Positions 1 through 64,000 of a DNA stretch of 64,000 nucleotides are shown one piece after another. A program made the translations under genes and the position numbers. Source of the DNA: Tabrizicola sp. (GTDB lineage Bacteria; Pseudomonadota; Alphaproteobacteria; Rhodobacterales; Rhodobacteraceae); the NCBI RefSeq assembly GCF_022842145.1, contig NZ_JALHQD010000004.1, positions 186,001 through 250,000 on the forward strand, given 5' to 3'. The first letter of the stretch is position 1, and the number at the start of each line of letters is the position of its first letter. The notes beneath the pieces were generated by a model. It searched no databases. It was not told where the DNA came from and saw only the letters and a program-made list of their open reading frames with translations.

Positions 1-678
1 ACGGCCCAGAGGGGGAAACCGGATGCTGTCCGCAGGCTGGAGACCGAGCTGAAATCGCTCGAGGACTCCAATCGCCGCATGTCGATCTGGCCACTCATCG
101 ACGCCGGGGAGTTCGCAACGATCTCCGAGGGTCTGACTGAGGTGGATGCGGCGTTGAGCCAGGGTAAATGGGCGCAGTATATCCAGGGGCTGATGGACAG
201 GATCCCGGCCAAAGCCGGAACCCTGGGTCGCTATGCCTTCATCACGCGGGACACGGCCCTGTTCCAGGGGATGGCCCGGGTCATGCAGTATGGCGACTTC
301 CTGGCCAAGGGGGTGCTCTACGATCACCTGGCCAAGGAGGGGAAGACCCAGGAAGAGGCGTTGAAGGGGATCAGCGAGGAGTTCGTGAACTACAACCTCC
401 TGCCTGGCCGGACCCGGAGCTATGCCGACAACATGGGCCTCACCTGGTTCTGGGCGTTCAAGATCCGCTCGATCAAGGTGGCACTGAACCACATGCGCAA
501 TCACCCGTTCCGGGCGCTGATGCTCTCGGTGGGCAACCCGTTGATCCCGGACGTGCCGGGGATGACGCTGGGCTCGCCCATCGAGGACAACATGCTGAGC
601 GTGATTGGTGACGGCCGCCTGGGTTACTCGGTCGGACCGGGCATGGCGTTCAATGCGCCGAGCCTGCACCGTGGGTGA
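1..678 (+). CDS. phage-like protein, C-terminal part (left edge cut)
   Basis: The frame is open from the first base of the window to a TGA at 676-678, so this is the last ~225 residues of a longer gene; an internal ATG at 79 is probably not the real start. The visible part begins with a charged helix and continues with soluble sequence containing an aromatic stretch (LTWFWAFKIRS) and a Gly/Pro-rich tail. I do not recognise a catalytic motif. The style resembles large virion-associated proteins of podoviruses, and the tRNA 3' fragment 160 bp downstream supports a prophage origin. The phage assignment rests mainly on that context; the exact function is unknown. Confidence 0.5.
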   Translation, partial: TAQRGKPDAVRRLETELKSLEDSNRRMSIWPLIDAGEFATISEGLTEVDAALSQGKWAQYIQGLMDRIPAKAGTLGRYAFITRDTALFQGMARVMQYGDFLAKGVLYDHLAKEGKTQEEALKGISEEFVNYNLLPGRTRSYADNMGLTWFWAFKIRSIKVALNHMRNHPFRALMLSVGNPLIPDVPGMTLGSPIEDNMLSVIGDGRLGYSVGPGMAFNAPSLHRG

Positions 679-680
679 AC

Positions 681-696
681 CTGATCAACTGATCAG
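681..696. repeat. 7-bp perfect inverted repeat after the phage-like gene
   Basis: CTGATCA and TGATCAG face each other across a 2-base centre (AC), just after the stop of the phage-like gene and before the tRNA fragment. There is no T-run, so a simple intrinsic terminator is unlikely. It could be a recombinase-arm or repressor site of the prophage end, but this is only inferred from position. Confidence 0.4.
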
Positions 697-841
697 AACC
701 AGGGCATCTTGGCCTTGATCTCCCACCATCAGCTGGGTCTCCGGTTCCGCTACGGTGCGGAATAGGGCAAAAGAACCCTTGCGAAACGGAACGAAACCGG
801 GTGTAAACAAGGAACTCAGAGTGAACAAATGGCCTAGAATA

Positions 842-889
842 GCCCTCCGAAGGCAAAGGTCGCACGTTCGAATCGTGCTGGGTGCACCA
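842..889 (+). other. 3' half of tRNA-Arg(CCG), probable prophage attachment site (att)
   Basis: The sequence folds as the 3' half of a tRNA: anticodon loop CTCCGAA (845-851, anticodon CCG at 847-849), T-stem GCACG/CGTGC with loop TTCGAAT (862-878), acceptor strand TGGGTGC, discriminator A and encoded CCA at 887-889. The matching 5' acceptor strand GCACCCA and the D-arm are missing upstream, and the 5' side of the anticodon stem already mismatches. Integrases that target tRNA genes duplicate exactly this 3' part, so this is most likely the distal att site of a prophage, with the intact tRNA gene beyond the left edge. It is not a functional tRNA. Confidence 0.75.
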
Positions 890-940
890 AACCCCAATCC
901 TGCGTCCGCTCTGTCCCTTTGTCGACTTTTGCGGCGCGTC

Positions 941-1990
941 GTGACGCATTGGACCGCTGTGTCGATCTTGGCCCGAACAACTGCGGGACTGGCGCTGGGA
1001 ACCCTCGGCGGCCTTGCATTCTACGCCCTTGCACTGCCCTTGCCCTGGATGCTCGGCGCGCTGTTTGCCACCATGACCGCCTCGGTCGCGGGTCTGCCGG
1101 TGGCGGGGCCCATGCGTCTGCGCCCCGTTATCGTGGCGATCATCGGCGTCCTCCTCGGGTCGCGCTTCACGCCAGAGGTTATGGCACAGATCGGCGACAC
1201 GGCGGTGACCCTCGCGATCCTTACCTTTTACCTGATCTGCGTGGCCGTGGTCGTCGTGCCCTTCTACCGGTTCGTCGGAAGGCAGGACTGGACGACCGCC
1301 TATTTCGCCGGCATGCCGGGCGGCCTCTCAGAGATGATCGAGTTCGGCGAGGCACGCGGTGCCAATGTCCCGGTCATCGTGCTGGCGCATTCCTTGCGCA
1401 TCGTGATCACCATTGCGCTGATGGCCGTCCTCTTTCGGGTCGTGCTCGGCCATGAGGTCGGGGCCGCAGCCACGGGAACCGGGCCGGCGCTCGGGCTTGC
1501 GGATGCGGCGATCCTGACCGGGTCGGCCGTGCTGGGCGGCTTTCTCGGCATCAGGCTGCGGCTTCCGGCACCGACGTTCCTTGGTCCGCTGATCCTGTCG
1601 GCCGCCGTTCATCTGGTGGGCTTTACCGAAAGCGTGCCGCCGACATTGCTGGTCAATGCCGCCCAGGTTGTCCTTGGCACGATCCTCGGATGCCGATTCC
1701 TGGGCATTGCTCCGGCGATGCTGGCGCGTTCGGGCCTTCTGAGCCTTGGCGCGACGGTGTTGGCCCTGGCCCTGGCGGCCGTGGCGGGGCTGGCGATGGG
1801 GGCTGCGGCGGGCGTCTCCCTTGACCAGGCGCTGCTGGCACTCGCTCCGGGCGGGTTGACCGAGATGGGCCTCATTGCGTTGGCGATCCAGGCCGACGTG
1901 GCCTTCGTTGCCCTGCATCACGTCGCGCGCATCCTTGTCGTCCTGGTCGTGGCTCCGCTTTTCGTGCGTTTTCTGCCGGACAAGAGCTAA
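941..1990 (+). CDS. AbrB-family integral membrane protein (putative transporter)
   Basis: About 349 residues, almost entirely hydrophobic, with two homologous halves each carrying the family signature: a first PGG-SEM segment followed by H-x3-R, and a second PGG-TEM segment followed by HHVAR. This is the AbrB-duplication family (PF05145), predicted ~10 membrane segments, inner membrane. Members are called AbrB or AmoC-like; substrates are poorly defined and they are unrelated to the AbrB transcription factor. I chose GTG at 941 because upstream codons run through the tRNA fragment; GTG at 959 is an alternative. Neither has a strong ribosome site. It is the first chromosomal gene after the prophage scar. 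Confidence 0.8.
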   Translation: MTHWTAVSILARTTAGLALGTLGGLAFYALALPLPWMLGALFATMTASVAGLPVAGPMRLRPVIVAIIGVLLGSRFTPEVMAQIGDTAVTLAILTFYLICVAVVVVPFYRFVGRQDWTTAYFAGMPGGLSEMIEFGEARGANVPVIVLAHSLRIVITIALMAVLFRVVLGHEVGAAATGTGPALGLADAAILTGSAVLGGFLGIRLRLPAPTFLGPLILSAAVHLVGFTESVPPTLLVNAAQVVLGTILGCRFLGIAPAMLARSGLLSLGATVLALALAAVAGLAMGAAAGVSLDQALLALAPGGLTEMGLIALAIQADVAFVALHHVARILVVLVVAPLFVRFLPDKS

Positions 1991-2026
1991 GTCCGGCCTG
2001 TCGCGCGGGCAGGGGGCTTGTCTTCT

Positions 2027-2047
2027 TGCAAATGCTTCTCATTTACA
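2027..2047. promoter_or_regulatory. Fur/Mur-like operator upstream of sitA
   Basis: TGCAAATG (2027-2034) and CATTTACA (2040-2047) form an inverted repeat across 5 bases with one mismatch, 31 bp before the sitA ATG. The AT-rich dyad with TGC and GCA-like ends resembles Fur-family (Fur or Mur) boxes of alphaproteobacteria. Mur is the expected regulator of sitABCD in this group. Assignment to Mur rather than Fur is inferred. Confidence 0.6.
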
Positions 2048-2078
2048 TTCTAGTGTTCTCAAAGCCGATGGAGCTCCC

Positions 2079-2975
2079 ATGCCGCTTTCCCGCCGTTTCC
2101 TGTTGCTTGCCACCCTGACCGCCGCGCTGCCCTTTGCCGCACAGGCGCAGGACCCGCTCAAGGTGGTCACCACCTTCACCGTGATCGCCGACATGACCCG
2201 CAACGTCGCCGGCGACGGCGTCGAGGTCGTCTCGATCACCAAGCCCGGGGCCGAGATCCACGGCTACGAGCCGACGCCGCAGGACATCGTCGGCGCGTCC
2301 GACGCCGACCTGATCCTGTGGAACGGGCTCAACCTTGAACGCTGGTTCGAGCAGTTCCTGTCCAATCTTGGCGACGTGCCCTCGGCCACCCTGACGGACG
2401 GGATCCAGCCGATCTCGATCTCGGGCGGCGAGTATGACGGAAAGCCCAACCCCCACGCCTGGATGAGCATCGACAACGCCCTGATCTACGTGGACAACAT
2501 CGCGGCCGCCCTGTCGAAGGCCGACCCGGCGAACGCCGCGACCTATGCCGCCAATGCCGAAGGCTACAAGGCTGAACTCGCGGCCGCGCTTGACCCGCTG
2601 AAGGCGCAGATCGCCGCCTTGCCCGAGGACCGCCGCTGGCTTGCCACCTGCGAGGGAGCGTTCAGCTATCTCGCCCGCGACCTCGGACTGCGGGAACTTT
2701 ATCTCTGGCCGATCAACGCCGACCAGCAGGGCAGCCCGCGCCAGGTCCGCGCCGTGATCGACGGGGTGCGCGAACACCAGATCCCGGCGGTCTTCTGCGA
2801 AAGCACCGTGGCCTCGGACCCCGCCGAGCAGGTCGCCCGCGAAACCGGCGCGGCCTTCGGCGGCGTGCTTTACGTCGACAGTCTCAGCGCTGGCGACGGG
2901 CCGGTCCCGACCTATCTCGACCTCTTGAAGGTCACCACCGAAACCATCGCCAAGGGTCTGACCCCGGCGAACTGA
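2079..2975 (+). CDS. sitA: Mn/Fe ABC transporter, periplasmic binding protein
   Basis: A 298-residue cluster A-I metal-binding protein (PsaA/MntC/SitA type) that captures Mn(II) or Fe(II) in the periplasm and delivers it to the SitC/SitD permeases. Residues 1-23 are a signal peptide (RR, then a Leu/Ala core ending in AQA). Metal ligands expected for the family are visible: His61 (EIHGYEP), His126 (NPHAWM), a Glu in the CEST segment and an Asp in the VDSLS segment. The His-rich loop of ZnuA is absent, which argues against a zinc-specific system. The start at 2079 puts the signal peptide at the N-terminus. It is the first gene of sitABCD and sits behind a Fur/Mur-like dyad. Confidence 0.88.
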
Positions 2976-2979
2976 GGGC

Positions 2980-3834
2980 ATGATGCAGGAAAGCCAGGTC
3001 AACGAGGGCATCTTCGCCGAAGGCGTCACCGTCACCTACCGCAACGGCCTGACCGCGCTGACCGACGCCAGCTTCCAGATCCCCCAAGGCACGATCACCG
3101 CGCTCGTGGGGGTGAACGGGGCGGGGAAATCCACCCTCTTCAAGGCGATCATGGGCTTTGTCCCGGTCGCCCGCGGCACGATCCGGCTTCTCGGCCTGCC
3201 GGTCCGCGATGCGCTGCGCCAGAACCTTGTCGCCTATGTCCCGCAGGCCGAGGAGGTGGACTGGTCTTTCCCCGTGCTGGTCGAGGACGTCGTCATGATG
3301 GGCCGCTACGGCCACATGGGCTTTCTCCGCCGCCCCTCCGCCACCGACCGCGCAAAGGTCGACGAAGCCCTGTCCCGCGTCGGGCTTCTTGACCTTCGCC
3401 ACCGCCAGATCGGAGAGCTGTCCGGTGGCCAGAAGAAACGCGTCTTCCTGGCGCGGGCGCTGGCGCAGGAAGGCCGGATCATCCTCCTCGACGAGCCCTT
3501 CACCGGCGTCGACGTCAAGACCGAAGAGCAGATCATCACCCTCTTGCGCACCCTACGCGACGAGGGCCACGTGATGCTGGTCTCGACCCACAACCTTGGC
3601 TCGGTCCCCGACTTCTGCGACCGGACGGTCCTTGTGAAGGGCACCGTCCTTGCCTACGGGCCGACCGAGACGACTTTTACCCGCGACAACCTTGAATATG
3701 CGTTCGGCGGTGTGCTGCGGCGCTTCACCCTTGGCGGAACCGACCTGCACGAAGACGACGACAGCCGCGAAATCTCGATCCTCACCGACGACGAACGTCC
3801 CTTCGTCCAGTACGGCCGGAAGGGCGACAGATGA
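2980..3834 (+). CDS. sitB: Mn/Fe ABC transporter, ATP-binding protein
   Basis: A 284-residue ABC ATPase. Walker [10 protein letters not shown] is at residues 44-52, the signature LSGGQ near residue 147, and Walker B IILLDEPF near 167, with a switch His in STHN. It powers the SitCD channel from the cytoplasmic face. It starts 4 bp after sitA; the first two codons are both ATG, so initiation could be at 2980 or 2983. The C-terminal ~40 residues are rich in Asp/Glu, an extension seen in SitB/MntB proteins. Copy A of the dispersed intergenic element lies between it and sitC. Confidence 0.88.
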
Positions 3835-3845
3835 CCCATCCCGCC

Positions 3846-3878
3846 TTTCACATTTGCCCAAATATCCCCGCCGGAGGC
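3846..3878 (-). repeat. dispersed AAATATCC element, copy A
   Basis: TTTCACATTTGCCC followed by AAATATCCCC and GCCGGAGGC. It matches six other intergenic copies in this window (13278, 21777, 24364, 32143, 47758, 51032) in order: TTTCATCTTT-like segment, AAATATCC core, then a G/C-rich part. It lies in the 147-bp gap inside the sit operon. Confidence 0.65.
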
Positions 3879-3981
3879 AGCGCCGAGCCGGTTGCGCGCC
3901 CTTCGCGCGCAGAGGCGAGACAAAGCAGCGCGCCGCAAGGCGCTCGATTCAGGAACCGTCCCAACCCGCGCGCCGGTCGCC

Positions 3982-4812
3982 ATGCTTGAGCCCTTCGCCT
4001 ACGGCTACATGACCAACGCCATGTGGGTCTCTGCCCTGGTGGGCGGCGTCTGCGGGTTCCTCTCGGCCTACCTCATGCTCAAGGGCTGGTCCCTGATCGG
4101 CGACGCGCTCTCGCACTCGGTCGTGCCGGGGGTCGCCGGGGCCTATATCCTCGGGCTGCCCTTTGCGCTTGGTGCCTTCCTGTCGGGCGGCCTCGCGGCC
4201 GCGGCCATGCTGTTTTTAACCAACCGCACCGGCCTCAAGACCGATACCATCATCGGCCTCATCTTCACCTCGTTCTTCGGCCTCGGGCTTTTCCTGATCT
4301 CGATCTACCCGACAAGCGTGTCGATCCAGACCATCACGATGGGCAACATCCTTGCCATTTCGCCCGAGGACACGGTGCAACTCGTCCTGATCGGAGGCAT
4401 CTCGGCAGCCGTGCTCTTGGTCCTCTGGAAGGACCTGATGGTCACCTTCTTCGACGAGGCGCATGCCCGCACCATCGGCCTCAGGCCCGACCGGCTGAAG
4501 GTGATCTTCTTCACGCTTCTGTCCGCCTCGACCGTGGCCGCGATGCAGACCGTCGGCGCCTTCCTCGTCGTGGCGATGGTCGTGACGCCTGGCGCGACGG
4601 CCTATCTCCTGACCGATCGCTTCCCGCGCCTTCTGGCGCTTGCGTCGGGGATCGGAGCCACCACTGCCTTCGCGGGCGCCTATCTCAGCTACTTCCTCGA
4701 CGGTGCGACGGGGGGCGTCATCGTGTTGCTGCAAACCGCCTGCTTTGCGCTCGCCTTCCTCTTCGCGCCCAAGCACGGCCTTCTGGCCGCGAAACGGAGG
4801 GCGCGGACATGA
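3982..4812 (+). CDS. sitC: Mn/Fe ABC transporter, permease
   Basis: A 276-residue ABC-3 family permease (ZnuB/TroC/SitC type) with about eight to nine membrane segments. The loop LKGWSLIGDALSHSVVPGVA is the family hallmark near the N-terminus. I chose ATG 3982 because codons further upstream translate an Arg-rich, non-membrane stretch that runs through the repeat element, and the sister gene sitD begins at the equivalent place. It is 147 bp downstream of sitB, an unusually large gap for this operon, and overlaps sitD by ATGA. With SitD it probably forms a heterodimeric channel. Confidence 0.87.
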   Translation: MLEPFAYGYMTNAMWVSALVGGVCGFLSAYLMLKGWSLIGDALSHSVVPGVAGAYILGLPFALGAFLSGGLAAAAMLFLTNRTGLKTDTIIGLIFTSFFGLGLFLISIYPTSVSIQTITMGNILAISPEDTVQLVLIGGISAAVLLVLWKDLMVTFFDEAHARTIGLRPDRLKVIFFTLLSASTVAAMQTVGAFLVVAMVVTPGATAYLLTDRFPRLLALASGIGATTAFAGAYLSYFLDGATGGVIVLLQTACFALAFLFAPKHGLLAAKRRART

Positions 4813-5630
4813 TCGAGGCGGCGCTTCAGCCCTTCCAGTTTCCCTTCATGCAAAACGCGTTCCTCATCGCGCTGATCGTGGCACCGCCCACAGCACTTCT
4901 GTCCTGTTTTCTGGTTCTGAAAGGCTGGGCGCTGATGGGCGATGCGGTCAGTCACGCGGTCCTGCCCGGCATCGTGCTGGCCTACATGGCGGGCCTGCCG
5001 CTTTTGCTGGGCGCCTTCATCGCCGGCCTCGGCTCGTCGCTTCTGACCGGCTGGCTGGCCGACAACAGCCGGATCAAGCGCGACACGGTGATGGGGGTGG
5101 TCTTTTCGGCCATGTTCGCGCTGGGGATCGTGCTGCACACCGCTTTTCCCAGCGACGTCCACCTGGATCACATCCTCTTCGGCAACATGCTGGGCGTGGG
5201 GCAGGGCGACCTGATCACCGCCGCCCTGATCGCCGCACCGGTGACGCTGATCCTGACCCTCAAATGGCGCGACCTGATGCTGCATGCCTTCGACCCGGCC
5301 CAGGCCCAGGTTTCAGGCCTGCCGACGGGGCTGCTTCACTACGGGCTTCTCACCATCCTCGCGCTGACTATCGTTGCCACGCTGTCCTCGGTCGGCCTGA
5401 TCCTCGCCATCGGCCTTCTGATCGCGCCCGGGGCCATCGCCTTTCTTGTCACCCGCAGCTTCGGGGCCATGCTGATCACCGCGACGCTGGTGTGCCTCTT
5501 CGCGATGAGCGCGGGCGTCTACGCCAGTTTCTACCTCGACTCGGCCCCGGCGCCGACGGTGATCCTGATCCTGACCGCGATGTTCCTTCTGGCTTTCCTG
5601 CGCCGCGTGCTTCTGACCCGCACTGCCTGA
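4809..5630 (+). CDS. sitD: Mn/Fe ABC transporter, second permease
   Basis: A 273-residue ABC-3 permease paralogous to SitC, with the same LKGWALMGDAVSHAVLPGI loop and about eight membrane segments. The ATG at 4809 overlaps the sitC stop (ATGA), so the two are translationally coupled and expected in equal amounts. The presence of two different permeases plus a PsaA-like binding protein fits SitABCD rather than a three-gene ZnuABC. The next gene (glycosyltransferase) begins 64 bp later and is functionally unrelated. Confidence 0.87.
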   Translation: MIEAALQPFQFPFMQNAFLIALIVAPPTALLSCFLVLKGWALMGDAVSHAVLPGIVLAYMAGLPLLLGAFIAGLGSSLLTGWLADNSRIKRDTVMGVVFSAMFALGIVLHTAFPSDVHLDHILFGNMLGVGQGDLITAALIAAPVTLILTLKWRDLMLHAFDPAQAQVSGLPTGLLHYGLLTILALTIVATLSSVGLILAIGLLIAPGAIAFLVTRSFGAMLITATLVCLFAMSAGVYASFYLDSAPAPTVILILTAMFLLAFLRRVLLTRTA

Positions 5631-5694
5631 TCCCCTTGCGGGACTGAGGCCCAGCCTCTACCCATAAGCCATCGCGTCAGGAAAAAAGCCCCGC

Positions 5695-7377
5695 ATGCCC
5701 GCCACCAACGCCGCCATCTGGTTTTCGTCGGACGGCTATGATCCGAAGGCCAGGGGGATCAACGGCCGCCGGGTCGCGGGCGAAAGCTTCCTGCGCGGCT
5801 TTTTCAACCACGCCGACGTCGACGAGTTCGTCTCGATCAGCCATACCCAAGGCGACCATGCCGCTTTCGCCCGGATCGCCGCCGCCCAGGGCGTGACCCG
5901 GCCCTTGCGCGCGGTCCGGCTGGACGCGCCCGGTGGCCTGCCTCCGGTCGAGGTGGTCTCCTACCCCGCGCCGATCTCGTCGGTGGAATGCTGGCGGCGC
6001 AGCCCCCACGGTGCCGCCGCCTGGGCGCTGTGCGGGATCACCCACACCACGGCGACCCGCAACGTGATGCAGACCCTCTTCGAACTGCGGTCCGCTCCGC
6101 AGATGCCCTGGGATGCGGTGATCTGCACGTCCCGGGCGGTCCAGGCCTCGGTCCGTCGGTTGATGGAACTGGCCGAGGTCCACCTGAGCCGCCGCTTCGC
6201 CGGGGCATCCCTGCCACCGCGGCCTCTTTTGCCCGTGGTGCCGCTTGGCATCAATTGCGCCGACTTCCTGCCCGACGCCGCGCTGGGGCAGGGGCTGCGC
6301 GACCGCATCGGGGCGGGGCCGCGCGACATTCTTGCCGTGACCATCGCCCGCCTGACGCCGGACGAAAAGTTCGATCCCCTGCCTTTGTTCCTGGCGATGG
6401 AAGCCGCCGCTGCCGAGGTTGCGGGGCAGGGTGGCGGCAAGCTTCACTTGGTGTTCTGCGGCCAGTTCAAGGAACCCGGCTGGGAGGCGATCTTCGCCGA
6501 GGCCGCGGCCCGGCTGATGCCCTCCTGCGGCTACCACCTTCTGGACGGGGGCAATCCGCAGGACCGCAAGGCCACCCTTTCCGGCGGCGACATCTTCGTC
6601 TTCCCCATCGACAACCTGCAGGAGACCTTCGGCCTCGCGCCGATCGAGGCGATGGCGGCCGGACTGCCGGTCATCGTGTCGGACTGGGACGGACTGAAGG
6701 ACAGCGTGACGCCCGAGGTGGGTTTCCGCATCCCGACCGAACTTCCCCGACCGGGACTGTCGACCTACATCAGCCAACGGCATCTTGGCGGTACGGACGG
6801 CTATGTCCAGTACCTGAGCCAGGTTTCCGCCCTGACACCCCTTGACCTTGGGGCGCTCCGGCGGGCGCTGGTGACGCTGGCGCTTGACCCCGGGCTGCGC
6901 GCCCGGATGGGGGCGGCGGGTCAGGCCCGGGCGCGGGCGCTTTACGATTGGGCGGCGGTGATCCCGCAGATGCAGGCGCTTTGGGCCGAACAGGCCGCGA
7001 TGCTGGCGCATGCCCGCCAGAAGGGTGGCGCCGCGCTTGCCCCGCTGCCCGCCGGGCTTGTACCGGTCGGCCCGGCGGTGGACGAGATGTTCGCGGGCTA
7101 CCCGACCGGTTTCGCGCCGGACGACCGCCGTCTTGCCGCGACGCCGGGACCGACCCTCGCGCCGGCCGAGATGTTCGGCTTGCGCAACTATGCCTCCCGC
7201 CGCCGCCTCGTCGAGGACCCCACCCGGCTGGCGTCGATCCTTGCCGCCTATGCCGCCACCGGCCCGGACGGCGCGACCGAAGCCGAGATCGCCGCCACCG
7301 CCCGTTTGCCGCAGGCCGTAGTGGCGCGTGCCGCACTCTGGCTTCTCAAATACGGCTACCTGACGGAGATCCCATGA
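5695..7377 (+). CDS. glycosyltransferase family 4-like protein
   Basis: 560 residues with a GT-B fold pattern. The C-terminal Rossmann half carries the E-x7-E motif (ETFGLAPIE, around residue 315) followed by AMAAGLPVIVSDWDG, typical of GT4 retaining glycosyltransferases that use nucleotide sugars. The N-terminal half starts with a beta strand and RGINGRRVAGESFLRGF. The last ~60 residues (TEAEIAATARLPQAVV...) look like a small winged-helix-type add-on not found in standard GT4 enzymes. The stop overlaps the following SDR start by ATGA, so both are co-translated. Acceptor unknown; an envelope polysaccharide role is plausible. Confidence 0.75.
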   Translation: MPATNAAIWFSSDGYDPKARGINGRRVAGESFLRGFFNHADVDEFVSISHTQGDHAAFARIAAAQGVTRPLRAVRLDAPGGLPPVEVVSYPAPISSVECWRRSPHGAAAWALCGITHTTATRNVMQTLFELRSAPQMPWDAVICTSRAVQASVRRLMELAEVHLSRRFAGASLPPRPLLPVVPLGINCADFLPDAALGQGLRDRIGAGPRDILAVTIARLTPDEKFDPLPLFLAMEAAAAEVAGQGGGKLHLVFCGQFKEPGWEAIFAEAAARLMPSCGYHLLDGGNPQDRKATLSGGDIFVFPIDNLQETFGLAPIEAMAAGLPVIVSDWDGLKDSVTPEVGFRIPTELPRPGLSTYISQRHLGGTDGYVQYLSQVSALTPLDLGALRRALVTLALDPGLRARMGAAGQARARALYDWAAVIPQMQALWAEQAAMLAHARQKGGAALAPLPAGLVPVGPAVDEMFAGYPTGFAPDDRRLAATPGPTLAPAEMFGLRNYASRRRLVEDPTRLASILAAYAATGPDGATEAEIAATARLPQAVVARAALWLLKYGYLTEIP

Positions 7378-8096
7378 CCAGATCCATCCTTATCACCGGC
7401 GCGGGCGCCGGCATCGGCCGTGCCACCGCGCGCCTGTTCCTGTCGGAAGGCTGGGAGGTCACGCTCCTCGGCCGTCGCCGCGCGGCGCTTGAGGAAACGG
7501 CCGCCGGACAGTCAGCGCGCATCCTGACTGCCGATGTCGGCGAGCCGTCCGAGGTTGGCGCAGCCTTCGCGCAGCTTCCCCGCCTCGACGTCCTTTTCAA
7601 CAACGCCGGCATCTCGGCCCCCGCCGCGCCGATCGACGAGATCCCGGTGGAAAAGTGGCTGGAGGTCAGCCGCACCAATATCACCGGGATGTTCCTTTGT
7701 GCCCGTGCGGCCTTTGGTCTGATGCGGCGCCAGTCCCCCCGCGGCGGGCGGATCATCAACAACGGTTCGATCTCGGCCCATGTTCCGCGGCCGGGGTCCA
7801 CCCCCTATACCATGTCAAAACACGCCGTGACCGGCCTGACCCGGACCTTGGGCCTTGACGGTCGCGCCTTCGACATCGCCTGCGCGCAGATCGATATCGG
7901 CAATGCGCTGACGGACATGGCCGCCAAGTTCACCCAAGGCGTCCCCCAGGCCAGCGGCGACATCCGCGTCGAGCCGGTGATGGACGTCGATCATGTCGCG
8001 CGGATGGTGCTGCACATGGCCAGCCTGCCGCTTGAGGTGAACACGCCCTTCGTGACAATCATGGCCCGGGACATGCCCTATATCGGGCGTGGCTAA
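7374..8096 (+). CDS. short-chain dehydrogenase/reductase
   Basis: A 240-residue classical SDR. The nucleotide-binding motif TGAGAGIG is at residues 8-15, NNAG near 80, the catalytic Ser in NGSISA near 138, and Y-x3-K (YTMSK) near 152. It probably reduces or oxidises a small alcohol or sugar with NAD(P)H in the cytoplasm; the substrate cannot be read from sequence. It overlaps the upstream glycosyltransferase (ATGA), which suggests a shared pathway. The convergent ArsR gene starts 3 bp after its stop. Confidence 0.82.
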   Translation: MTRSILITGAGAGIGRATARLFLSEGWEVTLLGRRRAALEETAAGQSARILTADVGEPSEVGAAFAQLPRLDVLFNNAGISAPAAPIDEIPVEKWLEVSRTNITGMFLCARAAFGLMRRQSPRGGRIINNGSISAHVPRPGSTPYTMSKHAVTGLTRTLGLDGRAFDIACAQIDIGNALTDMAAKFTQGVPQASGDIRVEPVMDVDHVARMVLHMASLPLEVNTPFVTIMARDMPYIGRG

Positions 8097-8099
8097 GGC

Positions 8100-8462
8100 T
8101 CAGGCCTTGCGGTCGATCATTCCCGACAACAGGCCCAACAGCTCCAGCACCCGGGGATCGCGGACCGCATAGTAGATCGCCTTGCCATCGCGCCGGGTCG
8201 AGACCAGTCCTTCCAGCCGCAGCCGCGCCAGTTGCTGGCTGACCGCCGCCTGACGCTGGCCAAGCAGGTCTTCCAACTCGGTCACCGACCTTTCGCCCGC
8301 GGCCAGATGGCACAGAATCATCAGCCGACCTTCATGGCTCAGCGCCTTCAGAAAGGCGGCGACCGGAGCGGCATGCTCTGCCATCCGCCCGGCAAGTCCG
8401 CCGGATTCGGGCGTTCCGATCTTGTAAACTGCATTATCCAAGGTGAACCGATCCAGTGACAT
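8100..8462 (-). CDS. ArsR-family transcriptional regulator (BigR/YgaV-like)
   Basis: About 120 residues with the ArsR winged helix: HEGRLMILCHLAAGE, then recognition helix QAAVSQQLARLR and wing RRDGKAIYYAV. It resembles BigR/SqrR/YgaV repressors, but where those use two Cys for a persulfide switch, only the Cys in the first helix (ILCHL) is present and the C-terminal helix (LELLGLLSGMIDRKA) has none. Start 8462 is chosen because GAGG lies 6 bases upstream; ATG at 8468 or 8486 is possible, and the 8486 form would add an N-terminal Cys. It is divergent from the PHP gene. Confidence 0.8.
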   Translation of the reverse strand: MSLDRFTLDNAVYKIGTPESGGLAGRMAEHAAPVAAFLKALSHEGRLMILCHLAAGERSVTELEDLLGQRQAAVSQQLARLRLEGLVSTRRDGKAIYYAVRDPRVLELLGLLSGMIDRKA

Positions 8463-8481
8463 AACCATCCTCACACAACCA

Positions 8482-8505
8482 AACATTGCATAAAGATATC
8501 ATGTT
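8482..8505. promoter_or_regulatory. AT-rich dyad in the arsR/PHP divergent region
   Basis: AACAT (8482-8486) and ATGTT (8501-8505) are inverted around a 14-base AT-rich centre, in an otherwise GC-rich region. ArsR-family dimers bind AT-rich imperfect palindromes near their own start, so this is a candidate operator for autoregulation and control of the divergent PHP gene. Confidence 0.4.
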
Positions 8506-8586
8506 CGCCTGCAAGTCACGACAGTCCCTTGCCATTGATACCATCTGCCGCGCAAGGTTCCGCCGAAACGACCCATAAGGACCGAC

Positions 8587-9537
8587 ATGCTTCGCCCCTC
8601 TGCCTTCACCGCGCCCGGCCACTTCTGGCGCGGGAACCTGCACACCCATTGCACCAATTCCGACGGGGTCCTCCCTGCCGAGGAAGTCTGCCGCCGCTAC
8701 AAGGCCGAGGGCTATGACTTCCTGGCGATCACCGACCATTTCATCGGCATCTACGGCTATCCGATGACCGACACGCGGCCCTACCGCGACGCGGGCTTCA
8801 CGACGCTGATCGGCGCGGAACTGCACTCCGGCGCGCAAACGAATGGCGAGCTGTGGCACATCTTGGCCGTCGGCCTGCCCGATGATTTCGCGCCCCCCGC
8901 CACGACCAGCTTCGTCGCCGAACCGGGGCAGGAAACCGGCCCCGAGATTGCTGCCCGCGCCGTCGCTGCCGGGGCCTTTGTCGCCATCGCCCATCCGCAA
9001 TGGTCGGGGCTGACGCTGGCCGATGCCCGCACGATCGAGGCCGCCCACGCGGTCGAGATCTACAACCACGGCTGCGCCACCGGCTGCGACCGTCCCGACG
9101 GTGCGGGGATCGCCGACCTTTTGCTGACCGAAGGCCGCCACCTGACCCTGATCGCCACCGACGACGCGCATTTCCACGAGCCGGACCATTTCGGCGGCTG
9201 GGTCATGGTGAAATCGACCGAGAATACGCCCGAGGCGCTGCTGGCCGCCCTGAAACGCGGCGATTTCTATTCCAGTCAGGGTCCGCAGATCCACGACGTC
9301 CGGGTCGAGGGTGACACGGCCTATGTCGAATGCTCGGCTGCCGCATCGGTCGTGGCTCTGGGTTGGGGCACCGGCGCGCGGAGTGTGCACGGCCATTCCA
9401 TGACCCGCGCCGAAGTGCCGCTTGACCGCCTCCTTGGGTCCCCCTGGGTCCGCATCTCGGTCATCGATGCGGCCGGAAAGCGCGCCTGGTCAAACCCGAT
9501 CTGGCGCGAAGCCGGCAAGAACCCCCGCATCCTGTAA
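8587..9537 (+). CDS. PHP-domain metal-dependent phosphoesterase
   Basis: A 316-residue PHP-family protein. Motif I HTHCTNSDG (near residue 20) and motif II ITDH (near 48) supply metal-binding His and Asp; further His/Asp clusters are AELHSG, IAHPQW and ATDDAHFHEPDH. These fit the three-metal site of TrpH/YciV-type phosphoesterases that act on nucleoside bisphosphates or short oligonucleotides, although sugar-phosphate substrates are also known. It is divergent from the ArsR gene across 124 bp, which suggests control by that repressor. Cytosolic. Substrate unassigned. Confidence 0.78.
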   Translation: MLRPSAFTAPGHFWRGNLHTHCTNSDGVLPAEEVCRRYKAEGYDFLAITDHFIGIYGYPMTDTRPYRDAGFTTLIGAELHSGAQTNGELWHILAVGLPDDFAPPATTSFVAEPGQETGPEIAARAVAAGAFVAIAHPQWSGLTLADARTIEAAHAVEIYNHGCATGCDRPDGAGIADLLLTEGRHLTLIATDDAHFHEPDHFGGWVMVKSTENTPEALLAALKRGDFYSSQGPQIHDVRVEGDTAYVECSAAASVVALGWGTGARSVHGHSMTRAEVPLDRLLGSPWVRISVIDAAGKRAWSNPIWREAGKNPRIL

Positions 9538-9555
9538 AGCGGGTACCCCCGGGCG

Positions 9556-9582
9556 TTCCCCCTCCCCCGCGGGGGAGAGGGC
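9556..9582. terminator. GC-rich hairpin downstream of the PHP gene
   Basis: CCCTCCCCC and GGGGGAGAGGG pair around a very short centre with a two-base bulge, 20 bp after the PHP stop. There is no T-run, so it may be a Rho-dependent pause site or a copy of a common GC-rich palindromic repeat rather than a true intrinsic terminator. Confidence 0.4.
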
Positions 9583-9630
9583 GCCGGGGTGAGGGGGGCT
9601 GCCACCCGCCCACCGTCCGGGGTCGCCTCG

Positions 9631-9798
9631 TCACGCGATGGTCTGGCTCAGCCGTGCCTTCCGGGCAAAGAACACCGGGACCGCGGTCCCCGACCGGTCA
9701 GAGCCGCCGCCCTTCAGCATGCCGATCCGCCGCAACATCGGGTCTTCGCGCCGCATCGCCCGAAGGCACCAGTTGAGAATTGCTTTCGATCCGGTCAT
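9631..9798 (-). CDS. small hypothetical protein
   Basis: A 55-residue basic protein beginning TGSKAILNW, with Arg/Lys clusters and no membrane segment. The start at 9798 is favoured because GGAGGG lies 8 bases upstream; an in-frame ATG at 9837 would add 13 residues. I do not recognise a family. It stands alone between the PHP gene and the YdeI-like gene. It may be a real small protein or chance; the ribosome-binding site is the main support. Confidence 0.35.
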   Translation of the reverse strand: MTGSKAILNWCLRAMRREDPMLRRIGMLKGGGSDRSGTAVPVFFARKARLSQTIA

Positions 9799-9837
9799 GG
9801 CGCTCTCCCTCCGCGGTTTCGTTAACTTATTACTCAT

Positions 9838-10046
9838 CCAGAAGTTGAGTTCGACGTGGCCGATCCAAGGAGATTTCCAGCGAAGATCATGGCGATATCG
9901 TGAACTGCGGCAGAGACGGGGACGATCCTACCCAATCGCTCTGGTTGTTTCGTCTTCTGGCAAAGGCTGGCCGGAAAACCTGCTCGCCACAGCGGGACTT
10001 GCGCCGTTCGGCCCCATGGCCGACACTGCGGTCCGGGAGAAAGCCG
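9838..10046. other. intergenic stretch without recognised gene
   Basis: About 210 bases between the small ORF and the YdeI-like gene. Short frames cross it on both strands, but none has a ribosome site and a recognisable product. A GGGAGA ribosome site for the downstream gene sits at its right end. Confidence 0.5.
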
Positions 10047-10682
10047 ATGCCCGACCGCGCGATGATCACAGACCCGGACATCTACTTTGCCAAAGGGTGC
10101 GGACGTTGCGACCGCTATGCCACGGCCGACTGTTCGGCCCGCCATTGGCTGGCCGGCCTTGTCAGCCTGCGCCGCATCTGCCGCGACGCCGGCCTGAGCG
10201 AGGTCGCGAAATGGGGCCACCCGGTCTACCTGCACGCGGGCCGCAACATCGCAATTCTGGGCGCCTTCCGGGGCGATTTCCGCCTCACCTTCATGAACGC
10301 GGCGCTTCTGAAGGACCCCGAGGCAATCCTGGAACGACAGGGGCCCAACACGAAGCACCCGGACTGCATCCGCTTCACCGACAATGATGCCCCCACCGCC
10401 GTGGAGCCCACGATCCGTACCTATCTGGCCGAGGCGATGGCCTACGCCGAACAGGGTCTTCTTCCGGCGAAGGAGCCGACGGTCGTCGACCTGCCGCCCG
10501 AACTCCTCGACGCACTCGATGCCGACCCCGAACTTGCCGAGGCCTTCGCGGGCCTGACCCAAGGGCGGCAGAAAAGCTTCGTTCTCTTTCTGAACGATGC
10601 CAAGACCACCCCGACGAAGCTTGCCCGGATCGAGAAATCCCGCCCGAAGATCCTGGCCGGGAAGGGCGCCACCGAGCGCTAG
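10047..10682 (+). CDS. YdeI/OmpD-associated family protein (DUF1801-like plus C-terminal OmdA domain)
   Basis: A 211-residue cytosolic protein. The N-terminal two thirds has the DUF1801/YdeI pattern (WGHPVYLHAGRNIAILGAFRGDFRLTF), and the last ~65 residues carry the bacteriocin-protection/OmdA region (LPPELLDALDADPELAEAFAGL... SFVLFLNDAKTTPTKLARIEK). The family is widespread; function is undefined and frequently guessed to be stress or iron related. The N-terminus also holds three Cys (CGRCDRYATADC). I chose ATG 10047 for the GGGAGA site 6-12 bases upstream; ATG 10062 is an alternative. Confidence 0.75.
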   Translation: MPDRAMITDPDIYFAKGCGRCDRYATADCSARHWLAGLVSLRRICRDAGLSEVAKWGHPVYLHAGRNIAILGAFRGDFRLTFMNAALLKDPEAILERQGPNTKHPDCIRFTDNDAPTAVEPTIRTYLAEAMAYAEQGLLPAKEPTVVDLPPELLDALDADPELAEAFAGLTQGRQKSFVLFLNDAKTTPTKLARIEKSRPKILAGKGATER

Positions 10683-10744
10683 TCTGGCAGCGTGGGCATG
10701 ACCCTGGCTCAGCCACCTGCCAACTGACTGCCGTAGCGGCGAAG

Positions 10745-11380
10745 CTATGCCGGCTCCCCGCCAAGCTCTTCCCAGAAATCGGCGCGCAGATTGCGGTGGG
10801 GAAACGGCTCATCCGGCACGGAGACGCCCAAAAAGGCGCACAAAGGCTCCCAGCCCTCGGCCACATCGAAGATCAGGAGCCGGTTCGCGGGCAGGGCCTC
10901 ACGCACCTCTTCGGTGCGCTTGCGGTAGGCGGCCAGTCCAACCTCGCGGTCGTCCAGTACCCCGCCGAAGGTGCCTTTGCCGGCAAGCTCGTTCCAGGCC
11001 AAAAGGACATCGCGGACATGCGGTGGCATCGGCAGGGTGTCCAGCCGCGCAATCAGCTTCCCGATGGTCCTGTCGAAGCTGGTCCACCATTTCTCTTCGG
11101 GACGGACGGTGTGGACCACCTTCGCCTTCGGGAAAGCCTCGGCCAACTCGCGCCAGACATGCGCACCGGGCCAGTCCACCTGCGACTGGTAGTGCGCGAA
11201 GACGGCGGTCCAGTCGACCGGCTTGCCGGCGGCCAGCGCCTGCCAATCCGCCACCTGGCTGGGATCGGCGACGATCTCATGCATGTGGTGACAGGGGCCA
11301 AAACCTAAGCGTTCCAATGCGACTTTCAGGGATTTCGTTCCTGTCCTGCCAAATCCCGAGCCGATCACGTCAAGTGCCAT
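10745..11380 (-). CDS. sulfotransferase-like P-loop protein
   Basis: A 211-residue protein starting with the modified P-loop GSGFGRTGTKSLKVAL (residues ~7-22), which in this family binds the 5'-phosphosulfate of PAPS. HTVRPEEKWWTSF near the middle supplies the 3'-phosphate-binding Arg/Ser region. This matches the short sulfotransferase family (Sulfotransfer_4) common in Rhodobacteraceae. The start at 11380 has GGGGAGG 7 bases upstream. Acceptor unknown. It is convergent with the YdeI-like gene and precedes hutU by 186 bp on the same strand. Confidence 0.75.
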   Translation of the reverse strand: MALDVIGSGFGRTGTKSLKVALERLGFGPCHHMHEIVADPSQVADWQALAAGKPVDWTAVFAHYQSQVDWPGAHVWRELAEAFPKAKVVHTVRPEEKWWTSFDRTIGKLIARLDTLPMPPHVRDVLLAWNELAGKGTFGGVLDDREVGLAAYRKRTEEVREALPANRLLIFDVAEGWEPLCAFLGVSVPDEPFPHRNLRADFWEELGGEPA

Positions 11381-11566
11381 GTCTCGTCCTCCCCTTAGGA
11401 TGGGACGACGGTCCGCCTCAAAGCGTCCTCTGTCTAGTACTATGCGAATACCACTATGCAGCATCGCGCAGCCTTGGCATGGTAAACGCAACCTGAAGAC
11501 CCGCGCTCAACCTGTTGAAAACGTTGACTGGACGGGGCCGTCCCGCGTGGGCAGCCTCCCGCCGGA

Positions 11567-13252
11567 TCAGTTCCCCAGAATCCCGGGCAATCGCAACCCG
11601 TGCTCCTTCGCGCAGTCGATGGCCGTCTCATACCCCGCATCCGCGTGCCGCCAGACCCCCGAGGCCGGGTCGTTCCACAAGACCCGCTCCAGCCGCCGCG
11701 CCGCCTCGGGCGTGCCGTCCGCCAGAATGACGACGCCGGCGTGCTGGCTGAACCCCATCCCGACCCCGCCACCGTGGTGGATGGAAACCCAGGTCGCCCC
11801 CGAGGCGGTGTTGACCAGCGCGTTCAGCAAGGGCCAGTCGCTGACCGCGTCCGATCCGTCGCGCATCGCCTCGGTCTCCCGGTTCGGGGACGCCACCGAC
11901 CCGCTGTCCAGATGGTCCCGCCCGATCACGATGGGCGCCTTCAACTCCCCGCTCGCGACCATCTCGTTGAACATCAACCCCGCCCGGTGCCGGTCGCCGA
12001 GGCCGATCCAGCAGATGCGGGCCGGAAGACCCTGGAACGCGATCCGGTCGCCCGCCATGTCCAGCCAGCGGTGGAGGTGGGCGTTCTCGGGGAACAACCT
12101 TTTCATCGCCGCGTCGGTCTTGCGGATATCTTCCGGATCGCCCGACAGGGCCACCCAGCGGAAGGGGCCGATCCCCTTGCAGAAGAGGGGGCGGATGTAG
12201 GCCGGGACGAAACCGGGGAAGGCGAAGGCGTTCTCCAACCCCTCCTCCTTCGCGACCTGGCGGATGTTGTTGCCGTAGTCCAGGGTCGGGACCCCGGCGT
12301 TCCAGAAGCCCACCATTGCCTCGACATGGGCGCGCATGGAATGCCGTGCGGCGGCCTCGACCGCTGCCGGGTCCGTCTCCTGCCTGGCCCGCCACTCGCC
12401 CACGGTCCAGCCCAGCGGGCAGTAGCCGTGCAGCGGATCATGGGCGCTGGTCTGGTCAGTCACGATATCCGGCCGCACCCCGCCCGCCTTCATCCGGGCG
12501 AGGAGTTCCGGGAAGACCTCGGCCGCGTTGCCCAGAAGGCCGACCGACTTCGCCTCACTGCGCGAGGTCCAGTCGGCGATCATCGCCAGCGCCTCGTCCA
12601 GCGTCCGCGCCTTCGCGTCGACGTAGCGGGTGCGCAGGCGGAAATCGATGCGGGTCTCGTCCACCTCGACCGCCAGGCAGCAAGCCCCGGCCATCACCGC
12701 GGCCAGAGGCTGCGCGCCCCCCATCCCGCCAAGGCCGCCGGTCAGGATCCACTTCCCGGTGAGGTCGCCGCCATAGTGCTGCCGCCCGGCTTCCGCGAAG
12801 GTCTCGTAGGTCCCCTGCACGATCCCTTGGGTGCCAATGTAGATCCATGACCCCGCGGTCATCTGGCCGTACATCATCAGGCCTTTCCGGTCCAATTCGT
12901 TGAAATGCGCCCAGGTCGCCCAGTGCGGCACGAGGTTGGAGTTGGCAATCAGAACCCGCGGCGCGTCTGTGTGGGTACGTACGATGGCGATGGGCTTGCC
13001 GGACTGGACGACCAGGGTTTCATCCGCCTCGAGGTCCTTCAGGCCCGCGACGATGCGGTCGAAATCCTCCCAGGTGCGCGCGGCGCGGCCAATGCCGCCG
13101 TAGACGACCAGTTCGTGCGGGTTCTCCGCCACGTCGGGATGCAGGTTGTTCATCAGCATCCGCATCGCCGCTTCGCCGCCCCAGGTCTTGGCGGTCTTTT
13201 CCGGGCCGGTCGGGGGATAGATGTCGCGCCGGTTGTGGCGGGGGTTCGTCAT
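11567..13252 (-). CDS. hutU: urocanate hydratase
   Basis: 561 residues, the usual length for urocanase, which converts urocanate to 4-imidazolone-5-propionate with tightly bound NAD+. Diagnostic stretches include the N-terminal [34 protein letters not shown], and the Gly-rich [17 protein letters not shown]-binding loop; the region [11 protein letters not shown] holds the family's active Cys. AAGGAG 7 bases upstream supports the ATG at 13252. It follows hutH on the same strand with an 81-bp gap filled by copy B of the dispersed element, so it may be read together with hutI-hutH. Confidence 0.96.
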
Positions 13253-13277
13253 GGTTTGGCTCCTTGGCGGGTGGAGA

Positions 13278-13333
13278 CCCCGGGGGCGCTTCGCCCCCCG
13301 GACCCCCAGAGGATATTTGTTGGACAGATGAAA
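13278..13333 (+). repeat. dispersed AAATATCC element, copy B
   Basis: A G/C hairpin (CGGGGGCG and CGCCCCCG around CTT), then GGACCCCCAGAGGATATTT and GTTGGACAGATGAAA. It is directly between hutH and hutU and ends at the hutH stop codon. It is one of the two longest copies, containing both the hairpin and the GGATATTT core. Confidence 0.75.
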
Positions 13334-14860
13334 TCAGAGCATAGGAAGGGGGGTGCCAGTGGCATGGGAGAAGGAGCCTGCGGCCACGAGGGCGGCGGCG
13401 CGGGCGAGATCGGGGGCGAGGTAGCGGTCATCGCCGAGGGCGGGGACTTCGACGCGGAAGGCCTTGATGGCCGCCTGCAGCGGGGCGGAGGTTTTCAGCG
13501 GCGCCCGGAACTCCACGCCTTGGGCCGCGCACATCGCTTCGACCCCCAGGATGACGTTCAGGTTCTTCACCATCCGCCGCAAGCGGCGCGCGCCGTGGGC
13601 GGCCATGCTGACGTGGTCTTCCTGGTTGGCGCTGGTGGGCGTCGAGTCGATCACCGTGGGATGGGCGAGGTGCTTGTTCTCGCTCATCAGGGCAGCCGTC
13701 GTCACCTCGGCGATCATCAGGCCGGAGTTGAGGCCGGGCTTTGGCGTGAGGAAGGCGGGCAGGTCGAAGGACAGCGTCGGGTCCACCATCAGCGCCACCC
13801 GGCGTTGGGCAATCGCGCCAATCTCGGCGAGGGCCATCGCGATCATATCGGCTGCAAAACCAACGGGTTCGGCGTGGAAGTTGCCACCGCTGACGATCTG
13901 GCCGTCCGACAGTACCAAGGGATTGTCGGTGGCGGCGTTCGCCTCGATCTCCAGCGTGCGGGCGGCCATGCGGAGGACGTCCATCGCGGCACCCGTCACC
14001 TGCGGCTGGCAGCGGATGCAGTAGGGGTCCTGCACGCGGGTGTCGCCCTCGCGGTGGCTTTCGCGGATTTCCGACCCTGCCAGCAGGGCCCGCATGGCCG
14101 CCGCGGCATCGATCTGGCCGGGCTGGCCGCGCAGGGCGTGGATCTCTGCCTCCAAGGGTGCAGTGGAGCCCATGATCGCGTCGGTGGACAGCGCGGAGAT
14201 CACGAGCGCCTCCTGTGCTGCGCGCCAGCCTTGAAAAAGACCGGCGAGAGCATAAGCGGTGGAGAACTGGGTGCCGTTGATGAGGGCAAGACCCTCTTTC
14301 GCGCCCAGGGTGATGGGAGAAAGCTCTTTCATCGCAAGGGCTTCCGCGCCAGATTTCACCTTCCCGTCCACCATGGCCTCGCCGTGGCCGATCATCACGG
14401 CGGTCATGTGCGCAAGGGGTGCGAGGTCGCCCGAGGCCCCGACGGACCCCTGGTCGGGAATGATCGGGGTAACGCCCTGGGCCAGCATCGCCTCGATCAG
14501 ACCGACGACCTCCAGCCGCACTCCGGAGGCACCGCGACCCAGCGACAGGAGTTTCAGCACCATCATCAACCGCCCCACGTCTTCCGGCATCGGAGCGCCG
14601 ACGCCGCAGCAATGGCTGAGAATGAGGTTTTTCTGCAGGGTTTCGGTATCTTCCGGGGCGATCTTCACTGATGCAAGCTTGCCGAAACCGGTATTCACGC
14701 CGTAGACCGCCGCGGTTCCCCGCGCTGCTGCCGCGATGTGGCTGGCGGCACGTTCAATCCCGGGGCGCGCGCTGTCGTCAAGCCGGGCGGGACGTTGCTG
14801 GCGGAAGATTCGCTCAAGCTGGGCGAGGGTCACCTGGCCGGGGATCAGGGTTTCAAGCAA
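13334..14860 (-). CDS. hutH: histidine ammonia-lyase
   Basis: 508 residues. It deaminates histidine to urocanate. The electrophilic MIO prosthetic group forms from Ala142-Ser143-Gly144 in [13 protein letters not shown], exactly the family position; YGVNTGFGK near residue 50 carries the active Tyr. The start is a TTG at 14860 with GGAGG 5 bases upstream; no in-frame ATG gives a proper length. That TTG overlaps the end of hutI by 8 bases, so the two are translationally coupled. Copy B of the dispersed element immediately follows the stop. Confidence 0.95.
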
Positions 14861-16058
14861 GGCGGCCTCCGAAAATGCGGGTGTGAAGCGGGGTGGCGCC
14901 GATGCGGTAGGCCAGTTCCGCCGGGTGGTCGGCGTCCCAGACGCAGAGGTCGGCGCGCAGACCCGGTGCGATGCGGCCGCGGTCGGACAGACCCAGGGCA
15001 CGCGCCGCATGGACGGTGGTACCCAGAAGCGCCTCTTGCGGCGTGAGGCGGAACAGCGTGCAGGCCATGTTCATCGCCAGGGTCAGCGAGGCAAGCGGCG
15101 AGGAGCCCGGGTTGAGGTCGGTCGCCACCGCCATCGGCACGCCGGCTGCGCGGAGGGCTGCGATCGGGGGGGTTTGCGTCTCGCGCAGGGTGTAGAAGGC
15201 GCCGGGAAGGATCACCGCCACGGTCCCGGCCCGGGCCATTGCGGCGATGCCGTCGGGGGAGAGGTACTCCAGATGATCCGCCGACAGCGCCCCATGGCTG
15301 GCCGCGAAGGCCGTGCCGCCCTGATCGGTCAACTGCTCGGCGTGCAGTTTCACCGGCAGGCCAAGCGCGCGGGCCTCGGCGAATAGGGGTGCGAGGTCGT
15401 CCACCGAAAAGGCGATGGTCTCGCAGAAGGCGTCGACGGCATCTACCAGACCCTCGGCATGGGCGGCACGCAGCGAGGGAAGGGCCACGTCGGCGATGTA
15501 GTCCCTTGCACGGCCTTTGTATTCGGGCGGAACGGCATGGGCCGCAAGATGCGTGGTGACGACTGTCACCGGGCGCTGCTGTCCGATCCGCCGCGCCACG
15601 CGGAGCATCTTTAACTCATCCTCGACGGTTAGTCCGTAGCCGGATTTCACCTCGATGGTGGTGGCACCGCTGGCGATCAACTGGTCGACGCGGGGCAGGG
15701 TCTTGGCCAGAAGCTGATTCTCGGACGCCGCGCGGGTGGCCGAGACGGTCGACAGGATGCCGCCTCCAGCGCGGGCAATCTCTTCGTAGCTTGCCCCGTT
15801 GAGGCGCAGTTCGAACTCCACGGCGCGATGTCCGGCGAAGACGGCGTGGGTGTGGCAGTCGATCAGGCCCGGCGTGACGAGGCGGCCCTGAACGTCCTCT
15901 GCGGGAAATGCGTGATAGGCGGTGGGCAGGTCCGCCATCGGCCCGGCCCAGACGATCCGCTCGCCGTCCAGGGCCAGGGCGGCGTCCGGGATCAGGCCGT
16001 AGCCGTCGGTTCCCGACCGGGTGTCCATCGTCGCAAGAGTGGCGTGGGTCAGGAGCAT
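14853..16058 (-). CDS. hutI: imidazolonepropionase
   Basis: 401 residues, amidohydrolase superfamily. It hydrolyses imidazolone propionate to N-formimidoyl-L-glutamate using one Zn/Fe ion. Metal ligands are visible in [10 protein letters not shown] (near residue 67), [22 protein letters not shown] and ATDLNPGSS. It is the first gene of the minus-strand hut unit, 67 bp from the divergent hutF, with the palindromic HutC site between them. Its tail overlaps the TTG start of hutH. Confidence 0.95.
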
Positions 16059-16090
16059 CGGCTTGCCTTATGCGTGGTCTATTGGCTAAT

Positions 16091-16102
16091 ATGTCTAGAC
16101 AT
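16091..16102. promoter_or_regulatory. HutC operator (12-bp perfect palindrome)
   Basis: ATGTCTAGACAT is a perfect palindrome in the 67-bp space between divergent hutI and hutF, next to the hutC repressor gene. GntR/HutC-family dimers bind TGTATAGACA-like palindromes relieved by urocanate. One site could repress both hut units. Confidence 0.75.
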
Positions 16103-16125
16103 AATCCCAAGTCAAGCGAGTCGCC

Positions 16126-17469
16126 ATGATCCTTCACGCCGCCACTGCCTTGCTGCCGGAAGGCTGGGTGAAGAACGTTCGCATCCGCGTGGATGGGGGC
16201 CGGATCGCCGAAGTCACCACGGGTGTGGAAGGGCGCGGACATGGTTGCCTCTTGCCCGCTCCGGTCAACCTGCACTCCCACACCTTCCAGCGGGCGATGG
16301 CCGGGCTGACCGAGGGGCGCACGGCCGGACAGGACAGCTTCTGGACCTGGCGTGCTCTGATGTACCGCTTCCTGGACCGCCTTTCGCCCGAGGATGTGCA
16401 GGCAATCGCCGCGCAGGCCATGGTCGAGATGGCCGAGGCCGGGTTCGCGGCGGTCTGCGAATTCCATTACCTGCACCACCCGGTCGGGGGCGGCACCTAT
16501 GCCGATCCGGCCGAGATGTCGGGTCGGATCGTTGCGGCGGCCTCGGCGACCGGGTTGGGCCTGACGCTTCTGCCGGTGATCTATGAACAGGGCGGGGTCG
16601 ATGGCCGTGCGCTGGCGGGCGGACAGTTGCGCTTTGGAGCTTCGCCAAAGGTCTATGCTGCGGTGCTGGAGGGGGCGGGACGGGCGCTGGCGGGGACGCC
16701 GGACGCGGTGCTGGGGGTTGCGCCGCACAGCTTGCGGGCGGTCAGCCGGGACACGCTGGCCCGGGTGGCGGACCTTGTGCCGGATGGACCGGTGCATATC
16801 CACATCGCCGAACAAATGGCGGAAGTGGCCGAGGTCCGGGCCGCCTGGGGAGCGCGTCCGGTCGAATGGGCGATTGCAAACCTGGGCCTCGATGCGCGCT
16901 GGTGCATGATCCACGCGACCCAGATGACGCCTGCCGAAACGGCGGCCTTGGCGCGAACCGGGGCTGTCGCGGGACTGTGTCCGATCACCGAGGCAAACCT
17001 GGGGGACGGGATCTTCGACGCGCCGGGCTGGCTGGCGTCACAGGGGGTGTTCGGCGTCGGGACGGACAGCAACGTGCGCATCTCGCTGGCCGAGGAGCTA
17101 CGGCTTCTGGAGTATTCGCAACGGCTGAATGGCAAGGCGCGGGCGGTGATGGCGGATCACCGATCGACCGGGCGGCTGTTGTGGGACGGCGCTTCGCAGG
17201 GCGGTGCCCAGGCTTCAGGGCGGGGGCGAGGCAGGATCGCGGTCGGCGAATGGGCGGACCTGCTGGCGCTGGATACCAACGATCTGCGGCTGGAGGGGTT
17301 GCAGGGCGACCAGCTTCTGGATGCCTTCATCTTTGCCGGGCGGGACGGACTTGTCTCCGACCTGTGGTCCGCCGGGCGTCACATCGTGAAGGAGGGCCGG
17401 CATGTCGCCCGCGACGCGGTCCAGACCGGCTTTCGCGCCACGATGCGCCGGTTGCGGGACGCGCTGTGA
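16126..17469 (+). CDS. hutF: formimidoylglutamate deiminase
   Basis: 447 residues, amidohydrolase superfamily. It converts N-formimidoyl-L-glutamate to N-formyl-L-glutamate and ammonia, the route that leads to HutG rather than direct HutE/formiminoglutamase cleavage. Metal-binding NLHSHTFQRAMAG is near residue 48; the family Gln-rich EGRTAGQDSFWTWR follows; further ligands sit in HIHIAEQ and GTDSN. It is divergent from hutI across the HutC palindrome and overlaps hutC by GTGA. No N-formylglutamate deformylase is present in the window. Confidence 0.94.
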   Translation: MILHAATALLPEGWVKNVRIRVDGGRIAEVTTGVEGRGHGCLLPAPVNLHSHTFQRAMAGLTEGRTAGQDSFWTWRALMYRFLDRLSPEDVQAIAAQAMVEMAEAGFAAVCEFHYLHHPVGGGTYADPAEMSGRIVAAASATGLGLTLLPVIYEQGGVDGRALAGGQLRFGASPKVYAAVLEGAGRALAGTPDAVLGVAPHSLRAVSRDTLARVADLVPDGPVHIHIAEQMAEVAEVRAAWGARPVEWAIANLGLDARWCMIHATQMTPAETAALARTGAVAGLCPITEANLGDGIFDAPGWLASQGVFGVGTDSNVRISLAEELRLLEYSQRLNGKARAVMADHRSTGRLLWDGASQGGAQASGRGRGRIAVGEWADLLALDTNDLRLEGLQGDQLLDAFIFAGRDGLVSDLWSAGRHIVKEGRHVARDAVQTGFRATMRRLRDAL

Positions 17470-18149
17470 ACGGCTGGGAGGACATTCGCGCCGAGGTTCT
17501 GCGCCGCATCCGCGCCCGCGACTGGCCGCCGGGCGCGCTGATCCCCGGCGAGGAGGCTTTGGCCGAAGAATTCGGCGTGGCCCGCGCCACGGTGAACCGG
17601 GCGCTGACCACGCTGGCCGAGGCGGGGGTGATCGAGCGAAAGAAGCGGGCCGGGACACGGGTGGCAGAGCTGCCGGTCAGACGGGCCAGGCTGGAGATCC
17701 CGGTGATCCGGCTGGACGTTGTCGCCCGCGGCCTTGCCTACGACTTCAAGCTTCTGGAGGACCGGCTTGCCCCGGCCCCGGTCCCGGTGACCGCCCGGCT
17801 GGGCCTGCCCGAGGGGAGTCCGATGCGCTATCTTGAAACCCTCCACCTGGCCGGGGGCCGGCCCTATGTGCTGGAAACACGCTGGCTGAACCCCGAAGTC
17901 CTGCCCTCGCCCCTGCCGGATTTCGCCGCGATCAGCGCCAACGAATGGCTGGTCACGCATGTCAGCCTGGTCTCTGGTGACATCGCCTTCACCGCCGAAC
18001 CCGCCGGTCCGCGCGAGGGGAAGGTCATGGGGCTGACCCCGGGGACGCCGCTTCTGGTGGCGGAACGCACGACCCACGGGATCGCGGGGGCAGTGACCTG
18101 GGTCCGCCTTGCCCATGCGCCGGGGCATCGCGTGCATATGCTGTTCTAA
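17466..18149 (+). CDS. hutC: histidine utilisation repressor, GntR/HutC family
   Basis: 227 residues. An N-terminal GntR winged helix (IPGEEALAEEFGVARATVNRALTTLAEAGVIERK, residues ~23-56) is followed by a UTRA effector domain (YLETLHLAGGRPYVLETRWLN...). HutC binds palindromes at hut promoters and releases DNA when urocanate is bound. The GTG start at 17466 overlaps the hutF stop, so repressor and HutF are made from the same message, giving autoregulation from the 16091-16102 site. Confidence 0.92.
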   Translation: MNGWEDIRAEVLRRIRARDWPPGALIPGEEALAEEFGVARATVNRALTTLAEAGVIERKKRAGTRVAELPVRRARLEIPVIRLDVVARGLAYDFKLLEDRLAPAPVPVTARLGLPEGSPMRYLETLHLAGGRPYVLETRWLNPEVLPSPLPDFAAISANEWLVTHVSLVSGDIAFTAEPAGPREGKVMGLTPGTPLLVAERTTHGIAGAVTWVRLAHAPGHRVHMLF

Positions 18150-18175
18150 GGCTGGGCACCCGCATCCCTGATGCG

Positions 18176-19081
18176 TCAGCTGCCCCGCCGATGCGTAAAC
18201 CGGGCCTCCGTTAGGGCGATGAACCGGCGCACCGTCTCAAGCCCTGCCGCTTCCTTTGCGCGCAATAGGTCGATGACCATATGGCGCGTCGCGTCGGCAT
18301 GGGCGAGGTCCTGCAAGCCATAGGCTACCCCGAATCTGGCCACGGGATGTTCCTTCACCCACGCCTCGCGTGACGAATAAAGGCCGGGCACCACCACGCT
18401 GCGGCAGCCGCAGATCGCGGCGTACTGCGAGTAAAAGCTTGCCTCGTCGTAGGAATAGAACACCTCACAGCGGTTGAAATGCGCGGCGATGTCTTCATGT
18501 GAAAGCCCGTCGATCTGCACCGCATCGGCCGTCTCGGGAATACGCGGCTTGTCCGAACCTTTGCGAACCAGAAAGCAAGCCCCCGTGCGGTCTTTGCGGC
18601 CTTCTTTCTGGTATACTGGGTTGATCTTCCACAGGAACAGGTCGGGCGCTCCTCCGGTAAGCTCGGGCAGGTCAGACATCTCTCCGGCACGAAAGAACAT
18701 CTCGTCCGGACCAAACTGGAACGGATCGCGCAAGCCTGGTCGGTACAAAAGCCAGCGCACCACGTTTCGCGCTCGCAGCGGATTTCCCAGGACGATCTCG
18801 GGGTAGGCCACAATGCTGTCCGGCGTAAGGTCATGGCGCGCCGCGACAGGCACGTCGGACCCAGGCGCCATCACGAAGGCCCGAGGTCTCCAAAGCAGCG
18901 AAGGGCGACGCAGGACGTCATGCAGGCGCCCAGGCCAGTCCCCGCTTGGACGGCGCGTGATCGGCCAAAGAGCGGCTGGTGCCCCGAGGCTGTTCAGCGC
19001 GCGCGCAAGTTCGTGCAGGAAGATCGACCCGCCGCTATCGGGACTGTAGGGCGGGGCGACGATCAGATAGCGCGGCGTCAT
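18176..19081 (-). CDS. glycosyltransferase-like protein (GT-B fold)
   Basis: 301 residues. The N-terminus YLIVAPPYSPDSGGSIFLHELARALNSLG has the GT-B/GT4-type start with a Gly-Gly turn before a helix, and the C-terminal half (EVFYSYDEASFYSQYAAICGCRSVVVPG) resembles the nucleotide-sugar-binding half of WsaF-like rhamnosyltransferases. There is no clear E-x7-E. It overlaps the upstream acyltransferase by ATGA and so belongs to the wecE set. It probably transfers the amino-deoxy sugar or its neighbour in a surface glycan; the sugar is inferred. Confidence 0.6.
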   Translation of the reverse strand: MTPRYLIVAPPYSPDSGGSIFLHELARALNSLGAPAALWPITRRPSGDWPGRLHDVLRRPSLLWRPRAFVMAPGSDVPVAARHDLTPDSIVAYPEIVLGNPLRARNVVRWLLYRPGLRDPFQFGPDEMFFRAGEMSDLPELTGGAPDLFLWKINPVYQKEGRKDRTGACFLVRKGSDKPRIPETADAVQIDGLSHEDIAAHFNRCEVFYSYDEASFYSQYAAICGCRSVVVPGLYSSREAWVKEHPVARFGVAYGLQDLAHADATRHMVIDLLRAKEAAGLETVRRFIALTEARFTHRRGS

Positions 19082-19653
19082 TCCTGACCGCCCGATCCGT
19101 CGCCGGTCAGATAGGTGGCTTCAAGTTGCAACAGATCCTGACGCCGTTCCTTGATCTTCCGCGCGGGCATCCCTGCCAAGATCGACCAGGGCAGGCAGGA
19201 TTTCAGCACCAGCGACCCCGCCCCGACGGCAGACCCGTCGCCTAGCTCCACCCCCGGCGCGATGATCGCGCCCGTGCCGACGATCACATGCCGACCGACG
19301 CGCACTGGCAGGCGCATTTCTTGCTTGAACCAGGCGGGGACGGTGGGGTTGGTCATCGTGGCCCCCGAGTAATCGTCCGACTGGGCGAAAACCGTGACAC
19401 GGTAGGCAAGGCCCGAAAAGTCCTCCAACCTTATGCCGGGAGTGCCACCCGCGACAAGGCAGAAGGGCCCGACATGTACGTTGCGCCCGATCTCGACAAG
19501 GCCCGAGACGACGCAGAAATCGTCAATCCTGCTGTGGTCACCAATCCGCATCTGATCGGCGCCATAGATCGCCGCCTTGTCCGAGATGCGGACATTCTTG
19601 CCCAGACTGGCGAAGTCCATTTTTTTCAATGCGTCTTGGGTCAGATAGGCCAA
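19078..19653 (-). CDS. hexapeptide-repeat acyltransferase (left-handed beta-helix)
   Basis: 191 residues with repeated [IV]-G-x4 turns (IGDHSRIDDFCVVSGLVEIGRNVHVGPFC; VGRHVIVGTGAIIAPGVELGDGSAVGAG), the mark of LbH acyltransferases that use acetyl-CoA and work as trimers. The Leu/Pro-rich ending SILAGMPARKIKERR is typical of WbbJ/VioB-like O- or N-acetyltransferases. It starts 10 bp after wecE and overlaps the GT-like gene by ATGA. With WecE upstream, N-acylation of a dTDP-4-amino-4,6-dideoxyhexose is the best guess. Confidence 0.75.
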   Translation of the reverse strand: MAYLTQDALKKMDFASLGKNVRISDKAAIYGADQMRIGDHSRIDDFCVVSGLVEIGRNVHVGPFCLVAGGTPGIRLEDFSGLAYRVTVFAQSDDYSGATMTNPTVPAWFKQEMRLPVRVGRHVIVGTGAIIAPGVELGDGSAVGAGSLVLKSCLPWSILAGMPARKIKERRQDLLQLEATYLTGDGSGGQE

Positions 19654-19663
19654 CGCGCCCTCG

Positions 19664-20809
19664 CTAATTCTGCCTGACGAACAGGTAGTCCCGCGCCAGC
19701 GCTATAATCTCGTCGACCCCGTCATCCTCCAGCGCCCAGAACATCGGCAGCCGAGCCAAGCGGGCCGAAGTATCATCGGTCACCGGCAGCGGGCCATCTG
19801 CCCGACCATAGCGCAGTCCCGCGGGGGCGGAATGCAGCGGTACATAGTGGAACGGTGTGACAACCCCCCCGGCGCGCATATGGGCGATGAAGGCGTCGCG
19901 GTCCTCGATATCACGCAGCAGAAGGTAGAACATGTGTCCGTTGCCCGATACCCCTTGCGGGACATGTGGCATCCGAACGCGGTCCACATCTTCGAGATCG
20001 GCAAAACCCGCACAATAGCGGTCATAGATCGCCAACCGGCGGGCGCGGATCGCCTCGGCCATGTCCAGCTGGCCTGCCAGGAATGCTGCAATCAGCTCTC
20101 CCGGCAGCATGGATGAGCCGAGATCGACCCAGGTGTACTTGTCCACCTGACCCCGCAGAAAACGTGACCGGTTTGTGCCCTTCTCGCGGATGATCTCGGC
20201 GCGTTCGATCAGATCGGAGCGCATAAGCGTCAGCGCGCCGCCCTCGCCGCTGATGATGTTCTTGGTTTCGTGAAAGCTGAAGGCCGCCATGTCCCCAAGC
20301 GATCCCGCAGCGCGTCCGTTAAGGGTCGAGCCAAGTGCTTGCGCCGCATCCTCGACTAGCATCAGCCCATGATCACGCGCGGTTTCCGCAAGCCGGTCCA
20401 TCGCCGCCGGAAAGCCCGCGTAATGGACCGCGAAAATCGCTTTCGTACGAGAGGTGACGGCACGGGCGGCAGCCTCGGGATCGATGTTCAGCGTCTCGGG
20501 ATCGATGTCCACAAAGACCGGCACCGCCCCGCGCAGCGCCACCGCATTAGCCGTCGACACGAAGGTGAAGGAGGGCATGATCACCTCATCCCCCGGCGCG
20601 AGGTCGCACAGGAGGGCCGCCATCTCCAGCGCGGCGGTGCAGGAATGGGTCAGTAACGCAGCGTTCGCCCCAGTCATCTCGGCGATGCGCTGATTGCACG
20701 CTTTAGTGAAGGTCCCGTCGCCCGAAAGTTGGCCCAGATCGACTGCCGCCTGCACATTGGCAAGCTCGCGGCCCAGGATCGACGGGCGGTTAAAGGGGAT
20801 ATTCAGCAT
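19664..20809 (-). CDS. wecE: dTDP-4-amino-4,6-dideoxygalactose transaminase
   Basis: 381 residues, PLP-dependent DegT/DnrJ/EryC1 (sugar aminotransferase) family, strongly like E. coli WecE/RffA along its whole length: GDGTFTKACNQR, LTHSCTAALEMAALL, PGDEVIMPSFTFVSTANAV, VHYAGFPAAMD, VEDAAQALGS, FSFHETKN (the PLP Lys is in HETK) and REKGTNRSRFLRGQVDKYTW. It transfers an amino group from glutamate to dTDP-4-keto-6-deoxyglucose. It is the first gene of a three-gene minus-strand set. RmlA/RmlB, needed for its substrate, are not in the window. Confidence 0.9.
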   Translation of the reverse strand: MLNIPFNRPSILGRELANVQAAVDLGQLSGDGTFTKACNQRIAEMTGANAALLTHSCTAALEMAALLCDLAPGDEVIMPSFTFVSTANAVALRGAVPVFVDIDPETLNIDPEAAARAVTSRTKAIFAVHYAGFPAAMDRLAETARDHGLMLVEDAAQALGSTLNGRAAGSLGDMAAFSFHETKNIISGEGGALTLMRSDLIERAEIIREKGTNRSRFLRGQVDKYTWVDLGSSMLPGELIAAFLAGQLDMAEAIRARRLAIYDRYCAGFADLEDVDRVRMPHVPQGVSGNGHMFYLLLRDIEDRDAFIAHMRAGGVVTPFHYVPLHSAPAGLRYGRADGPLPVTDDTSARLARLPMFWALEDDGVDEIIALARDYLFVRQN

Positions 20810-20909
20810 CGGGGCGGGCCTTGCCTTTCAGGAACGGCATCCCCTCCTTCTCACCAGTAGAGCAGGCTGGGTCAAGAACCAATGGTTGTACGAACGGCAT
20901 CCGCATCAG

Positions 20910-21755
20910 TCAGCCGAAATGCCGGGCAACCAGTAGCGTCAGCTTGCGGTGCAGCGGCAGCGTGCGGTGGCGGATGTGCAGCGCGGCAAAGACGGGCTGG
21001 CGAAGATCGGGTGCATCTGCCACCGCCATGAAGCGTCCCCCGGCGATAAGCTCATCAGCGGTCTTCTCCAGCACGTAGCCCGAACCCCCCATCGCATTCA
21101 AAAGCGAGACGACGGACCCCGACTGCCCGACGGACACCGGAGAGGTCGCGAGGTCAGGGGTAAGCTGGCGGTGCATCTCCTCGAAAGCGGGGGAGAAGTG
21201 GGCGAAGACAAAGCGGTCGGGCCGAACCTCGGCAAGGTGCGGGGTATCGGTGGAGATCATGCGGTAGGTCACGTCTCCGACGCTGTCGAAATGCAGGTCG
21301 GGATGCGGCTTGGGGCTGAACATCACCGCGAAGTCCAGGATGCCGGTCAGAAGGTCGGCGCACATCTGGTTGGAATAGTCGGGCTCGATGTAGAAGGCGG
21401 TCTGGGGAAAGGCCGCACGGAACTCGGCCACCCAGTCGCCGAGGTAGACGGCGGCAAGGTCGTTCTGGATGCCAAGGCGGAGGAGTTGCGCGGCCCCTTG
21501 GGGGATCTGGATGCGGCGCTTGGCCTCGTTCCATTCGTGGCGAAGGGCGCGGGCGTGGGGCTCGAAGCGTTTGCCTTCGGGCGTAAGATCGGTCCCGGCG
21601 CGCGAGCGGTCGAAGAGGCGCTGGCCGACCGCTTGCTCCAGAGCAGACACGCGTGCGGAGACGGTGGATTGGGTGATCCGCAGCCGGTCCGCGGTGCGGT
21701 GAAAGCTGCGGGTCTCGGTAAGGTCGAGGAAGGTGTCGAGGAGATCGATCTGCAT
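20910..21755 (-). CDS. LysR-family transcriptional regulator
   Basis: 281 residues. The N-terminal helix-turn-helix (FLDLTETRSFHRTADRLRITQSTVSARVSALEQAVGQRLFDR) is typical LysR, followed by a two-lobed effector domain (LLRLGIQNDLAAVYLGDWV..., SVGQSGSVVSLLNAMGGSGYVLEK). It is divergent from the GcvT-domain flavoprotein operon across 169 bp and so is the likely activator. A T-N11-A dyad lies at 21835-21851 between them. The inducer is unknown but is probably a methylated amine. Confidence 0.85.
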   Translation of the reverse strand: MQIDLLDTFLDLTETRSFHRTADRLRITQSTVSARVSALEQAVGQRLFDRSRAGTDLTPEGKRFEPHARALRHEWNEAKRRIQIPQGAAQLLRLGIQNDLAAVYLGDWVAEFRAAFPQTAFYIEPDYSNQMCADLLTGILDFAVMFSPKPHPDLHFDSVGDVTYRMISTDTPHLAEVRPDRFVFAHFSPAFEEMHRQLTPDLATSPVSVGQSGSVVSLLNAMGGSGYVLEKTADELIAGGRFMAVADAPDLRQPVFAALHIRHRTLPLHRKLTLLVARHFG

Positions 21756-21776
21756 CGTGGCACCTCATGGCTGGCC

Positions 21777-21828
21777 CTTGGGGTTTTCCACCCCCGGACC
21801 ACCGGAGGATATTGGCGGAAAGAGAATG
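21777..21828 (+). repeat. dispersed AAATATCC element, copy C (degenerate)
   Basis: A weak G/C hairpin (GGGG, TTTTCCA, CCCC), then GGACCACCGGAGGATATTGG and CGGAAAGAGAATG. The order of parts matches copies B and D, but the A/T core is damaged (GGATATTGG). It is in the divergent LysR/flavoprotein promoter region. Confidence 0.5.
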
Positions 21829-21834
21829 GGCTGT

Positions 21835-21851
21835 GATCGGGTTTATCGATC
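21835..21851. promoter_or_regulatory. LysR-type T-N11-A box
   Basis: GATCG (21835-21839) and CGATC (21847-21851) are a perfect 5-bp dyad across 7 bases, giving the canonical T-N11-A spacing (T21837, A21849). It lies between the divergent LysR gene and the flavoprotein operon, about 75 bp before the operon start. Confidence 0.5.
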
Positions 21852-21924
21852 AATAGCGCACGTCCGGCCGAATTGAAAGCCTGCGCCCGTCGGCTGATAG
21901 TGAGTGCAATTCTGGGGGGCGGTC

Positions 21925-24351
21925 ATGGCTGAATTTGCGCAGGCGCGGGTGGTTATCATCGGCGGTGGGGCCGTCGGGGCCTCGGCCTTGTATCACCTGG
22001 CGAAGGCGGGGTGGACAGACTGTCTTCTCCTGGAAAAGAACGAGCTGACGGCGGGGTCGACCTGGCATGCGGCGGGGAACGTGCCGACATTTTCGGCCAG
22101 TTGGTCGATCATGAACATGCAGCGCTATTCGGCCTCGCTTTACCGCGGGCTGGGCGAGGCGGTCGGCTATCCGATGAACTACCATGTGACGGGATCGGTG
22201 CGGCTGGGACACTCGAAGGAGCGGCTGCAGGAGTTCAAGCGCGTCGTCGGCATGGGCCGGTATCAGGGCATGGACCTGGATATCCTGACGCCAGACGAGA
22301 TCACCTCGCGCTATCCGTTCCTCGAGACGCATGACCTGGCCGGGGCCCTGTACGACCCCTATGATGGCGACATCGACCCCGCGCAGTTGACACAGGCGCT
22401 GGCCACGGGTGCACGGAAGCTGGGTGCGCGGGTGGAGCGGTTCTGTCCGGTCACGGCGGCGGAGTGGACCGGCAAAGAATGGGTGCTGACCACGCCGAAG
22501 GGAACGGTGCGCTGCGAATACGTGGTGAACGCGGGCGGCTACTATGCCGCACAGGTTGGTGCCATGTTCGGACGCCGGGTCCCGATGATGGTGATGAGCC
22601 ATCAGTACATGCTGTTCGACACCATCCCCGAGCTGGAAGCCTGGACGAAGGAGACCGGCCACAAGCTGCCGCTGTTGCGGGATGTCGACAGCTCCTACTA
22701 CCTGCGGCAAGAGAAGATGGGCTTCAACCTCGGCCCCTATGAGAACCCCTGCCGCGCGCATTGGGCGACGCCGGACGATCCGATGCCCGAGGATTTCAGC
22801 TTCCAGCTTTTCCCCGACGATCTGGAGCGGCTGGAGTTCCATATCAACGACGCGATGGCGCGGGTGCCGCTTCTGGCGCAGGCGAACCTGACCAAGGTGA
22901 TCAACGGCCCGATCCCCTATACCCCTGACGGAAACCCCCTCATCGGCCCGATGCCGGGGGTCCCGAATGCCTTCGAGGCCTGCGTCTTCACCTTCGGCAT
23001 CTGCCAGGCGGGTGGTGCGGGCAAGGTGCTGGCGGAATGGGTGACAGAAGGTGGCACCGAATGGGACATGTGGTCCTGTGACCCGCGGCGCTTCACCGGG
23101 TGGGAGGATCACGATTACCTCGTCGCCAAGGGCAAGGAAGTCTACGGCCACGAATACGGCATGCATTTCCCGATGGCGCGCTGGCCTGCGGGTGGGGATC
23201 GTCGGCTTTCCCCGGTCCATGACAAGCTGAAGGCGCTGGGCGCACAGTTCTCGCCCTACAACGGCTGGGAGCGGGCGGAGTGGTTTGCGGCACCCGGCGA
23301 CGATACCGGCTGGGAGGCGACGCAGACCTGGGGCCGTGCCGGTCCCTGGCAGGTCCGGATCAAGGCGGAATGCGAAGCGGTGCGCGATGGGATCGGGGTC
23401 CTGGACCTGCCGGGCTTCACCCGGCTGCGGCTGGTTGGGCCGGGCGCACGGGCGCATCTGGCCTCGCTGACCGCGTCGAAGCTGCCACAGCCGGGGCGGA
23501 TGGGGCTGATCTACTTCGCGGACGACCGGGGCCGGATCGTGACCGAGATGACCTGCATCCCGGCCAGCGACGACGACGTGGGCGTCATCACCGCCGCCGT
23601 CGCGCAAAGTCATGACGCCGACCTTCTGCGCAAGGGTTTGCCCGAAGGGGTGGTGCTGGAAGACTGGTCGGACAGGATCCACTGCTTCATCGTCACCGGC
23701 CCCAAGTCGCGCGACCTGCTGGCAGGGATCGCCGAAGCTGACCTGACGCTGCCCTGGCTCTCGGTCCAGTTCGCAGCCAAGGTCGCGGGCCGTGACGTGG
23801 CTCTGGTTCGGGTTTCCTTTGCGGGGGAACTTGGCTGGGAAATCCACTGTGACCGCGAGGATGCTCCGGCGATCTATGACGCCCTGCTCGCGCAGGGCGC
23901 GACGCCCTTCGGGATGAAGGCCCTGAACGCCCTGCGCATCGAGAAGGGCTACCGGGCCTGGAAAGGCGATCTTTCCACGGACTATTCGCTGCTGGAGGGC
24001 GGGTTGGAGCGGTTCATCGACTGGGGCCATGACTTCCCGGGCAAGGCGACGCTGGCGGCGGAGAAGCAGCGCGGAGTGAAGAAGCGCTTCGTTTCGCTGA
24101 AGGTGGACGCGCAAGAGTGTGACGCGCCCTATATGTCGACGCTTTGGCACGACGGGCAGGTGGTAGGCGAGACGACCTCGGCTGCCTGGGGTTACCGGGT
24201 CGGGCATTCGATGGCGCTGGGCATGTTGCGCGCGGAGCTTGCGGTGGCGGGAACCGAGGTCGAGGTGGAAATCTTCGGCGACCGGGTGAAGGCCGTGGTG
24301 CTGCCCGACGGTCCGGCCTGGGACGCGAAGAACGAGCGCATACGCGCGTGA
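21925..24351 (+). CDS. GcvT-domain FAD-dependent oxidoreductase (dimethylglycine/sarcosine dehydrogenase-like), paralogue 1
   Basis: 808 residues. Residues ~5-35 hold the FAD-binding VVIIGGGAVGASALYHL; the DAO-fold half carries GSTWHAAGN, where dimethylglycine dehydrogenases attach FAD covalently to the His. After about residue 420 comes a GcvT/THF-binding half (WQVRIKAECEAVRDGIGVLDLPGFTRLRL, VSFAGELGWEIH, MKALNALRIEKGYRAW). Family members demethylate N-methyl groups and pass formaldehyde to tetrahydrofolate. ATG 21925 is chosen because FAD-binding begins immediately; a GTG at 21904 is also in frame. It is the first gene of the operon. Substrate unproven. Confidence 0.82.
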   Translation: MAEFAQARVVIIGGGAVGASALYHLAKAGWTDCLLLEKNELTAGSTWHAAGNVPTFSASWSIMNMQRYSASLYRGLGEAVGYPMNYHVTGSVRLGHSKERLQEFKRVVGMGRYQGMDLDILTPDEITSRYPFLETHDLAGALYDPYDGDIDPAQLTQALATGARKLGARVERFCPVTAAEWTGKEWVLTTPKGTVRCEYVVNAGGYYAAQVGAMFGRRVPMMVMSHQYMLFDTIPELEAWTKETGHKLPLLRDVDSSYYLRQEKMGFNLGPYENPCRAHWATPDDPMPEDFSFQLFPDDLERLEFHINDAMARVPLLAQANLTKVINGPIPYTPDGNPLIGPMPGVPNAFEACVFTFGICQAGGAGKVLAEWVTEGGTEWDMWSCDPRRFTGWEDHDYLVAKGKEVYGHEYGMHFPMARWPAGGDRRLSPVHDKLKALGAQFSPYNGWERAEWFAAPGDDTGWEATQTWGRAGPWQVRIKAECEAVRDGIGVLDLPGFTRLRLVGPGARAHLASLTASKLPQPGRMGLIYFADDRGRIVTEMTCIPASDDDVGVITAAVAQSHDADLLRKGLPEGVVLEDWSDRIHCFIVTGPKSRDLLAGIAEADLTLPWLSVQFAAKVAGRDVALVRVSFAGELGWEIHCDREDAPAIYDALLAQGATPFGMKALNALRIEKGYRAWKGDLSTDYSLLEGGLERFIDWGHDFPGKATLAAEKQRGVKKRFVSLKVDAQECDAPYMSTLWHDGQVVGETTSAAWGYRVGHSMALGMLRAELAVAGTEVEVEIFGDRVKAVVLPDGPAWDAKNERIRA

Positions 24352-24363
24352 CATCCGGCGGAC

Positions 24364-24414
24364 CGGGGGTTTCACACCCCCGGACCCCCGTGGGATATTT
24401 TTGCAAAGATGAAA
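24364..24414 (+). repeat. dispersed AAATATCC element, copy D
   Basis: A 7-bp hairpin (CGGGGGT, TTCAC, ACCCCCG), then GGACCCCCGTGGGATATTTTT and GCAAAGATGAAA. It fills the gap between the two GcvT-domain paralogues, in the opposite orientation relative to transcription from copies A, B, E and G. Confidence 0.75.
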
Positions 24415-24424
24415 GACCTGAGTG

Positions 24425-26863
24425 ATGGCTGAGATTCCGGTGAAAGCGCGGGCGGTGGTGATCGGGGGCGGGGTCTCGGGCTGTTCAGTGGCCTATCATC
24501 TGGCCAAGGCGGGCTGGACCGATGTGGTGCTGCTGGAGCGCCGGAAGCTGACCTCCGGAACCACCTGGCACGCGGCCGGGCTGATCGGGCAGTTGCGCGG
24601 GTCGGCGAACATGACGCGGTTGGCGAAGTATTCCGCCGATCTGTACCGCGGGCTCGAGGCGGAGACCGGGGTTGCCACGGGGATGAAGCAGGTCGGGTCG
24701 ATTTCCGTCGCTTTGACGGCGGAGCGGCATGAGGAATTGCTGCGGCAGGCCACCGTGGCGCGGATTTTCGATGTCGAGGTGCACGAGATTTCGCCGTCCG
24801 AGGTGAAGGCGCGCTATCAGCATCTTAACATCGACGGAGTCGTCGGTGCTGTGGCCTTGCCGCTGGACGGCCAGTGCGACCCGGCCAATATCGCGATGGC
24901 GTTGGCCAAGGGCGCGCGGATGCGGGGGGCTAAGATCTTCGAGGGCGCGCTGGTGACGAAGGTCACGACTGCCGGGGGCCGCGTGACGGGCGTCGACTAT
25001 GAGACCTCCGAGGGACCGGGGCATATCGAGGCCGACGTGATCGTCAATTGCGGTGGCATGTGGGGCCGTGACCTTGCGGCGCAGAACGGGGTAACCCTGC
25101 CCCTGCACGCGTGTGAACACTTCTACCTCGTCACCGAACCCGTTGACGGCCTTAAGGATTTGCCGGTCCTGCGGGTGCCGGATGAATGTGCCTACTACAA
25201 GCAGGACGCCGGCAAGATGATGCTGGGCGCCTTCGAGCCCAAGGCCAAGCCCTGGGGCATGGATGGCATCCGCAAGGACTTCGAGTTCGACACGCTGCCC
25301 GAGGATTGGGATCACTTCATGCCCATCCTGGAACACGCGATGAACCGGATGCCGCTGTTTCAGACCGCGGGCATTCACACCTTCTTCAACGGACCCGAGT
25401 CCTTCACCCCCGACGACCGCTACTACCTTGGTGAGGCGCCCGAGGTGCGGGGCTATTGGATCGCGGCCGGATACAATTCCATCGGAATCGTGTCGTCCGG
25501 CGGCGCGGGTCAGGCGCTGGCGCACTGGATCACCGAAGGCGAGCCGCCCTTTGACCTGTGGGAAGTCGACATCCGCCGCGCCCAGCCGTTCCAGAAGAAC
25601 CGGCGTTATCTGCAAGAGCGGGTGACCGAGACGCTGGGGCTTCTGTACGCCGACCACTTCCCCTACCGTCAGGTGGTCACCTCGCGCGGGGTGCGGCGGT
25701 CACCGATCCACGAGCATCTGAAAGCGCGCGGGGCGGTGTTCGGCGAGGTCGCGGGTTGGGAACGCGCGAACTGGTTTGCCAATGCGGGGCAGGAGCGGGA
25801 GTACCGCTACTCCTGGAAGCGGCAGAACTGGTTCGACAACCAGCGCGCCGAGCATATGGCGGTGCGCGAAGCGGCGGGTCTGTTCGACATGACCTCGTTC
25901 GGCAAGATCCGGATCGAAGGTCGTGACGCCTGCGCCTTCCTGAACCGGATTTCGTCGGCCCAGATGGATGTCCCGGTGGGGCGGATCGTCTACACCATGT
26001 TCCTCAATGCCAGCGGGGGGATCGAGGCAGACCTTACCGTGACGCGCCTCAGTGAAACCGCCTATCTGGCTGTTGTCCCTGGCGCGACGCTGCAGCGCAA
26101 CCTTGCTTGGATGCGCGCCCATGTCGGTGACGACTTCGCGGTCATCACCGATGTTACTGCGGCGGAGTCGGTGTTGTGCCTGATGGGGCCGCTGGCGCGA
26201 GAGGTGCTGGCGAAGGTTTCGCCGAATGACTTCAGCAACACTGCGCATCCCTTTGGGCAGGCAAAAGAAATCGAGATCGGCATGGGCTTGGCCCGAGCGC
26301 ACCGCGTCACCTATGTGGGTGAACTGGGATGGGAGCTGTATATACCGACCGACCAGACCGCCCATGTGTTTGAAAGCCTGATGGAGGCGGTCCCGGACCT
26401 GAAACTCTGCGGCCTGCACACGCTGGACAGCTGCCGGATCGAGAAGGCCTATCGCCACTGGGGCCACGACATCACCGATGAAGATCACGTGCTGGAAGCG
26501 GGCCTCGGCTTCACCGTCAGCCGCAAGAAACCGGCTTTTGCGGGCCGCGACGCGGTGCTGCGGCGCGAAGAGGAAGGGCTGGGCCGCAAGATGCTCCAGT
26601 TCCGCCTCAAGGACCCGGAACCACTGCTGTTCCACAACGAAGCCATTGTCCGCGATGGGAAAATCGTCGGTCCGGTCACTTCGGGCAACTATGGTCACTT
26701 CCTGGGTGGTGCGGTGGGTCTCGGCTATGTCCCGGCCAAAGGTCAGACGGACGGCGACCTTTTGTCCTCGACCTACGAGATTGAGGTCGCTGGCCAGCGC
26801 CACGCCGCCATCGCCTCGCTTGCTCCGATGTACGACCCCGTCAGCGAACGGGTGCGCGCATGA
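24425..26863 (+). CDS. GcvT-domain FAD-dependent oxidoreductase (dimethylglycine/sarcosine dehydrogenase-like), paralogue 2
   Basis: 812 residues, the same architecture as the preceding gene. FAD motif VVIGGGVSGCSVAYHLAKAGWTD is at the N-terminus, and the covalent-FAD candidate His is in GTTWHAAGL. The C-terminal GcvT half starts near residue 450 (YSWKRQNWFDNQRAEHMAVREAAGLFDMTSFGKIRIEG) and ends with TLDSCRIEKAYRHWGHDI. The two paralogues share the N-terminal signature but differ clearly elsewhere, so they may act on successive methyl groups or different amines. GTG 24422 and ATG 24425 both begin the frame. It overlaps the next gene by ATGA. Confidence 0.84.
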   Translation: MAEIPVKARAVVIGGGVSGCSVAYHLAKAGWTDVVLLERRKLTSGTTWHAAGLIGQLRGSANMTRLAKYSADLYRGLEAETGVATGMKQVGSISVALTAERHEELLRQATVARIFDVEVHEISPSEVKARYQHLNIDGVVGAVALPLDGQCDPANIAMALAKGARMRGAKIFEGALVTKVTTAGGRVTGVDYETSEGPGHIEADVIVNCGGMWGRDLAAQNGVTLPLHACEHFYLVTEPVDGLKDLPVLRVPDECAYYKQDAGKMMLGAFEPKAKPWGMDGIRKDFEFDTLPEDWDHFMPILEHAMNRMPLFQTAGIHTFFNGPESFTPDDRYYLGEAPEVRGYWIAAGYNSIGIVSSGGAGQALAHWITEGEPPFDLWEVDIRRAQPFQKNRRYLQERVTETLGLLYADHFPYRQVVTSRGVRRSPIHEHLKARGAVFGEVAGWERANWFANAGQEREYRYSWKRQNWFDNQRAEHMAVREAAGLFDMTSFGKIRIEGRDACAFLNRISSAQMDVPVGRIVYTMFLNASGGIEADLTVTRLSETAYLAVVPGATLQRNLAWMRAHVGDDFAVITDVTAAESVLCLMGPLAREVLAKVSPNDFSNTAHPFGQAKEIEIGMGLARAHRVTYVGELGWELYIPTDQTAHVFESLMEAVPDLKLCGLHTLDSCRIEKAYRHWGHDITDEDHVLEAGLGFTVSRKKPAFAGRDAVLRREEEGLGRKMLQFRLKDPEPLLFHNEAIVRDGKIVGPVTSGNYGHFLGGAVGLGYVPAKGQTDGDLLSSTYEIEVAGQRHAAIASLAPMYDPVSERVRA

Positions 26864-27690
26864 CGCTGGCCAAGCGCCACCAGGCGTTCCACGACCTGCA
26901 CCAGTCCGGCTGCTTCGTCATCCCGAACCCCTGGGACCGGGGCAGCGCAAGGATGATGGCGGCGCTCGGCGCCAAGGCGCTCGCCACCAGTTCTGCGGCC
27001 CACGCTTTCACCCTGGGCCGCCCCGACCTTGGCGGTGTGACCCGGGACGAGGCCCTTGCCCACGCCGAGGACCTGATTGCCGCGACCGATCTTCCGGTAT
27101 CGGGCGACTTCGAGAACGGGTTCGGCGACACGGCTGAAGACGTGGCCGAGACGGTCCGACTTGCTGCCGAGATCGGCCTTTCCGGCATCAGCGTCGAAGA
27201 CACCACAATGGTCCCCGGCAATGCGCCCTACGGCTTCGATCTTGCGGTGGAACGCATCCGTGCGGGTGCTGCGGCGGCCCGTGCGCTGAACCGCCCCTTC
27301 ATCTTCTGCGCCCGCGCCGATGGTGTCATGCATGGCACCTATGATCTGACGGAAGCCATCCGCCGCCTGCAAGCTTTCGAGACGGCGGGCGCGGACCTGC
27401 TTTACTGTCCCGTGCCACCCGGAAAAGCCGAACTGGCCCGGATCCTTGGATCGGTCTCCAAGCCGGTGAACGCCCTGGCAGCAGGGCCGCTGAAGACCAT
27501 GACCGTTGCGGAACTGGCGACAATGGGGGTGCGCCGCATCTCCACCGGCAGCCAGATCGCGCGCCTGACCCACGCCGCCATTCGCGACGCCACCACGGCC
27601 ATGCTTGCCGACGGCTCCTTCGCCCCGCTGGCCCACACCGCCAGCGGCGACGAGATCGATGCACTCCTCCTCAAGGGATCAGCCCAATGA
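26860..27690 (+). CDS. isocitrate lyase/PEP mutase superfamily protein
   Basis: 276 residues, the single-domain ICL/PEP-mutase fold (PF13714). N-terminal HDLHQSGCFVIPNPWDRGSARMM, then GDFENGFGDTAEDVAETV (metal/substrate loop) and SVEDTT. The K-K-C-G-H catalytic motif of true isocitrate lyase is absent, which places it with carboxyphosphonoenolpyruvate or 2,3-dimethylmalate lyase-like C-C bond enzymes. It overlaps both neighbours (ATGA, 26860 and 27687), so it is fully inside the methylated-amine operon. What C-C bond it acts on is unknown. Confidence 0.8.
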   Translation: MTLAKRHQAFHDLHQSGCFVIPNPWDRGSARMMAALGAKALATSSAAHAFTLGRPDLGGVTRDEALAHAEDLIAATDLPVSGDFENGFGDTAEDVAETVRLAAEIGLSGISVEDTTMVPGNAPYGFDLAVERIRAGAAAARALNRPFIFCARADGVMHGTYDLTEAIRRLQAFETAGADLLYCPVPPGKAELARILGSVSKPVNALAAGPLKTMTVAELATMGVRRISTGSQIARLTHAAIRDATTAMLADGSFAPLAHTASGDEIDALLLKGSAQ

Positions 27691-29249
27691 CCGACATGCC
27701 CGACATCGGCGAGACCTGCGAACCCGCCCGCAACCGCCGCTCCGGCGGCCGTACCGCCCGCGTCGCCCTGCGCTCCGCCCCGCTTGCCGACGACGTGAAG
27801 CCTGTCCGGCCGGGCCTGCCGGGCGGCCAGTACAAACCCCTGACCGAGGTCGGAGTCCAGCAGATCCACGCCGCGGCGCTGGACGCATTGGAGCAGATCG
27901 GCCTTTCGCAAGCCCCGCCCTCGGGCGTGAAGCTTCTGACCGAGGCGGGCGCGATCCTGGGCGATGACGGACGCATCCGCTTTCCCCGCGCGCTGGTCGA
28001 GGACATGCTGGCCATCGCCGCGCGCAACATAACGCTGCATGCCCGCGACCCGAAGTACGACCTGCACCTGAGCGGCACCAACGTGCATTACGGCACGGCA
28101 GGGGCGGCGGTGCACATCGTCGATCCGGTGACCCATGAATACCGGGAATCCACCGCGCAGGACCTGTATGATGCGGCTCGCCTGGTCGACAACCTGGACA
28201 ACATCCACTTCTACCAGCGCACGATGGTCTGCCGCGACGTCGTCGACAACAAGGAGATGGACCTCAACACCCTGTACGGCAGCCTTGCCGGGACGGTGAA
28301 GCACGTCGGCACCTCGATTTCCGACCCGTCGCACGTCGCCGATTGCTTCGACATGCTGCACATGGTTGCGGGCGGCGAGGAGAAGTGGCTGGAACGGCCC
28401 TTCGTCAGCAATTCCAATTGCTTCGTCGTGCCGCCCATGAAGTTTGCGGAAGAAAGCTGCATCACGATGGAAGATTGCATCCGCCGTGGAATGCCGATGC
28501 TGCTTTTGTCCGCAGGGCAGGCTGGGGCGACCTCACCGGCGCCGATCGCGCTGACCATCGTGCAGGCTGTCGCCGAATGCCTGGCGGGCGTCGTCTACGT
28601 CAACGCGATCAAACCCGGTGCGCCCGCGATCTTCGGAACCTGGCCTTTTGTTTCCGATCTGAGAACGGGTGCGATGTCCGGAGGTAGCGCGGAACAGGCC
28701 CTTCTGACCGCCGGTTGCGCCCAGATGCACCGCTTCTACGACCTGCCGGGCGGGGCGGCCTCGGGCATCTCCGACTCCAAACTTCCCGACATGCAGGCCG
28801 GTTGGGAGCAGGGGATCACCAACGCCCTTGCCGGTCTTGCGGGCCTGAACATGTGCTACGAGGCGGTCGGGATGCACGCCTCGCTTCTGGGGTTCTGCCT
28901 GGAATCCCTTGTGCTGGGGGATGACCTGCTGGGCCAGACGATGCGGCTGGTCCGCGGGATTGATGTCACGCCCGATTCCACCAGCATCCAGGCGATGAAG
29001 GAGGTCTGCCTTGGCGGGCCGGGTCATTACCTTGGCTCGGACCAGACGCTGAAACTGATGCAGACCGAATACATCTACCCCAACGTCGGCAACCGCATGT
29101 CGCCCAAGGAATGGAACGAGGCCGGGAAGCCTTTGCTTCTGGATACCGCCATCGCCCGGAAGAACATGATCCTTGCGAAGGCCGGGTGTCGGGTTGACGC
29201 GGAAATCGACGCAGCGATCCGCAAGCGGTACAACATCTACTTCAACTGA
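27687..29249 (+). CDS. MttB-family (trimethylamine/betaine:corrinoid) methyltransferase, non-pyrrolysine
   Basis: 520 residues, TIM-barrel MttB superfamily. Recognisable parts are GLPGGQYKPLTEVGVQQIHAAALDALEQIG, LHARDPKYDLHLSGTNVHYGTAGAAVHIVD, GTSISDPSHVADCFDMLHM, and LSAGQAGATSPAPIALT. There is no internal TAG, so unlike MttB of methanogens it does not carry pyrrolysine; relatives without it (MtgB, MtpB, MtcB) demethylate glycine betaine, proline betaine or carnitine onto a corrinoid protein. No corrinoid protein or reactivase is nearby. It sits between GcvT flavoproteins and a dehydrogenase, an unusual partnership for this family. Confidence 0.82.
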   Translation: MTDMPDIGETCEPARNRRSGGRTARVALRSAPLADDVKPVRPGLPGGQYKPLTEVGVQQIHAAALDALEQIGLSQAPPSGVKLLTEAGAILGDDGRIRFPRALVEDMLAIAARNITLHARDPKYDLHLSGTNVHYGTAGAAVHIVDPVTHEYRESTAQDLYDAARLVDNLDNIHFYQRTMVCRDVVDNKEMDLNTLYGSLAGTVKHVGTSISDPSHVADCFDMLHMVAGGEEKWLERPFVSNSNCFVVPPMKFAEESCITMEDCIRRGMPMLLLSAGQAGATSPAPIALTIVQAVAECLAGVVYVNAIKPGAPAIFGTWPFVSDLRTGAMSGGSAEQALLTAGCAQMHRFYDLPGGAASGISDSKLPDMQAGWEQGITNALAGLAGLNMCYEAVGMHASLLGFCLESLVLGDDLLGQTMRLVRGIDVTPDSTSIQAMKEVCLGGPGHYLGSDQTLKLMQTEYIYPNVGNRMSPKEWNEAGKPLLLDTAIARKNMILAKAGCRVDAEIDAAIRKRYNIYFN

Positions 29250-29279
29250 TCCCGCCAAAGTACGGGAAAGAGGGACAAA

Positions 29280-30179
29280 ATGCACTACGGGTACATCGGC
29301 CTTGGCAACCTTGGTGCGGCCTGTGCGGGCTGTCTGGTGAAGGACGGCTTCAAGGTCACGGTCTTCGATCTGAACCGCAACCTCGCCGAACCTCTGGTTG
29401 CCCAAGGTGCGGTCTTGGCCACCAGCGCCGAAGACCTGGCGGCGTCGGTGGATCATGTCATCACCTGCCTGCCATCCCCTGCGGTGTCAGAGCGCGTGTT
29501 GCGGAACATCCTGCCGCACATGAAGCCGGCTGCGTCCTGGGTGGAAATGTCGACCCTTGGCCGCGACGAAGTGCTGAAACTGGCCGCCGTGGCAGAAGCA
29601 GGAGGCGTCCAGATGATGGAACTGCCCGTCACGGGTGGCGTGCATCTGGCCTACCAGGGCAAGATCACCATGCTGGCGGGCGGGGACCGCAACCTTTACG
29701 ACCTGCACTACAAGGCGATGCAGGCGATGGGCGACCGGATCTTCCACATGGGTCCCTTGGGGTCGTCCTCGATCATCAAGGTCATCACCAACATGCTGGC
29801 CTTCATCCACCTGAAGGCGACCTCCGAGGCGCTGATGCTTGCCAAGCGCGGCGGGCTGGACCTGGGGCAGGCATGGCACGCGATTGCAGCCAGTTCTGGA
29901 AACAGTTTCGTGCATGAAACCGAAGGCGCGCTTATCCTGAACGGGTCCTATGACATCGCCTTCAACATCGACCTCGCGCTGAAGGACCTGGGGTTCGCAT
30001 TGGGGTTCGGCAAGGAGTTCGGGGTGCCGCTGGACCTCGCATCGATGACCAACCAGACCTACATCGCGGCCAAGGCGGCCTATGGTGGCGAGGCGCAGTC
30101 CCCGATGATTGCGAAGCTGCTGGAGGATCTGCTTGGCACCGACCTGCGGGCCGACGGCTTCCCGGCGCGGCTGGAATGA
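29280..30179 (+). CDS. NAD(P)-dependent beta-hydroxyacid dehydrogenase family protein
   Basis: 299 residues, 3-hydroxyisobutyrate dehydrogenase/GarR-type. N-terminal Rossmann YGYIGLGNLGAACAGCLVKDGF, substrate loop ELPVTGGVHLAYQGKITMLAGG, and catalytic Lys in SSIIKVITNMLAF (the family has G-x3-K). It would oxidise a beta-hydroxyacid or reduce a semialdehyde. It starts 30 bp after the MttB-like gene and is the last member of the plus-strand operon. A likely job is handling a carbon skeleton released from the amine substrate (inferred). Confidence 0.82.
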   Translation: MHYGYIGLGNLGAACAGCLVKDGFKVTVFDLNRNLAEPLVAQGAVLATSAEDLAASVDHVITCLPSPAVSERVLRNILPHMKPAASWVEMSTLGRDEVLKLAAVAEAGGVQMMELPVTGGVHLAYQGKITMLAGGDRNLYDLHYKAMQAMGDRIFHMGPLGSSSIIKVITNMLAFIHLKATSEALMLAKRGGLDLGQAWHAIAASSGNSFVHETEGALILNGSYDIAFNIDLALKDLGFALGFGKEFGVPLDLASMTNQTYIAAKAAYGGEAQSPMIAKLLEDLLGTDLRADGFPARLE

Positions 30180-30290
30180 TGGCTTGAGGGGGCGTCGGCA
30201 ACCCGTTAAGTTTCGGTAAACGCCCGCAGCCAAGCTATTGATTTTACAGCGGGTCAGCTTTTGTCCACCGTGGACAGCCGAGGAGCCGCC

Positions 30291-31397
30291 ATGACCGCCG
30301 AGACCGACGCCCGCATCGCCCGCCTGCTGCATCACCGGAAGGCGGGCCTTGCCCTGGGCGAGCCCGTCGTGCCGCCGATCTCGGTCGCCACCACCTTCCA
30401 CCTGCCGCAAGCCCAGGGGGCCGCCCATTACTACGGCCGCTCCGGCCAGCCAACCTGGGACGCCGTCGAGGCACAGCTGGCGATCCTGGAGGCCGCAGAG
30501 GTCGTGTCCTTCCCCTCCGGGATGGCCGCGATCACCGCCGCCCTTATCTGCTGCCTGAAGGCGGGGGCGAAGGTGATGCTTCCGTCGGACGGCTACTACG
30601 TGACCCGCCTCCTTGGCCGGGATCTTTTACAGGTCTACGGAGTCGAGGTCGTGCAGGTCCCGACGCTGGAGATGGAAACAGCGGACTTCACCGGCTTTCA
30701 GGTGATCTATATCGAGACCCCGTCGAACCCCGGCTTAGACACCGTCGATATCGCCGCGCTGGCCCGGAAGGCCCACGCCGCGGGGGCGCTTCTGATCGCC
30801 GACAACACGACGATGACGCCGCTCCTCCAGCGGCCGCTGGACCTTGGCGCGGATCTTGTCGTGGCGGCGGACACCAAGGCCCCGGCGGGCCACTCCGACG
30901 CGCTTTTCGGCCATGTGGCGGGGCGCGACGCGAACCTGATGGCGCGCGTGCGGGAATGGCGGCGGCAGTCCGGGTCGGTACCGGGACCGTTCGAGGCCTA
31001 TCTTGTCCACCGGGGTCTGGAGACGCTGGAGGTCCGCCTGACCCGCATGTGTGCCTCGGCCGCCGTGATCGCCGAAAGGCTGGCGGCGCATCCGAAGGTT
31101 CAGGGGGTACGCTACCCCGGGTTGCCGGGTGATGCCTCGCATGGGGCAGTCGGGGCGCAGATGGCCAACGGCGGCTTCCTCATCGGGTTCGAATTGGCCG
31201 GAGAGACGGCGGCGGAGGGCTTCCTGGCCCGCTGCCCGCTGATCGAACAGGCCACCAGTTTCGGCGGGGTCCACACCGCTGCCGAACGCCGGGCGCGGTG
31301 GGGAGATGCGGTGGCCGAGGGGTTCATCCGGCTGTCCATCGGCGTGGAGCCGGTGGAGGTGTTGTGGGCCGCGATCGATGCGGCACTGGCGGGGTAG
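30291..31397 (+). CDS. Cys/Met metabolism PLP enzyme (cystathionine gamma-lyase family)
   Basis: 368 residues. YYGRSGQPTWDAVEAQL (cofactor-phosphate and substrate region), SGMAAITAALI, YIETPSNPG, and DTKAPAGHSD carrying the PLP Lys (usually followed by Tyr/Phe; here Ala-Pro) match cystathionine lyase/synthase enzymes. The residue after Lys is atypical, so beta- or gamma-elimination specificity is unclear. ATG 30291 is preferred because AGGAG lies 5 bases upstream; a TTG at 30261 also begins the frame. Its stop is followed by the twin hairpins at 31402-31450. Confidence 0.75.
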   Translation: MTAETDARIARLLHHRKAGLALGEPVVPPISVATTFHLPQAQGAAHYYGRSGQPTWDAVEAQLAILEAAEVVSFPSGMAAITAALICCLKAGAKVMLPSDGYYVTRLLGRDLLQVYGVEVVQVPTLEMETADFTGFQVIYIETPSNPGLDTVDIAALARKAHAAGALLIADNTTMTPLLQRPLDLGADLVVAADTKAPAGHSDALFGHVAGRDANLMARVREWRRQSGSVPGPFEAYLVHRGLETLEVRLTRMCASAAVIAERLAAHPKVQGVRYPGLPGDASHGAVGAQMANGGFLIGFELAGETAAEGFLARCPLIEQATSFGGVHTAAERRARWGDAVAEGFIRLSIGVEPVEVLWAAIDAALAG

Positions 31398-31401
31398 GGA
31401 C

Positions 31402-31450
31402 CAAATTTCTTGAGGAAGAAATTTGTCAAATTCCTTGCTTAAGGAATTTG
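31402..31450. terminator. twin perfect hairpins between convergent genes
   Basis: Hairpin 1: CAAATTTCTT, loop GAGG, AAGAAATTTG (31402-31425). Hairpin 2: CAAATTCCTT, loop GCTT, AAGGAATTTG (31427-31450). Each has a perfect 10-bp stem; the two stems differ by a single base pair, and one base separates them. They sit between a plus-strand stop (31397) and a minus-strand stop (31461), the place for a bidirectional terminator. The A/T-rich flanks provide short T-runs on each strand. Confidence 0.75.
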
Positions 31451-31460
31451 GCTTCCGGCC

Positions 31461-32117
31461 TTACAGACTATCCAGAATCCGCGCAGCCTCGGCCTGGACA
31501 TCGGCCAGTTTCGTCCGGTCTTCGCCGGGGAAGAACCTGGCGCGGGTGGCGGTCGGCAGGGTTTGCGGCGCTGTAATGACCACGCGCGGCCCGTGCTTTG
31601 CAGTTTCGGCCTGCCAGCTGCGCGCCAGAGCCATTTGCGTGGCCTTGGTGGCCCCATAAGAGCCGAAGAACGGCTGACCGGCGCGGGGGTCGTCGAGGAA
31701 TAGGGCGGTCCCCTGGTGAGCCTTCAACAGCGGCTCGACCATCGGGATCAGCATCCCCGTCGCGCGGGCGTTGGTGGCGAGCGACTTTTCCCAGTCCTTC
31801 TGATCGATGTGACCGGCCGGGGCCAAGGGTGCCGCATGGATGGCGGCATGGACCCAGAGGCCGACCCCGCCCCAGCGGTCATGGAGCGACCGGCACAGGT
31901 GGCGCATCGCGTCGTCGTTGGTGACGTCCATCGGTGCCAGCGTCAGGCTTCCCGCGCCCGGCAGACCGGCGCGCTTGACGCGGTCGTCCAGTTCTTCAAG
32001 GCCGCCCACGGTGCGGGCGACGGCCACGACGTGCCAGCCGCGCAGGGCCAGCTGTTCGGCCAGAGCCGAGCCAAGGCCGCGGGAGGCTCCGGTGACGAGG
32101 GCGATCTTGTCGGTCAT
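31461..32117 (-). CDS. short-chain dehydrogenase/reductase
   Basis: 218 residues. N-terminal TGASRGLG cofactor loop, then the fold of a classical SDR. The catalytic region reads FFGSYGATKATQMALA, i.e. Tyr-x3-Lys (YGATK), but the conserved Ser is uncertain (TALFLDD). Substrate unknown. ATG at 32117 is preferred; ATGs further upstream translate the dispersed element. It is on the minus strand, downstream of the DUF1801 gene with 69 bp between them, and ends against the twin hairpins. Confidence 0.75.
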   Translation of the reverse strand: MTDKIALVTGASRGLGSALAEQLALRGWHVVAVARTVGGLEELDDRVKRAGLPGAGSLTLAPMDVTNDDAMRHLCRSLHDRWGGVGLWVHAAIHAAPLAPAGHIDQKDWEKSLATNARATGMLIPMVEPLLKAHQGTALFLDDPRAGQPFFGSYGATKATQMALARSWQAETAKHGPRVVITAPQTLPTATRARFFPGEDRTKLADVQAEAARILDSL

Positions 32118-32142
32118 GGTTGGTCCTTCTGGCAGGCGTCGG

Positions 32143-32176
32143 AGCCTCCGGCGGGGATATTTGTCCAAAGATGAAA
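32143..32176 (+). repeat. dispersed AAATATCC element, copy E
   Basis: GCCTCCGGCGGGGATATTTG followed by TCCAAAGATGAAA. It closely matches the reverse of copies A and F. It lies between the DUF1801 and SDR genes. Confidence 0.75.
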
Positions 32177-32186
32177 GGGCAAGGGG

Positions 32187-32555
32187 TCAGTGACGCCCGT
32201 AGCCTGCGGCAAGTTCTGCCTGACGCACGGCGATGATCTGATGAAGGAGCGCGTCGGGCAGGGGGCGCTCCGGGGTGAAGAGAACGCCGGATTTCGACGT
32301 CTTGAACGGCGTGCAGTCGATCAGCGGGATCACCGAACCGGAATGGGGGTAGAGGCCAAGGTGTTTCGAAAAGGCCGCGTAGCCCACGACCATCTTGCCC
32401 TTTGGCCCCGGCTGGCGGAGGCCGGGCATGGCGTAGGACATGGTTTCGAGGTGGTCGGGGAGGAGGGCCTTCAGCCGGGCACGGAGGGCGGTCAGGGCCT
32501 CACGCTGGCCTGGAGGGAGGGCGGCGATGAAGGCGTCTATTTCGACTGTCATCAT
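32187..32555 (-). CDS. DUF1801 family protein
   Basis: 122 residues. SYAMPGLRQPGPKGKMVVGYAAFSKHLGLYPHSGSVI is the DUF1801 (YdhG-like) core, a fold related to frataxin. Members were proposed to be iron chaperones, but this is unproven. Two consecutive ATGs (32555, 32552) make the start ambiguous by one residue. It is upstream of and on the same strand as the SDR. Confidence 0.78.
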   Translation of the reverse strand: MMTVEIDAFIAALPPGQREALTALRARLKALLPDHLETMSYAMPGLRQPGPKGKMVVGYAAFSKHLGLYPHSGSVIPLIDCTPFKTSKSGVLFTPERPLPDALLHQIIAVRQAELAAGYGRH

Positions 32556-32572
32556 GGCCGCCTTCAGGGTAC

Positions 32573-32860
32573 TTAGTTCGCTATTAACGCAACGATGAGC
32601 ATGATGCCAAAACTGGCAATAAATAGAACTTGGGTGCGAGCTATATCCTGAGGTCGCGGCCTATCGCCTTCACGGTAGACGAATTTGTCACGCCAGCTTT
32701 CATTTTCCCGCAATCTGCTTCTCGTTGCTGCTTGAATGACCCAGTCGAAAAAGAATGATGGTGCGGCTAGTCGCAAAAAGGGAGGACGACTGAACGGGCG
32801 CAATCCAACGCCAAAGACCGCCAAGACGAACGCAATAAAATGAACGCCGATGAGATTCAT
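32573..32860 (-). CDS. small membrane protein of unknown function
   Basis: 95 residues with a hydrophobic N-terminal segment (IGVHFIAFVLAVFGVGL, residues 4-20) and a C-terminal one (VLFIASFGIMLIVALIA, near 78-94), separated by a charged cytoplasmic or periplasmic loop with ENESWRDKFVYREGDRPRPQD. I do not recognise a family. Its base composition is noticeably richer in A/T than its neighbours, which may signal recent acquisition or weak selection. AAGGA 9 bases upstream supports the ATG at 32860. It is 17 bp ahead of the DUF1801 gene. Confidence 0.6.
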   Translation of the reverse strand: MNLIGVHFIAFVLAVFGVGLRPFSRPPFLRLAAPSFFFDWVIQAATRSRLRENESWRDKFVYREGDRPRPQDIARTQVLFIASFGIMLIVALIAN

Positions 32861-32907
32861 CCCCTTGATTCCTTTTTAGGGGCAAGGACCGGGTAGCTAC
32901 TGACCCG

Positions 32908-34371
32908 TCACTCCGCCGCCTTCATCTCGAAGCCTTCCTCGATCTTGTCCGATGGCGCGACCGGGTAGTCGCCCGAGAAGCAGGCGTCGCAGTATTGCGG
33001 GTTGGCCATGTCGCGGCCCATCACTTCGCCCGCCGCCCGATAAAGGCCGTCGAGGCTTACGAACTTCAGGCTATTGACGCCGATCCAGTCGCGCATCTCG
33101 TCCTCGGACATGGTGGCGGCCAGGAGTTTCGAGCGTTCGGGCGTGTCTACGCCGTAAAAGCAGGGCCAGGCGGTGGGCGGTGAGGCGATGCGGAAGTGGA
33201 CCTCTGCGGCGCCGGCTTCCAGGATCATGTCCTTGATCTTGCGGCTGGTGGTGCCGCGCACGACCGAGTCGTCGACCAGGATAACGCGTTTGCCCTTGAT
33301 CAGCGCGCGGTTGACGTTCAGCTTCAGCCGCACGCCCATGTTGCGGATGCTGTCGGTCGGTTCGATAAAGGTGCGGCCCATGTACTGGTTGCGGATGATC
33401 CCCATTGCATAGGGGATGCCGGATTGCTGGCTGTAGCCGATCGCGGCGGGGGTGCCGCTGTCGGGCACCGGGCAGACGAGGTCGGCATCGACCGGCGCTT
33501 CGATGGCGAGCTCCACGCCGATCTGGCGGCGCGTCTCATATACGGAACGGCCGCCGATGATGCTGTCGGGTCGGGAGAAATAGACGTTCTCGAAGATGCA
33601 GAAGCGCGATTTGGCGGGGGTGAAGGGGCGGGTGCTTTCCACCTTGTTGCCCTCGATCACCACCATCTCGCCCGGTTCGATCTCGCGCACGAAGTCGGCG
33701 CCGATGATGTCGAGGGCGCAGGTTTCCGAGGACAACGCCCAGCCGTGGTCACCGATCCGGCCCAGGACCAGAGGACGCACGCCCAGGGGGTCGCGGACGC
33801 CGATCAGTTTGGTGCGGGTCATGGCGACGACGCTGAAAGCGCCCTCGACCCTGCGCAGAGCATCCTTGATCCGCTCGGCCAGGGACTTCTGGATTGACCG
33901 CGCCATTAGGTGGATGATGCATTCGCTGTCCGACGAGGACTGGAAGATTGACCCGCGCTCGATCAGTTCACGGCGCAGGGCGGAGGCGTTCGTCAGATTT
34001 CCGTTGTGCGCGATGGCGCAGCCACCCATCGAAAACTCGCCAAAGAAGGGCTGCACGTCGCGGATCGCGGTGGCACCCTTGGACCCGGCGGTGGAATAGC
34101 GGACATGCCCGATCGCCAGCGACCCCGGCAGGGTGTCCATCACGTCCGCCTTGGTGAAGTTGTCGCGCACGTAACCGAAGCGGCGGGCCGAGTTGAAGCC
34201 GTGTTCGGGGTCGTAGCAGACGATCCCACCCGCCTCTTGCCCGCGGTGCTGCAGTGCGTGCAGGCCAAGCGCCACGAAGTTCGATGCATCGGCCACGCCG
34301 ACGACGCCGAAAATCCCGCACTCCTCCTTCAGCTTGTCGTCATCGAAGGGGTGCGAGCGGAAGGGAGCCAT
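32908..34371 (-). CDS. purF: amidophosphoribosyltransferase
   Basis: 487 residues. It makes 5-phosphoribosylamine from PRPP and glutamine, the first committed step of purine synthesis. The class-II glutaminase Cys is Cys18 (KEECGIFGVVG), so a 17-residue propeptide is removed on maturation. The C-terminal PRTase has the PRPP loop VILVDDSVVRGTTS and catalytic-loop residues RNQYMGRTFI. The final CDACFSG region fits Bacillus-type Fe-S-associated enzymes. It follows cvpA on the minus strand, the same pairing as cvpA-purF in E. coli. Confidence 0.96.
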   Translation of the reverse strand: MAPFRSHPFDDDKLKEECGIFGVVGVADASNFVALGLHALQHRGQEAGGIVCYDPEHGFNSARRFGYVRDNFTKADVMDTLPGSLAIGHVRYSTAGSKGATAIRDVQPFFGEFSMGGCAIAHNGNLTNASALRRELIERGSIFQSSSDSECIIHLMARSIQKSLAERIKDALRRVEGAFSVVAMTRTKLIGVRDPLGVRPLVLGRIGDHGWALSSETCALDIIGADFVREIEPGEMVVIEGNKVESTRPFTPAKSRFCIFENVYFSRPDSIIGGRSVYETRRQIGVELAIEAPVDADLVCPVPDSGTPAAIGYSQQSGIPYAMGIIRNQYMGRTFIEPTDSIRNMGVRLKLNVNRALIKGKRVILVDDSVVRGTTSRKIKDMILEAGAAEVHFRIASPPTAWPCFYGVDTPERSKLLAATMSEDEMRDWIGVNSLKFVSLDGLYRAAGEVMGRDMANPQYCDACFSGDYPVAPSDKIEEGFEMKAAE

Positions 34372-34403
34372 GCGTCCGAATCCTACCTTGGGCTTAGGCC
34401 CGC

Positions 34404-34436
34404 TGTTTAAGGCAGCGGGTCGGGGCTGTCACGCCC
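34404..34436. terminator. two hairpins between cvpA and purF
   Basis: CCCGCTG and CAGCGGG pair around 7 bases, followed immediately by CGGGGC and GCCCCG around 6 bases. They lie in the 82-bp space between the cvpA stop and the purF start. With no T-run, they may attenuate or stabilise the purF message rather than end transcription. Confidence 0.4.
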
Positions 34437-34453
34437 CGAAACGCCCCTGGGGA

Positions 34454-35095
34454 TCACGGATTGGTGGCAGGTGCGGCCGGTGCGGGTGCTTCGGTGGCGG
34501 GTGCTTCAGTTGCTGGTGCCGCCTCGATCGTCGGCGCGCCACCGGGTGCGCAGACATTGGTCAGGTCGTTGTAGCGGTCCACGATCCAGCCCGGTGCGTC
34601 CGAAGGGATGTTCTGGTCGATTTGGGCCTGGAAGTTGGCGAAGACAAGCGCCGTGCGCGAGTTGTCGATCATCGCGATTTCCTGTCCCGACAGGACGCGG
34701 TCGTAGACGATGAAGGCGATCGCGATCAACAGGATGCCGCGCGCCGCGCCGAACAGGAAGCCAAGCGCCTGGTCGATCCCGCCGAGGGCCGACCGCTGGA
34801 CGGCGCCAGAGAACAGTGGGGTGAAAAGCGCGGCGATGATCAGGCCCACGACGAAGACACCGGCGAAGGCGGCGACCACCGAAAGTTCGCAGCTGTCGGA
34901 CAGAAACTCGCCCACGACGGGCAGTTCCTTGACCAGCGGCTGGACGCCGGGGGCGAAGTAGTAGGCGGCGATGGCCGCCCCGATCCAGCCGATAATCGCC
35001 ATCAGCTCGCGAACCAGACCGCGCGAGAAGGCGAGAATGGCCGATATGATGATGATGAGCGCCGCACCACCGTCGACTGCGGTCAGGTTTTCCAT
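34454..35095 (-). CDS. cvpA: CvpA family membrane protein
   Basis: 213 residues with about four membrane segments (AALIIIISAILAFSRGLVREL; MAIIGWIGAAIAAYYFA; VAAFAGVFVVGLIIAALF; LGFLFGAARGILLIAIAF) and a Pro/Ala/Thr-rich periplasmic tail. CvpA proteins are needed for colicin V production in E. coli and support envelope homeostasis; the molecular role is unknown. The tail carries repeated APATEAPA units. It sits between radA and purF, the conserved order in many proteobacteria. Confidence 0.88.
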   Translation of the reverse strand: MENLTAVDGGAALIIIISAILAFSRGLVRELMAIIGWIGAAIAAYYFAPGVQPLVKELPVVGEFLSDSCELSVVAAFAGVFVVGLIIAALFTPLFSGAVQRSALGGIDQALGFLFGAARGILLIAIAFIVYDRVLSGQEIAMIDNSRTALVFANFQAQIDQNIPSDAPGWIVDRYNDLTNVCAPGGAPTIEAAPATEAPATEAPAPAAPATNP

Positions 35096-35129
35096 CGCTT
35101 ACGTCCCCGTTCCCATTCTTTGCAAGGGC

Positions 35130-36485
35130 TTATCCTGCCCCGAACATTTCGCCCACAAACGCCGTCAGATCAGGCATCTGCCTGACCGTCAGCCCTGCGG
35201 CCCCTTCGATTTTCGAATGGGACGGCACGGTTGCCTGTGAGAAACCAAGTTTCGAGGCTTCTTTCAACCTGTTTTCGGTCTGGCCGACCGGGCGCAAGGC
35301 CCCGGAAAGGCTGATTTCTCCGAAAAGCACCATGTCGGGCGGTATCGCCACGTCCTCGCGCGCCGAAAGAAGCGCCCCGGCGACGGCTAGGTCTGCGGCG
35401 GGCTCGGAGACGCGAAACCCGCCGGCGACGTTCAGGAAGACGTCCAGCCCGGCGAAGGGAATGCCGCAGCGAGCCTCAAGCACGGCGAGGATGGTGGAGA
35501 CGCGGCCGCTGTCCAGCCCGACCACCGTACGACGCGGGCTCGCAAGGGTGGATGGGGCGACGAGGGCCTGGATCTCGGTCAGGACGGGGCGGGTGCCCTC
35601 GATCCCGGAGAAGACGGCAGATCCCGGGGCCGGCTGGTCGCGGTTGGCCAGGAACAGGGCCGAGGGGTTCGGCACCTCGGCCAAGCCGCCACCGGTCATC
35701 TCGAAGACGCCGATTTCATCCGCAGGTCCGAAGCGGTTCTTGACGGCGCGCAGGATGCGGAACTGGTGGCCACGCTCGCCCTCGAAATAAAGGACGGTGT
35801 CGACCATGTGCTCGACGACGCGCGGGCCGGCGATCTGGCCGTCCTTGGTGACGTGGCCGACGAGGATGATCGCCACGCCGCGGCGCTTGGCAAAGGTGAC
35901 AAGCTCATGCGCTGCGGCGCGGACCTGAGACACGGAACCTGGAGCCGCCTCGACGCTGTCCAGCCACATCGTCTGAATCGAGTCGATGATTGCCAGGGCG
36001 GGGCGTTCTGCATCCAGCGTGGTCAGGATGTCGCGAAGGTTGGTCTCGGCGCCGAGCTGGACGGCGGCATCGGTCAGGCCAAGGCGTTGTGCGCGCATCC
36101 GAACCTGGGCCGCGGCTTCTTCGCCGGAGATGTAAAGGCATTTCAAACCCTTGCGGGCGAAGCTTGCGGTGGCTTGCAGCAAAAGCGTGGATTTGCCGAT
36201 GCCTGGGTCACCGCCCACCAGAATGGCCGAGGCGGGGACAAGACCGCCGCCAAGAACCCGGTCCAGCTCGTCGATGCCGGACGACGCGCGGGGCGGTGCT
36301 GCCTCCTCGGTCGCAAGGTCCGAAAGCGGGATCATCCGGCCCTTGGCGCCAAGCGACTTGGGGCCGGTGGACAGGGGGGCTTCTTCCGCAATGGTGTTCC
36401 ACCCACCGCAGGCGTCGCATTTGCCGGCCCATTTCCGATAGGCGGCACCGCAGACAGTGCAGGTGAACGAGGCATTCTGTTTCAT
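35130..36485 (-). CDS. radA: DNA repair protein RadA
   Basis: 451 residues in the RadA order: zinc finger (CTVCGAAYRKWAGKCDACGGW, residues 10-30), RecA-like ATPase with Walker A GGDPGIGKST (near residue 92), the RadA-specific KNRFG motif, and a C-terminal Lon-like domain (GLDSGRVSTILAVLEARCGI...). RadA processes branched recombination intermediates during homologous repair. It follows the PqiA-like gene by 109 bp and precedes cvpA by 34 bp on the minus strand. Confidence 0.95.
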   Translation of the reverse strand: MKQNASFTCTVCGAAYRKWAGKCDACGGWNTIAEEAPLSTGPKSLGAKGRMIPLSDLATEEAAPPRASSGIDELDRVLGGGLVPASAILVGGDPGIGKSTLLLQATASFARKGLKCLYISGEEAAAQVRMRAQRLGLTDAAVQLGAETNLRDILTTLDAERPALAIIDSIQTMWLDSVEAAPGSVSQVRAAAHELVTFAKRRGVAIILVGHVTKDGQIAGPRVVEHMVDTVLYFEGERGHQFRILRAVKNRFGPADEIGVFEMTGGGLAEVPNPSALFLANRDQPAPGSAVFSGIEGTRPVLTEIQALVAPSTLASPRRTVVGLDSGRVSTILAVLEARCGIPFAGLDVFLNVAGGFRVSEPAADLAVAGALLSAREDVAIPPDMVLFGEISLSGALRPVGQTENRLKEASKLGFSQATVPSHSKIEGAAGLTVRQMPDLTAFVGEMFGAG

Positions 36486-36594
36486 GATGCGGGACAGTGA
36501 CCGGTGTTTTGGGCAGTATCAAGGCGTCAGGGCGACAAGAATCTTGGGGAAGGTTCCAGTCGATTTCCGTGAACGAGGAACTTGGGGCCGCGAC

Positions 36595-37020
36595 TTACGT
36601 GGTCGGCTTCGTTTTCCAGGAAATCAGGACCTGCGCCAGGATGCAGCCGGTGAAGAGGTAAAGGCCCCAGGCCGTCTCGACGGTGACGTGGCCTGCACCC
36701 TTGGCGATGACGATGTAAAGCGCGATCAGGAAGACGTCGGCCATCGCGAGCTTCCCCAGGATTTCCAGCGCCGGGAGGGTTCTGGGGCTGAGGAGGTTCC
36801 AGTGCAAAAGCGCCAAGCCGATGGTCTTGGCGTAAGGCGCGAAGATCGCGAGGAAGGTGACGAGGAGGGCCAGGGCGGCGTCGGATTCCCACAGGGACTG
36901 AAGGCCGGTGATCACGCTGATCTCGTCCATCCCGAACACCGGCAAGAGGGCGGCGCGCAGAAGCGGCGCGAACCAGGCGATGGGGAAGAGGACGAGGAGG
37001 GCGAGGTTGAGGTATTTCAT
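36595..37020 (-). CDS. PqiA-domain membrane protein
   Basis: 141 residues with four membrane segments, matching one PqiA/YebS membrane domain (GMDEISVITGLQSLWESDAALALLVTFLAIFAPYAKTIGLALLHW; ALEILGKLAMADVFLIALYIVIAK). Full PqiA has two such halves; this is a single half. PqiA-type proteins associate with MCE lipid-transport systems. It lies 24 bp after mlaF, so it may serve the same lipid-transport complex. No PqiB-like MCE protein is in the window. Confidence 0.8.
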   Translation of the reverse strand: MKYLNLALLVLFPIAWFAPLLRAALLPVFGMDEISVITGLQSLWESDAALALLVTFLAIFAPYAKTIGLALLHWNLLSPRTLPALEILGKLAMADVFLIALYIVIAKGAGHVTVETAWGLYLFTGCILAQVLISWKTKPTT

Positions 37021-37044
37021 GGCCGTGCCCCCTGGCTGGCTTCT

Positions 37045-37791
37045 CTAGCGGATGGCGGCGATGGGTCCCTCGGCGCGGCCGTGGATGAACTGCTGCACGT
37101 AAGGATCTTCCGTCGCGTCCAGGTCCGAGACCGGCCCGGACCAGCGGATCACCCCGCCGTGCAGCATCGCCACGTTATCCGCAATCGCCCGGACCGAGGA
37201 CATGTCATGGGTGATGGTCATCGCCGTGGCGCCCATCTCGGTCACGATCTCGCGGATCAGGTCGTTGATGACGCCGGCCATGATCGGGTCAAGGCCCGTG
37301 GTCGGCTCGTCGAAGAAGATGATCTCGGGTTGCGCCGCGATGGCGCGGGCCAGGCCGACACGCTTCTGCATGCCACCCGAAAGTTCCGCAGGGAAGAGGT
37401 CGGCGGTCTCGGGCTTCAGGCCCACGCGGCGAAGCTTTTCGATGGCAATCTCGCGGGCCTGGGCCTTGGGAAGTGCTTTCGGGCCACGGACCAGTCGGAA
37501 GGCGACGTTCTCCCAGACGCGAAGCGAGTCAAACAGCGCGCCGCCTTGGAAAAGCATTCCGAACCGGGCGAGGAAGGCGTCGCGGTCGCCTTTGGTGACG
37601 TCCTGCCCGTCCAGCGTGATCGTCCCGCTGTCGGGACGCACAAGGCCGAGCACTGATTTCAGCAGCACCGACTTGCCCGTCCCCGACCCGCCGATGATGA
37701 CCATCGAGGTGCCCGATGCGATCGACAGGTTCACACCCTGCAGGACACAGTTCTCGCCAAAGCGTTTGTGGACGTCATGAAGTTCGATCAT
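37045..37791 (-). CDS. mlaF: MCE-system ABC transporter, ATP-binding protein
   Basis: 248 residues. Walker A GGSGTGKSVLLK (near residue 36), signature LSGGMQKRVGLARA and Walker B IIFFDEPTTGLDP. The LSGGM signature is typical of MlaF/Ttg2A. With MlaE it moves phospholipids between the inner membrane and an MCE (MlaD) protein to keep outer-membrane asymmetry. The start is an ATG at 37791 overlapping the mlaE stop (ATGA). No mlaD follows; a PqiA-like gene does instead. Confidence 0.88.
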   Translation of the reverse strand: MIELHDVHKRFGENCVLQGVNLSIASGTSMVIIGGSGTGKSVLLKSVLGLVRPDSGTITLDGQDVTKGDRDAFLARFGMLFQGGALFDSLRVWENVAFRLVRGPKALPKAQAREIAIEKLRRVGLKPETADLFPAELSGGMQKRVGLARAIAAQPEIIFFDEPTTGLDPIMAGVINDLIREIVTEMGATAMTITHDMSSVRAIADNVAMLHGGVIRWSGPVSDLDATEDPYVQQFIHGRAEGPIAAIR

Positions 37792-38567
37792 GACGAGAAG
37801 AACACTTCGGTCAGGATGTAATTCGCCGCCAGGATCAGCACACTGGCGGACACGACGGCGGCCTTGGTCGCGGCCCCCACGCCTTGCGCACCGCGGGCCG
37901 AGTTCATGCCGTGGTAGCAGCCCATCAGAGCCACGATGAAGCCGAAAACCGCGCCTTTGACGAGGCCCGAGCCGATGTCCCACCCCTCAAGAAAATCGAC
38001 GGTGTTCTTGAGATAGGCGGCAGAGTTGAAATCCAGCCGGGTGATCCCGACCAGCCAACCGCCCATGATCCCGATGGCGTCGCCCACCGCGACCAGGATC
38101 GGCATCGACAGGGTTGCAGCGACCACGCGCGGAACGGCAAGGTATTTCAGGGGGTTGGTCGACAGCGTTACCAGCGCGTCGATCTGCTCGGTCACCTTCA
38201 TCGTGCCGATCTCGGCAGCGATCGACGACGCCACGCGGGCCGCGACCATCAGACCGCCCAACACCGGCCCAAGCTCGCGCGTCATACCGATGGCGACGAT
38301 GGAGGGCACGACGGATTCGGCGTTGAAGCGCGACCCGCCGGCATAGATCTGCAGCGCCAGCGCGCCCCCGGTGAAGATCGCGGTCAGGCCGACGACGGGC
38401 AGCGAATACCAGCCGATCTGCAAGAGCGACGAGCCAAGCTCGCGCAGATAGAAGGGCGGGCGCAGGATATGTCCCAGGACCGCTGCGGCAAACAGCGCCA
38501 CACGGCCGACTGCTGCGACGGCCTGCAGGACAGGGCGGCCCAGCGACCCCAGGGTCGCCTCGATCAT
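37788..38567 (-). CDS. mlaE: MCE-system ABC transporter, permease
   Basis: 259 residues, MlaE/YrbE family with about five membrane segments and the diagnostic core [68 protein letters not shown]. It is the transmembrane part of the phospholipid transporter. It overlaps alr at the start (ATGA at 38564) and mlaF at the end. The alr-mlaEF linkage is frequent in Rhodobacteraceae. Confidence 0.9.
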
Positions 38568-39613
38568 GCCGGACGCTCCTGGTAACGCCGGGTGTAGCGG
38601 GGGCCGAGTGCGGTCAGAAGTTCGTAGCCGATGGTTCCGGCCATGTCGGCCAGAGCGTCGACCGGCTGGTTCGGGCCGAGGATGTCCAGGGACTTCGGCA
38701 CCTCAGGAAGGTGGGTGATGTCAACCGTGATCAGGTCCATCGAGACGCGGCCCACCAGCGGGCAGGGCGTGTCGCCGTCCCAGAGATGCGCCTTGTTCGA
38801 CAGGGTCCGCGGCAAGCCGTCGGCATAGCCCGCAGCCAGGGTCGCAATCAGCGAAGGCCGGTCGGCGACCCAGGTGCAGCCGTAACCCACCGCCTCGCCG
38901 GGGGCGACCTCACGGGTCTGGATCACCGGAAGCGACAGGGTCAGGGCGGGGATCGCGGCCTCATGCGGCAGGCCGCCGTAGAGGCCCACGCCGGGGCGGG
39001 TCAGGTCGAAATGATAGCGCGGCCCCAGCAGGATGCCCCCGGTGGCCGCAAGGCTGCGTGGCAGGCCGGTGCCGTCGGTCATCTTGTGGAAGGCCGCAAG
39101 CTGCGCCTCGTTCAGCGGATGGTCCGGCTCGTCAGCGCAGGCAAGGTGGCTCATCAAAAGCTCTGGTCCCGTATCGATCAGGATCGGAGCGACGGCTTGC
39201 CATTCCAGCATCTCGACGCCCAGTCGGTTCATTCCGGTGTCAAGCTGCACCCCGAACGGGTGGCCCGGCAGCGATTCCAGGTGGCGGGTGATCTGCTCCA
39301 AGCTGTTCAGCATCGGCGTCAGATCCAGGTCATGGATCATCTCGGTATCGCCGGCCATGTGGCCCGACAGGACCGCGATCTGCGGCCCAGGACCCAGCGC
39401 CTGACGGACGGCGGCACCTTCCTCGGATTGGGCCACGAAGAAGCGCCGGGCACCGGCCGCTGCCAGGGAACGTGCAATCCGCGTCACGCCAAGCCCATAG
39501 GCATCGGCTTTCACCACCGCCGCAGTCTGCACACCGGGGCCGGACATCCGGTCCAGAGCGCGCCAGTTGGCGGCAATCGCATCGAGGTCAATCGTCAGGG
39601 TTCCAGTCGCCAT
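38564..39613 (-). CDS. alr: alanine racemase
   Basis: 349 residues. It interconverts L- and D-alanine for peptidoglycan. The PLP Lys is Lys35 in [10 protein letters not shown], and the second catalytic Tyr is in [20 protein letters not shown] and [11 protein letters not shown] are family signatures. It is the first gene of the long minus-strand run and its end overlaps the mlaE start. The 113-bp space to the divergent metal ATPase should hold the promoters of both. Confidence 0.94.
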
Positions 39614-39726
39614 GCGGCTGTTTCGACCGGGGCGGGGTCGCGGTCAAGGGAAAACCTCGGACCGGGCGGGCGCTTGCCCTTTCCAGCCGCCTGCGCGACG
39701 GTGGGCCCTGGAAAAGGAGATCGCCG

Positions 39727-41622
39727 GTGTCCGAGCACAGCACGGAACATGACGAAGATGCGGATCTCTACCTGACGATCCTGTGCTGGATCGGCCTTGG
39801 CATCGCGACACTGGACGCCTTCCTGCAGCCGCTGCCCGCCGGCCTGGTCTGGGGTGCGCTGGGGCTGTCCTTCCTGACCGGCGGCCTGCCACCACTGCGG
39901 ACGGCGCTGGCGGAGCTTTGGCAGGACCACCGGCTGGACATCGACCTTCTGATGGTGGTGGCGGCCCTGGCGGCGGCGGCGGTTGGTGCGGCGCTGGAAG
40001 GGGCGGTGCTGCTGGCGCTATTCTCGCTGTCGCAGACGCTGGAGCATCGGGCGATGGGCAAGGCCCGCCGCGCCGTCGAGGCGTTGATGCAGCTACGGCC
40101 CGAGACGGCGCTGTTGGACGGGCCGGATGGGGTGGTCGAGGTGGCGGTGGCGGACCTCGTGCCGGGTGACCGGGTGATCCTGCGACCGGGCGCGCGCGTG
40201 CCGGTAGACGGCCGGGTGGCCGAGGGCGCGGGCCATCTGGACGAAAGCACGGTCACGGGGGAATCGCTTCCGGTGCGGAAGGCGGCAGGCGATCCGGTGC
40301 ATGAGGCGACGGTCAACCTCGACGGCATCCTGACGGTCGAGGTGACGCGGACCCTTGCCACCAGCACGGTTGCCCAGATGATCAAGCTGGTGACCGAGGC
40401 GCAGGCGATGAAATCGCCCTCGGAACGGTTTTCCGACTGGTTCGGCCAGCGTTACACCATTGCGGTGCTGGTGGGGTCGATCCTGTCCTGGTTCGGCTTT
40501 CGGTGGGCGGGCTATGAGGGCGGCGATGCGCTTTATCGCTCGGCGACGCTGCTGGTTGCGGCATCGCCTTGCGCGGTGGTGATCTCGGTCCCCGCCGCGA
40601 TCCTGTCGGCCTTGTCCGCAGCGGCGCGGGGCGGAGTGCTCTTCAAGGGCGGCGGGGCGCTGGAGGGTCTGGCCGAGGTTCGTACCTTCGCCTTCGACAA
40701 GACCGGCACGCTGACCACAGGCCTCGCCTCGGTCACCAATATCCGCGCGCTTCAGGGAGAGGAGGACGCCTTCCTTGCCCTCGCGGCGGGGCTGGAGGCG
40801 CAGTCCGAGCATCCCATCGCCGCCGCGATCCGACGTGAGGCGGCCGAACGCGGTCTCACTCCGGTCGCGGTCCGCGATGCGCGCTCACATCCTTCCGAGG
40901 GCATCACCGGGCAGGACGCCGAGGGGCCGGTCTGGGCCGGAAACGCGCGGATGCTGGCGGCGATGGGGGCGGCCCTGCCGCCTGAGCTGGAGGCGCTCGC
41001 CAATGGGGCCGAGACGCTGGTCGTCGTCGGCCGTGGGACACAGGTGCTGGGGGCCGTGACCGTGGCGGATGAGCCCCGGCAGACGGCAGCCGAGGCGCTG
41101 GTCGCGTTGAAGGCGGGCGGGCGCACCGAGATCCTGATGATGACCGGCGACCGCGCCCCGGTGGCGGCACGGATCGGCGAGCGGCTGGGGCTTGTACCGG
41201 CCGAAATCCACGCGGCCCTCCTGCCGGCGGACAAGGTCGCGCTGGTCGACGCGGCCGCCAAGCGCGGCAAGGTCGCTTTCATCGGCGACGGGGTGAACGA
41301 CGCCGCAGCCCTGGCGCGGGCTGATGTCGGCGTGGCTATGGGGGTGGCGGGCAGCGAGGTCGCACTGCAGGCCGCCGACGTGGCGCTGATGGCGGACGAT
41401 CTGCGCAAGCTGGCCGATGCCCGTCGCCTGGCCCGCCGCACGATGCGGGTGATCCGGCAGAACCTTACGCTCGCCCTGGGCGCGATGGCCGTCCTCGTGG
41501 TGGGAAGCCTGTTCTTCGAACTGCCATTGCCGCTGGCCGTTCTGGGCCACGAGGGCGGGACGTTGCTGGTCGTGCTGAACGGCCTCAGGCTTCTGGCCGA
41601 TCCGATCCGGGTGCGGGGCTAG
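39727..41622 (+). CDS. P1B-4-type metal-exporting ATPase (CoaT/CtpD/PfeT-like)
   Basis: 631 residues. The transmembrane metal site is SPC (near residue 280), with the paired HEGGT in the last membrane helix (near 607), the mark of subgroup P1B-4 that exports Co(II), Fe(II) or Zn(II). The phosphorylated Asp is in DKTGT (near 324), the actuator in DESTVTGES, and the hinge in GDGVNDAAAL (near 520). There is no N-terminal heavy-metal-binding domain. The start is a GTG with AAGGAG 7 bases upstream. Fe(II) or Co(II) export is the best guess. Its TAG stop shares four bases with the dnaB stop. Confidence 0.85.
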   Translation: MSEHSTEHDEDADLYLTILCWIGLGIATLDAFLQPLPAGLVWGALGLSFLTGGLPPLRTALAELWQDHRLDIDLLMVVAALAAAAVGAALEGAVLLALFSLSQTLEHRAMGKARRAVEALMQLRPETALLDGPDGVVEVAVADLVPGDRVILRPGARVPVDGRVAEGAGHLDESTVTGESLPVRKAAGDPVHEATVNLDGILTVEVTRTLATSTVAQMIKLVTEAQAMKSPSERFSDWFGQRYTIAVLVGSILSWFGFRWAGYEGGDALYRSATLLVAASPCAVVISVPAAILSALSAAARGGVLFKGGGALEGLAEVRTFAFDKTGTLTTGLASVTNIRALQGEEDAFLALAAGLEAQSEHPIAAAIRREAAERGLTPVAVRDARSHPSEGITGQDAEGPVWAGNARMLAAMGAALPPELEALANGAETLVVVGRGTQVLGAVTVADEPRQTAAEALVALKAGGRTEILMMTGDRAPVAARIGERLGLVPAEIHAALLPADKVALVDAAAKRGKVAFIGDGVNDAAALARADVGVAMGVAGSEVALQAADVALMADDLRKLADARRLARRTMRVIRQNLTLALGAMAVLVVGSLFFELPLPLAVLGHEGGTLLVVLNGLRLLADPIRVRG

Positions 41623-43136
41623 AAGCCCACATCCGGCCCGCCCTGACCCTGCCACGGCTTTGCCAGGTTGCCAAAGCGGGTGAACCGACCCTCGAACGAC
41701 AGCTCCACCGTGCCGATTGGACCGTGGCGCTGCTTGCCGATGATGACCTCGGCCTTGCCATGCACCGATTCCATGACCGACTGCCATTGGGCCATCTTTT
41801 CCAGCTCGTGGTCGCCGGGCTTTTCACGTTCCTTGTAGTACTCGTCCCGGTACACGAACATCACCACGTCCGCGTCCTGCTCGATCGAGCCCGATTCCCG
41901 CAGGTCGGACAGCTGCGGACGCTTGTCCTCGCGGCTTTCCACGGCGCGGGACAGCTGCGAGAGCGCGATGACCGGGATGTTCAGCTCCTTGGCGATGGCC
42001 TTCAGCCCTTGCGTGATCTCGCTAACCTCTTGCACCCGGTTTTCCTTGGACGTGCCTTTCAGAAGCTGCAGGTAGTCGATGATCAGCACATCCAGCCCGT
42101 GCGTCCGCTTCAACCGCCGCGCCCGCGCAGCGACCTGGCTGATCGGCAGGGCAGGGGTGTCGTCGATGTACAAGGGGCAGGCTTCCAGCGACTTCGCCGC
42201 TTCGACGAAACGGCGGAACTCCTGTTCGGTCATGTCGCCGCGGCGGATCTGTTCGGACGGAACCTCGGAGGCTTCGGACAGGATACGCGCCGCGAGCTGT
42301 TCGGCGCTCATTTCCAGCGAGAAGAACCCGACGACGCCGCCTTCGACCGAACCCTCACCGCCATCCGGCATGCGGCCCCGCTTGTGCGCCTTGGCGATGT
42401 TGAACGCGATGTTGGTGGCCAGCGAGGTCTTGCCCATCGACGGACGCCCGGCCAGGATCAGAAGGTCGGAAGGGTGCAACCCGCCCAGCTTCTTGTCCAT
42501 GTCGATCAGCCCGGTCGAGATGCCGGCCAGACCGCCCTCGCGCTGATAGGCGGCGTTGGCCACATTCACCGCGTCGGTTACGGCTTTGAGAAAGCTTTGG
42601 AATCCGCGCTCGGCGACGCCTTGCTCGCCCAGCTTGTACAGCCGCTGTTCGGCCTCGATGATCTGGTCCTTGGGTTCCGATGCGACTTCGACCTTGGCCG
42701 CCTGCGCCGCGATGTCCCGCCCCAGCTGGATCAGTTCGCGCCGAACCGCCAGATCATAGATCATCTGCGCATAGTCCCGCGCCGCATAGGCCGAGATCGC
42801 AGCCCCGGCAAGGCGCACCAGATAGGACGGTCCGCCCAACTCCTTCAGGCCGGCGTCGTCTTCCAGAAACGCCTTCAGCGTCACGGGCGAGGCAAGGGCG
42901 TTCTTCAGGATACGCGCCGCCGCGACCTCGAAGATCCGCTGGTGCACGGGGTCAAAGAAATGCTCGGCCTTCACCAGAGACGAGATGCGGTCGAAGATCT
43001 CGTTGTTGGTCAGGATTGCGCCCAGAAGCTGCTGCTCGGCTTCGATGTTGTGCGGCAGGACTTCCGACTGGGACCCAGCGTTCGCTGTCCCCGGAACGAT
43101 GGTGCCCATCGCCCTGAGTGCTGTGATCTCGGTCAT
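41619..43136 (-). CDS. dnaB: replicative DNA helicase
   Basis: 505 residues. DnaB N-terminal primase-interacting domain (PHNIEAEQQLLGAILTNNEIFDRIS) followed by the RecA-like helicase: Walker A GRPSMGKTSLA, FFSLEMSAEQLAARILSE, VLIIDYLQLL, and SQLSRAVESREDKRPQLSDLRESGSIEQDADV. It is the hexameric fork helicase. No intein is seen. The start at 43136 has GGGG 5-6 bases upstream. A pair of inverted DnaA boxes sits about 80 bp before it, and its TAG stop overlaps that of the convergent metal ATPase. Confidence 0.95.
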   Translation of the reverse strand: MTEITALRAMGTIVPGTANAGSQSEVLPHNIEAEQQLLGAILTNNEIFDRISSLVKAEHFFDPVHQRIFEVAAARILKNALASPVTLKAFLEDDAGLKELGGPSYLVRLAGAAISAYAARDYAQMIYDLAVRRELIQLGRDIAAQAAKVEVASEPKDQIIEAEQRLYKLGEQGVAERGFQSFLKAVTDAVNVANAAYQREGGLAGISTGLIDMDKKLGGLHPSDLLILAGRPSMGKTSLATNIAFNIAKAHKRGRMPDGGEGSVEGGVVGFFSLEMSAEQLAARILSEASEVPSEQIRRGDMTEQEFRRFVEAAKSLEACPLYIDDTPALPISQVAARARRLKRTHGLDVLIIDYLQLLKGTSKENRVQEVSEITQGLKAIAKELNIPVIALSQLSRAVESREDKRPQLSDLRESGSIEQDADVVMFVYRDEYYKEREKPGDHELEKMAQWQSVMESVHGKAEVIIGKQRHGPIGTVELSFEGRFTRFGNLAKPWQGQGGPDVGF

Positions 43137-43214
43137 GTCTGCCCCCTGCCGTTTTTCTGTTTTTTGGTGTCCACCGCCTAGCATGTCCAGCGGTGGATTG
43201 GGTTGGGGGAAAGC

Positions 43215-43237
43215 TGTGCATAAGCCGCTTATCCACA
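43215..43237. promoter_or_regulatory. pair of inverted DnaA boxes upstream of dnaB
   Basis: TGTGCATAA (43215-43223) and TTATCCACA (43229-43237) are two consensus DnaA boxes (TTATNCACA) facing each other across GCCGC. The symmetry extends one base outward on each side. This is in the 214-bp space between dnaB and pyrE, upstream of the dnaB start, so DnaA may control dnaB transcription. Confidence 0.7.
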
Positions 43238-43350
43238 GGATAAAGCCTACCACATCTTGCCCCGCCGTTGAAGCGGCAACCTATCCCTTGCTGGTTGAGC
43301 AGGCTTTAGTGGGCGGCTTTTCGACGGGCGCGACAGCGCTTGGACGGGAA

Positions 43351-44028
43351 TCAGGCCTTGCGGGCGTCCTGCCAGGCGCGGGGGGCTTTCAGGAAGCTTT
43401 CCACCTCGGCCAGCGTGGCCGCGTCGAAGGAGCCTTGCGCCCGCGCCTCCGCCAGCACGTCCCACCAGGTGCACAGGTGATGGAGCTTGACGCCATGTGC
43501 GCCCAGCTTCGCCTCGGTATCCGGGAAGATGCCATAGTAGAAGATCACCGCGGTATGGCCGCAGACCGCACCCGTCTCGCGGATCGCATCGACGAACGAC
43601 AGCTTGGAGCCGCCGTCCGTGGTCAGGTCCTCGACAAGAAGGACGCGCTGGCCTTCGGTCATCGCGCCTTCAATCCGGGCGTTGCGGCCATAGCCCTTGG
43701 GCTTCTTGCGCACGTAAGTCATTGGGAGCGCAAGCCGTTCCGCGACCAGGGCCGCAAAGGGAATGCCCGCCGTCTCGCCGCCGGCGATGTTGTCGAAGGC
43801 CTCGAAGCCCGCTTCCCGCATCACCGTGACCGACAGGAAATCCATCAGCACGGACCGGATGCGCGGATAGCTGATCAGCTTGCGGCAGTCGATGTAGGTG
43901 GGGCTGGGAAGGCCGGATGCCAGCGTGAAGGGCGTCTCGGCGTTGAAGTGCACGGCCTTGATTTCCAGAAGTGCACGGGCGGTCAGCCGGGCAATTTCAT
44001 CCTTGGGCGGGAAGGTCGAGGGGATCAT
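43351..44028 (-). CDS. pyrE: orotate phosphoribosyltransferase
   Basis: 225 residues. It joins orotate to PRPP to give OMP in pyrimidine synthesis. The PRPP-binding motif [14 protein letters not shown] is near residue 125 and the substrate loop is [17 protein letters not shown]. The length and C-terminal WWDVLAEAR segment match the alphaproteobacterial subtype. AAGGA is upstream of the ATG at 44028. It follows pyrC with 91 bp between them, containing a strong hairpin at 44060-44103. Confidence 0.93.
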
Positions 44029-44059
44029 GCGGAGGTCCTTTCGGGCGGGCTCGTCGTGC

Positions 44060-44103
44060 GACTTCGTCTTCTCCTCGCGGGTCCCCCGACGAGGGACGAA
44101 GTC
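44060..44103. repeat. long hairpin between pyrC and pyrE
   Basis: GACTTCGTC (44060-44068) and GACGAAGTC (44095-44103) form a perfect 9-bp stem; inside it CCTCG (44073-44077) pairs with CGAGG (44090-44094). It is in the 5' leader of pyrE, after the pyrC stop, with no T-run. It could adjust pyrE expression relative to pyrC or be an intergenic repeat. Confidence 0.5.
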
Positions 44104-44119
44104 CAACGAGGAGGTGGGG

Positions 44120-45160
44120 TCAGGGCAGAACGTGCCAATGCACGGGGAAGCCGGGATTGAAGACCGTGACGGGGCCGGGCGCGGCTTCGATCTTTTCGGG
44201 CCAGGTGCAAGCCTCGGCCCGCTTTTCCAAAGTGATGGTGCTTTCGTTCACCGGCAAGCGGTAGAAGGCTGGCCCGCTCCGGGAGGCGAAAGCCTCCAGC
44301 TTGTCCAGCGCGCCCTCTTCCTCGAAGACGTGCGTCAGCAGGGACATGGTGTTCGTCGCGGTGAAACAGCCCGCGCAGCCGCAGGCGTGTTCCTTCAGCG
44401 CGTCGACATGCGGGGCGCTGTCGGTGCCCAGGAAATACCGGGACGAACCCGAGGTCGCAGCCTTCCTCAGCGCCAGCCGGTGCTTTTCGCGCTTGGCGAC
44501 GGGCAGGCAGTAGTAGTGCGGCTTGATCCCGCCCGCGAGGATATGGTTGCGGTTGATGATCAGGTGATGGGTGGTGATCGTCGCGGCTAAAGTGTCGCCA
44601 CCCTCGGCCGCATAGGCGACACCTTCCTCGGTCGTGATATGCTCCATCACCACCCGCAACTCGGGCAGGCTGCGGCGCAGGGGATCAAGCACCGTGTCGA
44701 TGAACACCGCCTCGCGGTCGAAGATGTCGACATGGGCGTCAGTGACTTCGCCGTGGGTGCACAGCGGCAGACCGATCCGCGCCATGGTTTCCAGGACCGG
44801 CATCACCTTGGACAGGTCCCGCACCCCGGAAAGCGAATTCGTCGTAGCCCCCGCGGGATAAAGCTTCACCGCCTTGACCAGCCCCGAGGCCGCCGCGCGC
44901 TCCACTTCCGCAGGGTCCGTACCCTCGGTCAGGTACAGCGTCATCAGGGGATCAAAGGCCATGCCTTCGGGCAAGGCGGCCATGATCCGTTGGTGATACG
45001 CCCGGGCGTCGCCCAGCGTCACCACGGGCGGCACCAGGTTCGGCATGATGATCGCGCGGGCGAAATGGCGGGCGGATTCCGGCAGCACGGCTTCCAGCAT
45101 CGCGCCGTCGCGCAGGTGCAGGTGCCAGTCATCGGGGCGGGGCAGGGTGATCGTTTTCAT
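44120..45160 (-). CDS. pyrC: dihydroorotase (type II)
   Basis: 346 residues, matching the E. coli-like type II enzyme that cyclises carbamoyl aspartate to dihydroorotate. The binuclear Zn site shows as [10 protein letters not shown] (near residue 12), carboxylated Lys in [12 protein letters not shown] (near 100), LCTHGEVTD and HITT, and the Asp in GTDSAPH. ATG at 45160 is used; codons upstream lie in the divergent promoter region. It precedes pyrE on the minus strand, so the two probably share an operon. Confidence 0.94.
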
Positions 45161-45248
45161 GGCCGCGCAGGTAACGTAAACCCGACCGCGTTTCCAGTGG
45201 CATCGCATGAAAGACTGCGACAGGATCGCGCCAAAGAAGGAGTTGCCG

Positions 45249-45644
45249 ATGTTCCGCCCGTTTCTCGCCGCCGCTTGCCTCGCGTTTCCCGCTGCCGCGC
45301 AGGACGTCGATTGCGCCAATGCCATCACGCAGATGGACATGAACCAGTGCGCCTATGCGGATTGGGAAGCGGCCGATGCAGAGCTGAACACGGCCTACAA
45401 GCGTGCGATGACGCTTTTGCGGGGCTGGGATGACAACCTGCCCAAGAACGAACAGGGCGGGGTGCTTTTGCTGAAGGAAGCGCAGCGCGCCTGGATCACC
45501 TTCCGCGACAAGGCCTGCGCGGCCGAAGGCTATGGCATGAAGGGCGGGAGTGCCGAGCCGCTGGTCATCTACGGTTGCATGCTCCAATTGACCGAGGAAC
45601 GCACCGCGCATCTGACCGCGTTGTTCGACGCCTATGCCGAGTGA
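45249..45644 (+). CDS. LprI-like (DUF1311) secreted protein
   Basis: 131 residues. Residues 1-18 form a signal peptide ([17 protein letters not shown]), and the mature part has the DUF1311/LprI pattern: [48 protein letters not shown] and [15 protein letters not shown]. LprI proteins include lysozyme inhibitors, and four Cys are expected to form two disulfides. AAGGAG 6 bases upstream supports the ATG at 45249. It is divergent from pyrC. Confidence 0.8.
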
Positions 45645-46562
45645 TCAGGCCTTCTCGCCGGTCAACTCTTCCAGCCGCCTTGCAAAGCGCGGGGCATTCA
45701 GGCGCGAGGTCACCGACCGGCAGATCTTGACCTCACGTTCCGTGTGCCCCGACAGCCTCGCCGCGGCCAGGATGGCGCGCAGGTAGCTGCTGTTGGACCT
45801 GCGCCCGCGCCAAAGCCAGGAAAACCGTTCAGCCGACATCTTGCCTTCCATCGCCGCTTCCAGGATGCGGTCCAGGACCTTCATCTCGCGCAGCGTGTCC
45901 TCGGTCCCCTCGCCGGTATAGCGGGCGTGCAAAGGGTGCACCCAAGGTCGCTGGAAAAGCGCCGCATGCATCGCATCGGGTTGGTGCAACGGATCGTGGA
46001 TCAGCCAAACCTTGGACGCACTTTCCGTCATGTCGGGCGCATATCCATAGCGGCCCCGAAAGTTGATCCGCCGCGCAATCCGGTGGCGCTCGTCCCAGCC
46101 CGCCAGACTTGGGTCCAGCGTCGCGCGGGGCGCCACCAGAACCAGTTCCGCCTGGGGAGCGGTGATGGAATAGGCGGCCGCCGCATAGCCCGCCGCACCC
46201 GCGCCATAGAAGACCACGCGGTCGAAATCTTCCAGGAAGCCGTCGTCGGCCAGACGGTCGAAATACCGAAACACCGCCGGGTCGCGCCACCAGGTCTCAC
46301 CCTCGGCCAGGATCGTCAGCATCGACCAGCCGCGGTTCTGCGCCAGGCCGAAATGTTCGGGCAGATGATCCTCGCGGTCGCGCAGCGTCGCCGCATCCTC
46401 GAAGGTGACCAATAGCTGCGGCCGTTCCTCGGCAAAGAAGGCAAAGTGCTTGTCCCCCAAAGGCAGGAAGTCGCCATCGCCCTCGGCGATTTCCAGCATC
46501 GGGCGCTGCCAGTCGGGCGGCTGGACTTCACTGGTCATCGGGAAACTGTCGGTGTGTTGCAT
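45645..46562 (-). CDS. conserved protein of unknown function
   Basis: 305 residues. A central segment VVFYGAGAAGYAAAAYSITAPQAELVLVAPRATL has the glycine-rich nucleophile-elbow look of alpha/beta hydrolases, but with Gly-Ala-Gly-Ala-Ala-Gly rather than G-x-S-x-G. The C-terminal ~70 residues are Arg-rich and helical (AILAAARLSGHTEREVKICRSVTSRL). I recognise similar proteins only as unnamed Rhodobacteraceae proteins, sometimes mislabelled PAPS reductase. ATG 46562 is a choice between 46562 and 46538; neither has a good ribosome site. Possible role in exopolysaccharide or glycan context because of the GT2 gene upstream (weak inference). Confidence 0.55.
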   Translation of the reverse strand: MQHTDSFPMTSEVQPPDWQRPMLEIAEGDGDFLPLGDKHFAFFAEERPQLLVTFEDAATLRDREDHLPEHFGLAQNRGWSMLTILAEGETWWRDPAVFRYFDRLADDGFLEDFDRVVFYGAGAAGYAAAAYSITAPQAELVLVAPRATLDPSLAGWDERHRIARRINFRGRYGYAPDMTESASKVWLIHDPLHQPDAMHAALFQRPWVHPLHARYTGEGTEDTLREMKVLDRILEAAMEGKMSAERFSWLWRGRRSNSSYLRAILAAARLSGHTEREVKICRSVTSRLNAPRFARRLEELTGEKA

Positions 46563-46602
46563 GATGGGGCTCTGACCATAGGATTCTGGCGTCAGATTGC
46601 GG

Positions 46603-46624
46603 CCACCACAAGGCCCTGTGGTGG
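46603..46624. promoter_or_regulatory. 8-bp perfect hairpin upstream of the unknown gene
   Basis: CCACCACA (46603-46610) and TGTGGTGG (46617-46624) pair around AGGCCC, about 40 bp upstream of the preferred start at 46562 and inside the 164-bp space after the GT2 gene. It could be an operator, an RNA leader stem or a terminator of the GT2 message. Confidence 0.4.
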
Positions 46625-46726
46625 AAACATTTGCCACCGATACAGCCTTGACGCGCAAAGTTCGGCAACTACCGCAAGCCGGAACAGCCTTGAGTTGCAA
46701 TCGGGCCGCATTTGCCGTGGCAGGGT

Positions 46727-47746
46727 CTAGCGCAGGTGCGGCTTCCAGATCGACTCGGCCTCGGCCTTGCTGAGGACCCGCGTCGGCGCCGACATCAGCA
46801 ACTGGCCGTAAAGGCTGCGCCAGACGTCCTGCTGCATCAGGCCGCGGAACCGTGCATGCCGCCAGGCGACCGCATCTTGATGGAGCGGGCCCAGCACCGC
46901 ATCCGCCTGCAGCGCATCCCGAAGGCCGCGGCTCTCCAGCCCCAGGATCGAGCGGTCCTCCTCAGCGCAGAAGTTCCGCTCCAGCCAGTAGCCGGCGTCA
47001 AGCCCGCCGTCGGCATGCACCGCCCGGCCCCGGTCGCGCTTCAGTAGGAAGCTTTGCACCGCGCCCAGCGGATAGTGGTTCAACTGCACAAGGCCATGAC
47101 TGTCCCGCCCCACGTCCGAAAAGATCCGCCCCCGGTGGAAGGCCGCCGGCAACCTCCGCCCGGACCCGTCGAACCAGCGCTGTCCGGCAAGCCGCTCGAC
47201 CACCGGGGCGCGCGGCCGATGCACGCCCAGCTTGCCATAGCTGCCATCGTTGCGGACCAGCGTCTTGAACAGATGCGCCCGCCACGGCCAGTGCAGCACA
47301 TGCGGTGCCGCGCGGGTGAAGGTCTCGGTCACCGCAGAGTCCGCGTACTCCACCACGCCCGCATTGCCGAAAAGCCGCCAGGTCAGCGTGATCGCCGTCG
47401 CCTCCGGCAGCACGGCCAGAAGGGCAGGGATCGTCCGGTTGCCGACGTGGACATTGACGAACTCGTCGATGTCCAGAGGCAGCACCCAATCGGCTTCGGT
47501 CACCAGCGGATGCCGGGCCGCCTGTTTCAGCGCTGCCCATTGCGGCCCCTCGCCGTGCGGCCCCGGATTGCGGACATGGGTCAACCAGCCCAACGCCTCC
47601 AGCCGGTCCAGCATCGCATCGGTGCCGTCATCGCAATCGTTCGAGAAAACGAGGAAATCCGTAACTCCGCAGGCCCGGTGATGCGCCAGCCATTCAAGCA
47701 GGAACGCGGCCTCGTTCCGCACGCAAAGCACGGCCGTGATCTTCAC
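46727..47746 (-). CDS. glycosyltransferase family 2-like protein
   Basis: 339 residues. It begins KITAVLCVRNEAAFLLEWLAHHRACGVTDFLVFSNDCDDGTDAMLDRL, the first Rossmann strand of GT2/GT92-like enzymes, and DWVLPLDIDEFVNV provides the Asp-x-Asp metal/UDP site near residue 92. This type is frequent in Rhodobacteraceae as stand-alone enzymes for capsule or lipopolysaccharide. The GTG at 47746 starts right before the fold; a GTG at 47815 would be translated through the dispersed element (copy F). The acceptor is unknown. Confidence 0.75.
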   Translation of the reverse strand: MKITAVLCVRNEAAFLLEWLAHHRACGVTDFLVFSNDCDDGTDAMLDRLEALGWLTHVRNPGPHGEGPQWAALKQAARHPLVTEADWVLPLDIDEFVNVHVGNRTIPALLAVLPEATAITLTWRLFGNAGVVEYADSAVTETFTRAAPHVLHWPWRAHLFKTLVRNDGSYGKLGVHRPRAPVVERLAGQRWFDGSGRRLPAAFHRGRIFSDVGRDSHGLVQLNHYPLGAVQSFLLKRDRGRAVHADGGLDAGYWLERNFCAEEDRSILGLESRGLRDALQADAVLGPLHQDAVAWRHARFRGLMQQDVWRSLYGQLLMSAPTRVLSKAEAESIWKPHLR

Positions 47747-47757
47747 CCCGCCCGCCC

Positions 47758-47792
47758 TTTCATCTTTGCCTGAAATATCCCCGCCGGAGGCA
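47758..47792 (-). repeat. dispersed AAATATCC element, copy F
   Basis: TTTCATCTTTGCCTG then AAATATCCCCGCCGGAGG. Nearly identical to copies A and E. It lies immediately upstream of the GT2 gene. Confidence 0.75.
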
Positions 47793-47854
47793 TCCGACCT
47801 CTCCACCCGCACCACGCCCGAAGGCCTAGCACGGACAGCGAAGCCCGGCCAACC

Positions 47855-49087
47855 TTAGAAGAATGCCTGCACCCCGGTGATGGCACGGCCCAGGATCAGC
47901 GCATGGATGTCATGCGTACCCTCGTAGGTGTTCACCGTCTCCAGGTTGACCATATGGCGCATCACCTGGAAGTCTTCCGAGATCCCGTTGCCGCCATGCA
48001 TGTCGCGCGCCCAGCGGGCCGCCTCCAGCGCCTTGCCGCAGTTGTTGCGCTTGATGATGCTGATCATCTCCGGTGCCGCATTCGCCTCGTCCAAAAGCCG
48101 CCCGACGCGCAAGGAGGCCTGCAAGCCCAGCGAAATCTCGGTCATCATGTTCGCCAGTTTCAACTGGAACAACTGCGTCCCGGCAATCGGCTTGCCGAAC
48201 TGCTTGCGGTCAAGGCCGTACTGCCGCGCTGCGGCCATGCAGAACTCGGCCGAACCCATGACGCCCCAGGAAATGCCATAGCGCGCCCGGTTCAGGCAGC
48301 CGAACGGCCCTTTCAGCCCTTCCACGAAGGGCAGCAGCGCGTCCTCGCCCACCTCGACGTCCTTCATGACGATCTCGCCGGTGATGGACGCCCGCAAGCT
48401 GAGCTTGCCCCCGACCTTCGGAGCCGTCAGTCCTTTCGTGCCCTTGTCCAGCACAAAACCCTTGATCTTGCCGCCATGCGCCTCGGACTTGGCCCAGACC
48501 ACGAAGACATCCGCGATGGGCGCGTTCGATATCCACATCTTTGCGCCGTTCAGCACATAGCCGTTGGCGGTCTTTTTCGCGACCGTCTTCATCCCGGCCG
48601 GGTCCGACCCCGCATCAGGTTCCGTCAGGCCGAAGCAGCCGATCCACTCGCCCGTGGCAAGCTTTGGCAGGTATTTCATCCGCTGTTCTTCGGTGCCGTA
48701 GGCGTAGATCGGATACATCACCAGGGATGATTGCACCGACATCATGGACCGATAGCCCGAATCGACCCGCTCGACTTCCCGCGCCACCAGCCCGTAGGCC
48801 ACATAGGACGCGCCCAGCCCGCCGTATTCCTCAGGGACCGTCACGCCCAAGAGACCCATCTCGCCCATCTCGCGGAAGATCGTCGGATCGGTCGTCTCGT
48901 CCCGGTAGGCCGCGATGACCCGGGGTTGCAGCTTTTCCTGCGCATAGGCGCGGGCCCCGTCGCGCAGCATCCGCTCTTCCTCGGTCAGCTGGTCGTTCAG
49001 CCGGAACGGGTCCTCCCAGTCGAACCGGCCCAGATCGGGTGCGTCCTTGGCTTTCAGCTTCGGTTGGGTGTGCAGGGTATCGGGCAT
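47855..49087 (-). CDS. gcdH: glutaryl-CoA dehydrogenase
   Basis: 410 residues, acyl-CoA dehydrogenase fold, closest to GcdH. It oxidises and decarboxylates glutaryl-CoA to crotonyl-CoA in lysine and tryptophan breakdown, using [15 protein letters not shown] (flavin loop), the glutaryl-specific [25 protein letters not shown], and the catalytic Glu in [17 protein letters not shown] are visible. ATG 49087 has GGAGG 5 bases upstream; an ATG at 49114 would add nine residues. It is divergent from a LysR gene whose family member GcdR controls glutarate metabolism. Confidence 0.9.
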
Positions 49088-49159
49088 GGGAACCTCCATC
49101 GTTGCATGCATCATTGCAGAAAAGCGCAGGGCAGGCTATCGAAAGCCCTGCACGGGTTC

Positions 49160-49174
49160 ATGAGGGAAACTCAT
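49160..49174. promoter_or_regulatory. LysR operator (perfect 5-bp dyad) at the gcdH/lysR divide
   Basis: ATGAG (49160-49164) and CTCAT (49170-49174) are inverted around GGAAA and end one base before the lysR ATG at 49176. A regulator bound here would block its own translation start region and reach the divergent gcdH promoter, the usual layout for GcdR/GcvA-type proteins. Confidence 0.6.
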
Positions 49175-49175
49175 A

Positions 49176-50108
49176 ATGCTGCCCCGCCGCTACCTGCCGC
49201 CAATCCCCGCCCTCATGGCGCTGGAAGCCGTTGACCGCCTTGGCACGGCCTCCGCCGCGGCCGAAGAGTTGTCCCTGACGCAGGGTGCCATCAGCCGTGC
49301 GCTGCAAGGGCTGGAGGCGCAGCTTGGCGTCGCGCTCATCCTGCGCGAACGCCAGCGCCTGCGACTGACACCTGCGGGGCGTGACTACGTGGCCGAGGTG
49401 CGCAAGGCATTGAACCTGCTGGCATCCGCCTCCCTCACCCTGCGCGCCAACCCGACCGGAGGCGCGCTCAACCTCGCCATCCTCCCCGCCTTCGGGATGC
49501 ACTGGCTCGCCCCGCGACTGGCCCGCTTCGCGCAAAGCCACCCGGAGGTGACGATCAACCTGTCGACCCGCCTGAAACCCTTCGACTTCACCGGAACCGC
49601 TTTCGACGCGGCCATCCACTATGGTCGGCTGGACGGGGGCCGTCAGGACTGGCCGGATGTCGACAGCCTGAAACTCATGGACGAAGAGGTCCTTGCCGTG
49701 GCTGCCCCCGGCGTCCCGGCGCTTGGCGCGGCGACCGACATCCTCCACCACCCACTGCTCCAGCTTGAATCCCGCACGGGCGACTGGGGCCGCTGGCTGG
49801 CACACCATGGCCACCCCGGCCTACGTCCCCCCGGCATGCTGTTCGACCAGTTTGCCACCCTGACCCAGGGCGCGATCCACGGCATGGGACTGGCGCTGAT
49901 CCCGACCTTCCTCATCCAGCGCGAGCTTTCCGAGGGCCGACTGATCCCCGTTTTCGGCCCCCCGATCCGCGCCTTGGGCTCTTACTACCTCGTCTGGCCC
50001 GACACGATTCCCGACCGCGCGCCACTCCGCTCCCTACGACTATGGTTGCAGTCCGACGCCGCCGATCCCGCCTTGACCCCCACCGACCCGCCCGCCACTC
50101 TTGCCTGA
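49176..50108 (+). CDS. LysR-family regulator of gcdH (GcdR/GcvA-like)
   Basis: 310 residues. N-terminal HTH (LPPIPALMALEAVDRLGTASAAAEELSLTQGAISRALQGLEAQLGVALILRERQRL) matches the GcvA subgroup, and the effector domain follows (LNLAILPAFGMHWLAPRL, FDAAIHYGRLDGG). It is divergent from gcdH with 88 bp between them, so regulation of glutaryl-CoA dehydrogenase is the most likely role. A perfect dyad abuts its start codon, consistent with autoregulation. The C-terminus is Pro/Thr-rich and probably disordered. Confidence 0.84.
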   Translation: MLPRRYLPPIPALMALEAVDRLGTASAAAEELSLTQGAISRALQGLEAQLGVALILRERQRLRLTPAGRDYVAEVRKALNLLASASLTLRANPTGGALNLAILPAFGMHWLAPRLARFAQSHPEVTINLSTRLKPFDFTGTAFDAAIHYGRLDGGRQDWPDVDSLKLMDEEVLAVAAPGVPALGAATDILHHPLLQLESRTGDWGRWLAHHGHPGLRPPGMLFDQFATLTQGAIHGMGLALIPTFLIQRELSEGRLIPVFGPPIRALGSYYLVWPDTIPDRAPLRSLRLWLQSDAADPALTPTDPPATLA

Positions 50109-50123
50109 ACGCCCGGAGGCCCC

Positions 50124-51029
50124 GTGACCCAGATCCCGCAAAGCATCGACGCCGTCGAAACCATGCTCGCCGGTCAGGGCTACGTCGCCTCCCGCGCGCT
50201 GGCCACCGTGGTCTTCCTATCCCTGAAACTCGGCCGCCCCCTGTTCCTCGAAGGCGAGGCCGGCACCGGCAAGACCGAGATCGCCAAGACCCTCGCCGCC
50301 GCCCTCGGTCGGCGCCTGATCCGCCTGCAATGCTACGAAGGCCTCGACGCGGCCTCCGCCGTCGCCGAATGGAACTTCGCCGCCCAGATGATCGCAATCC
50401 GCACGGCAGAGGGCACATCGGACCGCGATCAGTTGAAGACTGCACTTTTCACCGAAGACTACCTCATCGAACGACCGCTCCTCGCCGCCATGCGCCCGCA
50501 ACCCGGCGGCGCGCCCGTCCTCCTCATCGACGAGATCGACCGCACCGACGAGCCGTTCGAGGCCTTCCTCCTCGAAGCCCTCTCCGACTTCCAGGTCACC
50601 ATCCCGGAGCTGGGCACCATCAAGGCCCCCGAACCCCCCATCGTCATCCTCACCTCGAACCGCACGCGCGAGGTGCATGACGCCCTGAAACGCCGCTGCC
50701 TTTACCACTGGGTCGACTACCCCACCTTCGACCGTGAACTCGCCATCCTGAACTCCCGCGCCTCCGAAGCCCACTCCCAGCTTTCCCGCGAAGTCGTCGC
50801 CTTCGTCCAGAAACTCCGCCGCGAGGACCTCTTCAAACGCCCCGGCGTGGCCGAAACCATCGACTGGGCCAAGTGCCTTCTCGCCCTCGACGTCATTGCC
50901 CTGTCCCCGGAAGTCATCTCCGACACCCTGGGCGCGATCCTGAAATACCAGGACGACATCCAGAAACTGCAGGGCCTCGAGGCCAAGCGCCTCCTGGACG
51001 AGGTCAAACGCGAACTGATCCCGGCATGA
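50124..51029 (+). CDS. MoxR/CoxD-type AAA+ ATPase
   Basis: 301 residues. Walker A GEAGTGKTEIAK (near residue 44), Walker B VLLIDEIDR, sensor 1 ILTSNRTREVHDALKRRC. This subgroup (CoxD) sits beside CoxE in carbon monoxide dehydrogenase-type operons, where it helps mature the molybdenum-copper centre. The GTG start at 50124 has GGAGG a few bases upstream. The CoxE gene follows after copy G of the dispersed element. The ATPase-plus-VWA pair is a typical MoxR chaperone unit. Confidence 0.85.
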   Translation: MTQIPQSIDAVETMLAGQGYVASRALATVVFLSLKLGRPLFLEGEAGTGKTEIAKTLAAALGRRLIRLQCYEGLDAASAVAEWNFAAQMIAIRTAEGTSDRDQLKTALFTEDYLIERPLLAAMRPQPGGAPVLLIDEIDRTDEPFEAFLLEALSDFQVTIPELGTIKAPEPPIVILTSNRTREVHDALKRRCLYHWVDYPTFDRELAILNSRASEAHSQLSREVVAFVQKLRREDLFKRPGVAETIDWAKCLLALDVIALSPEVISDTLGAILKYQDDIQKLQGLEAKRLLDEVKRELIPA

Positions 51030-51031
51030 CC

Positions 51032-51090
51032 ATTCATCTGTCCGCAAATATCCCACGGGGAGCGCGAGGGGTGTGAAACCCCTCGCTCCG
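51032..51090 (-). repeat. dispersed AAATATCC element, copy G
   Basis: ATTCATCTGTCCG, AAATATCCCACGGGGAG, then a hairpin of nine perfect pairs (GCGAGGGGT and ACCCCTCGC around GTGAA, 51064-51086). It separates the MoxR and CoxE genes. The hairpin position makes a GTG start at 51073 for CoxE unlikely. Confidence 0.75.
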
Positions 51091-51093
51091 ACG

Positions 51094-52344
51094 ATGGCCA
51101 CCTACACGCCCCTCGACATCCCCGAAGACGGCAAGCTCGCCCATAACATCGCCCATTTCGCCCGCGCGCTGCGCAAGGCGGGCCTCCCCATCGGCCCTGG
51201 CCGCACGCTTGACGCCGTGAACGCCGTCGCCGCCGCAGGTTTTGACCGGCGCGAGGATTTCTACTTTACCCTGCAAGCCATCTTCGTCTCCCGCCCCGAG
51301 GAACGCTCCACCTTCGCCCAGGTCTTCCGCCTCTTCTGGCGCGACCCGCGCTATCTGGACCACATGATGTCGCTGATGCTGCCGCAGGTGCATGGCGTGC
51401 AGGAGGATCGCCGTGCAGAAGCCGCCGAAAAGCGCGCGGCCGAGGCGCTGCTGGACGGCCAGCTTCCCCCGCCCCCGAAGGACGACGCGGAAGGCGAGCA
51501 GATCGAGATCGACGCCTCCTCCACCATGTCCGGCGAAGAACGTCTCAAGACTCTCGACTTTGAACAGATGTCCACCGACGAGATCGCAGCCGCCAAGCGC
51601 ATGCTGGCAAAGCTTACCCTCCCGGTGCAGCCCCTGAAGACCCGCCGCACGGCGCCAAGCACCCTGACTGCAAGGATCGACGCCCGTCGCACCCTGCGCG
51701 ACGCCCTGCGCCATGGCGGCGAGATGACCAGGCTGATCCACAAGGCGCCGGTGACCCGTTGGCCGAACCTCGTCGTCCTGTGCGACATCTCCGGTTCGAT
51801 GGCCGATTATTCCCGCATGGTCCTTCACTTCGTCCACGCCGTCGCCAACCGCAAAGGTCAGGGCTGGGCCCGCGTCCACGCCTTCACCTTCGGCACCCGG
51901 CTCACCAACATCACAAGACACCTGCGCGCCCGCGACGTTGACGCCGCCCTCCGCGCCGCCGGGTCCGAGGCACAGGACTGGTCCGGGGGCACGCGCATCG
52001 GCCAATCGCTTCACGCCTTCAACCGCGACTGGTCGCGGCGCGTGCTGGGGCAGGGGGCGGTGGTTCTTCTGATCACCGACGGGCTTGACCGGGACGATGC
52101 CGACCTGCTGTCCAGGGAAACCGAACGCCTGCACCTGTCCTGTCGCCGCCTGATCTGGCTCAATCCGCTGCTGCGCTGGACCGGCTTTGCCCCCAAGGCG
52201 CAAGGCATTCGCGCGGTCCTGCCGCATGTCGACAGTTTCCGCGCCGGGCATTCCATCGCCTCGCTGGAAGCCCTTGGCCGCGCGATCTCGGAACCCTCGG
52301 ACCACGGCGAACGCGATCGGCTCTTGGCAATGATCCGCAACTAG
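51094..52344 (+). CDS. CoxE-like VWA-domain protein
   Basis: 416 residues. The N-terminal ~200 residues are helical and charged (RPEERSTFAQVFRLFWRDPRYLDHMMSLML), followed by a von Willebrand A domain with a MIDAS motif DISGSMADYSRM (near residue 230) and a second Asp/Thr site LLITDGLDR. It pairs with the MoxR ATPase upstream for maturation of molybdenum hydroxylases of the CODH/xanthine dehydrogenase family. ATG 51094 is preferred because upstream codons lie in a hairpin. No structural CODH subunits (coxM, coxS, coxL) are present. Confidence 0.83.
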   Translation: MATYTPLDIPEDGKLAHNIAHFARALRKAGLPIGPGRTLDAVNAVAAAGFDRREDFYFTLQAIFVSRPEERSTFAQVFRLFWRDPRYLDHMMSLMLPQVHGVQEDRRAEAAEKRAAEALLDGQLPPPPKDDAEGEQIEIDASSTMSGEERLKTLDFEQMSTDEIAAAKRMLAKLTLPVQPLKTRRTAPSTLTARIDARRTLRDALRHGGEMTRLIHKAPVTRWPNLVVLCDISGSMADYSRMVLHFVHAVANRKGQGWARVHAFTFGTRLTNITRHLRARDVDAALRAAGSEAQDWSGGTRIGQSLHAFNRDWSRRVLGQGAVVLLITDGLDRDDADLLSRETERLHLSCRRLIWLNPLLRWTGFAPKAQGIRAVLPHVDSFRAGHSIASLEALGRAISEPSDHGERDRLLAMIRN

Positions 52345-52489
52345 GCGGGTCGCCGGCAAGGTTATGGCTTTGCAAGTCGGTGATATCGCATATCAGCAAC
52401 CCATGCCCCTAGTTAAGCGTATAGGGCCACGAGGAACCGGATGAATTCATATCCGTTATTCCTGAGCCCATCAGAATGAGGACTGGTAC

Positions 52490-54805
52490 ATGAGAAGACT
52501 TCTGGTATCCACCACGGCCCTTTCGGTGGCGATGAGCCCCCTGGGCACAGTGCCGGGCTTCGCCCAGGTACTGAACGAGGACGGCTCGGTCACCGGCAAT
52601 GACGGCGCAGTGCTGTGCGTGCCGACCGCCGATGCGGCCTGCGACCTTGAAGCGATCATCGCGCAGATGGAAGCCGATGCCGCCGCCGCCGCCGCTGTAG
52701 AAGCGGAAGCCGCTGCGGCTGCCGCTGCCGAAGAGGCCGCCGCCGCCGAGGCTGCGGCACAAGTCGAAGCCGAAGCAAAGGTTCAGGCCGATGCTGAAGC
52801 CGCCGCCACCGCCGAGGCCGCCGCCGCCGCAGAAGCCGACGCGCAGGCTGCGGCTCAGGCCGAAGCTGACGCCGCCGCCGCTGCAGCAACGGCCGCTGCC
52901 GAAGCGGAAGCTGCGGCACAGGTAGAAGCAGAAGCTGCGGCTGCACGTGCGGCCGAAGAACAGGCCGCTGCCGAGGCGGCTGCTCAGGCTGCTGCTGAAG
53001 CCGAAGCCGCTGCTCGGGCTGCCGAAGATGCTGCCGCCGCCGAGGCTGCTGCTGCTGAAGAGGCCGCACCCGCGGAAGAACCCGCAGTCGAGGAAGCCCC
53101 CGCCGAAGAACCGGTGGTGGAAGAACCTGTGGCCGAGGAACCTGTTGCCGAAGAGCCGGTGGCTGAAGAACCGGTGGCCGAAGAGCCAGTGGTTGAGGAA
53201 CCCGTAGCTGAGGAACCGGTGGCTGAAGAGCCGGTCGCGGAAGAACCCGTTGTTGAAGAACCGGTCGCCGAAGAGCCTGTGGCCGAGGAACCCGTCGCGG
53301 AAGAACCTGTAGCGGAAGAACCAGTCGCGGAAGAGCCTGTTGCTGAAGAGCCTGTTGCCGAAGAAGCTGTAACCGAAGAGCCGGTGGCTGAAGAGCCTGC
53401 GGTCGAGGGGACGGTCGAGACAGAAGCAGCCGTCGACCCGAACACCGGCGAGCCCGTCGATCCCGCCGTCGCTGCAGAAGCCGTCGCCGAAGCAGAGGCC
53501 GAACTTGAAATCACCGAAGGTGGTGAAGTCGTCGACCCGGCCGCTGGCCTTGTGGTTGCCGAACCCGATCCGGCTGTTGAAGTCGAACCGGTCGAAGCGC
53601 CTCAGGTCTCGGAGACCGAGGTTGAAAGCCTGACCCAGCTTCTGACGGCCGATCCGCTGGCCATCAATCCGTCGACTCTGGCAGCAGCTGAACTGGTGGC
53701 CGCTGCACCTGCGGAAGACGATGCCGCGACCGAGATCGTCGAAGCCGACCCGGCCAATCTGGTGGCCGAGACGACCGAGACGATCACCGAGGAAACTGCC
53801 CGGACCTCCTCCGAAGAATTCGCTGCGGCCCCCACGGCCCTTGGCGATGGCAGGAAGAGCGGTTTCTCCGATCTTGAAAAGGCCGGTCTTCTGGTCCTTG
53901 GTGCGCTCGCCGTCGGCGCGATCATCAAGAACAACCGGGAAGCCGCCGCGACGGATACCACCGTATCGACGATGGGACCGGGCGAAAGCCGGGTCGTGTC
54001 CAATACCGGTGACCGCGTGATCGTGCTGCAGCCCGACGGCACCTACCGGGTGCTGAAGGACGATGACACCGTGATCCGCCGTCCCGGTTCGACCGTTCGG
54101 ACGGAAACCTTCCGTGACGGTTCGACCCGGACCATCGTGGAACGTGCCGACGGCACGCAGGTGGTTACCATCCGCGATGCGACCGGCCGCGTCCTGCGCC
54201 GGGCGACCTATGACGACCTTGGCCGCGAGCTCGTCCTCTTCGACGACCTCGCAGAAGAGGAAGTCGTGGTGATCCGCGACCTGCCGCGCCCTGAACGGCG
54301 GATCGTGATCTCGTCCAAGGACGACGACGCCGCCCTGAAGCGTGAGCTTGCAGCCCTGGAAGCCGAGAAGGCGGGCCGCAAATTCTCGCTCCGCCAGATC
54401 CGCGAGATCCCGGAAGTGCGGGCGCTCGCTGCCACGATCGACGTGGAACCGGTGACCTTCGCCTCCGGCTCTGCCGCGATCCCGGCGGAAGAGGCGCGTG
54501 ACCTGGCCGACCTTGGCCGCGTCATGCAGGAACTGCTGGACGAGAACCCGCGCGAGGTCTTCCTGATCGAAGGCCACACCGATGCGACCGGCAAGGCGGC
54601 GATGAACCTCGCCCTCTCTGACCGCCGCGCGGAATCGGTTGCGCTGGCCCTGACCGAGTACTTCGACATCCCGCCGGAGAACATGGTCGTCCAGGGCTAC
54701 GGCGAGACGGAACTGCTGATCGACACCGCGGAAAGCGAGGCCCGCAACCGCCGGGTCGAGGTCCGGGTGATCACACCGCTGCTGCGGACCGCCTCGCGCG
54801 GCTAA
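52490..54805 (+). CDS. large repetitive OmpA-domain outer-membrane-anchoring protein
   Basis: 771 residues. Signal peptide at 1-25, then an Ala/Glu-rich, probably coiled region (about residues 55-200), then 20 tandem pentapeptides of the type EEPVA (residues 206-305), an acidic linker, a short hydrophobic segment near 463-480 (GLLVLGALAVGAIIK), a beta-rich region with DGSTRTIVERADG-like repeats, and a C-terminal OmpA peptidoglycan-binding domain (GHTDATGKAAMNLALSDRRAESVALAL near residue 693). It likely links outer membrane or periplasm to peptidoglycan. GAGGA 7 bases upstream supports the start. It stands between CoxE and XdhC. Confidence 0.8.
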   Translation: MRRLLVSTTALSVAMSPLGTVPGFAQVLNEDGSVTGNDGAVLCVPTADAACDLEAIIAQMEADAAAAAAVEAEAAAAAAAEEAAAAEAAAQVEAEAKVQADAEAAATAEAAAAAEADAQAAAQAEADAAAAAATAAAEAEAAAQVEAEAAAARAAEEQAAAEAAAQAAAEAEAAARAAEDAAAAEAAAAEEAAPAEEPAVEEAPAEEPVVEEPVAEEPVAEEPVAEEPVAEEPVVEEPVAEEPVAEEPVAEEPVVEEPVAEEPVAEEPVAEEPVAEEPVAEEPVAEEPVAEEAVTEEPVAEEPAVEGTVETEAAVDPNTGEPVDPAVAAEAVAEAEAELEITEGGEVVDPAAGLVVAEPDPAVEVEPVEAPQVSETEVESLTQLLTADPLAINPSTLAAAELVAAAPAEDDAATEIVEADPANLVAETTETITEETARTSSEEFAAAPTALGDGRKSGFSDLEKAGLLVLGALAVGAIIKNNREAAATDTTVSTMGPGESRVVSNTGDRVIVLQPDGTYRVLKDDDTVIRRPGSTVRTETFRDGSTRTIVERADGTQVVTIRDATGRVLRRATYDDLGRELVLFDDLAEEEVVVIRDLPRPERRIVISSKDDDAALKRELAALEAEKAGRKFSLRQIREIPEVRALAATIDVEPVTFASGSAAIPAEEARDLADLGRVMQELLDENPREVFLIEGHTDATGKAAMNLALSDRRAESVALALTEYFDIPPENMVVQGYGETELLIDTAESEARNRRVEVRVITPLLRTASRG
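53105..53404 (+). repeat. 15-bp tandem repeat, 20 units, inside the OmpA-domain gene
   Basis: Twenty consecutive 15-base units each encode a pentapeptide of the EEPVA/EEPVV type, with variants EEAVT and EEPAV near the end. The third-codon positions vary (gaagaaccggtggct, gaggaacctgttgcc), so amino acids are conserved more than DNA. Such arrays change length by slippage. Confidence 0.9.
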
Positions 54806-54897
54806 CCCAGCACCCCATACCAAAGTCGCGCCGCGGGCATCCCCCGCGGCGCTTCATTTTGGTGGCATCGGTCCTCGCACGGACGCATACTCCCCCC

Positions 54898-55884
54898 ATG
54901 ACCCGCGCCGTGCATGACCAGATCCCCGAAGCAGCCCTCGCCTGGCACCGCGCCGGCAAAGGCGCCGCCCTCGCCACCGTGATCGAGACCTGGGGCTCCG
55001 CCCCGCGCCAGGCCGGCAGCCAACTCGCTATCTCTGGTGATGGTGAGATGCTCGGCTCTGTCTCCGGCGGCTGTGTCGAAAGCGCCGTGATCACCGAGGC
55101 GCTGGACGCCCTTCAGGACGGCAAGTCCCGCGTCCTGACCTTCGGCGTCACCGATGAGACTGCCTTTGCCGCGGGCCTCGCCTGCGGAGGCACGATCCGC
55201 GTCCTCGTCGAACCGGTGGGCCACGGTGCCGAGGCGCTGCCCGAAACCATGCTCTCCGACCTTGTAGACGCCCGCGCAGCCCCCCGCGCGGCGGCGATCG
55301 CGACCACGCAGGCCACCTGGGAAAGACGCTTTATAACGCCCGGCGACGACCCGGCCGCCGACGCCCGCTTCAAATCCGACCGCTCGGGTATGGAAGAGGA
55401 CGGCCGCTTCATCGCCATCCACAATCCCCCCCTGCGCCTGATCGTGGTCGGCGCCGTCCACATCGCCCAGCCCCTTCTCCAGATCGCTCGCACCTGCGGC
55501 TACGCCCCGACCCTCATCGACCCCCGCGCGGCCTTCGGCTCGGCCGAGCGGTTCCCCGGCGAGACGATCCTGGAGGATTGGCCTGATGAGGCCCTTGCGG
55601 CGTTGGAACCGGACGCCCGGACCGCCATCGTGACGCTGACCCACGACCCCAAGCTTGACGACCCCGCCATCCGCGTGGCGCTCAACTCGCCGGCCTTCTA
55701 CCTTGGCTGCCTCGGGTCCACCCGCACCCACGCCAAGCGCGTCGACCGGTTGACCGCCGAGGGTTTTACCCCCGACCAGATCGCCAAGATCCACGCGCCC
55801 GTCGGTCTGGACATTGGCGCCAAGACGCCCGCGGAAATCGCGGTCAGCGTCATGGCCCAGATCACCGAAACCCTGCGCAAGTAA
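54898..55884 (+). CDS. XdhC/CoxF-family molybdenum-hydroxylase maturation protein
   Basis: 328 residues. The N-terminal XdhC/CoxI domain has VIETWGSAPRQAGSQLAISGDGEMLGSVSGGCVESAV (the GGCVE region), and the C-terminal Rossmann domain reads LIVVGAVHIAQPLLQIARTCGYAPTLIDPRAAFGS. XdhC proteins bind molybdenum cofactor, help sulfurate it and insert it into xanthine dehydrogenase-type enzymes. The stop codon shares one base with the next ATG (TAATG). It follows the OmpA-domain gene by 92 bp. No xdhAB is in the window. Confidence 0.88.
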   Translation: MTRAVHDQIPEAALAWHRAGKGAALATVIETWGSAPRQAGSQLAISGDGEMLGSVSGGCVESAVITEALDALQDGKSRVLTFGVTDETAFAAGLACGGTIRVLVEPVGHGAEALPETMLSDLVDARAAPRAAAIATTQATWERRFITPGDDPAADARFKSDRSGMEEDGRFIAIHNPPLRLIVVGAVHIAQPLLQIARTCGYAPTLIDPRAAFGSAERFPGETILEDWPDEALAALEPDARTAIVTLTHDPKLDDPAIRVALNSPAFYLGCLGSTRTHAKRVDRLTAEGFTPDQIAKIHAPVGLDIGAKTPAEIAVSVMAQITETLRK

Positions 55885-56885
55885 TGCGCTTCGGTCCGCT
55901 TCCCCTGTCGCAGGCCGAAGGCGCTATCCTGGCCCATTCCGTCGCCCTGTCCGACGGCCGCCTTCGCAAAGGCTGCACCCTTGGCCCGCGCGAGATCGCT
56001 TTGCTTCAGGCGTCGGGCAGGACCGAGGTCATTGCCGCCCGTCTGGACCCGGAAGACCTGCATGAAGACGCCGCTGCGCTTGCCATTGCCCGGGCTCTTG
56101 TCCCCGACACGGTGGTTGCGGGCCTTGACCTCCGCCCGGTGGGCACTGGCCGCGTCAACTTGCACGCCCGCGCGGCCGGCGTGGTCGAGGTCGATGCCGA
56201 CCGGGTGAATGCGCTGAACGCCGTGGACCCGATGGTCACCCTGGCCACCGTTCCCCGCTGGCAGCGCGTCGGTGCCGGTGAAATGGTCGCCACAGCCAAG
56301 ATCATCGCCTACGGGGTTGCGGAAAGCTCTGTCCGCGCTGCCTGTGATGTGGGGGCGGAGGCGCTTCGCCTGCGGCCCACCCGGTTGCGCCGCGTCGCGC
56401 TGGTCGAAACCCATGCCGAAACCACGGCAAAGACCTTGGGAGTCGATGCGATAACCCAGCGGCTGGCCGCTCTGGGCGCCGGGCTTTGCAGCCATCTCCA
56501 TAGCCCGCACCGGGAGGCTGATCTGGCGGCAGTTCTGGCGGAAGTTACGGATGCCGAACTGATCCTGATCCTGACGGCTTCGGCTACTTCGGACCCGCAC
56601 GACGTTGCGCCAAGTGCGGTGCGAAAGGCAGGGGGGCACATCGAGCGGTTCGGGATGCCGGTCGATCCCGGCAACCTGCTGTTTATTGGCAACCTGAATG
56701 GCACACCGGTCATCGGCCTGCCCGGTTGCGCCCGCAGCCCCGCGCTGAACGGTGCGGATTGGGTGATGGAGCGGCTGATTTGCGGTGTCGCCGTCACCAG
56801 CGCGGATATCGCCGGGATGGGCGTGGGCGGGCTATTGAAGGAAATCCCGACGCGTGGACGCCTGCGTGAGGCGAAACCGGAATGA
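55884..56885 (+). CDS. molybdopterin-binding (MoeA/MogA-like) protein
   Basis: 333 residues. The first half resembles the MoeA N-terminal region (MRFGPLPLSQAEGAILAHSVALSDGRLRKGCTLG) and the second half a MoCF-biosynthesis/MogA-like domain (VETHAETTAKTLGVDAITQRLAALGA, LILILTASATSDPHDVAPSAVRKAGG, GTPVIGLPGCARSPALNGADWVMERL). Proteins of this layout accompany XdhC in alphaproteobacteria and are thought to handle Mo-cofactor for hydroxylases. It is translationally coupled to xdhC (TAATG). The infC terminator lies right after its stop. Confidence 0.75.
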   Translation: MRFGPLPLSQAEGAILAHSVALSDGRLRKGCTLGPREIALLQASGRTEVIAARLDPEDLHEDAAALAIARALVPDTVVAGLDLRPVGTGRVNLHARAAGVVEVDADRVNALNAVDPMVTLATVPRWQRVGAGEMVATAKIIAYGVAESSVRAACDVGAEALRLRPTRLRRVALVETHAETTAKTLGVDAITQRLAALGAGLCSHLHSPHREADLAAVLAEVTDAELILILTASATSDPHDVAPSAVRKAGGHIERFGMPVDPGNLLFIGNLNGTPVIGLPGCARSPALNGADWVMERLICGVAVTSADIAGMGVGGLLKEIPTRGRLREAKPE

Positions 56886-56910
56886 AAAAGCGGGGGCAGA
56901 TTGCCCCCGC
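56885..56910 (-). terminator. intrinsic terminator of infC
   Basis: On the minus strand, GCGGGGGCA pairs with TGCCCCCGC around ATC, followed by five T residues (plus-strand AAAAA at 56885-56889). It lies 28 bp after the infC stop and is the cleanest intrinsic terminator in the window. Confidence 0.88.
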
Positions 56911-56937
56911 ACAGGTCCAGGTCGAACTGGGCTGGCC

Positions 56938-57477
56938 TTACTTGGGGCCGATCATCATCACCATCTGGCGACCTTCAAGCCGCGGGAAGCTTTCGATCTT
57001 GCCCACCTCGGCAACATCCGCCTCGACCCGCTTAAGAAGCTCAAGACCCAGGTCCTGGTGCGCCATTTCCCGACCCCGGAAGCGCAGGGTGATCTTCACC
57101 TTGTCACCCTCGTCCAGGAACTTGAAGACGGACCGCATCTTGACTTCATAGTCATGGATGTCGGTCCCCGGGCGGAACTTGATTTCCTTGATCTCGATGA
57201 TCTTCTGCTTCTTGCGGGCCTCGGCCTCGCGCTTCTGCGTCTCATACTTGAACTTGCCGAAGTCCATGATCTTGCAGACCGGCGGAACCGCGGTCGGCGA
57301 GATTTCCACCAGGTCAAGTCCGGCTTCCTCGGCCATCTGCATCGCGCGGGCGGGGGTCACCACCCCGACGTTTTCGCCATCCGCGCCGATCAGGCGGATC
57401 TCCGGAGCGCGAATGCGGTCATTGATGCGGGGACCGGTTTCGCGTTGCGGCGGGGCATTGTGCGGTCTGCGGGCTAT
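56938..57477 (-). CDS. infC: translation initiation factor IF-3
   Basis: 179 residues. N-terminal domain [26 protein letters not shown], linker [40 protein letters not shown]-terminal domain with [19 protein letters not shown]-3 keeps 30S subunits free and rejects poor start codons. The only start that fits is ATA at 57477 (codons ATA GCC CGC AGA CCG) with AAGGA 8 bases upstream; no in-frame ATG, GTG or TTG is near. Rare AUU/AUC/AUA starts on infC are a known autoregulatory device. It ends in a strong terminator, with no rpmI-rplT following. Confidence 0.93.
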
Positions 57478-57607
57478 GGTAGTCGTCCTTTGATGGTTCA
57501 ATGTGCGGCGGCAATCTAGACCCCGGCGCCCACATCTGCAACCCGGCTGGCCTCCCAGAGTTCCAGTTTTCCGCAAGATTCCGGCGTTTTTCCCCGTGCT
57601 GCAGTGC

Positions 57608-57672
57608 GGCACCCTTTTCATTCGGCGGGCGAGGTGCCATATGACCGCCATCCGGGCGCTAGCTCCGGTCAT
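57608..57672. promoter_or_regulatory. nested dyads in the leader of the Ala-rich protein gene
   Basis: GGCACC (57608-57613) pairs with GGTGCC (57633-57638), and ATGACCG (57641-57647) pairs with CGGTCAT (57666-57672), all perfect. They lie in the 208-bp space between divergent infC and the Ala-rich gene. They could be operators or leader stems. Confidence 0.35.
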
Positions 57673-57685
57673 GGGAGTATTAAAC

Positions 57686-58171
57686 ATGAACAGAACCGTT
57701 ATCATCGGTGCCATCGTCGTCCTCTTGGCAGCTGGCGGCTACTACCAGTTCAGCTACAAGCCGGCTCAGGAAGCTGCGGAGCAAGCTGCTGCTGCTGCTG
57801 TACAGGCCGAGGCTGACGCCAAAGCCGCTGAAGAAGCTGCCGCCAAGGCTGCTGAAGAGGCCGCCGCCGCCGCACAGAAGGCCGCTGACGAAGCTGCCGC
57901 TGCTGCCGCCGCGACCACCGAAGCCGCGACCGACGCTGCCGCCGCAACCACCGAAGCTGCGACTGAAGCCGCTACCGCTGCAACCGACGCAGCTGCCGCC
58001 GCTCTGGATCCGGCCAACTTCAACGCAGACGCTGTGGTCGCCCTGATCGACGGCTCGGCGCTTGACGATGCGACCAAGGCGACGCTGAAGACCGCCGTAG
58101 AAGCCGCCCGCGCCAACCCTGCGCTGGTCGCCGACACCATCGCCCAGGTCAAGACCGCACTGGGAATGTAA
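57686..58171 (+). CDS. Ala-rich, membrane-anchored hypothetical protein
   Basis: 161 residues. An N-terminal hydrophobic anchor ([19 protein letters not shown], residues 4-22), then about 80 residues of Ala/Glu/Lys/Thr-rich sequence ([20 protein letters not shown]...), then a short conserved-looking C-terminal domain ([29 protein letters not shown]... TALGM). It resembles small periplasmic spacer proteins and its Ala-rich part echoes the OmpA-domain protein at 52490. Function unknown. ATG 57686 is favoured by GGGAG just upstream; ATG 57671 is in frame. An intrinsic terminator follows. Confidence 0.7.
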
Positions 58172-58195
58172 TCTTTCGGTATCCGGCCGAAAGCG

Positions 58196-58225
58196 AAGGC
58201 CGCAGAGGATTCCTGCGGCCTTTTT
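58196..58225 (+). terminator. intrinsic terminator of the Ala-rich protein gene
   Basis: AAGGCCGCAG pairs with CTGCGGCCTT around AGGATTC, followed by a T-run (TTTTTC). It is 25 bp after the stop. Confidence 0.88.
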
Positions 58226-58258
58226 CTTTACGCTGTGACGTGCCGCGGAAATGCAAAT

Positions 58259-58283
58259 GGCCGCGAGGATTACTCCCGCGGCC
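58259..58283. terminator. 7-bp GC hairpin between convergent genes
   Basis: GGCCGCG (58259-58265) and CGCGGCC (58277-58283) pair around 11 bases. On the minus strand it is followed by ATTTGCATTT, so it may help end the fpr message, which arrives from the right. A full T-run is lacking. Confidence 0.45.
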
Positions 58284-58371
58284 TGCGACTTCCAAAGGTT
58301 AACGCGACCTTAACATGATCCGGCATTTACCTGACAAGATTGAATAATCCAGATTGCACCGCCGTGGTGGA

Positions 58372-59190
58372 TCAGATCCCGTCCCCGACGAAAGCCTTCT
58401 CGACGACGAATTCCTTGGGGTCCGAATTCGCCCCCTCACGCAGTCCGAACCCCTCCAGGATCGTCTTCACATCGACGTTGAAAGCGAGGCTTCCGCAGAC
58501 CATCGCCCGGTCTTCCTCGGGGTTCATCTTCGGCAAATCGAGGTCGGCGAAGACTTTGCCCGAGGCAAGGTTGTCCGTCACCCGCCCCATGTGATGGAAG
58601 GGCTCGCGCGTTGTCGTCGGATAGTAGCGCAGCTTGCCCTGCACCATCTCGCCGATCAGCGGGTCGGTCTCCAGCCCCTCGACAAGCTGACGACCATACT
58701 CCAGCTCAGCCACTTCGCGGCAGGTGTGCATCATGATGACCTGGTCGAACTTCTCGTAGACTTCGGGATCGCGCATCAGGCTGGCAAACGGGGCAAGCCC
58801 GGTACCGGTCGCCAAGAACCACAGCCGCTTGCCAGGAAGCAGGGCGTCGACCACCAGCGTCCCCACAGGCTTGGGCCGCAGGATGATCTCGTCGCCCGGC
58901 TGGATATGCTGGAGCCGGCTTGTCAGCGGGCCGTCCGGGACCTTGATGGAGTAGAACTCCAGTTCCTCATCCCAACTTGGCGAAGCGATCGAATAGGCCC
59001 GGAGCAGCGGCTTGCCGGTGTCGCCCATCAGGCCGATCATGACAAACTCTCCCGACCGGAACCGCAGCGTAGCGGGACGCGCGACGCGGAAGGAAAAGAG
59101 CCGGTCCGTCCAGTGCTTCACGCTGGTGACGACCTGCGCGTCGGGAAGGTGAGGTTTCGCGGGGGCGGTCATCTGGACGGTCTCGTTCAT
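58372..59190 (-). CDS. fpr: ferredoxin--NADP+ reductase
   Basis: 272 residues, the Rhodobacter-type (subclass IA/II) flavoprotein. FAD-binding RAYSIASPSW, NADP-binding LATGTGLAPFASLM and the C-terminal EKAFVGDGI, close to the EKAFVG-type endings that stack near FAD. It supplies reduced ferredoxin, here probably for sulfite reductase. GGAGGG 7 bases upstream supports the ATG at 59190. It is the last gene of the cys unit, 68 bp after the DUF934 gene. Confidence 0.92.
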   Translation of the reverse strand: MNETVQMTAPAKPHLPDAQVVTSVKHWTDRLFSFRVARPATLRFRSGEFVMIGLMGDTGKPLLRAYSIASPSWDEELEFYSIKVPDGPLTSRLQHIQPGDEIILRPKPVGTLVVDALLPGKRLWFLATGTGLAPFASLMRDPEVYEKFDQVIMMHTCREVAELEYGRQLVEGLETDPLIGEMVQGKLRYYPTTTREPFHHMGRVTDNLASGKVFADLDLPKMNPEEDRAMVCGSLAFNVDVKTILEGFGLREGANSDPKEFVVEKAFVGDGI

Positions 59191-59258
59191 CGTTTCGCCC
59201 TCCATAGGCGAGCGTGTGCCGCGAGGGAAGCCCTCGCTCTGCGGCAAAATTGGCTCAA

Positions 59259-59663
59259 TTAGGCGCGCAGACGGGCCTGATAGTGATGCTGCTGCCAGTC
59301 GACTGTGCGGAACTGCCATTGATCGGCGGGCTGGCGCGCGGCGAGGTCGTCCGGGATCTCGGCCCCGTCAAAGCCCACGCGGCGGAGCATGGCATACTGG
59401 TCGGCGATCACCGGACCCTTGGCGAGAAGCTGGCCCGAGTATCCCATTTCCCGCAAGCGGCGGGCGATGGTGAAGGCGCGGCCGTCGTTGAAGGCGGGGA
59501 AGGCGACACGGATCAGGGTCAGCCGGTCAAGGTGATCTTGCAGTGCCGCCGGATCATCGGTGTTGGACAGATCGACGGCGGTTTGGTCCGTCAGATCAGC
59601 CAGGGCCACGATGTCGGCCTGCGTTGCCGGCCCGAAGCCTGTGTCGGTGACGGTAACGGTCAT
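59259..59663 (-). CDS. DUF934 family protein (sulfite-reduction operon)
   Basis: 134 residues. The conserved DUF934 core is VDLSNTDDPAALQDHLDRLTLIRVAFPAFNDGRAFTIARRLREMGYSGQLLAKG and QYAMLRRVGFDGAEI. Members nearly always sit between cysH and fpr or cysI in proteobacteria and are thought to support assimilatory sulfite reduction, but the biochemical role is not established. It overlaps the cysH stop by ATGA, so translation is coupled. Confidence 0.85.
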   Translation of the reverse strand: MTVTVTDTGFGPATQADIVALADLTDQTAVDLSNTDDPAALQDHLDRLTLIRVAFPAFNDGRAFTIARRLREMGYSGQLLAKGPVIADQYAMLRRVGFDGAEIPDDLAARQPADQWQFRTVDWQQHHYQARLRA

Positions 59664-60439
59664 GCCGCATTCTCCGTTGATTTGTGGTCGGTCTGGACCT
59701 TCACGGCCTTGCCGTCGATGAAATGGATACCGCATTCGGTCTTCGCCTGCCCGCGCCAGCGACCGGCGCGAGGGTCTTCGCCTGGCTTCACCGGGCTGGT
59801 GCAAGGCGCGCACCCGATCGAGGGGTAGCCCTTTGCGACTAGGGGATGCCGGGGCAGGCGGTTTTCGACCAGGTATTCTTCCAGGTCCTCGCGCCCCCAA
59901 TGGGCAAGCGGGTTGACCTTGATCCGGTGGTCGCCCTCGTTCTCGAAGAACAGAAGCGCCTCGCGGTCCGTGTTCTGGAACCGCTTGCGGCCGGTGATCC
60001 AGCCGTCGAAGGGGGCCAGAGCCCGTTCCAGCGGTTCCACTTTGCGGACGTTGCAGCAGCTGTCGGTCGAAAACTGATGCAGCGTGCCGTCCGGGTCCTC
60101 GAAACTGACCCGTGCGGGGTTTGCCCGAATGGTCCGGACGTCGCAGAGGTGCAGTTTTTCGGCAAGGTCGCGCTGGTAGTCCAGCGTTTCCTGAAACAGC
60201 ATCCGGGTGTCGATGAATAGGACCGGGGTTTCGGGTGCGATGACGGAGACGAGATGCAGCAGCACGACGGACTCCGCCCCGAATGACGAGACGAGGGCCA
60301 CTTGGCCAAGGTCGTCGTCCTTCAATGCATGCTCCAGCACGGCCGTTGCCGAATGATGCTTGTAGCGCGCGTTCAGCGTCGCGACACGCTCGGCAACCGG
60401 GCCTTCGTGGCGCCCGAACTGACTGGCGTCACGCGGCAT
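59660..60439 (-). CDS. cysH: phosphoadenylyl/adenylyl-sulfate reductase (Fe-S APS-type)
   Basis: 259 residues. It reduces APS (or PAPS) to sulfite with thioredoxin. The presence of CC near the middle (TDSCCNVRKVEPL) and CAPC near the C-terminus gives the four Cys of the 4Fe-4S site, pointing to APS rather than PAPS. The catalytic Cys is in TECGIHF near the end. SSFGAESVVLL is the nucleotide loop. ATG 60439 overlaps the cysI end by 11 bases. The order cysI-cysH-DUF934 is conserved in this family. Confidence 0.93.
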   Translation of the reverse strand: MPRDASQFGRHEGPVAERVATLNARYKHHSATAVLEHALKDDDLGQVALVSSFGAESVVLLHLVSVIAPETPVLFIDTRMLFQETLDYQRDLAEKLHLCDVRTIRANPARVSFEDPDGTLHQFSTDSCCNVRKVEPLERALAPFDGWITGRKRFQNTDREALLFFENEGDHRIKVNPLAHWGREDLEEYLVENRLPRHPLVAKGYPSIGCAPCTSPVKPGEDPRAGRWRGQAKTECGIHFIDGKAVKVQTDHKSTENAA

Positions 60440-62099
60440 CTTTTTCGCCTTCGGCCTCGTAGAGAGCGGCCTTGAACGGTTCCATCCCGACGCGCTTGTA
60501 CGCCTGGAGGAAGGTCTCGGACGGCTCCGTCCGCAGGTCGAGGTAGGCGCGCAGGATGCGTTCGATGGCGGGGACGATCTCGGTATAGGCAAAGCCCGGT
60601 CCGGTCTTTTCGCCGATCACCGCATCTTCGGTGCCGTCGCCACCAAGCGTTATCTGGTAGTTCTCCACCCCCGCACGGTCGAGGCCGAGGATTCCGATGT
60701 GGCCGACGTGGTGGTGGCCGCAGGCGTTGATGCAGCCAGAGATCTTGATCTTCAGCGGGCCGATTTCGTGTTCAAGCTTCAGCGCCTCGAAATGCGTGGC
60801 GAGTTCCTGTGCGACGGGGATCGAGCGAGCCGTGGCAAGGGCGCAGTAGTCCATGCCGGGGCAGGCGATGATGTCGCTGAGGAGGCCCACATTGGCGGTG
60901 CCGAGACCGGCCTGCGTCAGCGCCGCATGCAGAGTCGGCAGGTCCGACTTGTGGACATGCGGCAGGATCACGTTCTGTTCGTGGCTGATGCGCAGGTCGC
61001 CGTGGCCGTACTTCTCGGCCAGGTCAGCCATGAGGCGCATCTGCGCGCTGGAAGCATCGCCGGGGGTTTCGCCATGCGCTTTCAGGCTGATCGTGACGAT
61101 AACGTATTGCGAATTGCGGTGGGCGGTCAGGTTGGTATCGGACCAGGCGCGGAACACGGGGTCTGCGCTGTAGAAGGCGTCGTAGGCGTCGGTCGGCGCG
61201 CTGCGGAAGGCGGGGGGCGCGAAGGCCTCACTGATATCCGCCAGCAGTTTCAGGTCGTTGCCGCCGAAGAGGGGACGCAGCTCGGCGAACCGTGCTTCGA
61301 TCATCCGGGTGATTTCTTCGGCCCCGGTCTCGTGCACGGTGATCTTGATCCGTGCCTTGTACTTGTTGTCGCGGCGGCCGAGCGTGTTGTAGACGCTGAG
61401 GACGGCCTCGACGTACGGCAGCAAATCGGCTTCCGGTAGGAAGTCGCGGACAGTCACGCCGATCATCGGAGTCCGGCCAAGGCCGCCACCGACCATGACC
61501 TCAAAGCCCGGCTCGCCAGCCGCGTTGCGGACCATGCGCAGGCCGATGTCGTGCGCCTTGGTCACGGCGCGGTCGTTCGGCGCGCCGGTGATGGCAATCT
61601 TGAACTTGCGCGGCAGGAACTGGAATTCCGGGTGGTCGGTGGACCACTGGCGGAGAAGTTCGGCGTAGGGACGTGGATCGGCGATTTCGTCGGCAGCGGC
61701 GCCAGCGAAGTGGTCGGCGGTGACGTTCCGCACGCAGTTGCCCGAGGTCTGGATGGCGTGCATCTCGACATCCGCCAGCGCCTGCAGGATCGCGGGCACG
61801 TCGGGCAGTTTCGGCCAGTTGAACTGGATGTTCTGCCGGGTGGTGAAGTGGCCGTAGCCCTTGTCCCAGGTGTCGGCGATATAGGCAAGCTGGCGCATCT
61901 GGCGCGGGCTGACCGTGCCATAGGGGATCGCCACGCGCAGCATGTAGGCGTGCAGTTGCAGGTAAAGCCCGTTCATCAGCCGCAGCGGACGGAACTCATC
62001 CTCGGTCAAGGAGCCGTCGAGGCGGCGTTCCACCTGATTGGTGAACTGCGCCACGCGGGTGCGGACGAAGGCTTCGTCGAAGTCGGAATAGGAGTACAT
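60429..62099 (-). CDS. cysI: nitrite/sulfite reductase hemoprotein
   Basis: 556 residues. Two ferredoxin-like repeats and a siroheme-4Fe-4S site with ligands in CPGMDYCALA and GCINACGHHHVGHIG near the C-terminus. RPLRLMNGLYLQLHAYMLRVAIPYGTVS and TTRQNIQFNWPKL are N-terminal landmarks. With cysH next door, sulfite reduction to sulfide (six electrons from ferredoxin via Fpr) is favoured over nitrite. It starts 8 bp after the DUF2849 gene. Confidence 0.93.
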   Translation of the reverse strand: MYSYSDFDEAFVRTRVAQFTNQVERRLDGSLTEDEFRPLRLMNGLYLQLHAYMLRVAIPYGTVSPRQMRQLAYIADTWDKGYGHFTTRQNIQFNWPKLPDVPAILQALADVEMHAIQTSGNCVRNVTADHFAGAAADEIADPRPYAELLRQWSTDHPEFQFLPRKFKIAITGAPNDRAVTKAHDIGLRMVRNAAGEPGFEVMVGGGLGRTPMIGVTVRDFLPEADLLPYVEAVLSVYNTLGRRDNKYKARIKITVHETGAEEITRMIEARFAELRPLFGGNDLKLLADISEAFAPPAFRSAPTDAYDAFYSADPVFRAWSDTNLTAHRNSQYVIVTISLKAHGETPGDASSAQMRLMADLAEKYGHGDLRISHEQNVILPHVHKSDLPTLHAALTQAGLGTANVGLLSDIIACPGMDYCALATARSIPVAQELATHFEALKLEHEIGPLKIKISGCINACGHHHVGHIGILGLDRAGVENYQITLGGDGTEDAVIGEKTGPGFAYTEIVPAIERILRAYLDLRTEPSETFLQAYKRVGMEPFKAALYEAEGEKDAA

Positions 62100-62107
62100 C
62101 TGCGCTC

Positions 62108-62413
62108 TCAGCTGGCCAGGTCGGCTTGCTTGCCGTGGTTGTAGTTCGACGGGCCGCGGGTGCGGAATTCTTCGCGGAAATGCGTCGGCTCCGGGCCGTT
62201 CGCCCCAGGCTTGGCATCGGCGAGATAGGCGCCGACCACAAGAAGTTTCTGGGCCGCAGCATGAAGGAGACGCATCTGGGCGTGGGCCTCGTCCTCGATC
62301 AATTCTGCCTCGTGGTGGACAGGCGACCAGCGGTCATCGGTGGTGAGATACACGACATCGCCCTCGCGCAGGCGATTGGCGGTGACGACCTTGGGGGTGA
62401 AGCGGCGGCTCAT
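62108..62413 (-). CDS. DUF2849 family protein
   Basis: 101 residues. It begins SRRFTPKVVTANRLREGDVVYLTTDDRWSPVHHEAELIED, the family pattern. DUF2849 genes sit before cysI in alphaproteobacteria, often after or fused to cysG. Here it is the first gene of the operon; no siroheme synthase is between it and the divergent regulator. The likely role is linked to sulfite reduction but unproven. An upstream ATG at 62452 is less likely because it is in the regulatory region. Confidence 0.82.
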   Translation of the reverse strand: MSRRFTPKVVTANRLREGDVVYLTTDDRWSPVHHEAELIEDEAHAQMRLLHAAAQKLLVVGAYLADAKPGANGPEPTHFREEFRTRGPSNYNHGKQADLAS

Positions 62414-62490
62414 GGCGATTATCCCGGGATTTCCTGTTCCAATATAGGACATTTTCCCGAATGGGGGCTATGGGTGCTTGCAGATAAGGA

Positions 62491-62529
62491 TGTGTGTTCC
62501 GATACTGCCACACACGCGAACACATGTTC
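62491..62529. promoter_or_regulatory. two dyads in the cys/lrp divergent promoter
   Basis: TGTGTG (62491-62496) pairs with CACACA (62509-62514), and GAACA (62518-62522) pairs with TGTTC (62525-62529). They are in the 138-bp space between the DUF2849 start and the Lrp start. Lrp/AsnC-type regulators bind degenerate palindromes at their own divergent promoters, so these are candidate operators for both. Confidence 0.45.
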
Positions 62530-62551
62530 CGCCGGAAAGGGTAATCGAGGA

Positions 62552-63013
62552 ATGACCGCCCCCCTGGACGATCTGGACCGGAAAATCCTGTCCGAACTGC
62601 AGCAAGACGCCGAGCAAAGCCTGGACGAAATCGCACGTAAAGTGGGGTCGTCCAAGACCCCGGTGTGGAACCGGATCCGCCGGATGCGCGAGCAGGGGGT
62701 GATCACCCGGACAACGGCGATCCTGGACCCGGAAGCGCTGGGGCTGGAGGCCTGTTTCTTCGTGCTGATCCGGACATCCGAGCATGAGGCGGAGTGGCAG
62801 CGGAAGTTTCTGAAAGCCCTGCGGGAACGCCCGGAAGTGCTTGAGGCGCACCGGCTGGCCGGGGACATCGACTATATTCTGAAGGTGCGGGTGAAGAACG
62901 CGCGGGCCTACGACACGTTCTATCAGGCGCTGATTTCCGAGGTGCGGATCTACAACGTGACGGCGCTTCTAAGCATGGAAGAGATCAAGTCGACGACGGT
63001 ACTGCCGCTTTAG
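62552..63013 (+). CDS. Lrp/AsnC-family transcriptional regulator
   Basis: 153 residues. N-terminal HTH (LDDLDRKILSELQQDAEQSLDEIARKVGSSKTPVWNRIRRMREQGVI) and C-terminal RAM/effector domain (EACFFVLIRTSEHEAEWQRKFLKAL, YILKVRVKNARAYDTFYQALISEV). Divergent orientation to the cysI operon makes it the likely regulator, perhaps sensing cysteine or another amino acid (inferred). GAGG just before the ATG is close, and an earlier AAAGG is 15 bases upstream. The convergent P450 stop is 40 bp after it. Confidence 0.86.
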   Translation: MTAPLDDLDRKILSELQQDAEQSLDEIARKVGSSKTPVWNRIRRMREQGVITRTTAILDPEALGLEACFFVLIRTSEHEAEWQRKFLKALRERPEVLEAHRLAGDIDYILKVRVKNARAYDTFYQALISEVRIYNVTALLSMEEIKSTTVLPL

Positions 63014-63053
63014 GGGCGGAGCCTTCGGCGGCGATCCTTGGGCCTTGACTGGC

Positions 63054-64000
63054 CTAGCGCGTGACATCCAAGGCGGCGAGGCCGTGGAAGTGGTAGACAT
63101 CGGCGTAGCGCGGCGCATTGGCGAGGCGCAGGTTCGGGTGGGTCTGAAACAGGATCGGCAGGGCGATCTGAAGTTCCAGCCGGGCCAGCGGCGCGCCGAC
63201 GCAGAAATGCAGCCCCGCGCCGAAGCTGGCATGGGGATTCACCGAGCGGTTGGGACGGAAATCGTACGGTGCGTCCCAGACTCCGGGATCGCGGTTGGCG
63301 GCCGCGAGGAGAAGCGCCACCTGGTCGCCGCGGTGGAAGGTGTGGCCCATCACCTCGATATCTTCGTAGGCGTGGCGGGTGAACATATGGAGCGCGGGGT
63401 CGAAGCGCAGGATTTCCTCGACCGTGGAGTCCACGTTCTCCGGGGCCAGGGCAGACAGGGGCGTCCGGGTTTCCAAAAGCGTCTTCACGCCGTTGCCGAT
63501 GGTATGGACCGTGGCTTCGTGGCCCGCGTTTAGCAAAAGGATGCAGGTCGAGATCAGCTCGTCGGTGGTCAGCTTGTCGCCTTCCATCTCGGCGGCGATG
63601 AGCTGGGTGATCAGGTCGTCGGCGGGACGGGCGCGGCGTTCGTCGATGTAGGCGCGGAGGAAGGCGACGAAGGCTTCGGTCGCGGCGACGGCCTTGTCCT
63701 CCATGTCGCGGGTCCGGCCCGCCATGTACATGCCGACCATCGCGTTGGACCAGCGCAGAAGGTCCGGCGCCATCTCCTCTGGCACACCAAGAAGCCGGGC
63801 GATGATGCGGACGGGGAGAGGGCGGGCGAAGCTGTCCAACAGGTCGCTTGTCCCTGGCGGGATCGCTGCGGCAAGCTCGGTCGCCAGGGCCGCGATCTCG
63901 GGGCCAAGGCCGGCGATCCGGCGCGAGGTGAAGGCGCGCAGGACTAGGGTGCGGAGGCGGGTGTGGCGGGGTGGCTCCAGCTCCAGCATGGAATGCGCCT
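63054..64000 (-). CDS. cytochrome P450 (N-terminus beyond the right edge)
   Basis: At least 315 residues, cut by the right edge; the codons before the first visible Met (63989) continue open. Motifs: the N-terminal ELEPPRHTRLR region, I-helix AGHEAT (near 195 of the visible part), the E-x-x-R pair in EEILRF and later R, and heme-binding FGAGLHFCVGAPLARLE with the Cys ligand. A bacterial class I P450 that needs ferredoxin/reductase partners. Substrate unknown. I-helix Thr is replaced in part (HEAT rather than HETT). It is convergent with the Lrp gene. Confidence 0.9.
   Translation of the reverse strand, partial: AHSMLELEPPRHTRLRTLVLRAFTSRRIAGLGPEIAALATELAAAIPPGTSDLLDSFARPLPVRIIARLLGVPEEMAPDLLRWSNAMVGMYMAGRTRDMEDKAVAATEAFVAFLRAYIDERRARPADDLITQLIAAEMEGDKLTTDELISTCILLLNAGHEATVHTIGNGVKTLLETRTPLSALAPENVDSTVEEILRFDPALHMFTRHAYEDIEVMGHTFHRGDQVALLLAAANRDPGVWDAPYDFRPNRSVNPHASFGAGLHFCVGAPLARLELQIALPILFQTHPNLRLANAPRYADVYHFHGLAALDVTR

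Follow-up and report, generated by a model that had tools for sequence, protein, structure and literature searches.

A LysR-type regulator gene and five divergently transcribed genes make up the locus (Table 1), which is situated on contig C4 in a window of 64,000 nt (the whole stretch of DNA that was analysed). The six-gene set proposed in the first-pass annotation was found complete, all genes having open frames and Pfam scores far above the cut-offs, with 169 bases between the regulator and the start of FAD1. The genes behind the regulator had also been described as one translationally coupled unit, which agrees with the 4-base overlaps of FAD2/PEPM and PEPM/MTTB but not with the gaps of 73 bases between FAD1 and FAD2 and of 30 bases between MTTB and HBDH.

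Table 1. Genes of the LysR-MTTB locus; positions refer to the window
Gene	Product	Position	Strand	Length (aa)	Evidence and remarks
LysR	LysR-type regulator	20910-21755	-		Pfam HTH_1 + LysR_substrate; divergent from operon
FAD1	DMGDH-like FAD/GcvT protein, putative N-demethylase	21925-24351	+	808	DAO, FAO_M, GCV_T, GCV_T_C
FAD2	Second DMGDH-like FAD/GcvT protein	24425-26863	+	812	Pfam, solved-structure match, motifs
PEPM	PEP-mutase-superfamily protein	26860-27690	+	276	PEP_mutase 232 bits; optional in operon
MTTB	Non-pyrrolysine MttB-family protein, putative quaternary amine:corrinoid methyltransferase	27687-29249	+	520	PF06253
HBDH	Beta-hydroxyacid dehydrogenase family protein	29280-30179	+	299	NAD_binding_2 (119 bits) + NAD_binding_11

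Both FAD1 and FAD2 contain the FAD oxidoreductase, FAO_M and GcvT domains of a DMGDH-type protein (Pfam scores of 210 and 230 bits for DAO, 181 and 257 bits for GCV_T) together with the motifs TWHAAG and GELGWE, which we take to mark covalent FAD (through its histidine) and the folate domain, respectively. FAD1 aligns over its full length with dimethylglycine dehydrogenase (E 9e-159), which is also the best solved match of FAD2 (E 4.6e-132), while the two proteins are about 31% identical to each other. In both proteins the likeness to dimethylglycine dehydrogenase (5L46, 4P9S) comprises whole-length alignment and the two motifs.

The PEP-mutase-like protein reached the cut-off of none of the named NCBIfam enzyme families that it matched, including TIGR02317 (methylisocitrate lyase, 72.5 against 354.4 bits) and TIGR02320 (PEP mutase, 41.2 against 319.55 bits), and is a member of the superfamily only. 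The same is true of HBDH, none of whose matches to named NCBIfam families reached the cut-off.

Conservation of the operon in related loci

Gene content was counted in 53 of the best 80 related loci, namely those in which MTTB is flanked by at least 9 kb upstream and at least 5 kb downstream; the remaining 27 were left out. The arrangement is conserved beyond chance since FAD1 (50/53), FAD2 (49/53), HBDH (52/53) and the divergent position of LysR (51/53) recur in nearly all of them. In 41 of the 53 loci an aldehyde dehydrogenase gene lies downstream of MTTB in the same orientation, whereas none was found anywhere in the 64,000-nt window. The PEP-mutase-like gene is accessory (9/53) and, being optional, gives a weak clue to the substrate; of the two genes proposed earlier as pointing to a carbon skeleton beyond glycine betaine it is HBDH that provides the better indication. 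No transporter common to many loci was found among the flanking genes scanned in the cluster representatives, and naming the substrate from these neighbours failed as the genes outside the operon differ from locus to locus. Homarine was considered as a guess at the substrate and dropped when a literature search gave no support.

MTTB and its predicted substrate pocket

MTTB belongs to the MttB superfamily, matching PF06253 over profile positions 1–489 of 500 with 363 bits (cut-off 25), and its matches to the solved structures 2QNE and 9YCE (MtgB; E about 7e-53) suggest a fold as in these structures and in 7XCL. That it is an MttB relative without pyrrolysine was confirmed, Ile361 (codon ATC) aligning with the Pyl position 334 and the score against TIGR02369, the pyrrolysine trimethylamine methyltransferase, being 331 bits and below the cut-off of 525. 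An in-frame TAG in the related locus L028 was rejected as a pyrrolysine codon because it stands at position 493, away from the Pyl site, and an Rfam PYLIS_3 match in the window, beginning at codon 361, is best explained by coding homology.

Docking has predicted Y94, N199, R309 and H345 as the glycine betaine-binding residues of MtgB, as given in PMC6855144. All four differ in MTTB, where G139, F246, G356 and E392 are found instead, and this GFGE pocket recurs in 141 of 142 MTTB relatives, the remaining one having GFAE. Counterparts of Gly110 and Tyr364 of MttB are invariant in all 142, and the corrinoid-bonding Thr111 and Gly372 of MttB are replaced by Ala140 and Leu400, a point against a corrinoid partner, although both positions are different in MtgB as well. 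The genome encodes four other MttB proteins with the pockets YNRH, SNRH, YNRH and GNRH, thus keeping three or four of the MtgB residues, and these paralogues group with MtgB at 100/99 while MTTB is placed in another clade.

The earlier suggestion of a substrate other than glycine betaine is therefore probably right, in so far as the docking-predicted pocket is lost in MTTB and kept in the paralogues, and glycine betaine itself is an unlikely substrate judging from the sequence. It could still be argued that this is a glycine betaine operon, with MTTB acting as MtgB and with FAD1 and FAD2 as dimethylglycine and sarcosine dehydrogenases, as dimethylglycine dehydrogenase is the closest solved structure to both and the three methyls of betaine fit one MttB and two FAD/GcvT enzymes. 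With the pocket replaced throughout the relatives and with four paralogues in the genome that keep most of it and group with MtgB we regard this as unlikely, and we know of no place for HBDH or an aldehyde dehydrogenase in the glycine betaine pathway, which counts against it further. The number of enzymes, an argument from a count only, suggests a trimethylammonium substrate.

Corrinoid proteins in the genome and their co-occurrence with MTTB

The absence of a corrinoid gene, pointed out in the first-pass annotation, holds for the operon, and no corrinoid-system gene was found in the best 80 related loci either, but it does not hold for the genome, where five B12-binding-domain matches are located on contigs C2, C3 and C5. 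Searching the genome for MttC/RamA-like genes, as that annotation had proposed, revealed both a stand-alone corrinoid protein and a RACo-type activase. The former is an MtgC-like protein on contig C2 with PF02607, PF02310 and a D-x-H-x-x-G motif; its gene adjoins a DUF1638 gene and lies close to a homocysteine S-methyltransferase gene (NF005718, 609 bits, cut-off 338). Contig C8 carries the RACo/RamA-like activase and an MtgD-like pterin methyltransferase (PF00809; NF005719, methyl-THF:corrinoid protein methyltransferase, 404 bits, cut-off 259). With the MtgC-like protein and DUF1638, these complete the parts of an MtgC-linked system in the genome. Beside the pterin methyltransferase an MTHFR-like protein is encoded, which gave no Pfam or NCBIfam match in the profile scans and matches 7XG9, a solved methylenetetrahydrofolate reductase, with E 4.5e-49.

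The distribution of MTTB was analysed in 295 genomes of the host family (E ≤ 1e-100), with homologues in 175, and in 337 genomes of the Alphaproteobacteria (E ≤ 1e-160), with homologues in 31. At class level MtgC is present in 29 of the 31 genomes with MTTB as against 40 of the 306 without (Fisher 1.3e-20, a value that ignores kinship and other MttB proteins needing MtgC), and the activase in 30/31 as against 37/306. At family level co-occurrence is a weak test because MtgC is found in 273 of the 295 genomes; MtgC and activase are both missing in 0/175 genomes with MTTB and in 11/120 without. MTTB occurs without MtgC in 8 of the 175 family-level and 2 of the 31 class-level genomes. Five of the eight are assemblies of 76–86% completeness, whereas in G136, G160 and G224 (96–97% complete) a PF02607 protein is absent altogether but the activase is present; the two class-level genomes have PF02607 within open frames that are 1251 and 753 aa long.

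These data are read best as pointing to a corrinoid partner in trans, though the three nearly complete assemblies weaken that reading. Of the two options offered earlier a corrinoid protein elsewhere fares better, protein and activase being present in the genome and this MTTB type being almost confined to genomes that have them. The other option is that MTTB dispenses with a corrinoid protein and hands the methyl straight to THF, perhaps at a GcvT domain of one of the two FAD proteins, or to homocysteine. It is favoured by the same three assemblies, by the lack of corrinoid-system genes in the related loci, by the conserved GcvT neighbours and by a homocysteine S-methyltransferase gene within the cluster at five loci (Pfam-confirmed in L160 and L174). 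It is nevertheless improbable considering the strong co-occurrence of MTTB with both corrinoid protein and activase, the latter present even in the three assemblies, and the many MTTB relatives of 64–71% identity that have no FAD/GcvT gene nearby; nothing found calls for a direct route to THF through the GcvT neighbours, and PMC8604678 gives cob(I)alamin or a corrinoid protein as the methyl acceptor of characterised MttB-family enzymes. That MTTB uses a corrinoid-binding protein other than the MtgC-like one, as the five B12-domain matches and the 1251- and 753-aa frames could suggest, is highly improbable, since the PF02607 and PF02310 pair was shown only for the MtgC-like protein and, among the other matches, one is a radical SAM protein and the rest lie within longer frames.

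A putative demethylation pathway and its relation to known systems

Gene content and domains support the earlier designation of a methylated-amine operon as a putative function. Taken together with the corrinoid parts in the genome, the co-occurrence and the lost betaine pocket, they lead us to infer the kind of substrate, the MTTB-MtgC partnership and the reactions and their order: we consider it likely that the operon degrades a trimethylammonium compound, probably not glycine betaine, by means of MTTB, the MtgC-like corrinoid protein in trans and FAD1/FAD2. The quaternary amine would lose its first methyl to MTTB, which would load it onto the cob(I)alamin of the MtgC-like protein. The latter would also serve methionine synthesis and probably the four other MttB proteins of the genome, and oxidised cobalt would be returned to cob(I) by the activase, perhaps together with DUF1638. 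The MtgD-like protein would pass the methyl to THF, the methyl-THF then being oxidised by the adjoining MTHFR-like protein. FAD1 and FAD2 would remove the two remaining N-methyl groups oxidatively as methylene-THF, and HBDH, in most relatives examined together with the aldehyde dehydrogenase, would process the carbon skeleton.

The mechanism is of a known kind, and the missing partner gene, previously taken as unusual, has precedents. According to PMC12478193, Ruegeria pomeroyi DSS-3 performs aerobic cobalamin-dependent glycine betaine demethylation with MtgB/C/D/E and a split methionine synthase, the corrinoid protein being encoded apart from the MttB gene; the corrinoid protein, DUF1638, RamA/RACo, the pterin methyltransferase with its MTHFR-like neighbour and the homocysteine methyltransferase described there all have counterparts in the present genome. 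The differences are that MTTB belongs to another clade, has lost the predicted betaine pocket and shares its operon with HBDH and two FAD/GcvT genes. In PMC8604678, MtpB, MtcB and MtyB of Eubacterium limosum act on different quaternary amines with one common corrinoid protein from another cluster, which resembles the arrangement proposed here (several MttB-family enzymes, corrinoid protein elsewhere), in an organism that is, in contrast, an anaerobic acetogen.

Similar in layout is the R. pomeroyi megaplasmid operon SPO_RS21400 to SPO_RS21380, with LysR, two FAD/GcvT proteins and an MttB-family protein 46% identical to MTTB. It differs by encoding a TPP enzyme, whose best NCBIfam match is sulfoacetaldehyde acetyltransferase (401 bits, below the cut-off of 620), and also a class III aminotransferase, by lacking HBDH and by the pocket GHSQ instead of GFGE. 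No literature was found under its guessed old tags SPOA0325-0330, nor any publication on the MTTB clade and operon within the open-licence literature, most subscription papers lying outside it.

Since MTTB is found in 175/295 family and 31/337 class genomes its substrate is probably common. More tentatively, and with somewhat less than even confidence, MTTB may found an undescribed aerobic MttB subfamily that opens a complete module for removing all three methyls from a widespread compound, and sister modules on Roseobacter plasmids would serve other betaines by swapped carbon-skeleton genes. Such a substrate would lack a carboxylate close to the nitrogen, because the predicted Arg/His clamp is replaced by Gly/Glu while the Gly110/Tyr364 counterparts are fixed. 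PMC12478193 proposes that the several PF06253 genes of such bacteria let them apply cobalamin-dependent demethylation to a diverse range of methylated compounds, and the operon described here, having a pocket and a regulator of its own besides genes that hint at the carbon skeleton, would be a concrete case of that proposal.

Structure of the operon and its FAD/GcvT pair

The six genes, i.e. a divergent LysR gene and FAD1, FAD2, PEPM (PEP-mutase-like), MTTB (non-pyrrolysine MttB family) and HBDH (beta-hydroxyacid dehydrogenase), all have open frames and lie where the first-pass annotation placed them. Judged by sequence they form a conserved operon, putatively for demethylation by a mechanism of known type, no description of which was found in the open-licence literature, where most subscription papers are lacking. 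Pfam analysis identified DAO, FAO_M, GCV_T and GCV_T_C domains in both FAD1 and FAD2, followed by PEP_mutase, MTTB and NAD_binding_2/NAD_binding_11 proteins, with LysR divergent. Translational coupling, earlier proposed for the whole unit, is limited to FAD2-PEPM-MTTB since only these two junctions overlap (4 bases each); 73 bases separate FAD1 from FAD2 and 30 bases separate MTTB from HBDH. A cystathionine gamma-lyase gene (502 bits vs 440) is located 81 bases past HBDH on the same strand, and follows HBDH in many, not all, relatives.

Alignments to dimethylglycine dehydrogenase cover almost all of FAD1 and of FAD2 (E 9e-159 and 4.6e-132), and both proteins keep the TWHAAG and GELGWE motifs. 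Each would transfer one methyl group to THF, and one MttB protein together with two FAD/GcvT enzymes would therefore fit three N-methyl groups. The three other FAO_M proteins of the genome are, by coordinates, encoded far from its four other MttB genes, so the operon is the sole MttB-FAD/GcvT pairing in the genome.

The predicted substrate pocket of MTTB

Docking has suggested Y94, N199, R309 and H345 as the betaine-binding residues of the glycine betaine methyltransferase MtgB (PMC6855144). At these positions the four other MttB proteins of the genome (paralogues) have YNRH, SNRH, YNRH and GNRH whereas MTTB has GFGE. Of 142 relatives that exceed 60% identity, comprising 140 distinct sequences, 141 share this combination and one has GFAE; four relatives at 42–47% identity show GHSE, GHSQ, GPGE and GPSE. 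Gly110 and Tyr364, reported to assist pyrrolysine in MttB (PMC9842639), have kept counterparts in MTTB and all 142 relatives; the pyrrolysine position itself holds Ile (132), Ala (6) or Met (4), and the corrinoid-bonding Thr111 and Gly372 of MttB are conserved neither in MTTB nor in MtgB. From these residues the predicted pocket is neither of the MtgB type nor a pyrrolysine site, and the substrate may be one without a carboxylate near the nitrogen. A tree of 41 MttB-family proteins places MtgB and the four paralogues in one group (100/99) and MTTB in a 27-row group with relatives of at least 64% identity (100/100), separate from Roseobacter plasmid relatives at 39–47%; the MttB branch is very long and its placement unsure.

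The Rfam match to PYLIS_3, the pyrrolysine insertion sequence of mttB (45 bits, cut-off 38), begins exactly at MTTB codon 361; this codon reads ATC rather than TAG, and the match is probably coding homology. One relative (L028, ~80% identity) has an in-frame TAG at MTTB position 493, near the gene end and away from the pyrrolysine site, which we regard as assembly error or decay.

Coordinates of features in the window and in compared loci
Stretch	Position	Strand	Feature
Window	28767-28866	+	PYLIS_3 match
L046	14820-15176	-	tmRNA gene of the alphaproteobacterial (permuted) type, in the vicinity of this genome's corrinoid-protein locus
L071	11989-21309		R. pomeroyi megaplasmid operon: LysR, MttB-family protein, class III aminotransferase, two FAD/GcvT proteins, TPP enzyme
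L202, L203	~1400-10550		Two Ruegeria loci, MTTB relatives of ~40% identity with a single FAD-dependent oxidoreductase alongside; carnitinyl-CoA dehydratase, CoA ligase and acyl-CoA dehydrogenase genes
L063	4335-8600	-	Near an MTTB relative: ornithine-cyclodeaminase-like, D-serine-dehydratase-like, PALP and class V aminotransferase families
L189	13122-17520	+	Same families as L063

A probable corrinoid partner elsewhere in the genome

The operon was noted from the start to lack a corrinoid gene, which we explain, with fair confidence, by a partner encoded elsewhere. A survey of the assembly, which is 99.99% complete with 4.33 Mb in 18 contigs, gave five PF06253 proteins and five PF02310 matches, none of the latter on the contig of the operon. 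One of these matches is a stand-alone corrinoid protein, and contig C8 encodes a RACo-type protein. The former (MtgC-like, 267 aa, PF02607 and PF02310) contains a D-x-H-x-x-G motif, the likely cobalt ligand, and its gene adjoins a DUF1638 gene near a homocysteine S-methyltransferase (NF005718, 609 bits vs 338). About 170 kb from the RACo gene C8 encodes a pterin-binding protein (NF005719, methyl-THF:corrinoid protein methyltransferase, 404 vs 259 bits), whose neighbour has no Pfam or NCBIfam match and resembles a solved methylenetetrahydrofolate reductase (E 4.5e-49). The R. pomeroyi counterparts are SPO2160, SPO2162, SPO1884, SPO2041, SPO1863 and SPO1862 (PMC12478193), the likeness resting on family and gene neighbourhood. 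According to the same source mtgC and mtgD mutants are methionine auxotrophs that show no growth with glycine betaine even when methionine is supplied, and genomes carry up to seven PF06253 genes, for which other methylated substrates are suggested. In E. limosum one corrinoid protein from a separate cluster is common to three MttB-family enzymes (PMC8604678).

Among 295 genomes of the family MTTB was found in 175 (E ≤1e-100, which lets in more distant relatives too). With kinship ignored, MtgC was present in 273 (167/175 with MTTB vs 106/120 without) and the RACo/RamA-like activase in 281 (173/175 vs 108/120), and both were missing in 0/175 vs 11/120 (Fisher 3.8e-5). Among 337 genomes of the class (E ≤1e-160) MTTB occurred in 31, at 52–100% identity; here, kinship again ignored, MtgC accompanied it in 29/31 vs 40/306 without MTTB, the activase in 30/31 vs 37/306 and both in 29/31 vs 33/306. 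Eight MTTB-containing genomes of the family sample lack MtgC, which counts against a partner in trans; five are assemblies 76–86% complete and three (G136, G160, G224; 96–97% complete, 120–460 contigs) gave no PF02607 protein. At class level the exceptions are G468 and G357 (the latter 68% complete), where PF02607 is confined to open frames of 1251 aa and 753 aa. G054 has no activase, yet a PF02607 protein. Other MttB proteins of the sampled genomes confound this co-occurrence.

Gene neighbourhoods of MTTB relatives

Among 53 loci with enough flank, from the best 80 matches (biased to close relatives), HBDH was present in 52, LysR in 51, FAD1 in 50, FAD2 in 49, aldehyde dehydrogenase in 41 (plus one on the opposite strand), an alcohol-dehydrogenase-like MDR gene in 14 and PEPM in 9; the arrangement of the window, with PEPM and without aldehyde dehydrogenase, was seen in one. 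A tblastn search of all 80 (E ≤1e-20) gave no homologue of any of the six corrinoid-system genes. Sinorhizobium pSymB and Shinella carry LysR-FAD1-FAD2-MTTB, with PEPM in Shinella, and HBDH was not found in the stretch taken from either.

Many relatives at 64–71% identity have no FAD gene nearby. FAD/GcvT genes are likewise missing near those at 66–70% in L064, L067, L179, L182, L186, L189 and L195, and a gene for a class I/II aminotransferase is repeatedly present upstream (15 loci; cluster representative scanned). A homocysteine S-methyltransferase family is represented in five loci (Pfam-confirmed in L160 and L174). The gene set shared by L063 and L189 resembles a beta-hydroxyaspartate cycle. 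The TPP enzyme of L071 is nearest to sulfoacetaldehyde acetyltransferase, below cut-off, and the operon is, speculatively, a possible lead to taurine betaine.

The gene sets around more distant relatives differ: R. pomeroyi and Ruegeria sp. THAF33 have a class III aminotransferase with a TPP enzyme, Leisingera has genes of the mandelate-racemase family and of GMC and Rieske type, and L202 and L203 have those given in the table, which suggests a single MttB/FAD core with exchangeable carbon-skeleton genes.
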